Source: Gemmatimonadaceae bacterium (GTDB taxonomy: Bacteria > Gemmatimonadota > Gemmatimonadetes > Gemmatimonadales > Gemmatimonadaceae). Taken from it: a stretch of 39,594 nt of DNA. This document shows positions 1 through 39,594 of this stretch, in pieces (within the stretch, counting starts at the first letter, position 1; each line of letters begins with the position of its first letter). The notes under the pieces were generated by a model. The model was not told the origin of the DNA. It searched no databases and saw nothing but the letters and a program-made list of their open reading frames with translations. The position numbers and the translations under genes are program-made. Location: positions 1 to 39,594 of the forward strand of contig JAUQWM010000027.1 in the NCBI GenBank assembly GCA_030835125.1, read 5' to 3'.

Positions 1-45
1 GGCGAACGCGGGTGCTCCGCGCTCGCCGCACCGGGCTGTCACGTC

Positions 46-432
46 CTAGCCGATGTGGCCCGCATACGCGTCCGCTGACAGCAGCGACGCGAGGTCGGCC
101 TGGCTCTTCAGCCTGAGCTTGATCATCCACCCATTGCCGTACGGGTCGGAGTTCACGAGGGCCGGCTCGCCGTCCAGCCGATCGTTGACCTCGACGACTT
201 CCCCGGCCAGCGGACAGTAGAGCTCGGAGACGGCCTTCACGGCCTCGATCGTGCCAAAGACGTCGTGCGCGCCGAAGGTCGCACCCTTCCTTGGCAGCTC
301 GACGAAGACGACGTCCCCCAGCTGGTCCTGCGCGTAGTCGGTGATGCCGATGACGACGACGTTCGGGTCGGAGGTGCCCTTCACGTATTCGTGGTCGGGC
401 GTGTAGTGCAGGTCGGCGGGGACATTGGCCAC
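46..432 (-). CDS. gcvH: Glycine cleavage system H protein
   Basis: Lipoyl carrier of the glycine cleavage complex, which shuttles the aminomethyl group from the P protein to the T and L proteins in the cytoplasm. The 128-residue product has the normal H-protein length. It opens with the family-typical LHYTPDHEYVKG and carries the lipoylation segment GTIEAVKAVSEL, where Lys66 is the expected lipoyl-lysine. The frame stays open to 546, but the extra 38 residues are basic and unlike H proteins. I chose the GTG at 432 because AGGA lies about 8 bases upstream and it matches the family N-terminus. It lies 71 bp downstream of coaE on the same strand and may be co-transcribed. The P and T protein genes are not in the window. 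Confidence 0.95.
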   Translation of the reverse strand: MANVPADLHYTPDHEYVKGTSDPNVVVIGITDYAQDQLGDVVFVELPRKGATFGAHDVFGTIEAVKAVSELYCPLAGEVVEVNDRLDGEPALVNSDPYGNGWMIKLRLKSQADLASLLSADAYAGHIG

Positions 433-503
433 GGCAATTCCTGGAAGAGGGAAATCGGCGCGAAGTTTATTGCCGGGTCGCCTGCGGCGGTAGAGCGAAA
501 CCC

Positions 504-1118
504 TCAGGACGCGTTTCCGCCGATCGATGCCATCAGGTCCCGCCACGCGCGCTCGACGGCGGCGCGAAGCGCCTCGATCGTGCCGTCGTTGTCGATCACG
601 ATGTCGGCCCGCGCGCGCTTGTCGGCGGCCGGCACCTGGGCAGCGATCATGCGTCGTGCCTCATCGGGATCGAGGCCGCGGAGCCGGACGAGGCGGTCGA
701 GGCGGACGCGTTCCGGCGCGTCGACGAGGATGACCTTGTCGAACCCGCCCTCGATCCCCGTTTCGAACAGCAGCGGGATGGCGGCGACCACCACGCGGTC
801 GCCACGCGCCCGGGCCTCGGACACGCGGCGGTCCCGGAGCTGTGCCACCGCGGGATGGACGATGCCGTTGAGTGCCTCACGCTCGACGTCGTCCGCGAAT
901 ACGATGTGTCGCAGCGCGGCACGGTCGAGTGTGCCATCGGGACGGAGCATCCGGGGGCCCCAGCGTTCCACGATCGCCGCCAGTGCGGGCGTGCCGGGGA
1001 CCACGGCTTCGCGCGCCAGTTGGTCGGCGTCGATGACGGTGGCGCCCAGCCGGGACAGCTGGTGGGCCACCTCGGACTTGCCGCTGGCGATGTTGCCGGT
1101 GAGGGCGACGAGGAGCAT
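504..1118 (-). CDS. coaE: Dephospho-CoA kinase
   Basis: Last step of coenzyme A synthesis: ATP-dependent phosphorylation of the 3'-hydroxyl of dephospho-CoA. The 204-residue protein has the family length. It has a P-loop GNIASGKS at residues 8-15, the following VIDADQLAREAV segment that binds substrate, and a lid-region motif RLRGLDPDEARRMIAAQ. The ATG at 1118 is preceded by a purine-poor leader, and a GGCTCGA heptamer array begins 14 bp upstream of the start. gcvH follows on the same strand. Essential housekeeping gene; identification is secure. Confidence 0.95.
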   Translation of the reverse strand: MLLVALTGNIASGKSEVAHQLSRLGATVIDADQLAREAVVPGTPALAAIVERWGPRMLRPDGTLDRAALRHIVFADDVEREALNGIVHPAVAQLRDRRVSEARARGDRVVVAAIPLLFETGIEGGFDKVILVDAPERVRLDRLVRLRGLDPDEARRMIAAQVPAADKRARADIVIDNDGTIEALRAAVERAWRDLMASIGGNAS

Positions 1119-1131
1119 GGGGGGTGGTTAA

Positions 1132-1155
1132 AGGCTCGAGGCTCGAGGCTCGAGG
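1132..1155. repeat. Heptamer array, unit GGCTCGA
   Basis: About three head-to-tail copies of a 7-bp unit (GGCTCGA) lie just upstream of the coaE start. Each junction creates the palindrome CTCGAG, so the array can fold on either strand. The same unit recurs about 23 kb away at 24335-24366. The rest of the coaE-folE spacer, 1218-1272, holds looser pyrimidine-rich relatives (GTCTCCC, AGTCCC, GACTCCC) that end immediately before the folE start. Confidence 0.8.
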
Positions 1156-1277
1156 GGGCGGAGTGCGGGTCGCGATCCTAAATTGCAGCAAGGTGCGCGC
1201 TCGAACCATGCGTACCGGGAGTTGGCTGGGGCCCGTCTCCCAGTCCCTCGACTCCCGTCACTCGTCTCCCTTCCGAT

Positions 1278-1844
1278 ATGTCCGAGCACGAAGAGCTGGT
1301 CCGGCGCCAGATCGAGTTGATCGGGGAAGACCCGACCCGGGAGGGCCTGGCGCGGACGCCGGAGCGGGTGGCCCGGTCGATGGCCTGGCTGACCCGGGGG
1401 TACGCCGTGACGCTGCAGGACGCCGTGGGCGAGGGGGTGTTCGCCGACCCGCACGACAACATGATCATGGTGCGGGATATCGAGCTCTACTCGTTATGCG
1501 AGCACCACCTGCTCCCCTTCTTCGGCAAGGCGCACATCGCCTACATCCCCGCCGGCCGCATCCTCGGCCTGTCGAAGCTCCCGCGCATCGTCGAGATGTA
1601 CGCCCGGCGGCTCCAGGTGCAGGAGCGCCTGACGAGCCAGATCGCGGCCGCGGTGCAGGAGGCGGTGGCGCCGCTCGGGGTCGGGGTCGTCCTCGAGGCC
1701 TCGCACCTCTGCATGATGATGCGCGGCGTGGAGAAGCAGAACTCGCAGACCATCACCTCGGCGCTGCTGGGCTCCTTCCGCAACGATGCCAAGACCCGGG
1801 ACGAGTTCCTGCGCCTGGCCCACGCCGGCATGCCGGCGCGATAG
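1278..1844 (+). CDS. folE: GTP cyclohydrolase I
   Basis: Converts GTP to 7,8-dihydroneopterin triphosphate, the entry to folate and to tetrahydrobiopterin. The 188-residue product is the standard bacterial length. The zinc and catalytic segment [12 protein letters not shown] supplies Cys74 and His77. A second zinc cysteine lies in [11 protein letters not shown] near residue 145, followed by the conserved [14 protein letters not shown]. The ATG at 1278 has no clear Shine-Dalgarno; the leader is a pyrimidine-rich, repeat-like tract. The gene is divergent from coaE. A PTPS-II-type pterin synthase and an SDR at 36.4-37.5 kb could use its product. It is a type IA (zinc) enzyme, not FolE2. Confidence 0.96.
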
Positions 1845-1847
1845 GCC

Positions 1848-2633
1848 TCAGTCTTCCTCGTCGGCGCGCGGACCGTCCTGCATCAGGCCCGCGATCACGT
1901 ACTCGGCGCCGCCACGCTGGCGCAGCTGCGAGGGCGTGCACTTGAGGTAGCGCTGGCAGGTGTTGCGGAACGCGCTGCCCGAGGGAAAGTCGAGCGCGAT
2001 CGAGACCGCGTCCGCCGAGCGGAGGGGATCCTCGAGCAGCTGGGCGGCGACGATCAGCCGTCCCCACGTGATCAGGCGCCGCGGCGGCGGGAAACCCGCA
2101 TCGGAGAGCCGACGGACGAGGGCCCGCCGGCCCAGCGAGAGCGACCGGGCGAGGACCTCCGGCGCCAGGCGCTCGTGGGCCCGCGTCACCGAGATCAGCA
2201 CCGCGTCGCGCACGAGCGGGTGCAGCCCGGCGAACAGGACCTTCAGCTTGGACGCCACGCTCCGTGCCTCGGCCTGCTCGAGCAGGGCGGCGAAGCGCTC
2301 GGGCGCATCATCGCGATCGGCGATCACCAGGCCGTCGATACCGGCGCGGCCCGCGTCGAAAACGTCCCGTACGCGTTCGTTGTTCGTACCGACAGAGACG
2401 TATGCCACCGTGATCAGCCGCGGGAACAGCCGGCGCAACTGCCGCACCGGCTCGAGTCCCATCTCCCCGGTGGCGAACAGGTCGAAGATCGCGGTAAAGA
2501 CGGGTTGGGTCTCGCACAAGCGCTGCAGTCCCCCCCAATCCTGGCAGGGGGCAATCTGGTGTCTTCCCCGGATGGCGGCCTGGAGTCGCCGCAGCCGGTC
2601 CTGGCCCGGGAGCAGGGCCGCAATGATGCTCAT
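1848..2633 (-). CDS. AraC-type HTH transcriptional regulator
   Basis: A 261-residue protein with a C-terminal AraC-like DNA-binding region, roughly residues 155-240. The first half of that region contains the degenerate helix LARSLSLGRRALVRRLSDAGFPPPRRLI. The second contains DAVSIALDFPSGSAFRNTCQRYLKCTPSQLR, which matches the usual second HTH plus the P-x-x-x-R ending. The first 120 residues look like an alpha/beta receiver-type fold (strand-like FTAIFDLF, ITVAYVSV and GLVIADRD), but the phospho-acceptor acidic pocket is not evident, so I do not call it a true response regulator. It converges on folE, with stops 3 bp apart. Regulated genes are unknown; the pilin operon to its right is divergent and a possible target. 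Confidence 0.8.
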   Translation of the reverse strand: MSIIAALLPGQDRLRRLQAAIRGRHQIAPCQDWGGLQRLCETQPVFTAIFDLFATGEMGLEPVRQLRRLFPRLITVAYVSVGTNNERVRDVFDAGRAGIDGLVIADRDDAPERFAALLEQAEARSVASKLKVLFAGLHPLVRDAVLISVTRAHERLAPEVLARSLSLGRRALVRRLSDAGFPPPRRLITWGRLIVAAQLLEDPLRSADAVSIALDFPSGSAFRNTCQRYLKCTPSQLRQRGGAEYVIAGLMQDGPRADEED

Positions 2634-3008
2634 GTCAGGTGGAGGGCTTTCGGACGTGGGTGCACCAGCCTTGACGTCCGGGGCGACCTCGGCGTCACGC
2701 GGCCGACGCCCTTCCTCACTATGTGACTACTCGGGCCGCCGGCCGGCGGGGCTCGGTCGTCCTCCTCGGCGTCGTCACGATCCGCGACCGGGAATCGGCG
2801 GGCCGACGGACACCGCAAGCGCCTCGATGTGCGCGATGTCACACCAGCGTCCCGCAGTATCACGCCCCGGGTCGTCATTCTCACGGCGTGACACCACGGC
2901 CCACGAGCGTGACGGCAGGACCGGCGACGCCCGGCCATGATGATCGTCAATCCGGTGCGAAGGCCCGTCCGTTCGTGGGCCCTTGATCCACCCGAGTAAG
3001 GACTGTCC
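2634..3008. other. Divergent spacer, AraC-type regulator / pilin operon
   Basis: This 375-bp spacer holds the leaders of the regulator (minus) and the pilin operon (plus). I see no convincing sigma70 or sigma54 promoter. A short palindrome TCACGGCGTGA at 2881-2891, with several nearby TCAC/GTGA half-sites (2839-2920), could be an operator, but this is weak. A plus-strand open frame at 2723-2986 has no recognisable product and is judged spurious. Confidence 0.3.
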
Positions 3009-3623
3009 GTGACCGACTTTCGCCGCACCTCACTGGGGAACCTGCCGTTTCCCCGCCACGCACGGCCTGCCGGTCGTCGGGGGCACACGCTCATCGAAAC
3101 GCTGATCGTGATGTCGCTGATGGCGGTGCTCGCCGGAATCGCCATGCCGCGCCTGAACTACTCGAGCATGCGGCTGGACGCGAACGTCCGCGTGGTTCGC
3201 GCGGTGTTCCAGCAGGCGTGGCGCGCGTCGATCCAGAACCAGCATGACATGCTCGTGTCCGTCGACACGGCCGGGAAGCGCATCCGGTTGCTCGAGGATG
3301 CGAACAACGACGGCCAGCCCAGCACCGGCGAGCGGGTCACCTGGCGCCCCCTCGAGGAAGGCGCGGTGTTCGACGTGCCCGCCACCGGGGTCAGTGGTCC
3401 CGTCACCACATCCGTGTCCGGCACCGGCGTGCGCTCCGTAGGAAGCCTGCCGACGATCACCTTCCGGCGTAACGGCTCCACCAGCGGCGATGCGGAGCTG
3501 TACCTGTCGATCGAGTTCCGTGGCGTGAAGGAGTTCCGTGGTGTGACGGTGGCCCAGGCGACGGGCCGGACCGAATGGTTCCGGCGCGTCAACAGCGCCT
3601 GGTGGCGTTCGGGAGGCATCTGA
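3009..3623 (+). CDS. Type IV pilin-like protein, GspH/FimT family
   Basis: Minor pseudopilin of a type IV pilus or type II secretion assembly. Residues 1-24 are a basic leader ending RRG. The prepilin peptidase site is G|HTLIE, with Glu at mature +5, followed by a hydrophobic helix TLIVMSLMAVLAGIAMP. The C-terminal globular part has the GspH/FimT-like beta-rich look, ending in FRGVTVAQATGRTEWFR. The first mature residue is His rather than Phe or Met, which is tolerated in minor pilins. The GTG start at 3009 is preceded by AAGGA. It is the first gene of a four-gene operon, and its stop overlaps the next start (TGATG). Confidence 0.85.
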   Translation: MTDFRRTSLGNLPFPRHARPAGRRGHTLIETLIVMSLMAVLAGIAMPRLNYSSMRLDANVRVVRAVFQQAWRASIQNQHDMLVSVDTAGKRIRLLEDANNDGQPSTGERVTWRPLEEGAVFDVPATGVSGPVTTSVSGTGVRSVGSLPTITFRRNGSTSGDAELYLSIEFRGVKEFRGVTVAQATGRTEWFRRVNSAWWRSGGI

Positions 3624-4039
3624 TGCACATGTCGCGTTCCCGGGGAGAAAGGCGTCCGAGGAAGGGGTTTGCGCTCCTCGAGGCCATGATCGCCCTGACC
3701 ATCCTCGCCGGTGCCGTCCTCTCGGCCGGGCGCTACTTCACGCAACTCGCGCGCGGCGTCTCGGACGAGCGCACGCGCTCGCAGGCCCTGCACCTGGTGG
3801 GAGAGCGGTTCGAGCAGGTCAGGACCGCGCCGACGTACGGCAAGATCGACACGCTGTACGTGGGCATGGAGACGAACATCGTCGGCTACCCCGGGTTCTC
3901 GCGCAAGACCGAGGTCACGCGGGTCGGCGGTACACCGTCGGACAGCGTGGACTACAAGGTCATCACCGTCACCGTGACGACGCCGGCGATTCCCAAGAGC
4001 GTGAAGGTGATCAAGTCCACCGTCGTTGGAGACTGGTAA
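3623..4039 (+). CDS. Type IV minor pilin, PilV-like
   Basis: A 138-residue prepilin. The basic leader SRSRGERRPRKG is cut before FALLEAMIALTILAGAVLSAGRYF, which has the canonical Phe+1 and Glu+5 and is PilV-like in its LLEAMIALTILAGAVL pattern. The rest is a small globular domain that I cannot assign further. The ATG at 3623 overlaps the preceding TGA by one base; an in-frame ATG two codons on is possible. It should sit at the pilus tip or initiation complex with its operon partners. Confidence 0.82.
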   Translation: MHMSRSRGERRPRKGFALLEAMIALTILAGAVLSAGRYFTQLARGVSDERTRSQALHLVGERFEQVRTAPTYGKIDTLYVGMETNIVGYPGFSRKTEVTRVGGTPSDSVDYKVITVTVTTPAIPKSVKVIKSTVVGDW

Positions 4040-5176
4040 ATGCCACGCCTTGTGAACCGCCGCGGCTTCACGCTGATGGAGCTGCTGATCTCGGTGTCGT
4101 TGATGATGACGGCCATCGGGATCGCCATCCCGTTCTTCCTCACGCAGAGCCGCTCGCTGGAAGCCCAGGCGGGCCGACTCGACGCGCAGCTCAACATCAA
4201 CTTCGGCCTCGACGCCATCGATCGCGACCTGCGTGTCGCCGGGGTCGGGACCACGCTCCGGCAGCCGCTGCTGGTGCAGGCCGCCGCCAACGCCATCACG
4301 TTCAACGCCGACCTGACGAGCACGACGCCGGCGGACTTCGCGGCGGTGTACTACGACCCGGACGCGCTGCCGACGACCGTCACGATGCTGTGGCCGGCCA
4401 ACAAGGTCACGCTCCCGAACTCCGCCTGGCTCTATCCCGACAGCGCGTACTGGGCGAGTGCGGGCGTGCCGAGCCAGGCCGAGACCATCTCGTACTTCGT
4501 CGAGGCCGATCCGCAGGCGAGTGGACTGTTCCGGCTCATGCGACGCGTGAACGACGCCACGCCGCGGGTCATGGCCCGCGGGATCAAGGCCGTGTCCGGC
4601 CAGCCGTACTTCCGGTACTTCCAGCTGACGTCGACCGGGGCCCTGTCCGAGATCTCACAGGGGACCTTTCCCAAGCGGCACCTGCCCGGGTGGCACGGCG
4701 CCCCCTCGGACACCGGCACCAACGCGCTGGTGGACAGCATCGTGCTCGTACGCGTGAAGTTCACCGCCGTGCATCGAGACCCGCGGCACCCCGACGCTGA
4801 CCGGGTCGAGGAGCGCACCATCCGGATCACCAACGCCGGCCTGGTGCGCGCCAGCACCTGCGGCGATGCCCCGTTGAGTGCCTCGGCGCTGGCCGGCGTT
4901 GCGGACGCGACGCCCCAGGTCACGCTGACCTGGACCAAGTCGATCGACGAGTCGGCCGGCGAGAAGGACGTGGAGCGATACGCGCTGTACCGGCGAGACG
5001 CCGCGACCGCCACGTTCGGCGAGCCCTTTGCCAGCGTCGCGGCGGGCGCCGCCGTGCCGTCGTTCGTCGATTCGGACGTGAAGCCGGGCGAGTCGTGGAT
5101 CTACGGCGTCGCCGCCCAGGATTGCACGCCGTCGCAGTCATCGGTGGTCGTGACCCCGACGATCGTGATTCCATGA
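4040..5176 (+). CDS. Type IV minor pilin, PilW-like, with FN3-like C-terminal domain
   Basis: A 378-residue prepilin. The leader MPRLVNRRG is cut before FTLMELLISVSLMMTAIGIAIPFF (Phe+1, Glu+5). A PilW-like globular region follows with NFGLDAIDRDLRVAGVG, the typical segment after the pilin helix. From about residue 285 the protein adds a region resembling a fibronectin type III domain: VTLTWTKS, then VERYALYRRD, then WIYGVAAQD. This is not part of a standard PilW and could be an adhesive or structural tip extension. The ATG directly follows the previous stop (TAAATG). Two cysteines (in STCGDAP and QDCTPS) bracket the FN3-like part and might form a disulphide. Confidence 0.8.
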   Translation: MPRLVNRRGFTLMELLISVSLMMTAIGIAIPFFLTQSRSLEAQAGRLDAQLNINFGLDAIDRDLRVAGVGTTLRQPLLVQAAANAITFNADLTSTTPADFAAVYYDPDALPTTVTMLWPANKVTLPNSAWLYPDSAYWASAGVPSQAETISYFVEADPQASGLFRLMRRVNDATPRVMARGIKAVSGQPYFRYFQLTSTGALSEISQGTFPKRHLPGWHGAPSDTGTNALVDSIVLVRVKFTAVHRDPRHPDADRVEERTIRITNAGLVRASTCGDAPLSASALAGVADATPQVTLTWTKSIDESAGEKDVERYALYRRDAATATFGEPFASVAAGAAVPSFVDSDVKPGESWIYGVAAQDCTPSQSSVVVTPTIVIP

Positions 5177-5211
5177 TCGTCTCTCGCAGCGTTGGATTGC
5201 CCGGAGGCACC

Positions 5212-7197
5212 ATGCGTCGTACTCGAAGGTTCCACCTGCGACCGCGCGGGCTGCGCTCGCGCCGCGGCGTGGCGCTCGTCCTCACCCTGTTGATCACCTT
5301 CGCGATGGGCGCGCTGGCGATGGGCGCCATCTACGTGAACTCGAACGGCGCGTTGATCGGCCGCATGGCCGAGCGCGAAAAGGAACTGCGCTACGCTGCC
5401 GATGCGGCGCTCCAGATCGGGAAGAGCCGGTTGAACAACGACCCGTTCGCGATGCCCGACACGAGCTACGCGCAACTCGCCGCCAATTCTACGGTTCTGG
5501 GGGCGAACGGGCAGCCGATTCCCAACGTCACCTACAACCTGTACGCCGGCCCGACGGGCTCGACGACGGGTCAGTTCGGCCGGTTCGCCTCCGTGGTCGC
5601 CGAGGCGATCGGGCCGCGTGGGGCTCGGTTCGTCCGGCGCCTCGAGCTGCAGCAGGAGAGCTTCGCGCGGTATGCCTACTGGACCAACAAGGAGACCCAG
5701 CCGTCCGGCGGAACGATCTACTTCGCGAGCGGCGACATCCTCTGGGGTCCGGTCTGGTCAAACGACAACATCAGCATCCACAGCTCCGGCGCGACGTTCA
5801 ACGACGACGTGACGACGGCGCAGAGCATCATCTCGCCCGGCTACGCGACATTCAAGAAGGGCTACACCGAGGACGCCAACCCGATCACGCTGCCGACGAT
5901 CACGGCGCTGTCCAAGCTGCCGGGCTACGCGACGTCGGGATCGCTGAACTTCACGCCTCCTTCGAGCGGTGGCGCGACCACGGTGCGGATGCGGGCCGAG
6001 TTCGTCGCGGTGGACCTGAACAACGATGGAGACTCCACCGACGTCGACGAGGGCTTCCTGCGCGTCTACCAGGCCAACTCCGGTGAGGAAGACTGGCTGC
6101 GGGCCGATTGGACCACGACCAAGACCAGTGCGACGAACTGCGGTGACTATCACCGGGTGCTCGTGGGCGGCAACAAGGTCTGGAAGTTCTTCCCCGCCTC
6201 CGTACATGGCACGACCTCGGCGACTCTCTGGGCCCGCAATCTCTGGATCGCGAGCGGGGACTACACCTCGGGCACGAGCGGCACCGGCAACATCACCCAG
6301 AGCGCGTATTCGCACGGCAACCTCACCGTGCAGAATATCATGTCCAAGCCCCTGTCCAACCTCTCGGGTGGCCAGCCGGCGCATCGGTGCTTCCTCGGCG
6401 GCGATCCGCACCTGATCGCCGTGGAACGCGATGCCAATGGCGGTGTGGCGTCGGGGCAGGTTGGTGGCGACCCGACCACCTTCACCCCGACGGCCGGCAC
6501 CGCCACAAAGGGTCACTGGAAGCCGTGGACTGGCGCGATCGACCCGCGGCTGCAGGCCAAGCGCCCGTACGACGCGGCGTACATGTTCCCGATCTACCGC
6601 GGCCAGAACACCGGTTCCAAGGGTGTCATCTATTTCAACGGGACCGTGCTGCTCAGCGGGACGTTGCGTGGCCGTGTCACCGTCTACAGCAGCGCCTACG
6701 TGATCTACGGGGACGACCTGCGCTACTCGACGGATCCATCCGGCGGAACGTGCAATGACATGCTGGGCGTGATCGCAAGCCAGGACATCTTCGTCGCCGA
6801 CAACGCGATCAACACGCCGCGGGACGCGAATGGCTACAAGAACCTGGACGACACCAAGGATCTCTACCTCCACGGCGTCCAGATGGCCATCAGCGAGAGC
6901 TTCACCGTCGAGAACTACGATACCGGGCCGACCGATGCGAACGACTGCAACGGCGTGAACGTGGGTCGCGGCTGCCTGTACCTCCTGGGCGGACTGATCC
7001 AGGAACGACGCGGCGCGGTCGGCCTCACCAACGGGTCCGGGTACCTGAAGCGGTACAGCTACGACCGGTGCGCGGTGCAGATTCCGCCGCCGTACTTCCC
7101 GACGACGGGTCGCTTCATGGACAACCGGTATGCGGAGCTGGATCCCGGACAGTTCAACGTGACGAGCCTCTTCTCGGCGCTGTCGCCGAACTACTGA
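5212..7197 (+). CDS. PilX-like pilus assembly protein
   Basis: A 661-residue protein with a basic leader (RRTRRFHLRPRGLRSRRG) and then GVALVLTLLITFAMGALAMGA, the PilX N-terminal pattern. That pattern lacks a classic Glu+5, as in many PilX-type proteins. It is followed by NGALIGRMAEREKELRYAADAALQ, also typical of PilX. The remaining roughly 550 residues are a secreted beta-rich domain of the kind seen in large PilX/DUF4900-like proteins, with repeated Gly/Thr/Asn-rich strands and several cysteines. The start at 5212 has GGAGG seven bases upstream. An in-frame ATG at 5173 overlaps the pilW stop and is the alternative. Last gene of the operon; PilY1 and PilE are not here. Confidence 0.75.
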   Translation: MRRTRRFHLRPRGLRSRRGVALVLTLLITFAMGALAMGAIYVNSNGALIGRMAEREKELRYAADAALQIGKSRLNNDPFAMPDTSYAQLAANSTVLGANGQPIPNVTYNLYAGPTGSTTGQFGRFASVVAEAIGPRGARFVRRLELQQESFARYAYWTNKETQPSGGTIYFASGDILWGPVWSNDNISIHSSGATFNDDVTTAQSIISPGYATFKKGYTEDANPITLPTITALSKLPGYATSGSLNFTPPSSGGATTVRMRAEFVAVDLNNDGDSTDVDEGFLRVYQANSGEEDWLRADWTTTKTSATNCGDYHRVLVGGNKVWKFFPASVHGTTSATLWARNLWIASGDYTSGTSGTGNITQSAYSHGNLTVQNIMSKPLSNLSGGQPAHRCFLGGDPHLIAVERDANGGVASGQVGGDPTTFTPTAGTATKGHWKPWTGAIDPRLQAKRPYDAAYMFPIYRGQNTGSKGVIYFNGTVLLSGTLRGRVTVYSSAYVIYGDDLRYSTDPSGGTCNDMLGVIASQDIFVADNAINTPRDANGYKNLDDTKDLYLHGVQMAISESFTVENYDTGPTDANDCNGVNVGRGCLYLLGGLIQERRGAVGLTNGSGYLKRYSYDRCAVQIPPPYFPTTGRFMDNRYAELDPGQFNVTSLFSALSPNY

Positions 7198-7218
7198 TCT
7201 CCCGGAAGCAGGACGTGG

Positions 7219-7253
7219 GCGCGGAGCCGCGGCATGACGCCGCGGCTCCGCGC
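7219..7253. terminator. Hairpin between convergent pilX-like and tdk genes
   Basis: A perfect 15-bp stem, GCGCGGAGCCGCGGC at 7219-7233 and its complement at 7239-7253, with the 5-base loop ATGAC. It lies between two convergent genes, so it can serve both strands. There is no T-run, so it may block or stabilise transcripts rather than act as a classic intrinsic terminator. Confidence 0.7.
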
Positions 7254-7257
7254 GCGT

Positions 7258-7902
7258 TCAGGCCCCGTTGGAGCGCGTGCCCGGGTCGGGAGCCCTGAAG
7301 ATTTCGCGTTGGGCCTCATGGGCCGGGCGGACGACGTGGCAGGCGCGGCATCGCGCCTCGTAGGCCTCGCGACCGCCGACCATGATGGTCGGGGAATCCC
7401 ACGCCGCCGGGATGCCGTCGATGAGCCGCTGCGTGCGGGTGGCCGGTGCCCCGCACAACACGCAGATCGCGTGCAGCTTGTCCACCATCTCGGCGATCGC
7501 CATCAGGCGGGGCATCGGTCCGAACGGCTCGCCGCGGAAATCGGTGTCGAGTCCCGCGATGATCACGCGGCGTCCCCGCGACGCGAGCGATGTCGCCACC
7601 TCGACGATGCCCTCGTCCATGAACTGGGCCTCGTCGACGGCGATCACGTGGGCCAGGGGGTCGATCCGCTGCGCCACCTGGGCCGAGGAATCCACCGGGA
7701 TGGCCTCGACCGACCGGCCGTCGTGGCTCGAGACCGCGAACAGTCCCGCATAACGAGAGTCCAGGTGCGACTTGAACACCTGGACCCGCTTGCGGGCGAT
7801 CACCGCCCGCCGTACCCGCCGCATCAACTCCTCGGACTTCCCGCTGAACATCACCCCGGCCACGACCTCGATCCACCCTCCGCTGAAGGGCATCACGCTC
7901 AT
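7258..7902 (-). CDS. tdk: Thymidine kinase, type II
   Basis: Salvage enzyme that phosphorylates thymidine to dTMP. The 214-residue product has a P-loop GVMFSGKS at residues 16-23, the Walker B/catalytic segment VDEAQFMD, and the lasso-region zinc cysteines CVLC and CRACH. It also has TDFRGEPFG, conserved in bacterial and human TK1-type enzymes. The ATG at 7902 overlaps the stop of the upstream gene by four bases, so the two are translationally coupled. Confidence 0.96.
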
Positions 7903-9506
7903 CGCGGGTCACCCCCGCGGGGTCCGCGCTTCGAGTGACGCAGCCGGTCGCCGCGCTCCGACCACTCGGCGCCCTCACGGGCCGCTCGCGGCACGCGCTC
8001 GATCTCGCCGGGCCGGCCACGCGCCGGGCGCGCGTCATCGCGGCCGCGCGGTGGCCGGGCATCGTCCCGCGGCCTTCCCTCGCGCCGCGGGCCGCTGGGG
8101 CCACGGCGTGGGCCGCTCCGGTCCCCGTCGGCGGGCTTGCGCGACCCGCTGAAGCCCCCTGGCCCGCTCTTCCGGAAGGGGCGGTCGCCGCGATCGTCGG
8201 GACGCCGGCTGCCTCCACGCTCGCCCCGATCATCCGGGCGGCGGCTGAATCCGCGCTCGCCCCGATCGTCGGGCCGTTTGAAGCTCCGTTCGCCGCGATC
8301 GTCGGGTCGGCCCGGTGACCGTGCGCCGGGCTTCGGGGCAAACTCGCGCGCGGGACGCTCGGCAGGCGGGATCGGTGCTGCGGCGGCAGCCGCCGCCGCT
8401 GCGCCACGCGCGCGGCGTCGGTCACGGTCAAGCAAAGCGAGCGCCGATGCGGCCACCTCGACCGGGTCCAGTTCCGCCAGCAGCGGCTCGACGAGGGGAA
8501 TGAACGGCAGGTGCGCGCCCGACATCGTCGCCGAGCGGACCTCGTCGCGCAGCGCGTCGTGCACGGATCGCGCCGCGGCGGCTGCGCCGGTCCAGGTGAA
8601 TGGCTTCAAGTCGCCGGCGATGCGGCGGAACGAAGCCACCTGCGATGGCCTGAGGATCGCCACGACGTCGTTGGCCAGCGCGCCAATCGTGTCGAGCGCG
8701 TCGACCTTCGGGACGTCGTCGAAGATCACGGCCAGCGCGAATCGTCCCTCGGGAATCCCGCGGCTCACCTGCAGGAGACTGTCACCGTCCGGCGCACCGA
8801 GCACGGACGCGGCGGCGCGCGCCGTGGCCTCCGCCTCCGGGGTGAACGTGAGCAGCACGGCGCGGTCGGGGTCGAACGCGTCCAGCACCGCGCGCAGGGC
8901 CCTCACGCGATCGGCCGGCGCCGCGGTGACGAGCCTGACCGGTGTCGTGCTGGTGGCGACGGCGGTCGGCGCATGGTCGATGGCCCGGGCACGCCACATC
9001 GCGCGCTCCAGGAACTGGGTAAGCTCCGCATCCTTGCGGGCGCAGAGCGCGACCCGTTCGGCCGTGCGCGGCACCTCGGCGACCAGGCTCTCCAGCTGCG
9101 AGAGCCGCGCATCGCCAAGGATCTCCTCCGGCCACACGAGCACGAGCGTGTGTACGTTGCCCATCGCGAGCAGCGACTGCGCGATGAGGGGCGCGAGTTC
9201 CGCCGGGGAACCCACGACTGCCGACGGCGCCGCGGCGAGAAGGCGCCGCCCACGCGCCGCCGACGTCACCGGGGTGAGCACCATCCCCTCGCCGCGGCGA
9301 TGGGTCCCGAGTGCCTCGCTCAGGGAGAGGGCGTCGTCGGCGGTGGGGACGACCACCAGCACACCCGGCCTGGCCTCGGTCGCCCCGGGGCGATCGATGA
9401 GACCCGCCAGGAGCCGGGCTGCGTCGTCGTAGTTCCGATCGAGGTAGTGAACGACGCTCTGGCTGCGCGTCATGGACGACGTGTCGCGGGTTTCCCGCTC
9501 GGTCAT
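7899..9506 (-). CDS. Degenerate DEAD-box-like protein with repetitive basic tail
   Basis: A 535-residue protein. Residues about 20-330 follow the outline of a DEAD-box helicase: [18 protein letters not shown], then [13 protein letters not shown] in place of the usual TPGR motif, then [10 protein letters not shown] where DEAD would be. A second RecA-like half, [18 protein letters not shown], follows. No Walker A and no DEAD are visible, so it probably cannot hydrolyse ATP like a helicase. The tail is an Ala tract followed by at least four RPDDRGER-type units and more Arg/Gly/Asp-rich sequence, resembling RNA-binding disordered tails. The open frame continues upstream to 10466, but that part is antisense to the aminotransferase. 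I chose the ATG at 9506; an ATG at 9473 is also possible. Operon with tdk. Confidence 0.6.
8168..8316 (-). repeat. Tandem coding repeat encoding RPDDRGER units
   Basis: About four imperfect copies of a 33-36-bp unit within the helicase-like gene encode [35 protein letters not shown] and [12 protein letters not shown]. The units keep the reading frame and alternate acidic and basic residues, consistent with a low-complexity RNA-binding tail that can expand or contract. Confidence 0.75.
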
Positions 9507-9544
9507 GGTCTCATCCGTTGTCAAAGTGCCACCGTCACCGCAAC

Positions 9545-9573
9545 TTGGCACGGAGCGGGACACCAAGTATAGC
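9545..9573 (+). promoter_or_regulatory. Sigma70-type promoter for the aminotransferase gene
   Basis: TTGGCA at 9545-9550 and TATAGC at 9568-9573 are separated by exactly 17 bases, in an otherwise GC-rich divergent spacer. Transcription would begin near 9580, giving a leader of about 50 bases that ends in GAGAGGAGC before the ATG at 9630. Sequence match only. Confidence 0.55.
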
Positions 9574-9629
9574 GGATCGGGACGCGCGGTCCCACCGCTC
9601 CCTGAATTCCCCCGGCCCTGGAGAGGAGC

Positions 9630-10847
9630 ATGTCGTCCGGTTATACGACGTCGAGCAATGTCGCCCAGCTCCGGGAGTCGGCCACGATCGCGGTGTCGCA
9701 GCGGGCTCGTGCCCTGAAGGCGGAGGGACGGCAGGTCATCGACCTCGGGGCGGGCGAACCGGACTTCGACACCCCCGAGTTCATCCGGCGGGCGGCGCAG
9801 CGCGCCCTGGACGAGGGCGCAACGCGGTACACCGCGGTCGAGGGCATCCTGCCGCTCCGGCAGGCCATCGCCGACATCACGAATGAGACCAACGCGTGCG
9901 AGCCGATCACGCCTGGCGAAGTCGTCGTGACGACCGGCTCGAAGCAGGCGCTCTTCAACGCATGCTTCGCGCTGTTCGGCGCCGACGACGAGGTCCTCGT
10001 GCCCACGCCGGCCTGGACGAGCTACTACGAGATGGTGGATCTCGCGCGGGCGAACCCGATCCCGGTGATGGGTTCGGTATCGCGGGGCTTCAAGGTCACC
10101 GCCGATGACCTCGAGCACCACGCGACCGATCGCACCCGTGGCGTCATGCTGAACTCGCCCTGCAACCCCACCGGGTCTGTCTATACGGCGTCCGAGCTGT
10201 CGGAACTCGTCAGGCAGGCGGCCGAACGTCGATGGTGGGTGATCAGCGACGAGATCTACCGGCGGATCGCCTACGACGGACCGGCAACGGGCGTCCTGTC
10301 GGTGGCGAAACACCGCGACCGGATCGTCACGATCGACGGGATGGCCAAGTCGTTCGCGATGACCGGGTGGCGGATCGGTTGGGCGATAGCGAGCGCACCC
10401 GTCGCGCGGACCCTGACGGCCCTCCAGTCGCACACCACCTCTAACGCGACGACGGTCGCGCAGCACGGGGCGCTGGAGGGGCTGCGCCAGCGCGAGATGG
10501 CAGAGGCGGCGATCGCTGCCATGGTCAACGAATACCGTCGTCGTCGGGATGCCGCGCTCGACATCCTGCAGGGTCCGGGCGCTCCCGGGGTCGTGCCACC
10601 GGACGGCGCGTTCTACCTGTTCATCGATGTGCGGGATACGAGTCCCGACGCGGATGACGCCGGCAGCGTCTTTGCCCGCCGTCTGCTCGAGGAGAAGGGC
10701 GTTGCCGTCGTCCCGGGAGCAGCGTTCCAGGCACCAGGCTGGATCCGCCTCTCATACGCTGCCGCGCTGGCAGAGGTCGTCGAGGGTGTCCGGCGGATTG
10801 TCGCCCTGAGGAAGGAAATGCTGCGGCCAGATCAGGGGGATGCGTGA
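9630..10847 (+). CDS. Pyridoxal-phosphate aminotransferase, aspartate type (class I)
   Basis: A 405-residue fold-type I aminotransferase of the aspartate/prephenate subgroup that transfers amino groups between aspartate or related amino acids and 2-oxo acids. Visible motifs are LGAGEPDFDTP near the N-terminus, GSKQALF for phosphate binding, NSPCNPTGS and SDEIYRR. The PLP-lysine segment is DGMAKSFAMTGWRIGW with Lys240, and the substrate-carboxylate arginine is in WIRLSYA. The leader has a good Shine-Dalgarno (GAGGAG) and a consensus promoter. Exact substrate (aspartate, prephenate or other) cannot be fixed from sequence. Confidence 0.9.
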   Translation: MSSGYTTSSNVAQLRESATIAVSQRARALKAEGRQVIDLGAGEPDFDTPEFIRRAAQRALDEGATRYTAVEGILPLRQAIADITNETNACEPITPGEVVVTTGSKQALFNACFALFGADDEVLVPTPAWTSYYEMVDLARANPIPVMGSVSRGFKVTADDLEHHATDRTRGVMLNSPCNPTGSVYTASELSELVRQAAERRWWVISDEIYRRIAYDGPATGVLSVAKHRDRIVTIDGMAKSFAMTGWRIGWAIASAPVARTLTALQSHTTSNATTVAQHGALEGLRQREMAEAAIAAMVNEYRRRRDAALDILQGPGAPGVVPPDGAFYLFIDVRDTSPDADDAGSVFARRLLEEKGVAVVPGAAFQAPGWIRLSYAAALAEVVEGVRRIVALRKEMLRPDQGDA

Positions 10848-10929
10848 ATCGGGTCGGGGCTGCATCGTAGGGATGACGCAGTGGGGCCGCCGGGCCCACA
10901 TACTTCGACGCCAGACACAGGAGGGCGTC

Positions 10930-11427
10930 GTGAACATACCAGTACGAATCGAACCCTGGGCGGGTGCTCCCGCCGCGGTCGAGTATCGGTGGGACGAGGA
11001 TACGGACATCCTCACGGCGCACGTGTCGGGAACCGCCGGTGGCCGCTCGCTCAGCGTCGATGTCGAGGGCTCGGACGGCTCATGGCTCATCCTCGACGTC
11101 TCCGACGAACGCATCCGCGGGCTGGAGGTGGCCGTCTGGCCGACGGTCCAGAAACGCTCCGACCTCAGGCCACCGGCGGAGATGGAGTCCGCGCGGGTGA
11201 AGGTCGGGCGGGTCGAGGCCGTCGGGGCGATCAACGCGGTGGAGGTGGACACTCCGGTCGCCGCCGAATCCGACCGCACCGAGCGGACGATCCACTTCCG
11301 GCTGGGTCCGGGCCGGCAGGTGCGGACGGTGCGCATCGCGCGTGATATGCTTCTGGACATCGACTCGCGTGACCGGCTGGCCGGCGTGTGGCTGCTCGAC
11401 GTTCCTCCCTTTCCCATGCATCCGTGA
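10930..11427 (+). CDS. DUF2283-like hypothetical protein
   Basis: A 165-residue protein beginning at a GTG with AGGAGG upstream. Residues about 15-60 (VEYRWDEDTDILTAHV through SWLILDVSDERIRGLEV) resemble DUF2283, a small beta-rich domain of unknown function. The rest, with alternating charged strands, is unassigned. Its stop overlaps the start of the next gene (GTGA), so the two are translationally coupled. No catalytic motif is seen. Confidence 0.6.
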   Translation: MNIPVRIEPWAGAPAAVEYRWDEDTDILTAHVSGTAGGRSLSVDVEGSDGSWLILDVSDERIRGLEVAVWPTVQKRSDLRPPAEMESARVKVGRVEAVGAINAVEVDTPVAAESDRTERTIHFRLGPGRQVRTVRIARDMLLDIDSRDRLAGVWLLDVPPFPMHP

Positions 11428-11702
11428 TCACTACCATCGTCCTCGTTCGCGCCGACCCGCAGCACATTCCCGACACGGCGCGCGCCATCGCCGGGATTGA
11501 CGGCGTGCAGGAGGTCTACTCGGTTTCCGGCGAATGGGACCTGGTCGTCATCGTGAAGGTGCCGGAGTACCAGGACATCGCGGCGGTGGTGACGGAGAAG
11601 TTTCCGGCGGTGAAGGGCATCGAGCGCACGCAGACCCTGACGGCGTTCCGCGCCTATTCGCGCAACGACCTCGAACAGGCCTGGGACATCGGCGTCAGCT
11701 GA
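11424..11702 (+). CDS. Stand-alone Lrp/AsnC ligand-binding (RAM) domain protein
   Basis: A 92-residue protein made only of the RAM effector domain of Lrp/AsnC regulators: TTIVLVRADP at the first strand, then GVQEVYSVSGEWDLVVIVKV, then GIERTQTLTAFRAYS. There is no helix-turn-helix. Such SraA-type proteins bind amino acids or modulate full-length Lrp homologues. GTG start overlapping the upstream stop. Confidence 0.85.
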   Translation: MITTIVLVRADPQHIPDTARAIAGIDGVQEVYSVSGEWDLVVIVKVPEYQDIAAVVTEKFPAVKGIERTQTLTAFRAYSRNDLEQAWDIGVS

Positions 11703-11746
11703 GGGGCGGGCGATTCTCTGCGGGAACCCTCCGGAGCACAGGCCCG

Positions 11747-12730
11747 GTGACTGAATCGCTCCGTGACCTGCGGCGCGCGGTGCGGAAGGCGCTTGCGCAT
11801 CCGGCCGCCGACGGCGCGCCGGTGCCGTCACTCGACCTGAGCGGACTGGTCCTCGAACCTCCGCGCATGCGCGACTGCGTCGTCGCCGAAACGGCGCGGA
11901 TGGAAGCGATCGTGGTGACCGGTCCGGTCGTCGTGGGTTTCTCGGCGTTCCTCGACGGCGTGCAGCAGAGCCACGTGGTGGATTATGCCGGCACGATCCC
12001 CATCGTCGGGGGCCGGACCGCGGCGGTGGTTCGCGTGCGCGTGGATCGCCGCATGACGACGTGGGGCGACGGGCCGCGGACGCAGTGCCGGCTGTACGCG
12101 CCGCGCCAGCGACTCAGTGCCGCGGCGGTTCGCGACCTCGAGGCCGCCGGCCTGGATCTCCGCGACACCCTGCCGCCCAACGAGGAGGTCTCCGGCCATC
12201 CGATGGAGTTGCTGCGCCGCGCGGTGGACGCCGTGAAGGACGATCGCGAGCGCCTCGAGCGGGATCTCGCCGAGGCCTGGGTCGAGCGATCCAGTGACGT
12301 GCTGTTCGTGGACGGCGGGCTGCCCTTCGGGGCGAAGGCGGCGGTGTCGACGTCGTGCGTCGGCGTGGTGAAGAGCCACCACACGATCTACACGCCCAGC
12401 GACGGACTCGCGACGGTCCTCGGGCTCGGCGAGGGAGAACGGACCAGTGTGTTCACGATCGAGCGCACGTGGGGCCCGCGCGTCATGAGCTGGTACCTGA
12501 GGCTGCGCGAGCGGCCGTCGCACGACCCGTTCCTGGGGCTGGTGCGGGTGGAAGTGGCCTGGTCGGACGAACTGTCGTCAGGCGGCGCGGCGTTGTCGCG
12601 CCGGGCGGACGAGGTGTCGCGGTGGGTCCTGGCTGAGCGCGCACCGCTGTCGATGCCGGATGCGCGGTGGGACCGGATGGTCTACGGGATACGGGATTGC
12701 GAGGAGTATCTGCGGGCGATTGGGGCGTGA
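11747..12730 (+). CDS. Putative NurA-like nuclease domain protein
   Basis: A 327-residue protein without a firm family match. Several features resemble NurA, the 5'-3' nuclease partner of HerA. They are an early Asp in VVGFSAFLDG, a second acidic motif VLFVDGGL, then GVVKSHHTIY, then SWYLRLRERP followed by LGLVRVEVAW, and a C-terminal WDRMVYGIRDCEEYLRAI. The order and spacing fit a NurA core (Asp-Gly, Asp-Gly, Val-Lys, Arg-Val-Glu). GTG start with GGAG about 11 bases upstream. It closes a three-gene run with the DUF2283-like and RAM proteins. A HerA-like ATPase and Mre11/Rad50 lie 16-23 kb away. The alternative is an unknown family. Confidence 0.5.
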   Translation: MTESLRDLRRAVRKALAHPAADGAPVPSLDLSGLVLEPPRMRDCVVAETARMEAIVVTGPVVVGFSAFLDGVQQSHVVDYAGTIPIVGGRTAAVVRVRVDRRMTTWGDGPRTQCRLYAPRQRLSAAAVRDLEAAGLDLRDTLPPNEEVSGHPMELLRRAVDAVKDDRERLERDLAEAWVERSSDVLFVDGGLPFGAKAAVSTSCVGVVKSHHTIYTPSDGLATVLGLGEGERTSVFTIERTWGPRVMSWYLRLRERPSHDPFLGLVRVEVAWSDELSSGGAALSRRADEVSRWVLAERAPLSMPDARWDRMVYGIRDCEEYLRAIGA

Positions 12731-12829
12731 TCATGCTGCGTGCTGATTGCTGGGGGGCTGCGGCTGCGGCTGCGGGCTGGGGCTGGGGGGCTGGGGCTGG
12801 GGCTGGGGCTGGGGCTGGGGCTGGGGCGC
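12731..12829. repeat. Degenerate heptamer tract and GGGGCT hexamer array
   Basis: Directly after the stop codon at 12730 come heptamer-spaced GCT units (GCGTGCT, GATTGCT). CGGCTG hexamers and then at least seven GGGGCT hexamers follow at about 12777-12825. GCTGCGTGCTGATTGCTG at 12735-12752 recurs in exact inverse at 14618-14635, on the other side of the acyl-CoA synthetase. Confidence 0.8.
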
Positions 12830-12848
12830 ACCTCAAGACGGCGGCCTA

Positions 12849-14492
12849 TCAGCACGGAGCCATGACCACTCCTTCGCCTTCATACCAATCCTCGATGAAC
12901 GGGCCGTATTTCTCCTCGATCGCCCCCCGCTTCAGCTTCATCGTCGGGGTCAGGAGGCCGTTCTCGACCGTCCAGGCATCCCCCACGACGACGATCGCGT
13001 GCAGCTTCTCGTGAGGATCGAGCGTTGCGTTGACATGCTCCTTCAGCCGGGCCAGTCCGCTGATGAGCCCTGGCTCGCCGCCAGCGCCGTCGCGTGCGCC
13101 GCGTGAGAGCACCACCAGGGCGCAGGGCTGGGGCATGCCGGATCCGGTGACGCAGGCCTGTTCGATGCGGTGGTCCGCGAGCAAGCGGTTCTCGATCGGT
13201 GCCGGCGCCACGTACTTTCCCTTGCTGGTCTTGAAGAGTTCCTTCACCCGTCCGGTGATGCGGAGCCTGCCCTCCTTGTCGATCTCCCCGCGGTCACCCG
13301 TGCGCAGCCAGCCGTCGTCGATCGTTTCCCTGGTCAGCTCGGGTGCCTTGTAGTAGCCGAGCATGAGGCCGGGGGTGCGCACCAGGACCTCGCCTTCACT
13401 CGTCAGGCGATGTTCCACGCCCGGCACCGGCCGGCCGATCCACCCGGGGCGGAGCCGGTCGACCTCTCCCATATGCGAGTAGGCCCAACCTTCGGTCATG
13501 CCGTAGATCTCGAACAGTTCCAGTCCGAGGCGGCGATACCACTCGATCAGCTCCACCGGGCTTGGCGCCGAGCCATAGAAGGCCACCCGGGTGTGCGCCA
13601 GTCCGAGCCCTCGGAGCACCTTGCGCCGGACAAGCCAGCCGGCCACCGGCATGCCCAGCAGTCGCGCCAGTTTCCGCGGCGGCACCTTCGCGAACACGCC
13701 GGCCTGGAACTGCATCCACAGGCGAGGCACGCTCCCGAAGACAGTGGGCCGGGCGCGCTTCACGTCCTCGACGAACGTTTCCAGCCGTTCCACGAACCAG
13801 ACGCTGAAGCCGACCATGAAGCACGTGGTCTCGAGCAGCGCGCGTTCGGCGACGTGGGCGAGCGGCAGGTAGGAAATGAAGCGGTCGTCAGGGCGCATCT
13901 GCGCCAGCTCGCGGATGGTGTATGAGTGGTTCATGGTCCGGAAGCTGTGCATGACACCCTTGGGCGATCCGGTGCTGCCTGAGGTGTACATGATCGTCAC
14001 CAGGTCGTCGGGCGCGCGGTCCGGGGCACCGGCCATCGGCGGCATCGACGTCACGAGGTCGTTCCACGGCTGCCCGGCCCCCGGCGGCGAAAGGGGGAAG
14101 GCGATGCGCTCGACATGGCGCGGGATCCCGGGCTCCATCGCCGGGAACTGGTCGAGCTTCCCGACGAAGACCAGGCGGGCGTCGGCGTGATCGATGATCG
14201 CGCGGACGCTGTCGGCCGTGAGGGTCGGGTAGATCGGGACCGAGACATGCCCTGCCATCCAGATCGCCAGGTCGGCCAGGAACCACCACGCGCAGTTCTT
14301 CGAGAGGATCGCAATGCGCGACCCCGGCGGATACCCCCGGTCGCGAAGGTACGCCGCCATCCGGCGCGTTTCGTCGAGTGCTTCCCGCCAGGTGAACTCG
14401 CGTAGCGACCCGCCACCCATGGGTTGCGTCAGCCAGGTGCGGTCTGCGAAGTCACGCTCGTGATCGTAGATGAAGCGGAGGAGTGTCTTCAC
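12849..14492 (-). CDS. Long-chain acyl-CoA synthetase (AMP-forming)
   Basis: A 547-residue member of the AMP-binding superfamily that activates a fatty acid to acyl-AMP and then to acyl-CoA. Motifs include the AMP-binding loop TIMYTSGSTGSPKGVM, then YLPLAHVAERALLE, then YGMTEGWAYSHMGE, then WLRTGDRGEID, and the C-terminal RVKELFKTSKGKYVAPAPIEN with the conserved lysine. The layout matches FAA1-type long-chain synthetases, but substrate chain length cannot be read. The gene is bordered on both sides by inverted GGGGCT/AGCCCC arrays. A second such enzyme starts at 38.25 kb. Confidence 0.88.
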   Translation of the reverse strand: MKTLLRFIYDHERDFADRTWLTQPMGGGSLREFTWREALDETRRMAAYLRDRGYPPGSRIAILSKNCAWWFLADLAIWMAGHVSVPIYPTLTADSVRAIIDHADARLVFVGKLDQFPAMEPGIPRHVERIAFPLSPPGAGQPWNDLVTSMPPMAGAPDRAPDDLVTIMYTSGSTGSPKGVMHSFRTMNHSYTIRELAQMRPDDRFISYLPLAHVAERALLETTCFMVGFSVWFVERLETFVEDVKRARPTVFGSVPRLWMQFQAGVFAKVPPRKLARLLGMPVAGWLVRRKVLRGLGLAHTRVAFYGSAPSPVELIEWYRRLGLELFEIYGMTEGWAYSHMGEVDRLRPGWIGRPVPGVEHRLTSEGEVLVRTPGLMLGYYKAPELTRETIDDGWLRTGDRGEIDKEGRLRITGRVKELFKTSKGKYVAPAPIENRLLADHRIEQACVTGSGMPQPCALVVLSRGARDGAGGEPGLISGLARLKEHVNATLDPHEKLHAIVVVGDAWTVENGLLTPTMKLKRGAIEEKYGPFIEDWYEGEGVVMAPC

Positions 14493-14571
14493 GGCGGAGG
14501 CGGGTTGGAGAGCGCCGCGAAGTTACCTCGCGATCGCCACCGCGGCATCCCTGACACCGGCCGAGGAAGGC

Positions 14572-14653
14572 CCCAGCCCCAGCCCCAGCCCCAGCCCGCA
14601 GTTCCAGCAGCAGCCGGCAGCAATCAGCACGCAGCCACCAGCCCGCAGCCCCA
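14572..14653. repeat. AGCCCC hexamer array and degenerate CAGC heptamers
   Basis: Copies of CCCCAG at about 14572-14600 are followed by heptamer-spaced CAGC units (GCAGCAA, TCAGCAC, GCAGCCA, CCAGCCC, GCAGCCC) that run up to the stop of the permease gene at 14654. It is the inverted counterpart of the tract at 12731-12829 and shares the exact 18-mer at 14618-14635. Confidence 0.8.
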
Positions 14654-17092
14654 TCACCCCTTCATGGCCACCGCCGGATCCACCTTTGCCGCCCGCCGCG
14701 CCGGCATCCAGCACGCCGCCACGCCAACCGCCGCCATCGCGGCCGCCGTGCCCAGCAGCGTCACCGGGTCGTTAGGCCTGATGCCGAACAGCAGCCCCTG
14801 GATCAGCCGCGTCGCCAGCAACGACCCGACCACGCCCAGCACCAGCCCGATCCCCAGCAGCACCCCGCCCTCCATGAGCACCATGCGCTGCACCATGGCG
14901 CTGTCCGCGCCCAGGCTCATCCGGATCCCGATCTCGTTGGTGCGCGCGCTGACCGAGAAGGCCAGCACCCCGGCAATCCCCACCGCGGCGATCAGCACCG
15001 CCAGCCCGCTGAACGACGACACCAGCGCCGCGTTCAGCCGCCTGGGCGCCACGCTCTGGTCCTTGATCTGCGACACCGTCAGCACGTTCTCGATGGGATC
15101 CGACGGCGCGACGCTGCGGACCACCCGCGTCGTCGCCGGCACCAGCGACGAGGCCCCGGCCGATGAGCGGATGACCAGCCCGCCCGTGAACGCCACCTCC
15201 TGCGCGAACGGCTGGAAGACCACCGGCCGCGCCTCGGCATCCAGGCCGCCGTCCTTCGTGTCGCCCACCACGCCCACCACCGTGCGCCAGTCACCGCTCA
15301 CGGGGATGAACCGGAGTACGTCGCCGGTCCACGCCACCCGTTGGCCGATCGGGTCGCGGTCGGGGAAGAGCTTCCTTGCCAGCGTCTCGTTCAGGATGAC
15401 CACGCGCGCCCCGCTGTCGCGATCGGTGGTCGTGAACTCCCGGCCCTGCTTCAGCGGGATGCCGGCGGCGCGAAAGTACTCCGGGCTCGCGGTGCGAAAC
15501 TCCGCGCGCGGCATCGGCTCGCCGGTTGCCAGGGGTCGATTCTCCGCCTTGACCTCGAGCTGGAAGTCCGCCGCGCGCAGCGGCATCACCGAGCCGAGGC
15601 CCACCTCGGTGACGCCCGGGAGCGCGCCGATCTCCAGCTTCATGCGGTCGTAGAGCGCCTTGGTTTCGGCGTCGCTGCGCGGTCCCGCCGAAAGCGGCAC
15701 TTCCATCGTCAGCACTTCCTCGGCGCGCAGTCCGGGGTCGACGTCCGAGAGTTCGAGCATCGTGCGCGTCAACAACCCGGCGCAGGTCAGCAGGATCACC
15801 GACACCGCGACCTGCGCGACCACCAGCGATCGCTGCAGGCGCTGGCGCCGCAAGCCGCCACTCATGCGGTTCACGCCGGCGGAAATCCATGCGCCGAGCT
15901 GGCCTTCCTTCGCCAGCCGTGGCGCAAACGCGAGCAGGATCGCCACCGCGACCGTGACGGCCACGGTGAAGGCAAGGACCATCCCATCCAGCGAGATCTC
16001 GTTCGCGCGGGGAGAGTATCGCGCCGCCAGCGAGACCAGCAGGCCGAGCCCGAGCCGCGCCAGCACCAGCCCGAACGCGGCGCCGGCGAACGCCAGCACC
16101 ATGTTCTCGACCAGCAGCAGCCGGCGCAGGCGCCGCGTGCCCGAGCCGAGCGCGGCCCGGATCATGAGTTCGTGCTCGCGGCGCACGGTGCGCATGAGGC
16201 TCAGGTTCGCCACGTTCGCGGCCGAGATGACCAGCACGAACGCCGCCGCGCCCATCAGCAACCACAGCGTGAGCTTCGCGCGCTCGCCCAGGACCTCGCG
16301 GAACGGCATCACCGTGACCTTGTAGCCGGAGCCCGGGTCGTACGAGTCGGCGAATTCCGACTGCACGCGCTGGCGGATGGTCGCGACCTCGGCGCGCGCC
16401 TGCTCCACGGTGGCCCCGGGCGCGAGACGCGCGATCATCTCCGTCATGCGGTGCGTTCGGCCGTGTACCATCATGGCGCTCGTGTGGTGCTCACTGATCA
16501 CCATGTTGAGGATGGCGTCCATGCGGCCCGGGAAGGTCGGCGCGGATTGCACCACGCCCACGACCTCCACGTTCCGTCCGTCGAGCCGGACCATCCTGCC
16601 GATGATCCCGCTGTCGCCGCCGAAGCGGCGCATCCAGTACTCATGGGTGAGCACCATGACCGGCGGCACGCCGGTCCCGTCGTCGCGGTCATTCAGCGCG
16701 CGCCCGATGATCGGCGACAATCCCATGATCTGGAAATAGTTGCCGGTGACGAGGCCGACGTTGACCCGCACCGCATCGTCCTCACCCTGGAGCGTGTACG
16801 CCATCTGCGAGTATTCGGCGATGCCGCCGAGCATCTTCGCGCTGTTGCGGAAGTCGAGGATCTCCGGAACGGAGAAGAGGATGTTCTCGCCACCCGGCCC
16901 CTGGATCGACTGGCGCAGGTACACGAGCCGGTCGCCGTCGCGATGGGGGAGGGGACGGAGCAGCACACCGCGTACGACGCTGAAGATCGCGGTGTTGGCG
17001 CCGATCCCGAGGCCGAGGGTGAGCATCACGGCAAGCGCGAACCCCGGCGCGCGTGAGAGCGAACGGTTGGCGTAGCGGAGATCGTTCAGCAT
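14654..17092 (-). CDS. ABC-type permease, MacB/FtsX-like duplicated orphan permease (ADOP)
   Basis: An 812-residue membrane protein with two MacB/FtsX halves. It starts with a short cytoplasmic stretch, then GFALAVMLTLGLGIGANTAIFSVV as first transmembrane helix and signature. A large periplasmic MacB_PCD domain follows, and three helices with the FtsX pattern TLWLLMGAAAFVLVISAANVANL. A second periplasmic domain and a C-terminal FtsX triplet (GLAVLIAAVGIAGVLAFSV through GLVLGVVGSLLATRLI) end in WMPARRAAKVDPAVAMKG, typical of the family. No ATPase gene is adjacent, as usual for these orphan permeases. Substrate unknown. The start at 17092 has GAGGGG upstream. It is divergent from a second paralogue. 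Confidence 0.85.
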   Translation of the reverse strand: MLNDLRYANRSLSRAPGFALAVMLTLGLGIGANTAIFSVVRGVLLRPLPHRDGDRLVYLRQSIQGPGGENILFSVPEILDFRNSAKMLGGIAEYSQMAYTLQGEDDAVRVNVGLVTGNYFQIMGLSPIIGRALNDRDDGTGVPPVMVLTHEYWMRRFGGDSGIIGRMVRLDGRNVEVVGVVQSAPTFPGRMDAILNMVISEHHTSAMMVHGRTHRMTEMIARLAPGATVEQARAEVATIRQRVQSEFADSYDPGSGYKVTVMPFREVLGERAKLTLWLLMGAAAFVLVISAANVANLSLMRTVRREHELMIRAALGSGTRRLRRLLLVENMVLAFAGAAFGLVLARLGLGLLVSLAARYSPRANEISLDGMVLAFTVAVTVAVAILLAFAPRLAKEGQLGAWISAGVNRMSGGLRRQRLQRSLVVAQVAVSVILLTCAGLLTRTMLELSDVDPGLRAEEVLTMEVPLSAGPRSDAETKALYDRMKLEIGALPGVTEVGLGSVMPLRAADFQLEVKAENRPLATGEPMPRAEFRTASPEYFRAAGIPLKQGREFTTTDRDSGARVVILNETLARKLFPDRDPIGQRVAWTGDVLRFIPVSGDWRTVVGVVGDTKDGGLDAEARPVVFQPFAQEVAFTGGLVIRSSAGASSLVPATTRVVRSVAPSDPIENVLTVSQIKDQSVAPRRLNAALVSSFSGLAVLIAAVGIAGVLAFSVSARTNEIGIRMSLGADSAMVQRMVLMEGGVLLGIGLVLGVVGSLLATRLIQGLLFGIRPNDPVTLLGTAAAMAAVGVAACWMPARRAAKVDPAVAMKG

Positions 17093-17102
17093 CGAGGCCC
17101 CT

Positions 17103-17144
17103 CAGAGTGCAGAGTGCAGAGTGCAGAGTGCAGAGTGCAGAGTG
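17103..17144. repeat. Heptamer array, six copies of CAGAGTG
   Basis: Six exact head-to-tail copies of CAGAGTG lie between the two divergent permease genes, beginning 11 bp upstream of the minus-strand start codon at 17092. The permease leader would therefore be transcribed from the array. Confidence 0.9.
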
Positions 17145-17195
17145 CGGATTGTAGATCGCCGGAGTTGAAAGGCAAGGCGGGGACGTCGGGTGCGC

Positions 17196-17230
17196 GAGTG
17201 CCGAGCCACGAGTCACGAGTCACGAGCCAC
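17196..17230. repeat. Heptamer array, units GAGTCAC/GAGCCAC
   Basis: Five 7-bp units in register: GAGTGCC, GAGCCAC, GAGTCAC, GAGTCAC and GAGCCAC. It lies 68 bp upstream of the plus-strand permease start and uses a different unit from the neighbouring CAGAGTG array only 50 bp away. Confidence 0.85.
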
Positions 17231-17297
17231 GAAAGGGGTCCCAGCCAACCCTTTGAGGATTCGTCCTGTCACAGTCCTGCCCCAGACCGGAGACTTC

Positions 17298-19769
17298 GTG
17301 TCCGACTTCCGTGACGCTGTGCGTGCGCTGCGAGCGACCCCCCTCGTCTCAATCGTCGCCATCCTGTCCCTGGCGCTCGGGATCGGCGCCAACGCGGCCA
17401 TGTTCTCCATGGTCGACGCGCTCGTCCTGCGAACGCTGCCGGTGAGGCACGCCGACCGCCTCGCGATGCTCTTCGACGACGTGAGCAAGTCGAGCTTCTG
17501 GAGCCATCCGATCTGGCAGGCCGTGCAACGGAGGCCAGGTCTCGCGGACGGCGCGTTCGTGTTCAGCGGGTTCAGGTTCAACCTGGCCGAGGCCGGTGAG
17601 GTCGATCCCGCCGACGGCCTGTTCGCCAGCGGTGGGATGTTTGACGTCATGGGAGTCGATGCGGTCGTGGGTCGGACCTTCACCGTCGCGGACGACGCGC
17701 CCGGAGGCGGCCCTGACGGTCCGGTGGCCGTGATCAGCCACGGATTCTGGGAACGCCGGTTCGGCGGCACCCGCGACGTCATCGGGAAAGTGGTCCGGTT
17801 GAACGGCGCCGCCTTCACGATCGTCGGGGTGACCGGGCCACGCTTCTTCGGGCCCGAGGTCGGGAGGACGTTCGATGTCGCGGTCCCGCTCAACACCGAA
17901 CCGATCATCCGCCAGCGCCGGAGCAGCCTCGGGGACCACGGGAGCTGGCTGCAGTTCGTGTTCAGGCTCGCGCCCGGGCAGGCGCCGGAACAGGCGACCG
18001 CGGCCTTCCGTGCGGTGCAGTCGCAGATCCGCGACGAGACGCGGCCGCCCGGCCGCCGCCCGGACGAACAGGCGCGGTACCTGGCCAACCCGCTCACGAT
18101 CAGGCCCGGCGTCACGGTCTCCGGCATCGCCGACCAGTACCAGCGTCCGCTGTTCGCGCTGACGGCGATCGTGGGACTCACGCTGCTGATCGCCTGCGGC
18201 AACATCGCCAACCTGCTGCTGGCCCGCGCGACGGCCCGGAAGCACGAGTTCAGCGTCCGTGCCGCGTTAGGCGCGTCGGCCGCAAGGCTCGGGCGGCAGC
18301 TGCTGGCCGAGAGCCTGCTGCTGTCGGGGCTCGGGGCGGCGCTGGGCGTGCTCGTGGCGTGGCTGGGGAGCCGGTTCCTCGCGACCCAGCTGGCGATGAC
18401 CACCAACCGCGTCTTCAACCGGGTGTTCATCGACGTCGGGATCGACTGGCGCGTGCTCGCCTTCACGGCGGCGGTCGGGATCGCGACCGCGCTGCTGTTC
18501 GGGGTCGCACCCGCCCTGCGATCGGCCCGGGTCGCGCCCATCGACGCGATGAAGGAACAGGGACGGGGGACCTCGTCCACCCGGGCCGGTTTCGCCGCGT
18601 CGCTCGTCACCGTCCAGGTCGCGATGTCGCTGGTGCTGCTCGTGGGCGCGGGCCTGTTCGTGCGGACGTTCGCGACGCTATCGAGTCGCGACCTCGGGCT
18701 CGATCGCGAAGGGGTGGCGGTGATCGACATCGGCTCGGACCGCGTCACGATGGACTCCACGAGCCGGATTGCGATGTACGATCGGATCGTCCAGTCGGTG
18801 CGCGCGCTGCCACAGGTGTCGACGGCCGCCCTGGCGAGCATCACGCCGGTCAGTGGGTCCAATACGACGCGGCGGATGCTCCGGGTCGGTGCGCCCCCGC
18901 TACCCGAGGCAGACCGCCGGGTCTGGGTCAACGTCGTCAGTCCCGGATGGTTCGCGACCATGGGCACGCGTTTCGTGTCGGGCCGCGACTTCGACGATCG
19001 CGATCGCGCGGGCGCTCCCCGCGCCGTGGTCGTGAACCAGGCGTTTGCACGGAAGCACTTCGGCAACGAGAATCCGCTCGGCCAACTGATCGTGGAGGAG
19101 CCGGCGTCCTTCGCCGACCCCGCCCCGCTGGAAATCGTGGGGGTCGTCCAGGACGCGGTGTACCGGTCGCTGCGCGAGCCGGTGCCGGCCACCATGTACT
19201 GGCCGGTGGCGCAGCAGGCACGGCCGCCCGTGGCGATCTCACTCATGGTGCGCCTTCGCACGGGCTCGATCGCCTCCATCGCGCGCGCCGTGACCGAGCG
19301 CGTGGTGGGCGTGAACTCGAACCTGACCACCACCATCAGGCCATTCTCCGACATCGTGGACGCCGCCCTGTCCCAGGAGCGACTCGTCGCGCGGCTGTCC
19401 GGCTTCTTCGGCGTACTGGCGCTCATCCTCGCCGCCCTTGGCCTCTACGGCGTCACGTCGTACTCGGTCAACCGTCGACACACGGAGCTCGGGATCCGCA
19501 TGGCGCTGGGCACGACGCCCGCCGCGATCGTCAGGCTGGTGCTGCGACGCGTCACGATGCTGGTCGGCATCGGCCTGGTGCTGGGAACCGTGGCGAGCCT
19601 CTGGGCGACGAAGTTCACCAGCACGCTGCTCTTCGGACTCGCCCCGCGCGACGTGTCGACGATGGCGGGCGCGGCGTTCGTGCTGGCCGCGGTGGCCGGA
19701 CTGTCGGCATGGCTGCCGGCTCGCCGGGCGGCGCGGATCGATCCCGCCAGTGTGCTGCGCGACGGATAG
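17298..19769 (+). CDS. ABC-type permease, MacB/FtsX-like duplicated orphan permease (ADOP)
   Basis: An 823-residue paralogue of the divergent permease. It opens FRDAVRALRATPLVSIVAIL, then ALGIGANAAMFSMVDALVLR. A periplasmic MacB_PCD domain is followed by a first FtsX bundle (LFALTAIVGLTLLIACGNIANLLLARA). A second periplasmic region and a C-terminal FtsX bundle end in WLPARRAARIDPASVLRDG. I chose the GTG at 17298 because CGGAG lies upstream and the protein then starts like the family. The frame is open to 17190 through the heptamer array, which would add a repetitive, unlikely N-terminus. No ATPase is nearby; substrate unknown. Confidence 0.85.
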   Translation: MSDFRDAVRALRATPLVSIVAILSLALGIGANAAMFSMVDALVLRTLPVRHADRLAMLFDDVSKSSFWSHPIWQAVQRRPGLADGAFVFSGFRFNLAEAGEVDPADGLFASGGMFDVMGVDAVVGRTFTVADDAPGGGPDGPVAVISHGFWERRFGGTRDVIGKVVRLNGAAFTIVGVTGPRFFGPEVGRTFDVAVPLNTEPIIRQRRSSLGDHGSWLQFVFRLAPGQAPEQATAAFRAVQSQIRDETRPPGRRPDEQARYLANPLTIRPGVTVSGIADQYQRPLFALTAIVGLTLLIACGNIANLLLARATARKHEFSVRAALGASAARLGRQLLAESLLLSGLGAALGVLVAWLGSRFLATQLAMTTNRVFNRVFIDVGIDWRVLAFTAAVGIATALLFGVAPALRSARVAPIDAMKEQGRGTSSTRAGFAASLVTVQVAMSLVLLVGAGLFVRTFATLSSRDLGLDREGVAVIDIGSDRVTMDSTSRIAMYDRIVQSVRALPQVSTAALASITPVSGSNTTRRMLRVGAPPLPEADRRVWVNVVSPGWFATMGTRFVSGRDFDDRDRAGAPRAVVVNQAFARKHFGNENPLGQLIVEEPASFADPAPLEIVGVVQDAVYRSLREPVPATMYWPVAQQARPPVAISLMVRLRTGSIASIARAVTERVVGVNSNLTTTIRPFSDIVDAALSQERLVARLSGFFGVLALILAALGLYGVTSYSVNRRHTELGIRMALGTTPAAIVRLVLRRVTMLVGIGLVLGTVASLWATKFTSTLLFGLAPRDVSTMAGAAFVLAAVAGLSAWLPARRAARIDPASVLRDG

Positions 19770-19775
19770 CTCCAT

Positions 19776-21071
19776 TCACGCGGCTCCCGTCGACGATTCC
19801 GGTGCGCACGACAACGCGCGCTCGAGCAGCAGGCGTCGCTCGCGGGTGTTCTGGGTCATGAACGCGGCGCGCTCGAACTCCGACCGCGCTTCCGCGGTGC
19901 GGCCGAGCTTTCCGAGCAGGTCGCCCCGGACCGCCGGGAGAAGGTGGTAGTTGCGCAGCGCCGGGTCGTCGACGAGCTCGTCCACCAGCTCGAGGGCGGC
20001 CTCCGGCCCCTCCGCCATGCCGACCGCCACGGCGCGGTTCAACTCGATGACGGGTGACGGTGTCAGTTCAGCCAGCGCATCGTACAGCGCCACGATGCGA
20101 TGCCAATCCGTCTCTTCGGGCACACGTGCCCGGGCATGGCAGGACGCGATGGCCGCCTGGATCGCGTACGGACCGAGCGACCCGCCCAGGGCTTCGGCGC
20201 GCGCGAGGGCCGCCAACCCGCGCCCGATGAGCAGCCGGTCCCAGCGCCCACGATCCTGTTCCATCAGGAGAATGGGCTCTCCCGAAGGGCCCGTGCGCGC
20301 GCGGAGCCGCGACGCCTGCAACTCCATCAACGCCACCAGGCCGTGCACCTCCGGGTCGTCAGGCACCAGGCCGGCCAGGATGCGTCCCAGCCGGAGCGCG
20401 TCCTCGCATAACGCGGGTCGCACCCAGTCGTCCCCCGCGGTGGCCGAGTAACCCTCGTTGAAGACGAGGTAAATGACGCCAACGACCGAGGCGACCCGCG
20501 TCGCCCGTTCCGTGCCCCGGGGCGTCTCGAACGGCACCCGTGCCTCGGCCAGCGTGCGTTTTGCCCGTACGATCCGCTGCGCAATCGTCGGTTCGGGGGT
20601 GAGGAACGCTCTCGCGATCTCCGTGGTCGTGAGTCCGCCCAGCAGTCGGAGGGTGAGCGCGACACGAGCCTCGACCGACAGCACCGGGTGGCAGGCGACG
20701 AACAGCAGGCGGAGGAGGTCGTCGCCAATGTCGTCGTCGAGCGACTCGGCGAGGTCGTCCTCCACAGCCGGTTGCGCATCATCCATGGAGCGACCGATCT
20801 CCTCGTGCTTGCGATCCGCGATGGCCCGATGCCGGTGGAGGTCGATGGCGCGGCGCTTGGCAGCCTGCATCAACCAAGCGCCCGGATTCCGGGGGATGCC
20901 CGACTCCGGCCACTGCTCGAGCGCGGCGACCAGGGCGTCCTGCGCCAGGTCCTCGGCCACGCCGACGTCGCGGACGATGCGAACCAGCCCGCCGATGAGG
21001 CGGGCCGACTCGATGCGCCATACGGTCTCGATGGCACTACGATAGGCATCACCCTTAAGGGCATCAGGCAT
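19776..21071 (-). CDS. ECF sigma factor with long C-terminal extension (ECF42 type, DUF6596)
   Basis: A 431-residue RNA polymerase sigma factor. Region 2 includes AIETVWRIESARLIGGLVRIVRDVGVAEDLAQ and ALVAALEQWP. Region 4 contains VALTLRLLGGLTTTEIARAFLTPEPTIAQRI. The C-terminal half is the TPR-like extension of the ECF42 group, with GYSAT, then VHGLVALMELQASR, then YHLLPAVRGDLLGKLGRTAEAR. ECF42 genes are normally next to a DGPF/YCII protein, as here. The start lies inside a heptamer array: the ATG at 21071 follows GAAGGTGTG, and other array copies upstream offer the same signal in other frames. Target promoters unknown. Confidence 0.88.
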   Translation of the reverse strand: MPDALKGDAYRSAIETVWRIESARLIGGLVRIVRDVGVAEDLAQDALVAALEQWPESGIPRNPGAWLMQAAKRRAIDLHRHRAIADRKHEEIGRSMDDAQPAVEDDLAESLDDDIGDDLLRLLFVACHPVLSVEARVALTLRLLGGLTTTEIARAFLTPEPTIAQRIVRAKRTLAEARVPFETPRGTERATRVASVVGVIYLVFNEGYSATAGDDWVRPALCEDALRLGRILAGLVPDDPEVHGLVALMELQASRLRARTGPSGEPILLMEQDRGRWDRLLIGRGLAALARAEALGGSLGPYAIQAAIASCHARARVPEETDWHRIVALYDALAELTPSPVIELNRAVAVGMAEGPEAALELVDELVDDPALRNYHLLPAVRGDLLGKLGRTAEARSEFERAAFMTQNTRERRLLLERALSCAPESSTGAA

Positions 21072-21252
21072 CACACCTTCATGGGTATCAGGCATCAGGC
21101 ATCACACCCTTAAGGGCATCAGGCATCAGGCATCAGGCATCACACCTTCACGGGCATAAGGCATCACGCCTTCACGGGCATCAGGCATCGGGCATCACAC
21201 CTTCGCGGGCATCAGGCATCAGGCATCGGGCATCGGGACGTGGGCATAAGGG
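21047..21252. repeat. Composite array: 17-bp GCATCACACCTTCACGG cores plus GCATCAG heptamers
   Basis: Six copies of a 16-17-bp core (consensus GCATCACACCTTCACGG, with variants ending TTAAGG, TCATGG or TCGCGG) are separated by one to four GCATCAG heptamers or variants. On the minus strand each core reads as a GAAGGTGTG Shine-Dalgarno-like run followed by ATG. The leader and start of the sigma-factor gene are thus repeated several times. Each heptamer added or lost shifts the frame by one base. Confidence 0.88.
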
Positions 21253-21278
21253 TCAGCTGCTTTCTCCACCCTGACCGA

Positions 21279-21767
21279 TCACCCCTGATGCCTGATGCCT
21301 GATGCCTGATGCCTGTTGTCTGATGCCTGTTGCCTGTTGTCTGTTGCCTGTTGCTCCGCCTCCCGCCGCAGCCGCGCTTCCTTCGCGCGGAGTTCCGGCG
21401 TGAACTCGGCCCCGAAGTCCTCGGCCTCGAAGAACGGACGAATCTCGAGTTCGGACTCCCCTTCCATCGGGTTCGGGCAACGCTTCGCCCACTCGACAGC
21501 TTCCTCCATCGACTTCACCTGCCAGACCCAGTAGCCGGCGATCAGCTCCTTGGTTTCGGCGAAGGGTCCATCGATGACCGAGCGCTTCGCACCGTTGAAC
21601 CGGATGCGCTTCCCTGTGCTGGACGGGCGGAGTCCGTCGCCGGCGAGCATGATGCCCGCCTTCACGAGTTGTTCGTTGAACTCCATCATTTCGCTGAGGA
21701 GCTTCTCGGTGGGCAGGACGCCAGCCTCGGAATCGGCGTTTGCCTTGACCATGACCATGACACGCAT
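21279..21767 (-). CDS. DGPF/YCII-domain protein with repeat-encoded C-terminal tail
   Basis: A 162-residue YCII-related protein of the DGPF type that accompanies ECF42 sigma factors. It begins RVMVMVKANADSEAG and contains SVIDGPFAETKELIAGYWVWQV, then AVEWAKRCPNPMEGESELEIRPF. The usual domain ends near REAEQ. About 25 further residues are encoded by the adjoining heptamer array and show a 7-residue period (QQATDNR, then HQASGIR). The start at 21767 has GGAGG just upstream. Biochemical role of DGPF proteins is not established; a signalling role with the sigma factor is inferred from the conserved pairing. Confidence 0.88.
   Translation of the reverse strand: MRVMVMVKANADSEAGVLPTEKLLSEMMEFNEQLVKAGIMLAGDGLRPSSTGKRIRFNGAKRSVIDGPFAETKELIAGYWVWQVKSMEEAVEWAKRCPNPMEGESELEIRPFFEAEDFGAEFTPELRAKEARLRREAEQQATDNRQQASDNRHQASGIRHQG
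21285..21357. repeat. Heptamer arrays CTGATGC and CTGTTGC inside the YCII gene end
   Basis: Plus-strand CTGATGC units run from about 21285 to 21312, then mixed CTGTTGC, CTGTTGT and CTGATGC units to about 21355. The CTGATGC part is the inverse of the GCATCAG array at 21047-21252, so the spacer can fold into a long hairpin. It is translated as the C-terminus of the YCII protein. Confidence 0.88.
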
Positions 21768-21782
21768 CAGAACCTCCAGAAA

Positions 21783-21811
21783 TGGGAGATGGGAGACTTG
21801 GGACTGGGCTG
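21783..21811. repeat. Degenerate heptamer tract upstream of YCII gene
   Basis: GGGAGAT, GGGAGAC, TTGGGAC and TGGGCTG follow one another in a 7-bp register 16-44 bp upstream of the YCII start. The first units match the GAGATGG/CATCTCC unit found at 31.1 kb. The rest of the spacer to 21888 shows nothing recognisable. Confidence 0.6.
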
Positions 21812-21888
21812 GACAGTGTGGCCCCTCACCGACACGTCGAATGGGGCGGTCAGGAATCGACATACCCCGTGAGTTTCCATCCTCGCGT

Positions 21889-22380
21889 CTAGCGGCCGCG
21901 AGGAGGACCATCCGGATGTCGTTGGCACGCAGGGGGTTGCTCGACGCTCCAGGCCATGCTGGCGATCCGCCAACCGGCCTCGAGGCGCAGCATGGTGAAC
22001 AGGTCGACCCCACAGTGCGACCACTGTCCGTCCAGGTAGAGGTCGTAGGGGACCCACACCATGGCCAACCGGCCCGATACCAGCGCGCGAGGTGTGAAGC
22101 CGCGCTCGGTGATCGCCTGCCGGGGCTGCGTGGCTCGCTCCTGGGCTCGTGATCGCGCCGAGTACACGACCTGGCCGTTCCGCTCGCGCACCGAGAACGT
22201 CGTGGCCTGGTCCACCATGAGGTCCGTGAGCGCGACGAAATCACCCCTGGTGATTGCCGCGAGGGCAGAATCCGCCACCGCGATGGCGGCGGCCGAATCG
22301 CCGGGCACCCGTTGCGCGGCCAGTACCGCCGGCGCGCCAAGGCTCAGCACCGTCACTGCAAGCACCCGTCCGATGTTCAT
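21889..22380 (-). CDS. Exported NTF2-like (SnoaL/DUF4440-type) protein
   Basis: A 163-residue protein with a signal peptide (MNIGRVLAVTVLSLGAPAVLAAQ, cut near residue 23) and an NTF2-like cone fold. The first helix is AIAVADSALAAITRGDFVALTDLM, then the strands TTFSVRER, RLAMVWVPYDLYLDGQWSHCGVD, and WRIASMAWSVEQ. Such domains bind small ligands or are enzymes, and no catalytic residues can be assigned. The ATG at 22380 has GGAGGCAGG just upstream, better than an in-frame ATG 24 bp earlier. It is upstream of the YCII gene on the same strand. Confidence 0.75.
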   Translation of the reverse strand: MNIGRVLAVTVLSLGAPAVLAAQRVPGDSAAAIAVADSALAAITRGDFVALTDLMVDQATTFSVRERNGQVVYSARSRAQERATQPRQAITERGFTPRALVSGRLAMVWVPYDLYLDGQWSHCGVDLFTMLRLEAGWRIASMAWSVEQPPACQRHPDGPPRGR

Positions 22381-22469
22381 CCTGCCTCCGCTGGTGTGGG
22401 ACATGACCGTCCAGACCTGTAGCCCGCCGCTCGCTTCCTTAGCTTTCAGCCTCCCACATCAAGGTATCC

Positions 22470-24146
22470 GTGTCACAAGACGCCACCTCCCCCCGTGACT
22501 TCATCCGCGAAATGGTCGCGGCCGACGTCGCTTCCGGACGCTTCGGCCGGGCGATCAGGACGCGCTTTCCTCCCGAGCCGAACGGTTTCCCGCACATCGG
22601 CCACCTCAAGGCGATCTGCGTCGACTTCGGGGTCGCGAAGGAGTTCGGGGGGGCCTGCAACCTCCGGTTCGACGATACCAACCCCGCCGCCGAGGACGTC
22701 AAGTACGTGGAGGCGTTCCGGAAGGACATCGCATGGCTGGGCTTCACGTGGGACGCCGAGCTGTACGCGAGCGACTACTTCGAGCAGTTCTACCAGTACG
22801 GCGTGCTCCTGGTGAAGCGGGGGAGCGCGTACGTCGATTCCCAGAGCGACCAGGAGATCAAGGAACATCGCGGCACCGTGACCACGCCCGGGACCGAGAG
22901 CCCGTTTCGCAACCGGACCGTCGAGGAGAACCTCGACCTGCTCGCGCGCATGAAGGCGGGCGAATTCGCGGACGGTGCGCACGTGCTGCGCGGGAAGATC
23001 GACATGGCGCATCCCAACATGCTGATGCGCGACCCCATCCTGATGCGGGTCCTGCACGCCCATCATTACCGGCAGGGGGACGCCTGGTGCCTGTATCCGC
23101 TGTACGATTTCGCGCATCCCCTGAGTGATGCCATCGAGGGGATCACGCACTCGTTATGCTCGCTCGAGTTCAAGGACAACAACGACATCTACCGGTGGCT
23201 CATGCGCGAGTGCGGCTTCGACCGGCCGCCCGAACAGACGGAATTCTCGCGACTCGAGCTCGAGTATACGGTGATGAGCAAGCGGAAGCTCCTCAAGCTG
23301 GTCAATGAAGGCGTGGTGAGCGGCTGGGATGACCCGCGCATGCCGACAATCTCGGGATTGCGCCGCCGCGGGGTGACCGCGGACGGGTTGCGCGCCTTCG
23401 TCGAGACGGCCGGCGTTTCACGCAAGCCGCAGCACACCGAGCTGGCGACGCTGGAGCACGCGATCCGGAACGACCTCAACCTGCGGGTGCCGCGCGTGCT
23501 GTGCGTGGTCCACCCGCTCAAGGTCGTGCTGACCAACTACCCCGAGGGCCAGGTGGAGCAACTCGAGGCGTCGTACTATCCGCACGACGTCCCGCTCACC
23601 GGGTCGCGGCTGGTGCCGTTCTCGCGCGAGCTGTACATCGAGCGCGACGATTTCATGGAGGACCCGCCGAAGAAGTTCTTCCGCCTGGCGCCGGGGCGCG
23701 AGGTCCGGCTGCGATACGGCTACTTCATCACCTGCCAGGAGGTGGTGAAGGACGCCGCCGGGGAAATCATCGAACTCCGATGCACCTATGACCCGGCGAC
23801 CCGTGGCGGCGATGCGCCCGACGGCAGGAAAGTGCAGGGGACCATTCACTGGGTGTCGGCGCGCGGCGCGCTCGACTGTGAGCTGCGGCTCTACGACCGA
23901 CTTTTCACCGTCGCCGATCCCGATGCGCTGGACGACCCGAGGTCAGCCTTGAATCCGGACTCGCTCGTCGTCGTCCGGGGCGCGAAGATCGAGCCAAGCG
24001 TTGCGGCAGACTCCGCAGGCACACGGTACCAGTTCGAGCGCACGGGGTACTTCATCAGTGACGAACTGGATTCGCGCCCTGGATCGCTGGTCTTCAACCG
24101 GACGGTTGGTCTCCGCGACACCTGGGCAAAGGTGAAGCCCCGTTAA
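22470..24146 (+). CDS. glnS: Glutaminyl-tRNA synthetase
   Basis: Charges tRNA-Gln with glutamine directly. The 558-residue product has the class I HIGH motif as PHIGH (His42-His45) within RFPPEPNGFPHIGH and a KMSKS-like VMSKRKL near residue 270. It also has the GlnRS-type FDDTNPAAEDVKYV segment and a full C-terminal anticodon-binding beta-barrel region. The GTG at 22470 is preceded by AAGG. GlnRS rather than GluRS is supported by the overall match to the GlnRS-type catalytic core. Many bacteria use GatCAB instead. Confidence 0.95.
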   Translation: MSQDATSPRDFIREMVAADVASGRFGRAIRTRFPPEPNGFPHIGHLKAICVDFGVAKEFGGACNLRFDDTNPAAEDVKYVEAFRKDIAWLGFTWDAELYASDYFEQFYQYGVLLVKRGSAYVDSQSDQEIKEHRGTVTTPGTESPFRNRTVEENLDLLARMKAGEFADGAHVLRGKIDMAHPNMLMRDPILMRVLHAHHYRQGDAWCLYPLYDFAHPLSDAIEGITHSLCSLEFKDNNDIYRWLMRECGFDRPPEQTEFSRLELEYTVMSKRKLLKLVNEGVVSGWDDPRMPTISGLRRRGVTADGLRAFVETAGVSRKPQHTELATLEHAIRNDLNLRVPRVLCVVHPLKVVLTNYPEGQVEQLEASYYPHDVPLTGSRLVPFSRELYIERDDFMEDPPKKFFRLAPGREVRLRYGYFITCQEVVKDAAGEIIELRCTYDPATRGGDAPDGRKVQGTIHWVSARGALDCELRLYDRLFTVADPDALDDPRSALNPDSLVVVRGAKIEPSVAADSAGTRYQFERTGYFISDELDSRPGSLVFNRTVGLRDTWAKVKPR

Positions 24147-24374
24147 CCTCGCCCGGCATGCGGTCGCATCGCCCAGTCAAAGCCCGATCTGGTGTTTTTC
24201 CGCCAACCCGTGACCTTATTGGCGCGGTTCCTGCGCATTGATTGGTGAAGGACGCTGGTAGCGGTGCTCGAGCTGCTGGCACCCGGGGATCGGCACCGGA
24301 CTCCCACCCGGACCGGTCCCCGTGGCCTTCTCTCAGGCTCGAGGCTCGAGGCTCGAGGCTCGAGCCTGTCCGCT
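24147..24374. repeat. glnS 3' spacer with heptamer array GGCTCGA
   Basis: About 230 bp between convergent genes. 24201-24223 holds a weak inverted repeat (CGCCAA and TTGGCG). 24335-24366 holds four copies of GGCTCGA ending in GAGCC, which can fold as a hairpin; it lies nine bp beyond the stop of the minus-strand gene. The unit is identical to that near coaE at 1132-1155. No gene is seen. Confidence 0.75.
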
Positions 24375-24944
24375 CTACTTGTGGCTGTGTGCTCCCTGGC
24401 CACGTGCCATCGCCAGGTGGTGCGGTCCGTGATGGTCGCCGGTTGCCAGGATGCCGTGGAAGCCGAGTCCGCGAACCCGGGCGACAGCGGTGGCATTCGC
24501 CGGTACCGCGAGGATCGTGACGATTGCGCCACCCGCGGTTTCCTCGACGGTCATGCGCATGGAATCCGCGGGCATGATGGTGGTCGCATGCGCGCTCGCC
24601 ATGCGACGGATCGCTGCGACGGTCGTTCCCGTGCCGGTCACCGTGAAGCGCGCGCCGCCGGCGACCTGCTCCTGGCGCACTGCCGCCCGCATCGTGACGT
24701 CGTCCATGTCGATCAGGTGCTGTCGCAGCGCCTCGATGTTCACCTTCGACCAGTCGGTCGTGGAGTCGGCGCGAAGGATCGCGACAATTTCGGCGATCGC
24801 CCCGAACGCGGCCTGGCCGGGACGCGTCGGGACCGGCGCCGTCGCCGCGGGGTGCGTCATCCCGGGTGTGTGGACGTGGTCCTGTGCGCGGGCTTGCACG
24901 GGCACGAAGACGGCAATGGCTGCGATCAGGGCTCTGGAGTTCAT
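24375..24944 (-). CDS. Exported histidine-rich protein of unknown function
   Basis: A 189-residue protein with a likely signal peptide (SRALIAAIAVFVPVQARAQ). A region contains DWSKVNIEALRQHLIDMDDVTMRA, and a beta-rich domain contains FTVTGTGTTVAAIRRM. The end is rich in histidine (HHGPHHLA and HSHK), and the first mature residues (DHVHTPGMTHP) also hold His and Met. Metal binding is plausible from composition. I do not recognise a family. Confidence 0.6.
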   Translation of the reverse strand: MNSRALIAAIAVFVPVQARAQDHVHTPGMTHPAATAPVPTRPGQAAFGAIAEIVAILRADSTTDWSKVNIEALRQHLIDMDDVTMRAAVRQEQVAGGARFTVTGTGTTVAAIRRMASAHATTIMPADSMRMTVEETAGGAIVTILAVPANATAVARVRGLGFHGILATGDHHGPHHLAMARGQGAHSHK

Positions 24945-25288
24945 GACATGACTCGGCTGGCGTTGGACGACGTTTGCGAGGGTCCCGGGTTCCCATGAAC
25001 ATAAGGGACACGCCGGTGATCAGGTGGTCCGGCGCCGTTCCAACCCAGGGCGAGTCCGGGCGATCCCGATTCGCGCGACCAGCGTCGCGAGACTGACCGC
25101 CGCGACTCCACGACCGGTGAGACGTAACCAATCCGGCGCGACCATCAGTGCCTAACGAACATCCATTGGGAGTCGCTCACATTAATATCTGCTGACCATT
25201 GGGACGTTCCGGCCATGTGCGCGTCCTCACGTTGGGATCGCGCCGAGCGCGACCATGGGCTGGTGCCTGTCAATCCCGGAGACGTGCG
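24945..25288. other. Divergent spacer upstream of FIST gene
   Basis: About 340 bp between the minus-strand exported-protein gene and the plus-strand FIST gene. An AT-rich patch CATTAATATCTG near 25178 could be part of a promoter for the FIST gene, but no well-spaced -35 element is seen. No RNA gene or repeat is recognisable. Confidence 0.3.
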
Positions 25289-26428
25289 ATGAAGATCGAA
25301 CAGCGTCGGTGGACGCCGCAGGACGGGTGGAAGGTCGTGTCGACGCGCGACGACATGGAGGCGCCCCAGCTGGTGCTGTTCTTTGCCGCCTCGGACGCCA
25401 TGCGGGATCGCGACGCGGTGGAGGCATTGGCCGCCGCATGGCCGGGCGCGCACGTCCTTGGCTGCACGACATCCGGCGAGATCTGCGGCACCGAGGTCGG
25501 CGATGGCACCATGGTCGCCACCGCTATCCACTTCGAGCATTCGCGTGTGCACACCGTCTACGGTCGTATCGACACGGCCGCGGTGAGCGCTGCCGCCGGG
25601 AAGCGCCTGGCCGGTGAGTTGCCGCACGAAGGGCTGGTTCACGTGATGGTGCTCGCCGAAGGCCTCAACGTGAACGGTTCCGAGCTGGCGGCTGGGCTGC
25701 GCGCCGGGCTGCCGCCGACGGTCGCCGTCACCGGGGGCCTTGCCGGGGATGGTGCCGACTTCAAGCACACGAGCGTATACCTCGACGGCCAGGCCGATGA
25801 TGGGGGCGTGGCGCTGGTCGGCTTCTACGGTGAGCGGCTGCGCGTCGGATATGGTTCGCTGGGCGGCTGGGATTCATTCGGGCCGGAGCGGGTCGTAACA
25901 CGGTCCGAGGGCAACGAGCTGTTCGAACTCGACGGCGCGTCGGCGTTGGACCTGTACAAGGACTACCTCGGGGACCATGCCGCCGGCCTCCCGGCGAGTG
26001 GACTCCTCTTTCCACTCAGCCTCCGGGGCGAGGGAACGGATCCAGGACTGGTTCGGACCATCCTCGCCATCAACGAGGAGGCGAAGAGCCTTGTCTTTGC
26101 CGGCGACATCCCCGAGGGCCGGTACGCCCGGCTCATGAAGGCAAACGTCGACCGGCTGATCGACGGCGCTCACGGCGCCGCCAGCGCGAGCTACGAGGCC
26201 CTCGGCAGCAGCCCTCCCGAACTCGCGATCCTGATCAGCTGTGTCGGTCGCAAGCTCGTGCTCAGGCAGCGTGTGGAAGAGGAGCCCGAAAGCGTCAGGG
26301 ACGTGCTTGGTCCCGGTGCCGTCCTGAGCGGCTTCTACTCGTACGGTGAGATCGCGCCGTTTGCGAACTCGGTGAAGTGCGAGTTGCACAACCAGACCAT
26401 GACGATCACCACGCTCACCGAGCACTAG
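25289..26428 (+). CDS. FIST-domain sensor protein
   Basis: A 379-residue protein with FIST_N (about 20-225) and FIST_C (about 240-365) domains. FIST domains are proposed small-ligand sensors, probably of amino acids. Typical segments are LVLFFAASDAMRD, then AHVLGCTTSGEICG, then AVTGGLAGDGADF, then NELFELDGASALDLYKDYLGDH, and the C-terminal GFYSYGEIAPFANSVKCELHNQTMTI. The ATG at 25289 follows CGGAG. There is no transmembrane segment or output domain; two bases later a GGDEF-EAL gene begins, so it probably feeds the c-di-GMP protein. Confidence 0.92.
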   Translation: MKIEQRRWTPQDGWKVVSTRDDMEAPQLVLFFAASDAMRDRDAVEALAAAWPGAHVLGCTTSGEICGTEVGDGTMVATAIHFEHSRVHTVYGRIDTAAVSAAAGKRLAGELPHEGLVHVMVLAEGLNVNGSELAAGLRAGLPPTVAVTGGLAGDGADFKHTSVYLDGQADDGGVALVGFYGERLRVGYGSLGGWDSFGPERVVTRSEGNELFELDGASALDLYKDYLGDHAAGLPASGLLFPLSLRGEGTDPGLVRTILAINEEAKSLVFAGDIPEGRYARLMKANVDRLIDGAHGAASASYEALGSSPPELAILISCVGRKLVLRQRVEEEPESVRDVLGPGAVLSGFYSYGEIAPFANSVKCELHNQTMTITTLTEH

Positions 26429-26430
26429 TC

Positions 26431-28110
26431 ATGCACAAGCTGTTGCAGCGTCAGCTCCGACGTCACCTGGGGGGGATCGGGGCGGTACCCGCCCCCCTCG
26501 ATGCGTTCATTGCTGCGGTCGATGAAGCGTACCACCAGTCGGACACGGACCGTGCCTTTCTCGAGCACACCATGGACAAGGCGTCGCGCGAACTCATGGA
26601 TCGCCAACGCCAGCTCCAGCAAGCCCTGGCAAAGAGTCGGGAGACGGAGCACCAGCTGGCGCACCAGGCCCTTCACGATGCGCTCACGGCACTGCCAAAT
26701 CGCGTGCTGTTCCTCGATCGCGTCGAACACGCACTGGCCCGCGGTCCACGTTCGGGATCGGCCGTCGCCGTGCTGTTCATCGACCTGGACGACTTCAAGG
26801 GCGTGAACGACACGATGGGCCATGCCGCTGGCGACGAACTCCTCCGCGCCACCGCCGGCCGGCTTCGCCCCATGGTCCGCAGCAGCGATACCTGCGCCAG
26901 GCTGGGAGGCGACGAGTTCGCGATCGTCCTCGAGGACGCCAACTCCATCGAAGCGGCGCGCATCGTGGCCGAGCGGATTCTTGCGACGCTGCGCGAGACG
27001 TTTTTGCTTGGCGGCCAGCAGGTTTTCGTCGGGGCCAGCATCGGCATCGCGATGGCCGGCGCGTCCGAAACGGCGGCGGACCTCATGCGCAACGCCGACC
27101 TGGCGATGTATATGGCCAAGTCGGGAGGCAAGCATCGGGCCGTCGTCTTCGAGCCGTCGATGCACGCCATGGTCGCACGGCGCGTGGAGTTGGAGCAGGA
27201 CCTGCGTGGCGCGCTCGAACGCCACGAGTTCGTGCTGCACTTCCAGCCCATCGTGGAGATGGAGACGGGCAACGTCCTCGGCTTCGAGGCGCTGACGCGC
27301 TGGGAGCACCCGCAGCGTGGACGCGTGAACCCGCTGCAGTTCATTCCCATCGCCGAGCAATCGGGCGTCATCGTTGACCTCGGGCGCTGGATCCTCGCGG
27401 AGGCATGCCGCGAATGCATGACCTGGGAGGGTGTGTCGGACCCGGAGCACGCCATCTCGGTCACGGTGAATGTCTCGGGGAGGGAACTCCGGGAACCCGA
27501 CTTTGCCGACCATGTGCGGCGCGCCCTGAAAAGCAGCGGGTTGCCACCCGAACGCCTGGTCCTGGAGCTGACGGAGAACATCCTGGTGGCGAACGACCAG
27601 GCCATGATCGACATGCTGAAGTCGCTCAAGGCCCTGGGCGTCCAGTTGGCGATCGACGACTTCGGGACCGGCTATTCGGCGCTGTCGTATCTCCAGCAAT
27701 TCCCCGTCGACATCATCAAGATCGACAAATCGTTCATCGACAGCCTTGGGCACGACGGCGAGGAGTCGCCGCTCTCACGAGCGGTGTTGTCGCTCGGCAC
27801 CGCGCTCAGCATGCGGACCATCGCCGAGGGTGTCGAGACCAGGGGGCAATTCGGACGCTTGCGCGAACTGGGATGTCACTATGGCCAGGGGTACCTGTTT
27901 GCCAAGCCGATGCCCGCGCAGGGCGTGCCGTCGTTCCTGAAACTCCATCGCAGCGAGGTGATTCCCTCTCGTGACCTCAAGGTGCTGAATGGACACGGGC
28001 CCGACCTCGTCGTGCTCCCTCCGTTCGGCACATCCATGCAGGAACGGCTGGCTGGTGCGGCGCCGGCGGAGGTGCCATTGCAGCACAAGAGGGCACTCAC
28101 GGCGGTCTGA
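26431..28110 (+). CDS. GGDEF-EAL dual-domain c-di-GMP protein
   Basis: A 559-residue cytoplasmic protein with both c-di-GMP domains. An N-terminal coiled-coil-like stretch (about 30-85) precedes GGDEF, with DALTALPNRVLFLDRV and the active GGDEF at residues 159-163. The EAL domain begins FVLHFQPIVEMETGNVLGFEALTRWEHP with EAL at residues 286-288. It retains LTENIL, IDDFGTGYSALSYL and AEGVETRGQ, the metal and loop motifs of active phosphodiesterases. Both activities are therefore possible. Upstream is the FIST gene, separated by 2 bp. Confidence 0.95.
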   Translation: MHKLLQRQLRRHLGGIGAVPAPLDAFIAAVDEAYHQSDTDRAFLEHTMDKASRELMDRQRQLQQALAKSRETEHQLAHQALHDALTALPNRVLFLDRVEHALARGPRSGSAVAVLFIDLDDFKGVNDTMGHAAGDELLRATAGRLRPMVRSSDTCARLGGDEFAIVLEDANSIEAARIVAERILATLRETFLLGGQQVFVGASIGIAMAGASETAADLMRNADLAMYMAKSGGKHRAVVFEPSMHAMVARRVELEQDLRGALERHEFVLHFQPIVEMETGNVLGFEALTRWEHPQRGRVNPLQFIPIAEQSGVIVDLGRWILAEACRECMTWEGVSDPEHAISVTVNVSGRELREPDFADHVRRALKSSGLPPERLVLELTENILVANDQAMIDMLKSLKALGVQLAIDDFGTGYSALSYLQQFPVDIIKIDKSFIDSLGHDGEESPLSRAVLSLGTALSMRTIAEGVETRGQFGRLRELGCHYGQGYLFAKPMPAQGVPSFLKLHRSEVIPSRDLKVLNGHGPDLVVLPPFGTSMQERLAGAAPAEVPLQHKRALTAV

Positions 28111-28180
28111 TCGACGGGACGGCCAGTCCTGGGCGTGCCGGGACCAAAGCAGAGCCAGTAGCTTTCTACCGGGTTGATCT

Positions 28181-30196
28181 GTGTCTCGCTTCATTCCGGT
28201 CATGGCCTTCGATTCGAACGGTGACGCGGTCCCGCGTCCAGATGAGTGCCCGGCACTCGGTCGCGTGGTGGCGACCGAGCGGCGGCCCAACACCCCGCAC
28301 GAGTTCCATTTCTGGACCGCGCTCGACTCGCCGGTGGGCATCGGGACCATCGTGCGCGTGGAGGGCTCGCATCCCATCGATGGGCAGATCCCGCGCATCT
28401 ACGGGGTCGTCACCGACGGCCTGAGCTACACCGACCTGCAGACGCCACTCCACGACGTGATCGGCGCCGACGGTTCGCCCGACCACGCCGCGGCCGCCGC
28501 GACGGAGCGCCCCGAGATCCGGCTCTACACCGCCGCCGTCCTGCGCCAGTATCCCGAGGAGCCGTTGCAGCCGGTCCCGATGGGGCAGGTGTTCCTCGCC
28601 GGCGCCGATGACGTCGCGATGGCGCTGCGCATGGACTCGTACCTGCGCGCCGAGCACCGCACCGCGATCCCGATTGGCGTGTATCGCGCCGGCCCGACCA
28701 ACTCACCGATCTACCTCGACTCCGACTTCCTGCTCGGGCCCGAGGCAGCGCACATGAACATCACCGGCGTGTCGGGGCTGGCGACCAAGACGAGCGCCGT
28801 CGAGTTCCTGCTGGCATCGATCTTCACGCACTTCCCGGAGTCCCGGGGCACCGTTGCCGCCGTCTGCTTCAACGTGAAGGGGCCGGACCTCTGCTTCCTG
28901 GACCAGCCCGGCCGCATCGACGACAGCGACCGGGAGATGTACAAGCTGATGGGAATCGAACCCAAACCGTTCGAGCACGTGCAATACTACGCGCCCTACA
29001 CCGCGCGCGGACTCGCCCTCAACACGCTGCGCTCCAACCCGGCGCTGTCGCATAACGTCGCGCCCCTGACCTGGGGACTGACCGACGTCCTTCGCTTTGC
29101 CCCCGTCCTGCTCAACCGCGACGATGTCGATGCCAAGGCCGACGCCCTGATCGACTTCATCGGCGATCGCATCGTCGACCACGACTTCTACGACGAGAAG
29201 CTCGGGAACGGGAAGCGGTACCGGGTCCAGTCGTTCGCCGACCTGGAGGAGTGGTTCCGCGACCTGCTCGACTTCATGGAGGAGCGGGGGAACGAGGCCT
29301 GGCGGACCCACCACGTGGCGACGATCCGGAAGGTGCGCAATCGACTCGTCAACATCGCCCAGCGATGCAAGGGACTCGTCACGGATGCGGGCGTCCGGTC
29401 CGACCTGCCGTGGGGCACCTTCCAGGACAGGTCGGTGTACGTGATCGACATCGCCAACCTCGAGGAAGACGCCCAGGACCTGGTGTTCGCGCGCGTGGTG
29501 TCGCTGCTCCGCGAGCACCTCGAGCGCCGGACGCTTGGCGTGAATCACCTGGTCGTGTTCGTCGATGAATTGAACAAGTACGCGCAGTCCGACGGTCCGG
29601 ACACGCACGTGCGCCGGATGCTGCTCGATATCTCGGAACGCGGCCGGTACCTCGGCCTGGTGCTCTTCGGCGCGCAGCAGTTCCGGTCGCAGGTGCATCG
29701 TCGAGTCGTCGGGAACGCGGCCACCGCGGTCTTCGGCCGGATGGACCCGGACGAACTGGCGACGCCGGGGTATTCGGTCCTCGGACCGGCCACCAAGACG
29801 AAGCTCGCCACACTGGACAAGGGACAGTTGATGGTCAGGCACCCGCACTTTGCCCAACCGATCTTCGTTCGCTTCCCCCGCCCGCCGGTGCTGTCCGGTC
29901 GCGAGGGCGCCGACCGCTTTCCCCAGGCCGAAGAGCCATCCCTCACGGAGGCCGTGCTGCGTTCCCTGCGGGCGCTGGACTCCTCGATCCAGCTGAGCTT
30001 CGTCGAGGACCTCATCGCGCTCTACGAGGAGCACGAAGTCCTGCGGGCCCGCGATGCCACGGTGAAGACCCGGCCACAGGACGTGAAGGCGTACTTCAAG
30101 GCGCAGTTCCGCCGGGTGGTCCGCAGCGAACAGGCGCCCGTCGCTCCCCGCCCGTCCATCCGGGCGACGCCCCTGGACGACCCCTACGGGGACTAG
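28181..30196 (+). CDS. HerA-type ATPase (DUF87 family)
   Basis: A 671-residue protein whose N-terminal beta-barrel-like region starts GRVVATERRPNTPHEFHFW, as in HerA HAS-barrels, followed by a P-loop ATPase. The P-loop region reads TGVSGLATKTS (Gly196 to Thr204), with one residue more than the canonical GxxxxGK[ST]. The Walker B motif is HLVVFVDELNKYA (Asp462, Glu463). ISERGRYLGLVLFGAQQFRSQV then resembles the sensor/arginine region of HerA/FtsK. HerA translocates on DNA ends with NurA and Mre11-Rad50. The GTG at 28181 has weak ribosome-binding context; an ATG at 28202 is the alternative. Likely first gene of the cluster. Confidence 0.85.
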   Translation: MSRFIPVMAFDSNGDAVPRPDECPALGRVVATERRPNTPHEFHFWTALDSPVGIGTIVRVEGSHPIDGQIPRIYGVVTDGLSYTDLQTPLHDVIGADGSPDHAAAAATERPEIRLYTAAVLRQYPEEPLQPVPMGQVFLAGADDVAMALRMDSYLRAEHRTAIPIGVYRAGPTNSPIYLDSDFLLGPEAAHMNITGVSGLATKTSAVEFLLASIFTHFPESRGTVAAVCFNVKGPDLCFLDQPGRIDDSDREMYKLMGIEPKPFEHVQYYAPYTARGLALNTLRSNPALSHNVAPLTWGLTDVLRFAPVLLNRDDVDAKADALIDFIGDRIVDHDFYDEKLGNGKRYRVQSFADLEEWFRDLLDFMEERGNEAWRTHHVATIRKVRNRLVNIAQRCKGLVTDAGVRSDLPWGTFQDRSVYVIDIANLEEDAQDLVFARVVSLLREHLERRTLGVNHLVVFVDELNKYAQSDGPDTHVRRMLLDISERGRYLGLVLFGAQQFRSQVHRRVVGNAATAVFGRMDPDELATPGYSVLGPATKTKLATLDKGQLMVRHPHFAQPIFVRFPRPPVLSGREGADRFPQAEEPSLTEAVLRSLRALDSSIQLSFVEDLIALYEEHEVLRARDATVKTRPQDVKAYFKAQFRRVVRSEQAPVAPRPSIRATPLDDPYGD

Positions 30197-30204
30197 GGAG
30201 TTCC

Positions 30205-31041
30205 TTGAGGCGCTGGCGGCATTTCCTCCCCGGGATCCTGGCCCTGACCCTGTTGCCGCTGGAACGGGGACGTGCCCAGTCGCCGGCCGTCCTGCTGCAG
30301 GTGCGGCCGCACGCCGGTGACACCATCCGGGTCAGGCTGGACCAGTCGGTCGAGATCACGGGCGCCCCGGGGGCGGACGGCCGGGTCGCCGCCGAATCGG
30401 GAACGCTGGTGCTCCTGGCGATGCTGGCCGTGGAATCGGTCGATGCCGCCGGCGCGACGATCGTGAGCGTGACCGACTCGGTCCGCGTCAGTTCGCCACC
30501 GACATCGGCGTCAGGCGCCGTGCTGGCGTGGGCGGCGGCGGCCGCCAACCGGACCGTCCGCTTCCGGGTCGCGCCTAACGGGGCCGCCTCGGTGCCCTCG
30601 GCCCGGGGCCGCGCGCTGCCCTCGGGCGCCCTGGCCACGCAATTGCCGGCAACGCTCCCCACCCGGCCGATCGCCCCGGGGACGTCGTGGACGAGCAACC
30701 TCCAGGTGCCGCTGGCGAGTTCCGTGGACCCCGGGGGCGCCGCCACGCTGGTGGCCACGTTCACCCTGGATTCGCTCTCGCCAACGGGAGAGCTGGCGTT
30801 CCTGTCCCTCCGGGGTCGCCTGATCAAGGGGGACGCCGACCCCCGGGGCACGACCGAACAGCGCAACCGGGTCGAGACCTCGGGAACGGTGCAGGGCCAG
30901 ATCCTGCTCGACCGGCGGCGGGGATGGATCACCGACGCCCGCACCACGTTCTCCCTGTTCTCGCTGGTCTCCCAGGCGGATCCCGCCAGGGCGCCGGTGC
31001 GGGTGCGGATGACGATCTCGCAGTGGATGCGGGCGATGTGA
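30205..31041 (+). CDS. Exported beta-rich protein of unknown function (DUF6263-like)
   Basis: A 278-residue protein with a basic start and hydrophobic signal segment (LPGILALTLLPLERGRAQ). A mature region follows, rich in alternating Val/Ala/Thr strands. The TTG at 30205 is preceded by GGGAG, and the HerA stop lies 8 bp upstream. It resembles the DUF6263 type of periplasmic proteins in pattern, but I cannot confirm this. It sits within a DNA-repair cluster without any obvious role in it. Confidence 0.55.
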   Translation: MRRWRHFLPGILALTLLPLERGRAQSPAVLLQVRPHAGDTIRVRLDQSVEITGAPGADGRVAAESGTLVLLAMLAVESVDAAGATIVSVTDSVRVSSPPTSASGAVLAWAAAAANRTVRFRVAPNGAASVPSARGRALPSGALATQLPATLPTRPIAPGTSWTSNLQVPLASSVDPGGAATLVATFTLDSLSPTGELAFLSLRGRLIKGDADPRGTTEQRNRVETSGTVQGQILLDRRRGWITDARTTFSLFSLVSQADPARAPVRVRMTISQWMRAM

Positions 31042-31154
31042 GACGGGAGATGGACGATCCGGGACGTCGGCTCACGCCCTGATTCTCGCGGATCCCCCGG
31101 GGAATCGGCTCTCCGGCGAGGACGATCCGGATCAGGATGTGGAAGGTGATCTCG

Positions 31155-31182
31155 CATCTCCCATCTCCCATCTCCCATCTTT
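31155..31182. repeat. Heptamer array, unit CATCTCC
   Basis: Three exact CATCTCC units plus one variant (CATCTTT) end five bases before the GTG start of the Mre11-like gene. No purine-rich Shine-Dalgarno lies between. GGGAGATGG, the inverse of the unit, lies at 31045-31053 just after the stop of the upstream gene. Confidence 0.9.
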
Positions 31183-31187
31183 CAGCC

Positions 31188-32381
31188 GTGCGCCTCGTCC
31201 ACCTCTCCGACCTCCACCTCGGCTACCGCCAGTTCCAGCGGCAGACGCCCTCCGGGATCAACCAGCGGGAGGCCGACGTCGCGAGCGTCTTCCGCGCCGC
31301 GATCGACAAGGTCATCGAGATCAGGCCGGACATCGTGCTCTTTGCGGGGGACGTCTTCCACAACGTGCGGCCGTCCAACCCGGCGATCCTCCTCGCGTTC
31401 GCCCAGTTCTCCCGCCTGGTGAAGGCGCTGCCGGACGCGATCATCGTCATGGTGGCGGGGAACCACGATGCCCCGAGGTCGGCCGAGACGGTCTGCATCC
31501 TGCGGCTCTTCACGCCGCTCGGGATCCACGTCGTGGACACCGAGGCGAAGCGGCTCAGCTTTCCCGAGCACGACCTGTCCGTGCTGGCGGTGCCCGATAC
31601 GATCGCGCCCCGGCCGTCGCTGATGCCCGATCCGGCCTTCGGCCGCAACATCCTCGTCATGCATTCCGAGTTGCGCGGGATCATCCCGCTCTCGGCGGCC
31701 GACTCGGAGCGCGCGGCGCTGCAGGTGGACCCCAGGGAAATCGGCTTCGACCGGTGGTCGTATGTCGCGATGGGCGAGTACCACATCCACCGGAAGCTCC
31801 ACCAGAACGCCTATTACTCCGGCGCCATCGAGTACACGAGCTTCAACATCTGGGGTGAGCGCCAGGAGGAGAAGGAGGCGCGACTCAAGGGCAAGGGGAT
31901 CGTCGAGTATGACCTGGACCAGCGCGCCAAGGTGTTCCACGCGCTGGCGCCGGCGCGGATGCTGGTCGACCTGCCGCCGATCGACGCCCGCGGGCATACG
32001 GCGCCGGAGGTGGACGCGAGGATCCGCCAGAACGTGGAGACGTGGCCGGGCGGGATCGACGATCGCATCGTCAGGCAGGTGGTGATCGACATCCCCCGCC
32101 ACGTGTCGCGGGAACTGGACCAGCGGGCGTTGCGCGAGTTCAAGCGTCGCGCGTTGTCCTTCCAGCTCGACACGCGCCGCCCCGAGGTGCTGCGCCAGTC
32201 GGGGGCGGGGGCGGCCGGCCGCAAGGCATCGCTCAACGAGATCGTCCGCGACTGGCTCTGGTCCCGCACCCTTCCGCCCGACGTCCCGCGGGAGCCGCTG
32301 GTCGAACTCGGGCTCCAGTACCTCGCGCTGGCCGAGACGGCGGAACACGACGCGCTCGCCGCGCCGGTGGACGCCGCGTGA
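31188..32381 (+). CDS. Mre11/SbcD-type DNA exonuclease
   Basis: A 397-residue metallophosphoesterase of the Mre11/SbcD type, the nuclease partner of Rad50/SbcC. It has all five phosphoesterase motifs: SDLHLG with Asp8 and His10, LFAGDVFHN with Asp55, VAGNHDAPRS with Asn92 and His93, ILVMHSE, and GEYHIHRK. I chose the GTG at 31188 because it gives VRLVHLSDLHLGY, the normal N-terminus; the earlier frame is translated heptamer array. GTGA overlap with the next gene shows coupling. It resembles archaeal Mre11 neighbourhoods more than the E. coli sbcDC pair because HerA is close by. Symbol uncertain. Confidence 0.93.
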   Translation: MRLVHLSDLHLGYRQFQRQTPSGINQREADVASVFRAAIDKVIEIRPDIVLFAGDVFHNVRPSNPAILLAFAQFSRLVKALPDAIIVMVAGNHDAPRSAETVCILRLFTPLGIHVVDTEAKRLSFPEHDLSVLAVPDTIAPRPSLMPDPAFGRNILVMHSELRGIIPLSAADSERAALQVDPREIGFDRWSYVAMGEYHIHRKLHQNAYYSGAIEYTSFNIWGERQEEKEARLKGKGIVEYDLDQRAKVFHALAPARMLVDLPPIDARGHTAPEVDARIRQNVETWPGGIDDRIVRQVVIDIPRHVSRELDQRALREFKRRALSFQLDTRRPEVLRQSGAGAAGRKASLNEIVRDWLWSRTLPPDVPREPLVELGLQYLALAETAEHDALAAPVDAA

Positions 32382-34837
32382 GGCTCAACAGCCTTCAGCT
32401 CACGAACTTCCGGCAGCACGCCGACTCGCGCATCGTCTTTGACGCCGGCCTGACCGGCATCATCGGGCCGAACGGGGCGGGGAAGAGCACGGTCCTCGAG
32501 GCGATCGCCTGGGCGATGTACGGCCAGTCCGCCGCCCGCGGGACGCGCGACTCCATCCGGAACGTGCGTGCGGGCGCCCGGGCCCCGGTGCGCGTGGAGC
32601 TGGACTTCGACCTCAACGGCCACCGCTACCGCGTGATCCGCGGGCTCAGCAGCGCCGAGTTGTACCTCGATGGCGGGAGCGAGCCGATCGCGACCACCAT
32701 CACCGACGTGACAGAGCTCCTGGCGCGGCGACTCGGCATGACCCGCGCCGAGTTCTTCCACACCTACTTCACCGGGCAGAAGGAACTGGCGGTCATGGCC
32801 GCCATGGCGCCGTCCGAGCGCGCACAGTTCCTGTCGCGGGTCCTGGGCTATGACCGGATTCGCGCGGCCCAGGGGCTGGCCCGTGAGCGCCGCAAGCTGG
32901 TCGGCGCCGAGATCGCCGGCGTGAAGCAAGTGATGCCGGACGCGCAACTCGTCGACACGCTCCTCCGCGAGTCGGCAGCGCGGCGCAAGGAATCCGCGAA
33001 GCGCCGGACGATCGCGGAAAAGGACCTGCGGGACGCCCAGGCGGCGCTGGCCCTGATCGCCCCGCAATGGGAGGCGGCCCAGCGCGCCCGCGAGGCGCAG
33101 CAGCAGCTGGTCTCTGACCTGCGCCTCGCCGAGAACACCGTCGCCTCGCTGGTGCGCGAACTGGATCGTGCCACGCGGGACCTCGAGGAGGTATCGAAGT
33201 CACGCGCCGAGCTGGAGGCGATCGCCGCGGAACTGGCCCCGCTCAACGAGGTGGTCGACGAGTATCGCCGGCTCGATGACCTCGGTCGCGAGGAAGGGCG
33301 GCGGCGCACCCTGGCGGAGGCGCTGCGCGCGCTGTCCGAGGAACTGGGCACACTCCGCACTCGTCAGGCAGCGCTGGCGGCGGTGTCCGGCCAGCAGGAT
33401 CCGGCGACTGTGTCGCTCCACCGACGGACCCTGGAGGCCGAGGAGGTCGCGGCGAAGTTCCAGGCGCGCCAGAACGAGTGGGTGCGCGACCAGCAGGAGG
33501 CCGCGACGCGGCGCGATGCGCTCCGCCTGCAGTACCAGGACGTGAAAACCCAGCGCGATCGGATCGTGGACCTGGGCGCGGACGGGATCTGCCCGACATG
33601 CCAGCGCGTCCTCGGGGAGCACTTCCGGACCGTCTACGATGGCCTCGAGGAGCAGCTGGAGACCATCGCCGTGGATGGGAAGTACTTCGCCACGCGCGTG
33701 GAGCAGCTGGAGCCGATGCCACCGGACCTGAAGCTCCTCGACGAGCAGCGAAAGGCGCTGGTCCACGAGCTCGCTGAACTGGAGCGCCAGGTCGCGAAGG
33801 CGCAGGCGGCAACGACCGAACTGGCGCAGGTGGGGCGCGAGGTGTCCGCGAAGGAACAGCGCCATGACCAGCTGACGCGGGAGCTGCGGGAAATTCCGTC
33901 GGGCTTTGACCCCATCCGGCACGAGGAACTCGAGCGCCAGGTGCAGCGGCTCGGTCCCCTGAACGAACAGGCCACCCGGCTGAGCGCGCGCATCGATCGC
34001 GAGCCGGCGCTGCGCGAGGAGCACGCCCGAAGGATGCACGAACTCGCCGCCGCCCGCGGGCGGATGAGCGAGTTGGCGCTCCGCCTCGACGAGACGCAAT
34101 TCTCGGAGGAGGATGTCCAGCGCCAGAAGCAGGAGTACGAGGAAGCCGTCACCGCGCAACAACGGGCGGAACTCGCGATGCAGGCGGCGACTTCCGATGA
34201 GGCGCGCGCCGCGGAGGCCGTCGCGAACGCCGAGCAGAAGCGGATCGAGCTGGAACGGGCCCGCGAGATGCACGCGAAGCTCGAGGCGGAAAAGCGGATG
34301 CACGAGGAGCTGGATCGTGCCTACACCGACCTCCGCACCGACCTGAACTTCCAGTTGCGTCCCGAATTGTCCGACCTGGCGAGCCGGTTCCTGAACCAGC
34401 TGACCGACGGCCGGTATGCAGAGCTGGAGCTGGACGACAACTACAACCTGGTCGTCCTGGAGGATGGCGTGCCGAAGCCCGTGATTTCCGGCGGCGAGGA
34501 GGACCTCTCCAACCTGGTCCTGCGCCTCGCCATTTCGCAGATGATCGCCGACCGGTCCGGGCAGAACTTCTCCCTCCTCGTCCTGGACGAGGTGTTCGGC
34601 TCGCTGGACGTGGCGCGTCGCCAGAATGTCGTCGACCTGTTGCGGCGGCTCGAGGATCGGTTCGAGCAGGTGATCCTCATCACGCACATCGAGGGCGTGA
34701 AGGACGAACTCGATCATGTGGTCCTGGTGGATTACGACGACCAGGCGGGCGCGTCGCGCGTGAGGCAGGTGGAGGTCGCGGTCCCGGACCTGGACGACCT
34801 GGGTGCCGATGCCCTCGCCGCCGGGGCGGAATCATGA
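32378..34837 (+). CDS. Rad50/SbcC-type ATPase
   Basis: An 819-residue SMC-like ATPase, partner of Mre11. The N-terminal Walker A is GPNGAGKST (30-38). Two coiled-coil arms flank the central zinc hook CPTC (Cys405, Cys408). The C-terminal half has the signature ISGGEEDLSNL near 703 and Walker B FSLLVLDEVFGSLD near 733. The compact length and single hook are typical of archaeal or bacterial Rad50 of this group rather than the larger E. coli SbcC. The GTG overlaps the upstream TGA; the stop overlaps the GNAT gene start. Confidence 0.93.
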   Translation: MRLNSLQLTNFRQHADSRIVFDAGLTGIIGPNGAGKSTVLEAIAWAMYGQSAARGTRDSIRNVRAGARAPVRVELDFDLNGHRYRVIRGLSSAELYLDGGSEPIATTITDVTELLARRLGMTRAEFFHTYFTGQKELAVMAAMAPSERAQFLSRVLGYDRIRAAQGLARERRKLVGAEIAGVKQVMPDAQLVDTLLRESAARRKESAKRRTIAEKDLRDAQAALALIAPQWEAAQRAREAQQQLVSDLRLAENTVASLVRELDRATRDLEEVSKSRAELEAIAAELAPLNEVVDEYRRLDDLGREEGRRRTLAEALRALSEELGTLRTRQAALAAVSGQQDPATVSLHRRTLEAEEVAAKFQARQNEWVRDQQEAATRRDALRLQYQDVKTQRDRIVDLGADGICPTCQRVLGEHFRTVYDGLEEQLETIAVDGKYFATRVEQLEPMPPDLKLLDEQRKALVHELAELERQVAKAQAATTELAQVGREVSAKEQRHDQLTRELREIPSGFDPIRHEELERQVQRLGPLNEQATRLSARIDREPALREEHARRMHELAAARGRMSELALRLDETQFSEEDVQRQKQEYEEAVTAQQRAELAMQAATSDEARAAEAVANAEQKRIELERAREMHAKLEAEKRMHEELDRAYTDLRTDLNFQLRPELSDLASRFLNQLTDGRYAELELDDNYNLVVLEDGVPKPVISGGEEDLSNLVLRLAISQMIADRSGQNFSLLVLDEVFGSLDVARRQNVVDLLRRLEDRFEQVILITHIEGVKDELDHVVLVDYDDQAGASRVRQVEVAVPDLDDLGADALAAGAES

Positions 34838-35808
34838 CCCTCGCCCGACCTGCGCATCGCGGCGCCGAGGCTCGCGGGCCGGCGCCGGCGACGCACGCCG
34901 ACATCGACGAGCTCAATCACGTCTTCAGCGACGCGTTCACGGACCGGTATCGCAAGGATGGAATGACCGGCGTGCGCGTGCCCCAGCTCAACCCCGTGAT
35001 CTGGCGGTACGCGATCGACGACGCCGACGGCGGCGCGCTGGTGTGGCGCGGCGATGCCGGAGACATCATCGCGTTCAACATCGCGCACGCCTCCGGTGCC
35101 GAAGGATGGATGGGCCCCCTGGCGGTCCATCCTGACTGGCAGGGGATCGGCCTGGGGAAAGCCGTGGTGCGAGCGGGCGTCGAATGGCTCCGCGCGCGGC
35201 GGACCTCGATCATCGGCCTGGAGACCATGCCCCGGACGATGGACAACATCGGGTTCTACTCCGCGCTGGGCTTCAATCCGGCACGCCTGACGATTACGGT
35301 GACGGTCGAGGCTGCCGGTGCGGACGCGCCCGTTTCGCTGCTCTCGCGCATGCCGGCGTCGCATCGCGACGACCTCGTCGACGCCTGTCGCGAGATCACG
35401 GAGGCACGCCTCGCCGGGTACGACTACTCGAGGGAGATCCGGCTGACCGCCGAACTCGGGCTCGGGGACACCGTGCTCCTCGAACAGGCCGGTCGGGTGA
35501 AGGGATTCGCGATCTTCCACTCGGTGCCGCTCGTCGAGGGGCGGGCCAGGGAGGAGATGCGAGTCCTCAAGCTGGTGGTGGAGCGCGAGGAGGACCTCGC
35601 GGAACTCGTGAGGCTGTTATCCGTGGCGGCGCGTCGCACCGGCACGCGTCGACTCGCCCTTCGTGCGCAGGGGGAGTACCCGGGCGCCTACCGCCGCCTC
35701 ATCGCGCTCGGCGCACGTGTGCGGTGGACCGACCTCCGGATGGCTGTGGAGGGCCAACCCGAACCCGTCGCGCGGACGGGCGTATTGTACTCGAACTGGG
35801 AGATCTGA
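34834..35808 (+). CDS. Double GNAT-domain N-acetyltransferase
   Basis: A 324-residue protein with two GNAT folds. The first (about 10-150) has the acetyl-CoA-binding segment WMGPLAVHPDWQGIGLGKAVV, the Gln/Gly-x-Gly loop, followed by LGFNPA. The second (about 170-310) is a weaker GNAT-like half (FAIFHSVPL, then LVRLLSVAARRTG, ending RLIALGARVRW). The ATG overlaps the Rad50 stop (ATGA), so it is translated with the Mre11-Rad50 pair. Its substrate is unknown; acting on DNA-processing proteins would be only a guess from position. Confidence 0.8.
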   Translation: MTLARPAHRGAEARGPAPATHADIDELNHVFSDAFTDRYRKDGMTGVRVPQLNPVIWRYAIDDADGGALVWRGDAGDIIAFNIAHASGAEGWMGPLAVHPDWQGIGLGKAVVRAGVEWLRARRTSIIGLETMPRTMDNIGFYSALGFNPARLTITVTVEAAGADAPVSLLSRMPASHRDDLVDACREITEARLAGYDYSREIRLTAELGLGDTVLLEQAGRVKGFAIFHSVPLVEGRAREEMRVLKLVVEREEDLAELVRLLSVAARRTGTRRLALRAQGEYPGAYRRLIALGARVRWTDLRMAVEGQPEPVARTGVLYSNWEI

Positions 35809-35854
35809 AACCGACGACTGTGTGGCCGCGCCGTCACCGCGCCGCGCGGGGCCG

Positions 35855-36019
35855 TCAGCGCTTCGTGGTCCTGGCGTTGCCGCGAACGGCGATCCGCCAG
35901 ATCAGGACGAACATCCCGCCGGTCAGGAGAAGGTTGATCCAACCGGGGGCGTCCAGGAAGAAGGTCCCACCGGCCCAGACCGCGAGCATGACGATTGCTG
36001 CCAGGATTCCGATGTCCAT
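35855..36019 (-). CDS. Small membrane protein (lmo0937/DUF5670-like)
   Basis: A 54-residue protein starting DIGILAAIVMLAVWAGGTFFL, with a second hydrophobic segment INLLLTGGMFVLIWRIAV and a basic end. Two-helix, short and highly hydrophobic, it resembles lmo0937-type membrane proteins. The ATG at 36019 gives this clean start; the upstream extension to 36139 is low-quality and would overlap the RNA promoter. No strong Shine-Dalgarno. Confidence 0.55.
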   Translation of the reverse strand: MDIGILAAIVMLAVWAGGTFFLDAPGWINLLLTGGMFVLIWRIAVRGNARTTKR

Positions 36020-36036
36020 TTGGCTGGGTTTCCCGT

Positions 36037-36065
36037 TTGACCCGGTGCGTGCGTTCCCGTAATTT
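36037..36065 (+). promoter_or_regulatory. Sigma70-type promoter for the ncRNA candidate
   Basis: TTGACC at 36037-36042 and TAATTT at 36060-36065 are 17 bases apart, a strong match in GC-rich DNA. Transcription would begin near 36072, and a terminator hairpin ends at about 36276, leaving a transcript of about 205 nt with no open frame of note. It overlaps the leader of the minus-strand small membrane protein gene. Confidence 0.65.
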
Positions 36066-36071
36066 GGCGAC

Positions 36072-36276
36072 AGGATACAGGAACAGGGGCGAAGAGACCG
36101 ATTTTTTGAGCCAACAAGTCCAGCGAGGGGGTTCGACACGCTGTGTCGACGTCATGCCCCAGTGCGGGGAAGGCGGAAGCATGGTGAGAGCCTTACACCT
36201 ACCGTTTGGGCTTCAAAAAACACTCTTCGTTCCAACTGTGCGAGGGGGCCCGGAGATCGGGCTCCCTCGTTTCTTG
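36072..36276 (+). ncRNA. Structured small RNA candidate, possibly 6S-like
   Basis: From a consensus promoter to an intrinsic terminator, about 205 nt. The closing stem is long. CGAAGAG at 36090-36096 pairs with CTCTTCG at 36223-36229. A TTTTTT run at 36102-36107 then pairs with AAAAAA at 36215-36220, and GA, GCC pairs follow with one bulge. Inside are hairpins such as CGACAC/GTGTCG and a GGTG/CACC helix around AGAGCCTTA. Size, single closing stem and internal bubble resemble 6S RNA, but I cannot confirm it by covariance. It is not a tRNA: no cloverleaf can be made from the lone GGTTCGA. Confidence 0.55.
36241..36276 (+). terminator. Intrinsic terminator of the ncRNA candidate
   Basis: A 12-bp stem, CGAGGGGGCCCG at 36241-36252 and CGGGCTCCCTCG at 36258-36269, with one G-U pair and loop GAGAT, followed by TTTCTTG. 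It ends the ncRNA and insulates the pterin genes downstream. Confidence 0.8.
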
Positions 36277-36368
36277 TGGGCAGGAGATCAGTGCAAGGCG
36301 CAAAGGGGTGACCAGGTTCTTAGTATTCTACGAATCCCCTCGTCCGGTTGCGGGTACAGCCCACTCCA

Positions 36369-36782
36369 TTGCCATCTGTCACCGTCGTCCGCCGCCTGAC
36401 CTTCAACGCCGCGCATCGGGTGCACAATCCCGCGCTCGACGATCTCGAGAACGCGCGGCTGTTCGGCAAGTGCAACAACCCGAACTGGCACGGACACAAC
36501 TATGTGCTCGAGGTTTCGGTCACCGGCGACATCGAGTCGCGCACCGGATATGTCCTGGACCTCGCGCGCCTCAAGGAGATCGTGAACCGCGAGGTCATCG
36601 ACAAGGTGGACCACCGGAACCTGAACCTCGACGTCGACTTCATGCGCGACGTGATTCCCACCACCGAAAACCTCGCGGTGGGGATCTGGCGGATCCTCGC
36701 GCCCGCGCTCGCGCCGGCCCGGCTCACCCTGATCAGGCTCTGGGAGAGCGAGAACAACCGGGTCGAGTATTCGGGCGGGTAA
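36369..36782 (+). CDS. 6-pyruvoyl-tetrahydropterin synthase family, PTPS-II motif
   Basis: A 137-residue COG0720 protein. It has zinc His16 in FNAAHRV and the segment FGKCNNPNWHGHNY, with catalytic Cys35 and zinc His41 and His43. The spacing Cys-x5-His-Gly-His is the PTPS-II type associated with tetrahydrobiopterin synthesis; QueD has Cys-x3-HGH. It also matches animal PTPS in DHRNLNLDV and TTENLAVGIW. The start is uncertain: TTG at 36369, or TTG at 36348 (seven residues more). No Shine-Dalgarno is visible before either. An SDR follows after 6 bp. Confidence 0.85.
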   Translation: MPSVTVVRRLTFNAAHRVHNPALDDLENARLFGKCNNPNWHGHNYVLEVSVTGDIESRTGYVLDLARLKEIVNREVIDKVDHRNLNLDVDFMRDVIPTTENLAVGIWRILAPALAPARLTLIRLWESENNRVEYSGG

Positions 36783-36788
36783 GTCCAC

Positions 36789-37520
36789 GTGACCGGCACC
36801 GAAGCGCGTCCACTCGATGGTGCATGGGTCGCCGTCACCGGCGCATCGCGCGGGATCGGGTTGGCCACCGCGCGGCTGCTGGCTGGTGCGGGATCCCGGG
36901 TGTTGTGCCTGGCGCGCCCAGGTCCCCGGCTCGACGAGGCGGTTGCGTCGCTGGGATCGCGGGCGAGTGCGCTGCCTTGCGACCTGGCGAACGCGGTCGA
37001 CATCGACCGGGCGGTCGCCGCGATCGTGGACCGGGTGGGGGACGCGCCGCACGCGATCGTCCAGGCAGCCGGGCTCTTTCCGCTCGCGCCCTTCGAGGCG
37101 ACCTCGCCCGCGGACTTCGAGTCCGCGCTGCAGGTGAACCTGCTGGGTGCCTGGCGCCTTGCGCAGCCCCTCGCGTCGCGGATGAAGGCGCGCGGATCCG
37201 GGCATGTCGTGACGATCGGTTCGGTGGCCGATCGCACCGTGTTTCCCGGGAACGTGGCTTATGCCGCGACCAAGTTCGCCGCCCGCGCCGTCCACGAGGT
37301 CATGCGCCAGGAGCTGCGCGGGACGGGGGTGCGCGTGTCGCTCGTCTCCCCGGGTCCAGTCGACACGAACATCTGGGATGCCATCGACCCGGACAGCCGG
37401 CCGGGGTTCACGCCACGCGCCGAGATGCTGCGCCCCGAGGACGTCGCCGACGCGGTGCTGTACGTGCTCACGCGCGCCGCGTCGGTGAACGTCGACGAGC
37501 TCCGGCTTGGCAGGGCCTGA
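36789..37520 (+). CDS. Short-chain dehydrogenase/reductase, sepiapterin reductase candidate
   Basis: A 243-residue SDR. The cofactor motif is TGASRGIG (17-24), then the DLANAVDIDRA turn. The catalytic Ser is in TIGSVADRT, and Tyr/Lys are in YAATK, followed by RVSLVSPGPVDTN. The gene begins 6 bp after the PTPS stop and is probably co-translated. With PTPS-II upstream and folE elsewhere, it could reduce 6-pyruvoyl-tetrahydropterin (sepiapterin reductase-like). Substrate is inferred from context only; it may serve another ketone. Confidence 0.8.
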   Translation: MTGTEARPLDGAWVAVTGASRGIGLATARLLAGAGSRVLCLARPGPRLDEAVASLGSRASALPCDLANAVDIDRAVAAIVDRVGDAPHAIVQAAGLFPLAPFEATSPADFESALQVNLLGAWRLAQPLASRMKARGSGHVVTIGSVADRTVFPGNVAYAATKFAARAVHEVMRQELRGTGVRVSLVSPGPVDTNIWDAIDPDSRPGFTPRAEMLRPEDVADAVLYVLTRAASVNVDELRLGRA

Positions 37521-37541
37521 CCGGACCGACCCGCACCGAGA

Positions 37542-38189
37542 ATGCTCCTGTCGCTGGTGGACTCGCTGCGGTGCATCGCGCCCCACGATGAATCCGTGCT
37601 CGTCCTGTCCGTGGACGCGTGGAGGGAGGATCGCATCGAGCGCGGCACGCTCGGGTGCCCCGTCTGCAGGGCCGAGTACCCGATCGAGAATGCGGTCGCC
37701 GACTTCAGCCTCGGACAGGAGGCGGATGTCGATCCCGCGCCGCCCGCACTCTCGCTCCCGCCTGACGAGGAAGCGATGCGCCTCGCGGCGCTGCTCGACC
37801 TGGCGGAGCCCGGCGGCATCGTCTTCCTCGCCGGCGGCCATGCGACGCTGGCGACGGTCGTCGGTTCCCTGGTGCCGGTCGTGTCGATCGTGCCGTCCGA
37901 CGCCCGGATCCCCATCACCGGGACCGTGGTGTCCCTCACGCTGGGCGACCGACTGCCATTGGCACGCGGCAGCCTTCGGGGAGCCGCGGTCGCCGGGAGA
38001 TGGGCCGGGGACGGCCGGCTAGGGCAGGTGGTGTCGGCCCTGGCACCGGGCGCGCGCCTCGTCGCGCCGGTGGCCTCGGCGCTGCCCGCTGGCGCGACCA
38101 GGATCGCCTCGGACGCCCGCGACTGGGTCGCGGAGGTGGATGCAGCGTCGAGCCCGCTGCTCACGCTCAGGCGGTCACGGGGCCCCTGA
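37542..38189 (+). CDS. Trm112-like zinc-binding protein of unknown function
   Basis: A 215-residue protein. Residues about 1-60 resemble a Trm112-type fold: LLSLVDSLRC, then a CPVCRAEYPI knuckle, then ADFSL. Only one Cys-x2-Cys pair is present, plus an isolated Cys11. The rest is an Ala/Val-rich alpha-beta region (IVFLAGGHATLATVVGSLVPVVSIV) that looks like a methyltransferase-like or Rossmann core without its full motifs. It starts 21 bp after the SDR stop. Trm112-like domains often activate methyltransferases; no partner is adjacent. Confidence 0.6.
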   Translation: MLLSLVDSLRCIAPHDESVLVLSVDAWREDRIERGTLGCPVCRAEYPIENAVADFSLGQEADVDPAPPALSLPPDEEAMRLAALLDLAEPGGIVFLAGGHATLATVVGSLVPVVSIVPSDARIPITGTVVSLTLGDRLPLARGSLRGAAVAGRWAGDGRLGQVVSALAPGARLVAPVASALPAGATRIASDARDWVAEVDAASSPLLTLRRSRGP

Positions 38190-38250
38190 CCGTTATCATG
38201 ACCCCGCACCGTCACGCATCCGGCCGCATCTGTCACGGCGCGGACAGCGC

Positions 38251-39594
38251 TCAGTCGCGGGCGCCCGACACCGCCGGATCGCCCGCGTCGTACAGGGAGT
38301 CGATCAGCGCCTTGTAGTCCTTCTCGATCACGCGCCGCTTCACCTTCAGGGTCGGCGTCAGCTCGCCGCTTTCGACGGTGAAGTCCTGGCCGAGCAACGC
38401 GATCTTCTTGGGCATCTCGAAGTGCGCGAGGCCGCTGAGCGTCTCGTTCACTTCCTTGCCGATCTTCGCGTTGACGGCCGGCATCGCCAGCAGTTGTGAG
38501 CGGTCGGTCCAGATGATGTTCCGCAGCCTGGCCCACTTCTCCAGCCGCTCGAAGTTGGGGACGACGAGGAGCACCGGAAACTTGCGTCGATCGCCGATCA
38601 TCACCGCCTGCGAGACGTACTTGTTCCCCTTCACCAGGTTCTCGATGGGCTGCGGAGCGATGTTCTTGCCGCCGGCGGTCACGATGATGTCCTTCTTGCG
38701 GTCCGTGATCCGGATGAAGCCATCCTCGATCACGCCGATGTCGCCCGTGTGAAACCATCCCTCGGCGTCGATCGCCTCACGGGTCGCGTCGGGCTTGTTG
38801 AAGTAGCCCTTCATCACGTGCGGTCCCCGCGTCAGGATCTCGCCATCGGGGGCGATCTTCACCTCCACGCCGTCGATGGGCTTGCCGATCGTGCCGATGC
38901 GGAAGTTGGCCGGGGTGTTCACGCCGATCACCGGCGACGTCTCGGTCAGTCCGTACCCCTCGAGGATCGTCAGGCCGGCCGCGAAGAAGAACTTGTTGAT
39001 CTCGGGGGCGAGCGGGGCGCCGCCGGAGACGAAGTACCGCATCCGCCCGCCGGTCCGGGCCTTCAGCTTGGAGAAGACGAGCCGCTGCGCCAGCGCGTAT
39101 TTCGCCGCCAGCATCCCGCGCGGCTCCCGGCCGGCGAGTGTCTCGTCGGCCCAGCGATCGGCCACCGCGCGGGCCCAGAAAAAGATGCGCTTCTTCAGGG
39201 CGCCGCCCGCCAGCGCGTTCTCCAGCACGCGGGCATACATCTTCTCGTAGAGGCGTGGTACCGAGAGCGCGATGCTGGGGCGGACCTCCTCCAGCGCGAC
39301 GGGCACGAAGTCGAAGCTGTCGACGTACGCGATCGTGGTCCCGGTCGCGAAGAACCAGTAGTCGCCCATCCGCTCGAAGATGTGGCTGAGGGGCAGGAAC
39401 GACAGCGCCACGTCGTTCTCGATCGGCACGACGCGCCGGGTGGCCTCGACGTTCGAGTGGATGTTGTCATGCGAGAGCATCACGCCCTTGGGCGGCCCGG
39501 TCGTTCCCGACGTGTAGATGATCGTGGCCAGGTCATCGGGGGCAACCTGCAGGGCGTCGCGCTCGTAGGCTGCCGCGCGCTCGACCGTGTCGAG
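38251..39594 (-). CDS. Long-chain acyl-CoA synthetase (partial, cut by window edge)
   Basis: The C-terminal 447 residues of an AMP-forming fatty acyl-CoA synthetase; the 5' end lies beyond the window. The AMP-binding loop YTSGTTGPPKGVM sits near the edge, translated from the last 110 bases. Then come LSFLPLSHIFERMGDY, GYGLTETSPVIGVN, and WFHTGDIGVIEDGFIRITDRKKD, with KNIAPQPIENLVKG carrying the C-terminal lysine region. It ends RVIEKDYKALIDSLYDAG, as in FAA1-type long-chain enzymes. It is a second copy relative to the 12.8-14.5 kb enzyme and not obviously identical. Confidence 0.9.
   Translation of the reverse strand, partial: LDTVERAAAYERDALQVAPDDLATIIYTSGTTGPPKGVMLSHDNIHSNVEATRRVVPIENDVALSFLPLSHIFERMGDYWFFATGTTIAYVDSFDFVPVALEEVRPSIALSVPRLYEKMYARVLENALAGGALKKRIFFWARAVADRWADETLAGREPRGMLAAKYALAQRLVFSKLKARTGGRMRYFVSGGAPLAPEINKFFFAAGLTILEGYGLTETSPVIGVNTPANFRIGTIGKPIDGVEVKIAPDGEILTRGPHVMKGYFNKPDATREAIDAEGWFHTGDIGVIEDGFIRITDRKKDIIVTAGGKNIAPQPIENLVKGNKYVSQAVMIGDRRKFPVLLVVPNFERLEKWARLRNIIWTDRSQLLAMPAVNAKIGKEVNETLSGLAHFEMPKKIALLGQDFTVESGELTPTLKVKRRVIEKDYKALIDSLYDAGDPAVSGARD

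Follow-up and report, generated by a model that had tools for sequence, protein, structure and literature searches.

A likely DNA-end-processing operon of archaeal layout, with HerA, NurA, Mre11, Rad50 and an order-specific putative acyltransferase, in a Gemmatimonadaceae bacterium

DNA-end processing in bacteria is usually described in terms of RecBCD/AddAB or RecJ-RecQ, and a four-gene break-processing set is best known from heat-loving archaea. In Sulfolobus, Pyrococcus and Thermococcus this set forms a herA-nurA-mre11-rad50 operon (PMC2288612). Does a bacterial locus with a HerA-like ATPase, Mre11, Rad50 and an acetyltransferase-like protein encode the same machinery, and does the last gene belong to it? 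We analysed a window of 39,594 nucleotides from a Gemmatimonadaceae bacterium (contig JAUQWM010000027.1), from a genome of Gemmatimonadaceae type with a GC content of 68%. The cluster at 28181-35808 lies entirely on the + strand, and its genes have a coding-type GC3. We consider it likely that the locus represents a bacterial HerA-NurA/Mre11-Rad50 DNA-end-processing operon of archaeal layout, together with an order-specific acyltransferase linked to Mre11-Rad50. Its features are as follows.

11747..12730, + strand: nurA, a divergent NurA nuclease of 327 aa, from profile and fold; GTG start assumed.
12731..28180, no strand assigned: the 15.4-kb block between nurA and herA, placed outside the module from its annotated genes and from gene adjacency in relatives.
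28181..30196, + strand: herA, a Deinococcus-type HerA translocase of 671 aa, from a profile match to Deinococcus radiodurans HerA (drHerA) and aligned ATP-site residues.
30205..31041, + strand: an exported DUF6263-like protein (DUF6263 E 2e-5, under the family cut-off).
31188..32381, + strand: mre11, from a Metallophos match, a match to archaeal Mre11 and the adjoining rad50.
32378..34837, + strand: rad50, 819 aa with a CPTC zinc hook, from NCBIfam Rad50 (E 8e-64) and archaeal Rad50 structures.
34834..35808, + strand: a tandem GNAT acyltransferase of 324 aa with C-terminal SNWEI, from Acetyltransf_1 (E 9e-12) and two GNAT domains.

The initial annotation had placed a HerA-like ATPase, an exported protein and overlapping mre11-rad50-GNAT genes side by side, and each of these genes was recovered in that arrangement. 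The open reading frame of mre11 begins with an ATG at 31137, and a GTG at about 31188 gives a better fit to its homologues. The GTG start of rad50 at 32378 overlaps the mre11 stop by 4 nt and was taken in place of 32042, where the longer open reading frame begins, and the ATG of the GNAT at 34834 overlaps the rad50 stop by the same distance. Pfam and NCBIfam scans returned Metallophos and SbcD/Mre11, AAA_23 and Rad50, Acetyltransf_1 and a weak DUF6263. They were blind to both HerA and NurA, and family membership of these two proteins was therefore taken from profiles of solved structures in the PDB and from folds.

A profile built from 11 HerA relatives identified drHerA (7F6D/7WRW/7WRX) as the sole significant solved chain, with an E-value of 4.7e-57. 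Along a single-sequence alignment the two proteins have an unusual Walker A in common (GVSGLATKTS in the window, GISGVATKTS in drHerA), and counting along this alignment equates K203, T204, K233, D236, D462, E463 and R489 with K175, T176, K217, D220, D487, E488 and R513, the ATP-site residues of drHerA (PMC9960219). The Walker A Lys and Thr, the ASCE acid, the Walker B Asp-Glu and the trans-acting Arg were invariant in the profile. Conservation does not extend to two residues with which drHerA contacts DNA, R495 and R552, which on our reading of the alignment are replaced by S470 and T528; the gripping of DNA may therefore differ in detail from that in drHerA. Judged by its sequence, the protein is a genuine Deinococcus-type HerA and a putative hexameric DNA translocase.

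Some signals would fit an unrelated conjugation or defence ATPase that happens to lie near mre11-rad50: the HAS-barrel model PF09378 found no match in the genome, a Pfam scan of the protein returned no match, and PADLOC reported a weak match to mads_8. Residues 14-303 do align with residues 3-298 of drHerA, a range that includes its HAS domain, so that an N-terminal HAS-barrel may be present. Against an unrelated ATPase, drHerA is the only significant solved relative, the unusual Walker A is common to both, and the gene is linked to nurA, mre11 and rad50 in several phyla and under several gene orders. We rejected the conjugation-ATPase reading on these grounds and regard an incidental, unrelated ATPase as extremely improbable. 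The best 80 relatives by score were Gemmatimonadota wherever the record named a phylum. A further HerA relative is encoded by a phage, Marinitoga camini virus 1 (KP836355.1, 38549-40207; 28% identity over 85% of the query), where a nuclease that associates with Rad50/Mre11 is annotated along with it.

A NurA-like gene had been proposed 16 kb from the cluster, and it was located at 11747-12730, 15.4 kb upstream of herA. The Pfam NurA model did not match its product, a result that reflects the sequence threshold only. A profile of 20 sequences matched Deinococcus NurA (drNurA; 7f6d_H, E 9e-7) and Thermotoga TM1739 (1zup, E 0.004) in the PDB. The predicted structure (pLDDT 88) was matched by Foldseek to 7f6d_G, 1zup and 2ygk, and VIA-align superposed it on 1zup with Z 20.0 (rmsd 3.4 A, 250 residues), on 7f6d_G with Z 19.3 (4.0 A, 272 residues) and on 2ygk with Z 14.5 (3.2 A, 205 residues), against Z of about 9 for unrelated nucleases. 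The catalytic residues of drNurA include the Asp D53 and the Lys K201. In the window's protein D70, placed through the alignment with TM1739, is kept in 109 of the 112 copies, and K209, which corresponds to drNurA K201 given an inferred 20-residue tag offset in the alignment, in all 112. Profile and fold thus confirm the gene as nurA; its product is predicted to have the RNase H-like NurA fold with catalytic-type residues, and is a putative nuclease.

We surveyed the gene neighbourhoods of this HerA family, as the initial annotation had suggested, and found that its linkage to nurA, mre11 and rad50 recurs across Gemmatimonadota and in other phyla. Among 60 relatives, HerA was present in 47 and NurA in 42, and NurA never occurred without HerA. 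In a sample of 298 genomes of the phylum, all 166 NurA-positive genomes were also HerA-positive, although these genomes share descent and a formal p-value for the co-occurrence would overstate their independence; 22 HerA-positive genomes gave no NurA match. Most relatives have nurA immediately before herA, at a distance of at most 150 nt in 102 of 113 loci. In the window's genus the two are 15.4 kb apart, and smaller splits occur in two other genera (L017, L024). The intervening block encodes an AMP-ligase, two MacB-type permeases, a sigma factor, a YciI-like protein, a GlnRS-type synthetase, a FIST protein and a GGDEF-EAL protein; in a same-genus genome, too, this AMP-ligase comes after nurA. 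Because the synteny reaches unrelated genes, adjacency alone is weak evidence.

Several smaller observations were made around herA. The FIST-domain and GGDEF-EAL genes (25199-28110) stand directly before herA. L053, from the same genus, lacks them at that place, which points to either a recent gain here or a loss in L053. Four loci of family f2 (L046, L047, L048 and L049, from genomes G048, G040, G052 and G059) hold HerA and mre11-rad50-GNAT with no detectable NurA near HerA, and in two of them a conserved protein of 169-186 aa adjoins herA. Mutual exclusion between HerA and the AddAB/RecB-like domain PF12705 was also considered; the domain occurred in 26 of the 60 genomes, in no clear opposition to HerA.

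The two genes downstream are more tightly bound to each other. Both mre11 and rad50 were present in 117 loci and lay at most 50 nt apart in every one; their adjacency held in 28 of 28 cases in family f1 and in 16 of 16 in f2. A start/stop overlap of 4 or 1 nt is available in 80 loci for mre11-rad50 and in 68 for rad50-GNAT, and the proximity of both pairs is far beyond chance. The Metallophos match of Mre11 had an E-value of 2.5e-9, and its best solved relative was a Methanocaldococcus-type Mre11 (E 1e-16). Its metal-ligand positions D7, H9, D54, N91, H158 and H198 are kept. Position 196, in contrast, is a Glu in the window; 112 of 118 copies carry a His there, as part of the GHxH metal-site motif, and in five further copies the residue is Glu or Asp. 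This substitution may change the nuclease or may be tolerated. A search for the same-genus Mre11 in an incomplete genome, made to check E196, returned only a weak, unrelated match. Rad50 matched archaeal Rad50 structures with E 2e-33, it carries the motifs GPNGAGKS, SGGEE, LDEVFG (Walker B) and CPTC, and the zinc-hook residues C405 and C408 are present in 105 of 105 copies.

The GNAT follows Mre11-Rad50. It was found in 59 of the 60 relatives, including those without HerA and NurA, and in 167 of the 298 phylum genomes, all 167 in the window's order. In the genomes that lack HerA the mre11-rad50-GNAT trio is intact, which also rules out the GNAT as a HerA partner. Families f4 and f9, conversely, have herA, mre11 and rad50 and no GNAT. 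Hence, the GNAT tracks Mre11-Rad50, not HerA-NurA, and its origin or recruitment falls within this order.

The predicted structure of the GNAT (pLDDT 91) comprises two GNAT domains, and the acyl-CoA motif Q/RxxGxG/A and a Tyr general acid are present. The N-terminal domain contains QxxGxG and Y142, with Q103, G106, G108 and Y142 nearly invariant. The protein is thus modelled as a two-domain putative acyltransferase. The best fold match was the Pyrococcus horikoshii tandem GNAT 3ddd (Z 25.9, rmsd 3.0 A, 268 residues), followed by eukaryotic N-myristoyltransferases (NMT) at Z of about 20, with an alignment that runs to GNAT residue 323 of 324, paired with NMT residue 496. These proteins have the same two-domain fold, but their identity to the window's GNAT is 9-15% and they have no known link to Rad50. 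The C-terminus is exactly SNWEI in 93 of 101 copies, and the other eight are one residue off. Since the catalytic base of NMT is its own C-terminal carboxylate (PMC7048800), the near-invariant SNWEI suggests, by analogy, either a similar catalytic use or a docking tail.

Whether this protein acts on DNA-end processing at all is a question of near-even odds. It may simply be a passenger, an acetyltransferase for small molecules or unrelated proteins that is translated from the mre11-rad50 message, and we give this reading roughly the same odds as a function of whatever kind in end processing. The GNAT superfamily is very large and varied, and distant full-length relatives on plasmids occur in unrelated contexts, such as Streptomyces L178. 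On the other hand, rad50 and the GNAT lie at most 50 nt apart in 97 of 103 loci while the next neighbour changes: adjacency to rad50 held in 26 of 27 cases in f1 and 15 of 16 in f2, against 11 of 25 and 1 of 13 for the gene after the GNAT. Furthermore, the gene is kept where HerA-NurA has been lost, and it is strongly conserved overall. That it modifies the Mre11-Rad50 complex is speculation. In the most specific version the tandem GNAT, co-translated with Rad50, would use its own near-invariant C-terminus in the catalytic cleft, as in N-myristoyltransferase, to acylate Mre11, Rad50 or another protein present at the break, and would thereby control DNA-end processing; this version appears quite unlikely.

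The GNAT had been described as lying outside known sets, and we indeed found no described set that contains one. It is a strict partner of rad50. Literature searches on GNAT with Rad50 or Mre11, and on Gemmatimonadota with HerA or Rad50, returned nothing relevant; they covered few subscription papers and are weak evidence of novelty. Possible control of bacterial Mre11-Rad50 through acylation can be addressed directly with a GNAT whose gene is so firmly tied to rad50.

The four other genes proved to be more widespread. The initial annotation had compared the cluster with the archaeal end-resection set, and HerA, NurA, Mre11 and Rad50 are indeed present and linked, but other bacteria have them too. 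Within the same class, families f5 and f6 carry a diverged herA-mre11-rad50-nurA in one run (L163, L166, L168, L171). Records of a plasmid collection contain nurA-herA-sbcD-sbcC in Chlorohelix (L180:6912-14152) and two cyanobacteria (L181:6949-13949, L182:6828-13990), and herA-sbcD-sbcC-nurA in Streptomyces (L183:7512-15081) and Nonomuraea (L179:7824-14522), the last of which, at 11.85 Mb, is probably a chromosome. Complete cassettes thus occur, besides Gemmatimonadota, in Chloroflexota, Cyanobacteriota and Actinomycetota, some of them on plasmids. The NurAs of these cassettes are called hypothetical where annotated; our profile detected them with E-values of 1e-26 to 1e-49, which are flattering because they were computed against only 19 test proteins, and with bit scores of 81 to 157. 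The archaeal-style set is therefore a bacterial cassette with a range of at least four phyla. It has stayed hidden because Pfam misses the NurA genes and records list them as hypothetical.

Comparison with the closest known systems shows what is new. The archaeal operon encodes the same four proteins together, and archaeal structures are the closest solved ones to the window's Mre11 and Rad50. The bacterial cluster differs from it in having HerA and NurA of Deinococcus type, a GNAT gene after rad50 and, in many cases, an internal gene for an exported protein; in the window's genus, moreover, nurA has moved away from the rest. NurA-HerA of Deinococcus radiodurans (7F6D, PMC9960219) provides the closest solved HerA, with the same ATP-site residues and Walker A, and together with TM1739 the closest NurA; the papers on it consulted here describe the pair without mre11-rad50 or a GNAT. 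In Oceanithermus profundus a bacterial hepA(herA)-sbcD-sbcC cluster has been published, with herA followed by sbcD and sbcC (PMC5448004), and the part of that description available to us mentions neither a GNAT nor a phylum-wide survey. Hence, the new element is the order-specific GNAT, and the other four genes make up a bacterial variant of an already known set.

The reaction scheme for this operon is borrowed from the Deinococcus and archaeal NurA-HerA, with gene content, linkage, predicted folds and active-site residues supplied by our own data. Mre11-Rad50 would bind a broken end and nick or trim it, the HerA hexamer would pump the duplex into a NurA dimer, and NurA would degrade it. The outcome would be a 3' tail for RecA, or clearance of the DNA. 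As for the GNAT, we infer that it would most likely acylate something tied to the action of Mre11-Rad50. The two outcomes have precedents, since Deinococcus NurA-HerA resects ends to a product with a 3' tail (PMC9960219), and Thermococcus HerA-NurA degrades both strands; its authors doubt a role in resection, and an antiviral one is proposed (PMC12977600).

The latter finding bears on the possibility that the cassette is mainly directed against invaders, so that HerA-NurA and Mre11-Rad50 would destroy linear DNA of foreign origin instead of resecting breaks in the chromosome. Related cassettes on plasmids, the one in Chlorohelix with TIR and Swt1-HEPN genes beside it, are consistent with such a role, as is the NurA-like fold of TdpB in TdpAB (8wfd, 8wet; Z 12.5 to the window's NurA). 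However, this NurA is clearly nearer to those of Deinococcus and Thermotoga (Z 19-20), PADLOC matches were only weak or generic, and throughout the order of the window each gene occurs once, on the chromosome, and shares conserved synteny with housekeeping genes. We therefore consider a mainly anti-invader function fairly unlikely, and favour DNA-end processing. The operon would then be a second, testable end-processing machine in a large, little-studied phylum. The Chlorohelix cassette also has ImmA/IrrE beside it, and the Streptomyces cassette lies next to ImmA/IrrE and TIGR02678/TIGR02680 genes.

The exported protein had been left unexplained in the initial annotation, and it can now be placed as a recurrent neighbour that is not required. 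Its TTG start lies 9 nt past the herA stop, and a Sec-type signal peptide was recognised by eye. In the window's family, DUF6263-like exported proteins often occupy the place between herA and mre11; other families lack them. A required part was rejected because it is missing from many otherwise intact clusters, and we read it as a recurrent, dispensable passenger. Family f9 has, at the position between herA and mre11 (L148:6042-8319, L149:7094-8456, L150:10525-11915), two exported proteins, of which just one shows faint similarity to DUF6263, and a DUF2269 membrane protein. Envelope genes recur inside this DNA-repair cluster. Finally, many relatives carry a group of three genes behind the GNAT, namely folE (GTP cyclohydrolase I), a PTPS-family gene and an SDR gene. 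In the window the corresponding regions are 1278-1844 and 36348-37520; folE is found at the start of the window, at a distance of 35 kb, which is another sign of rearrangement.
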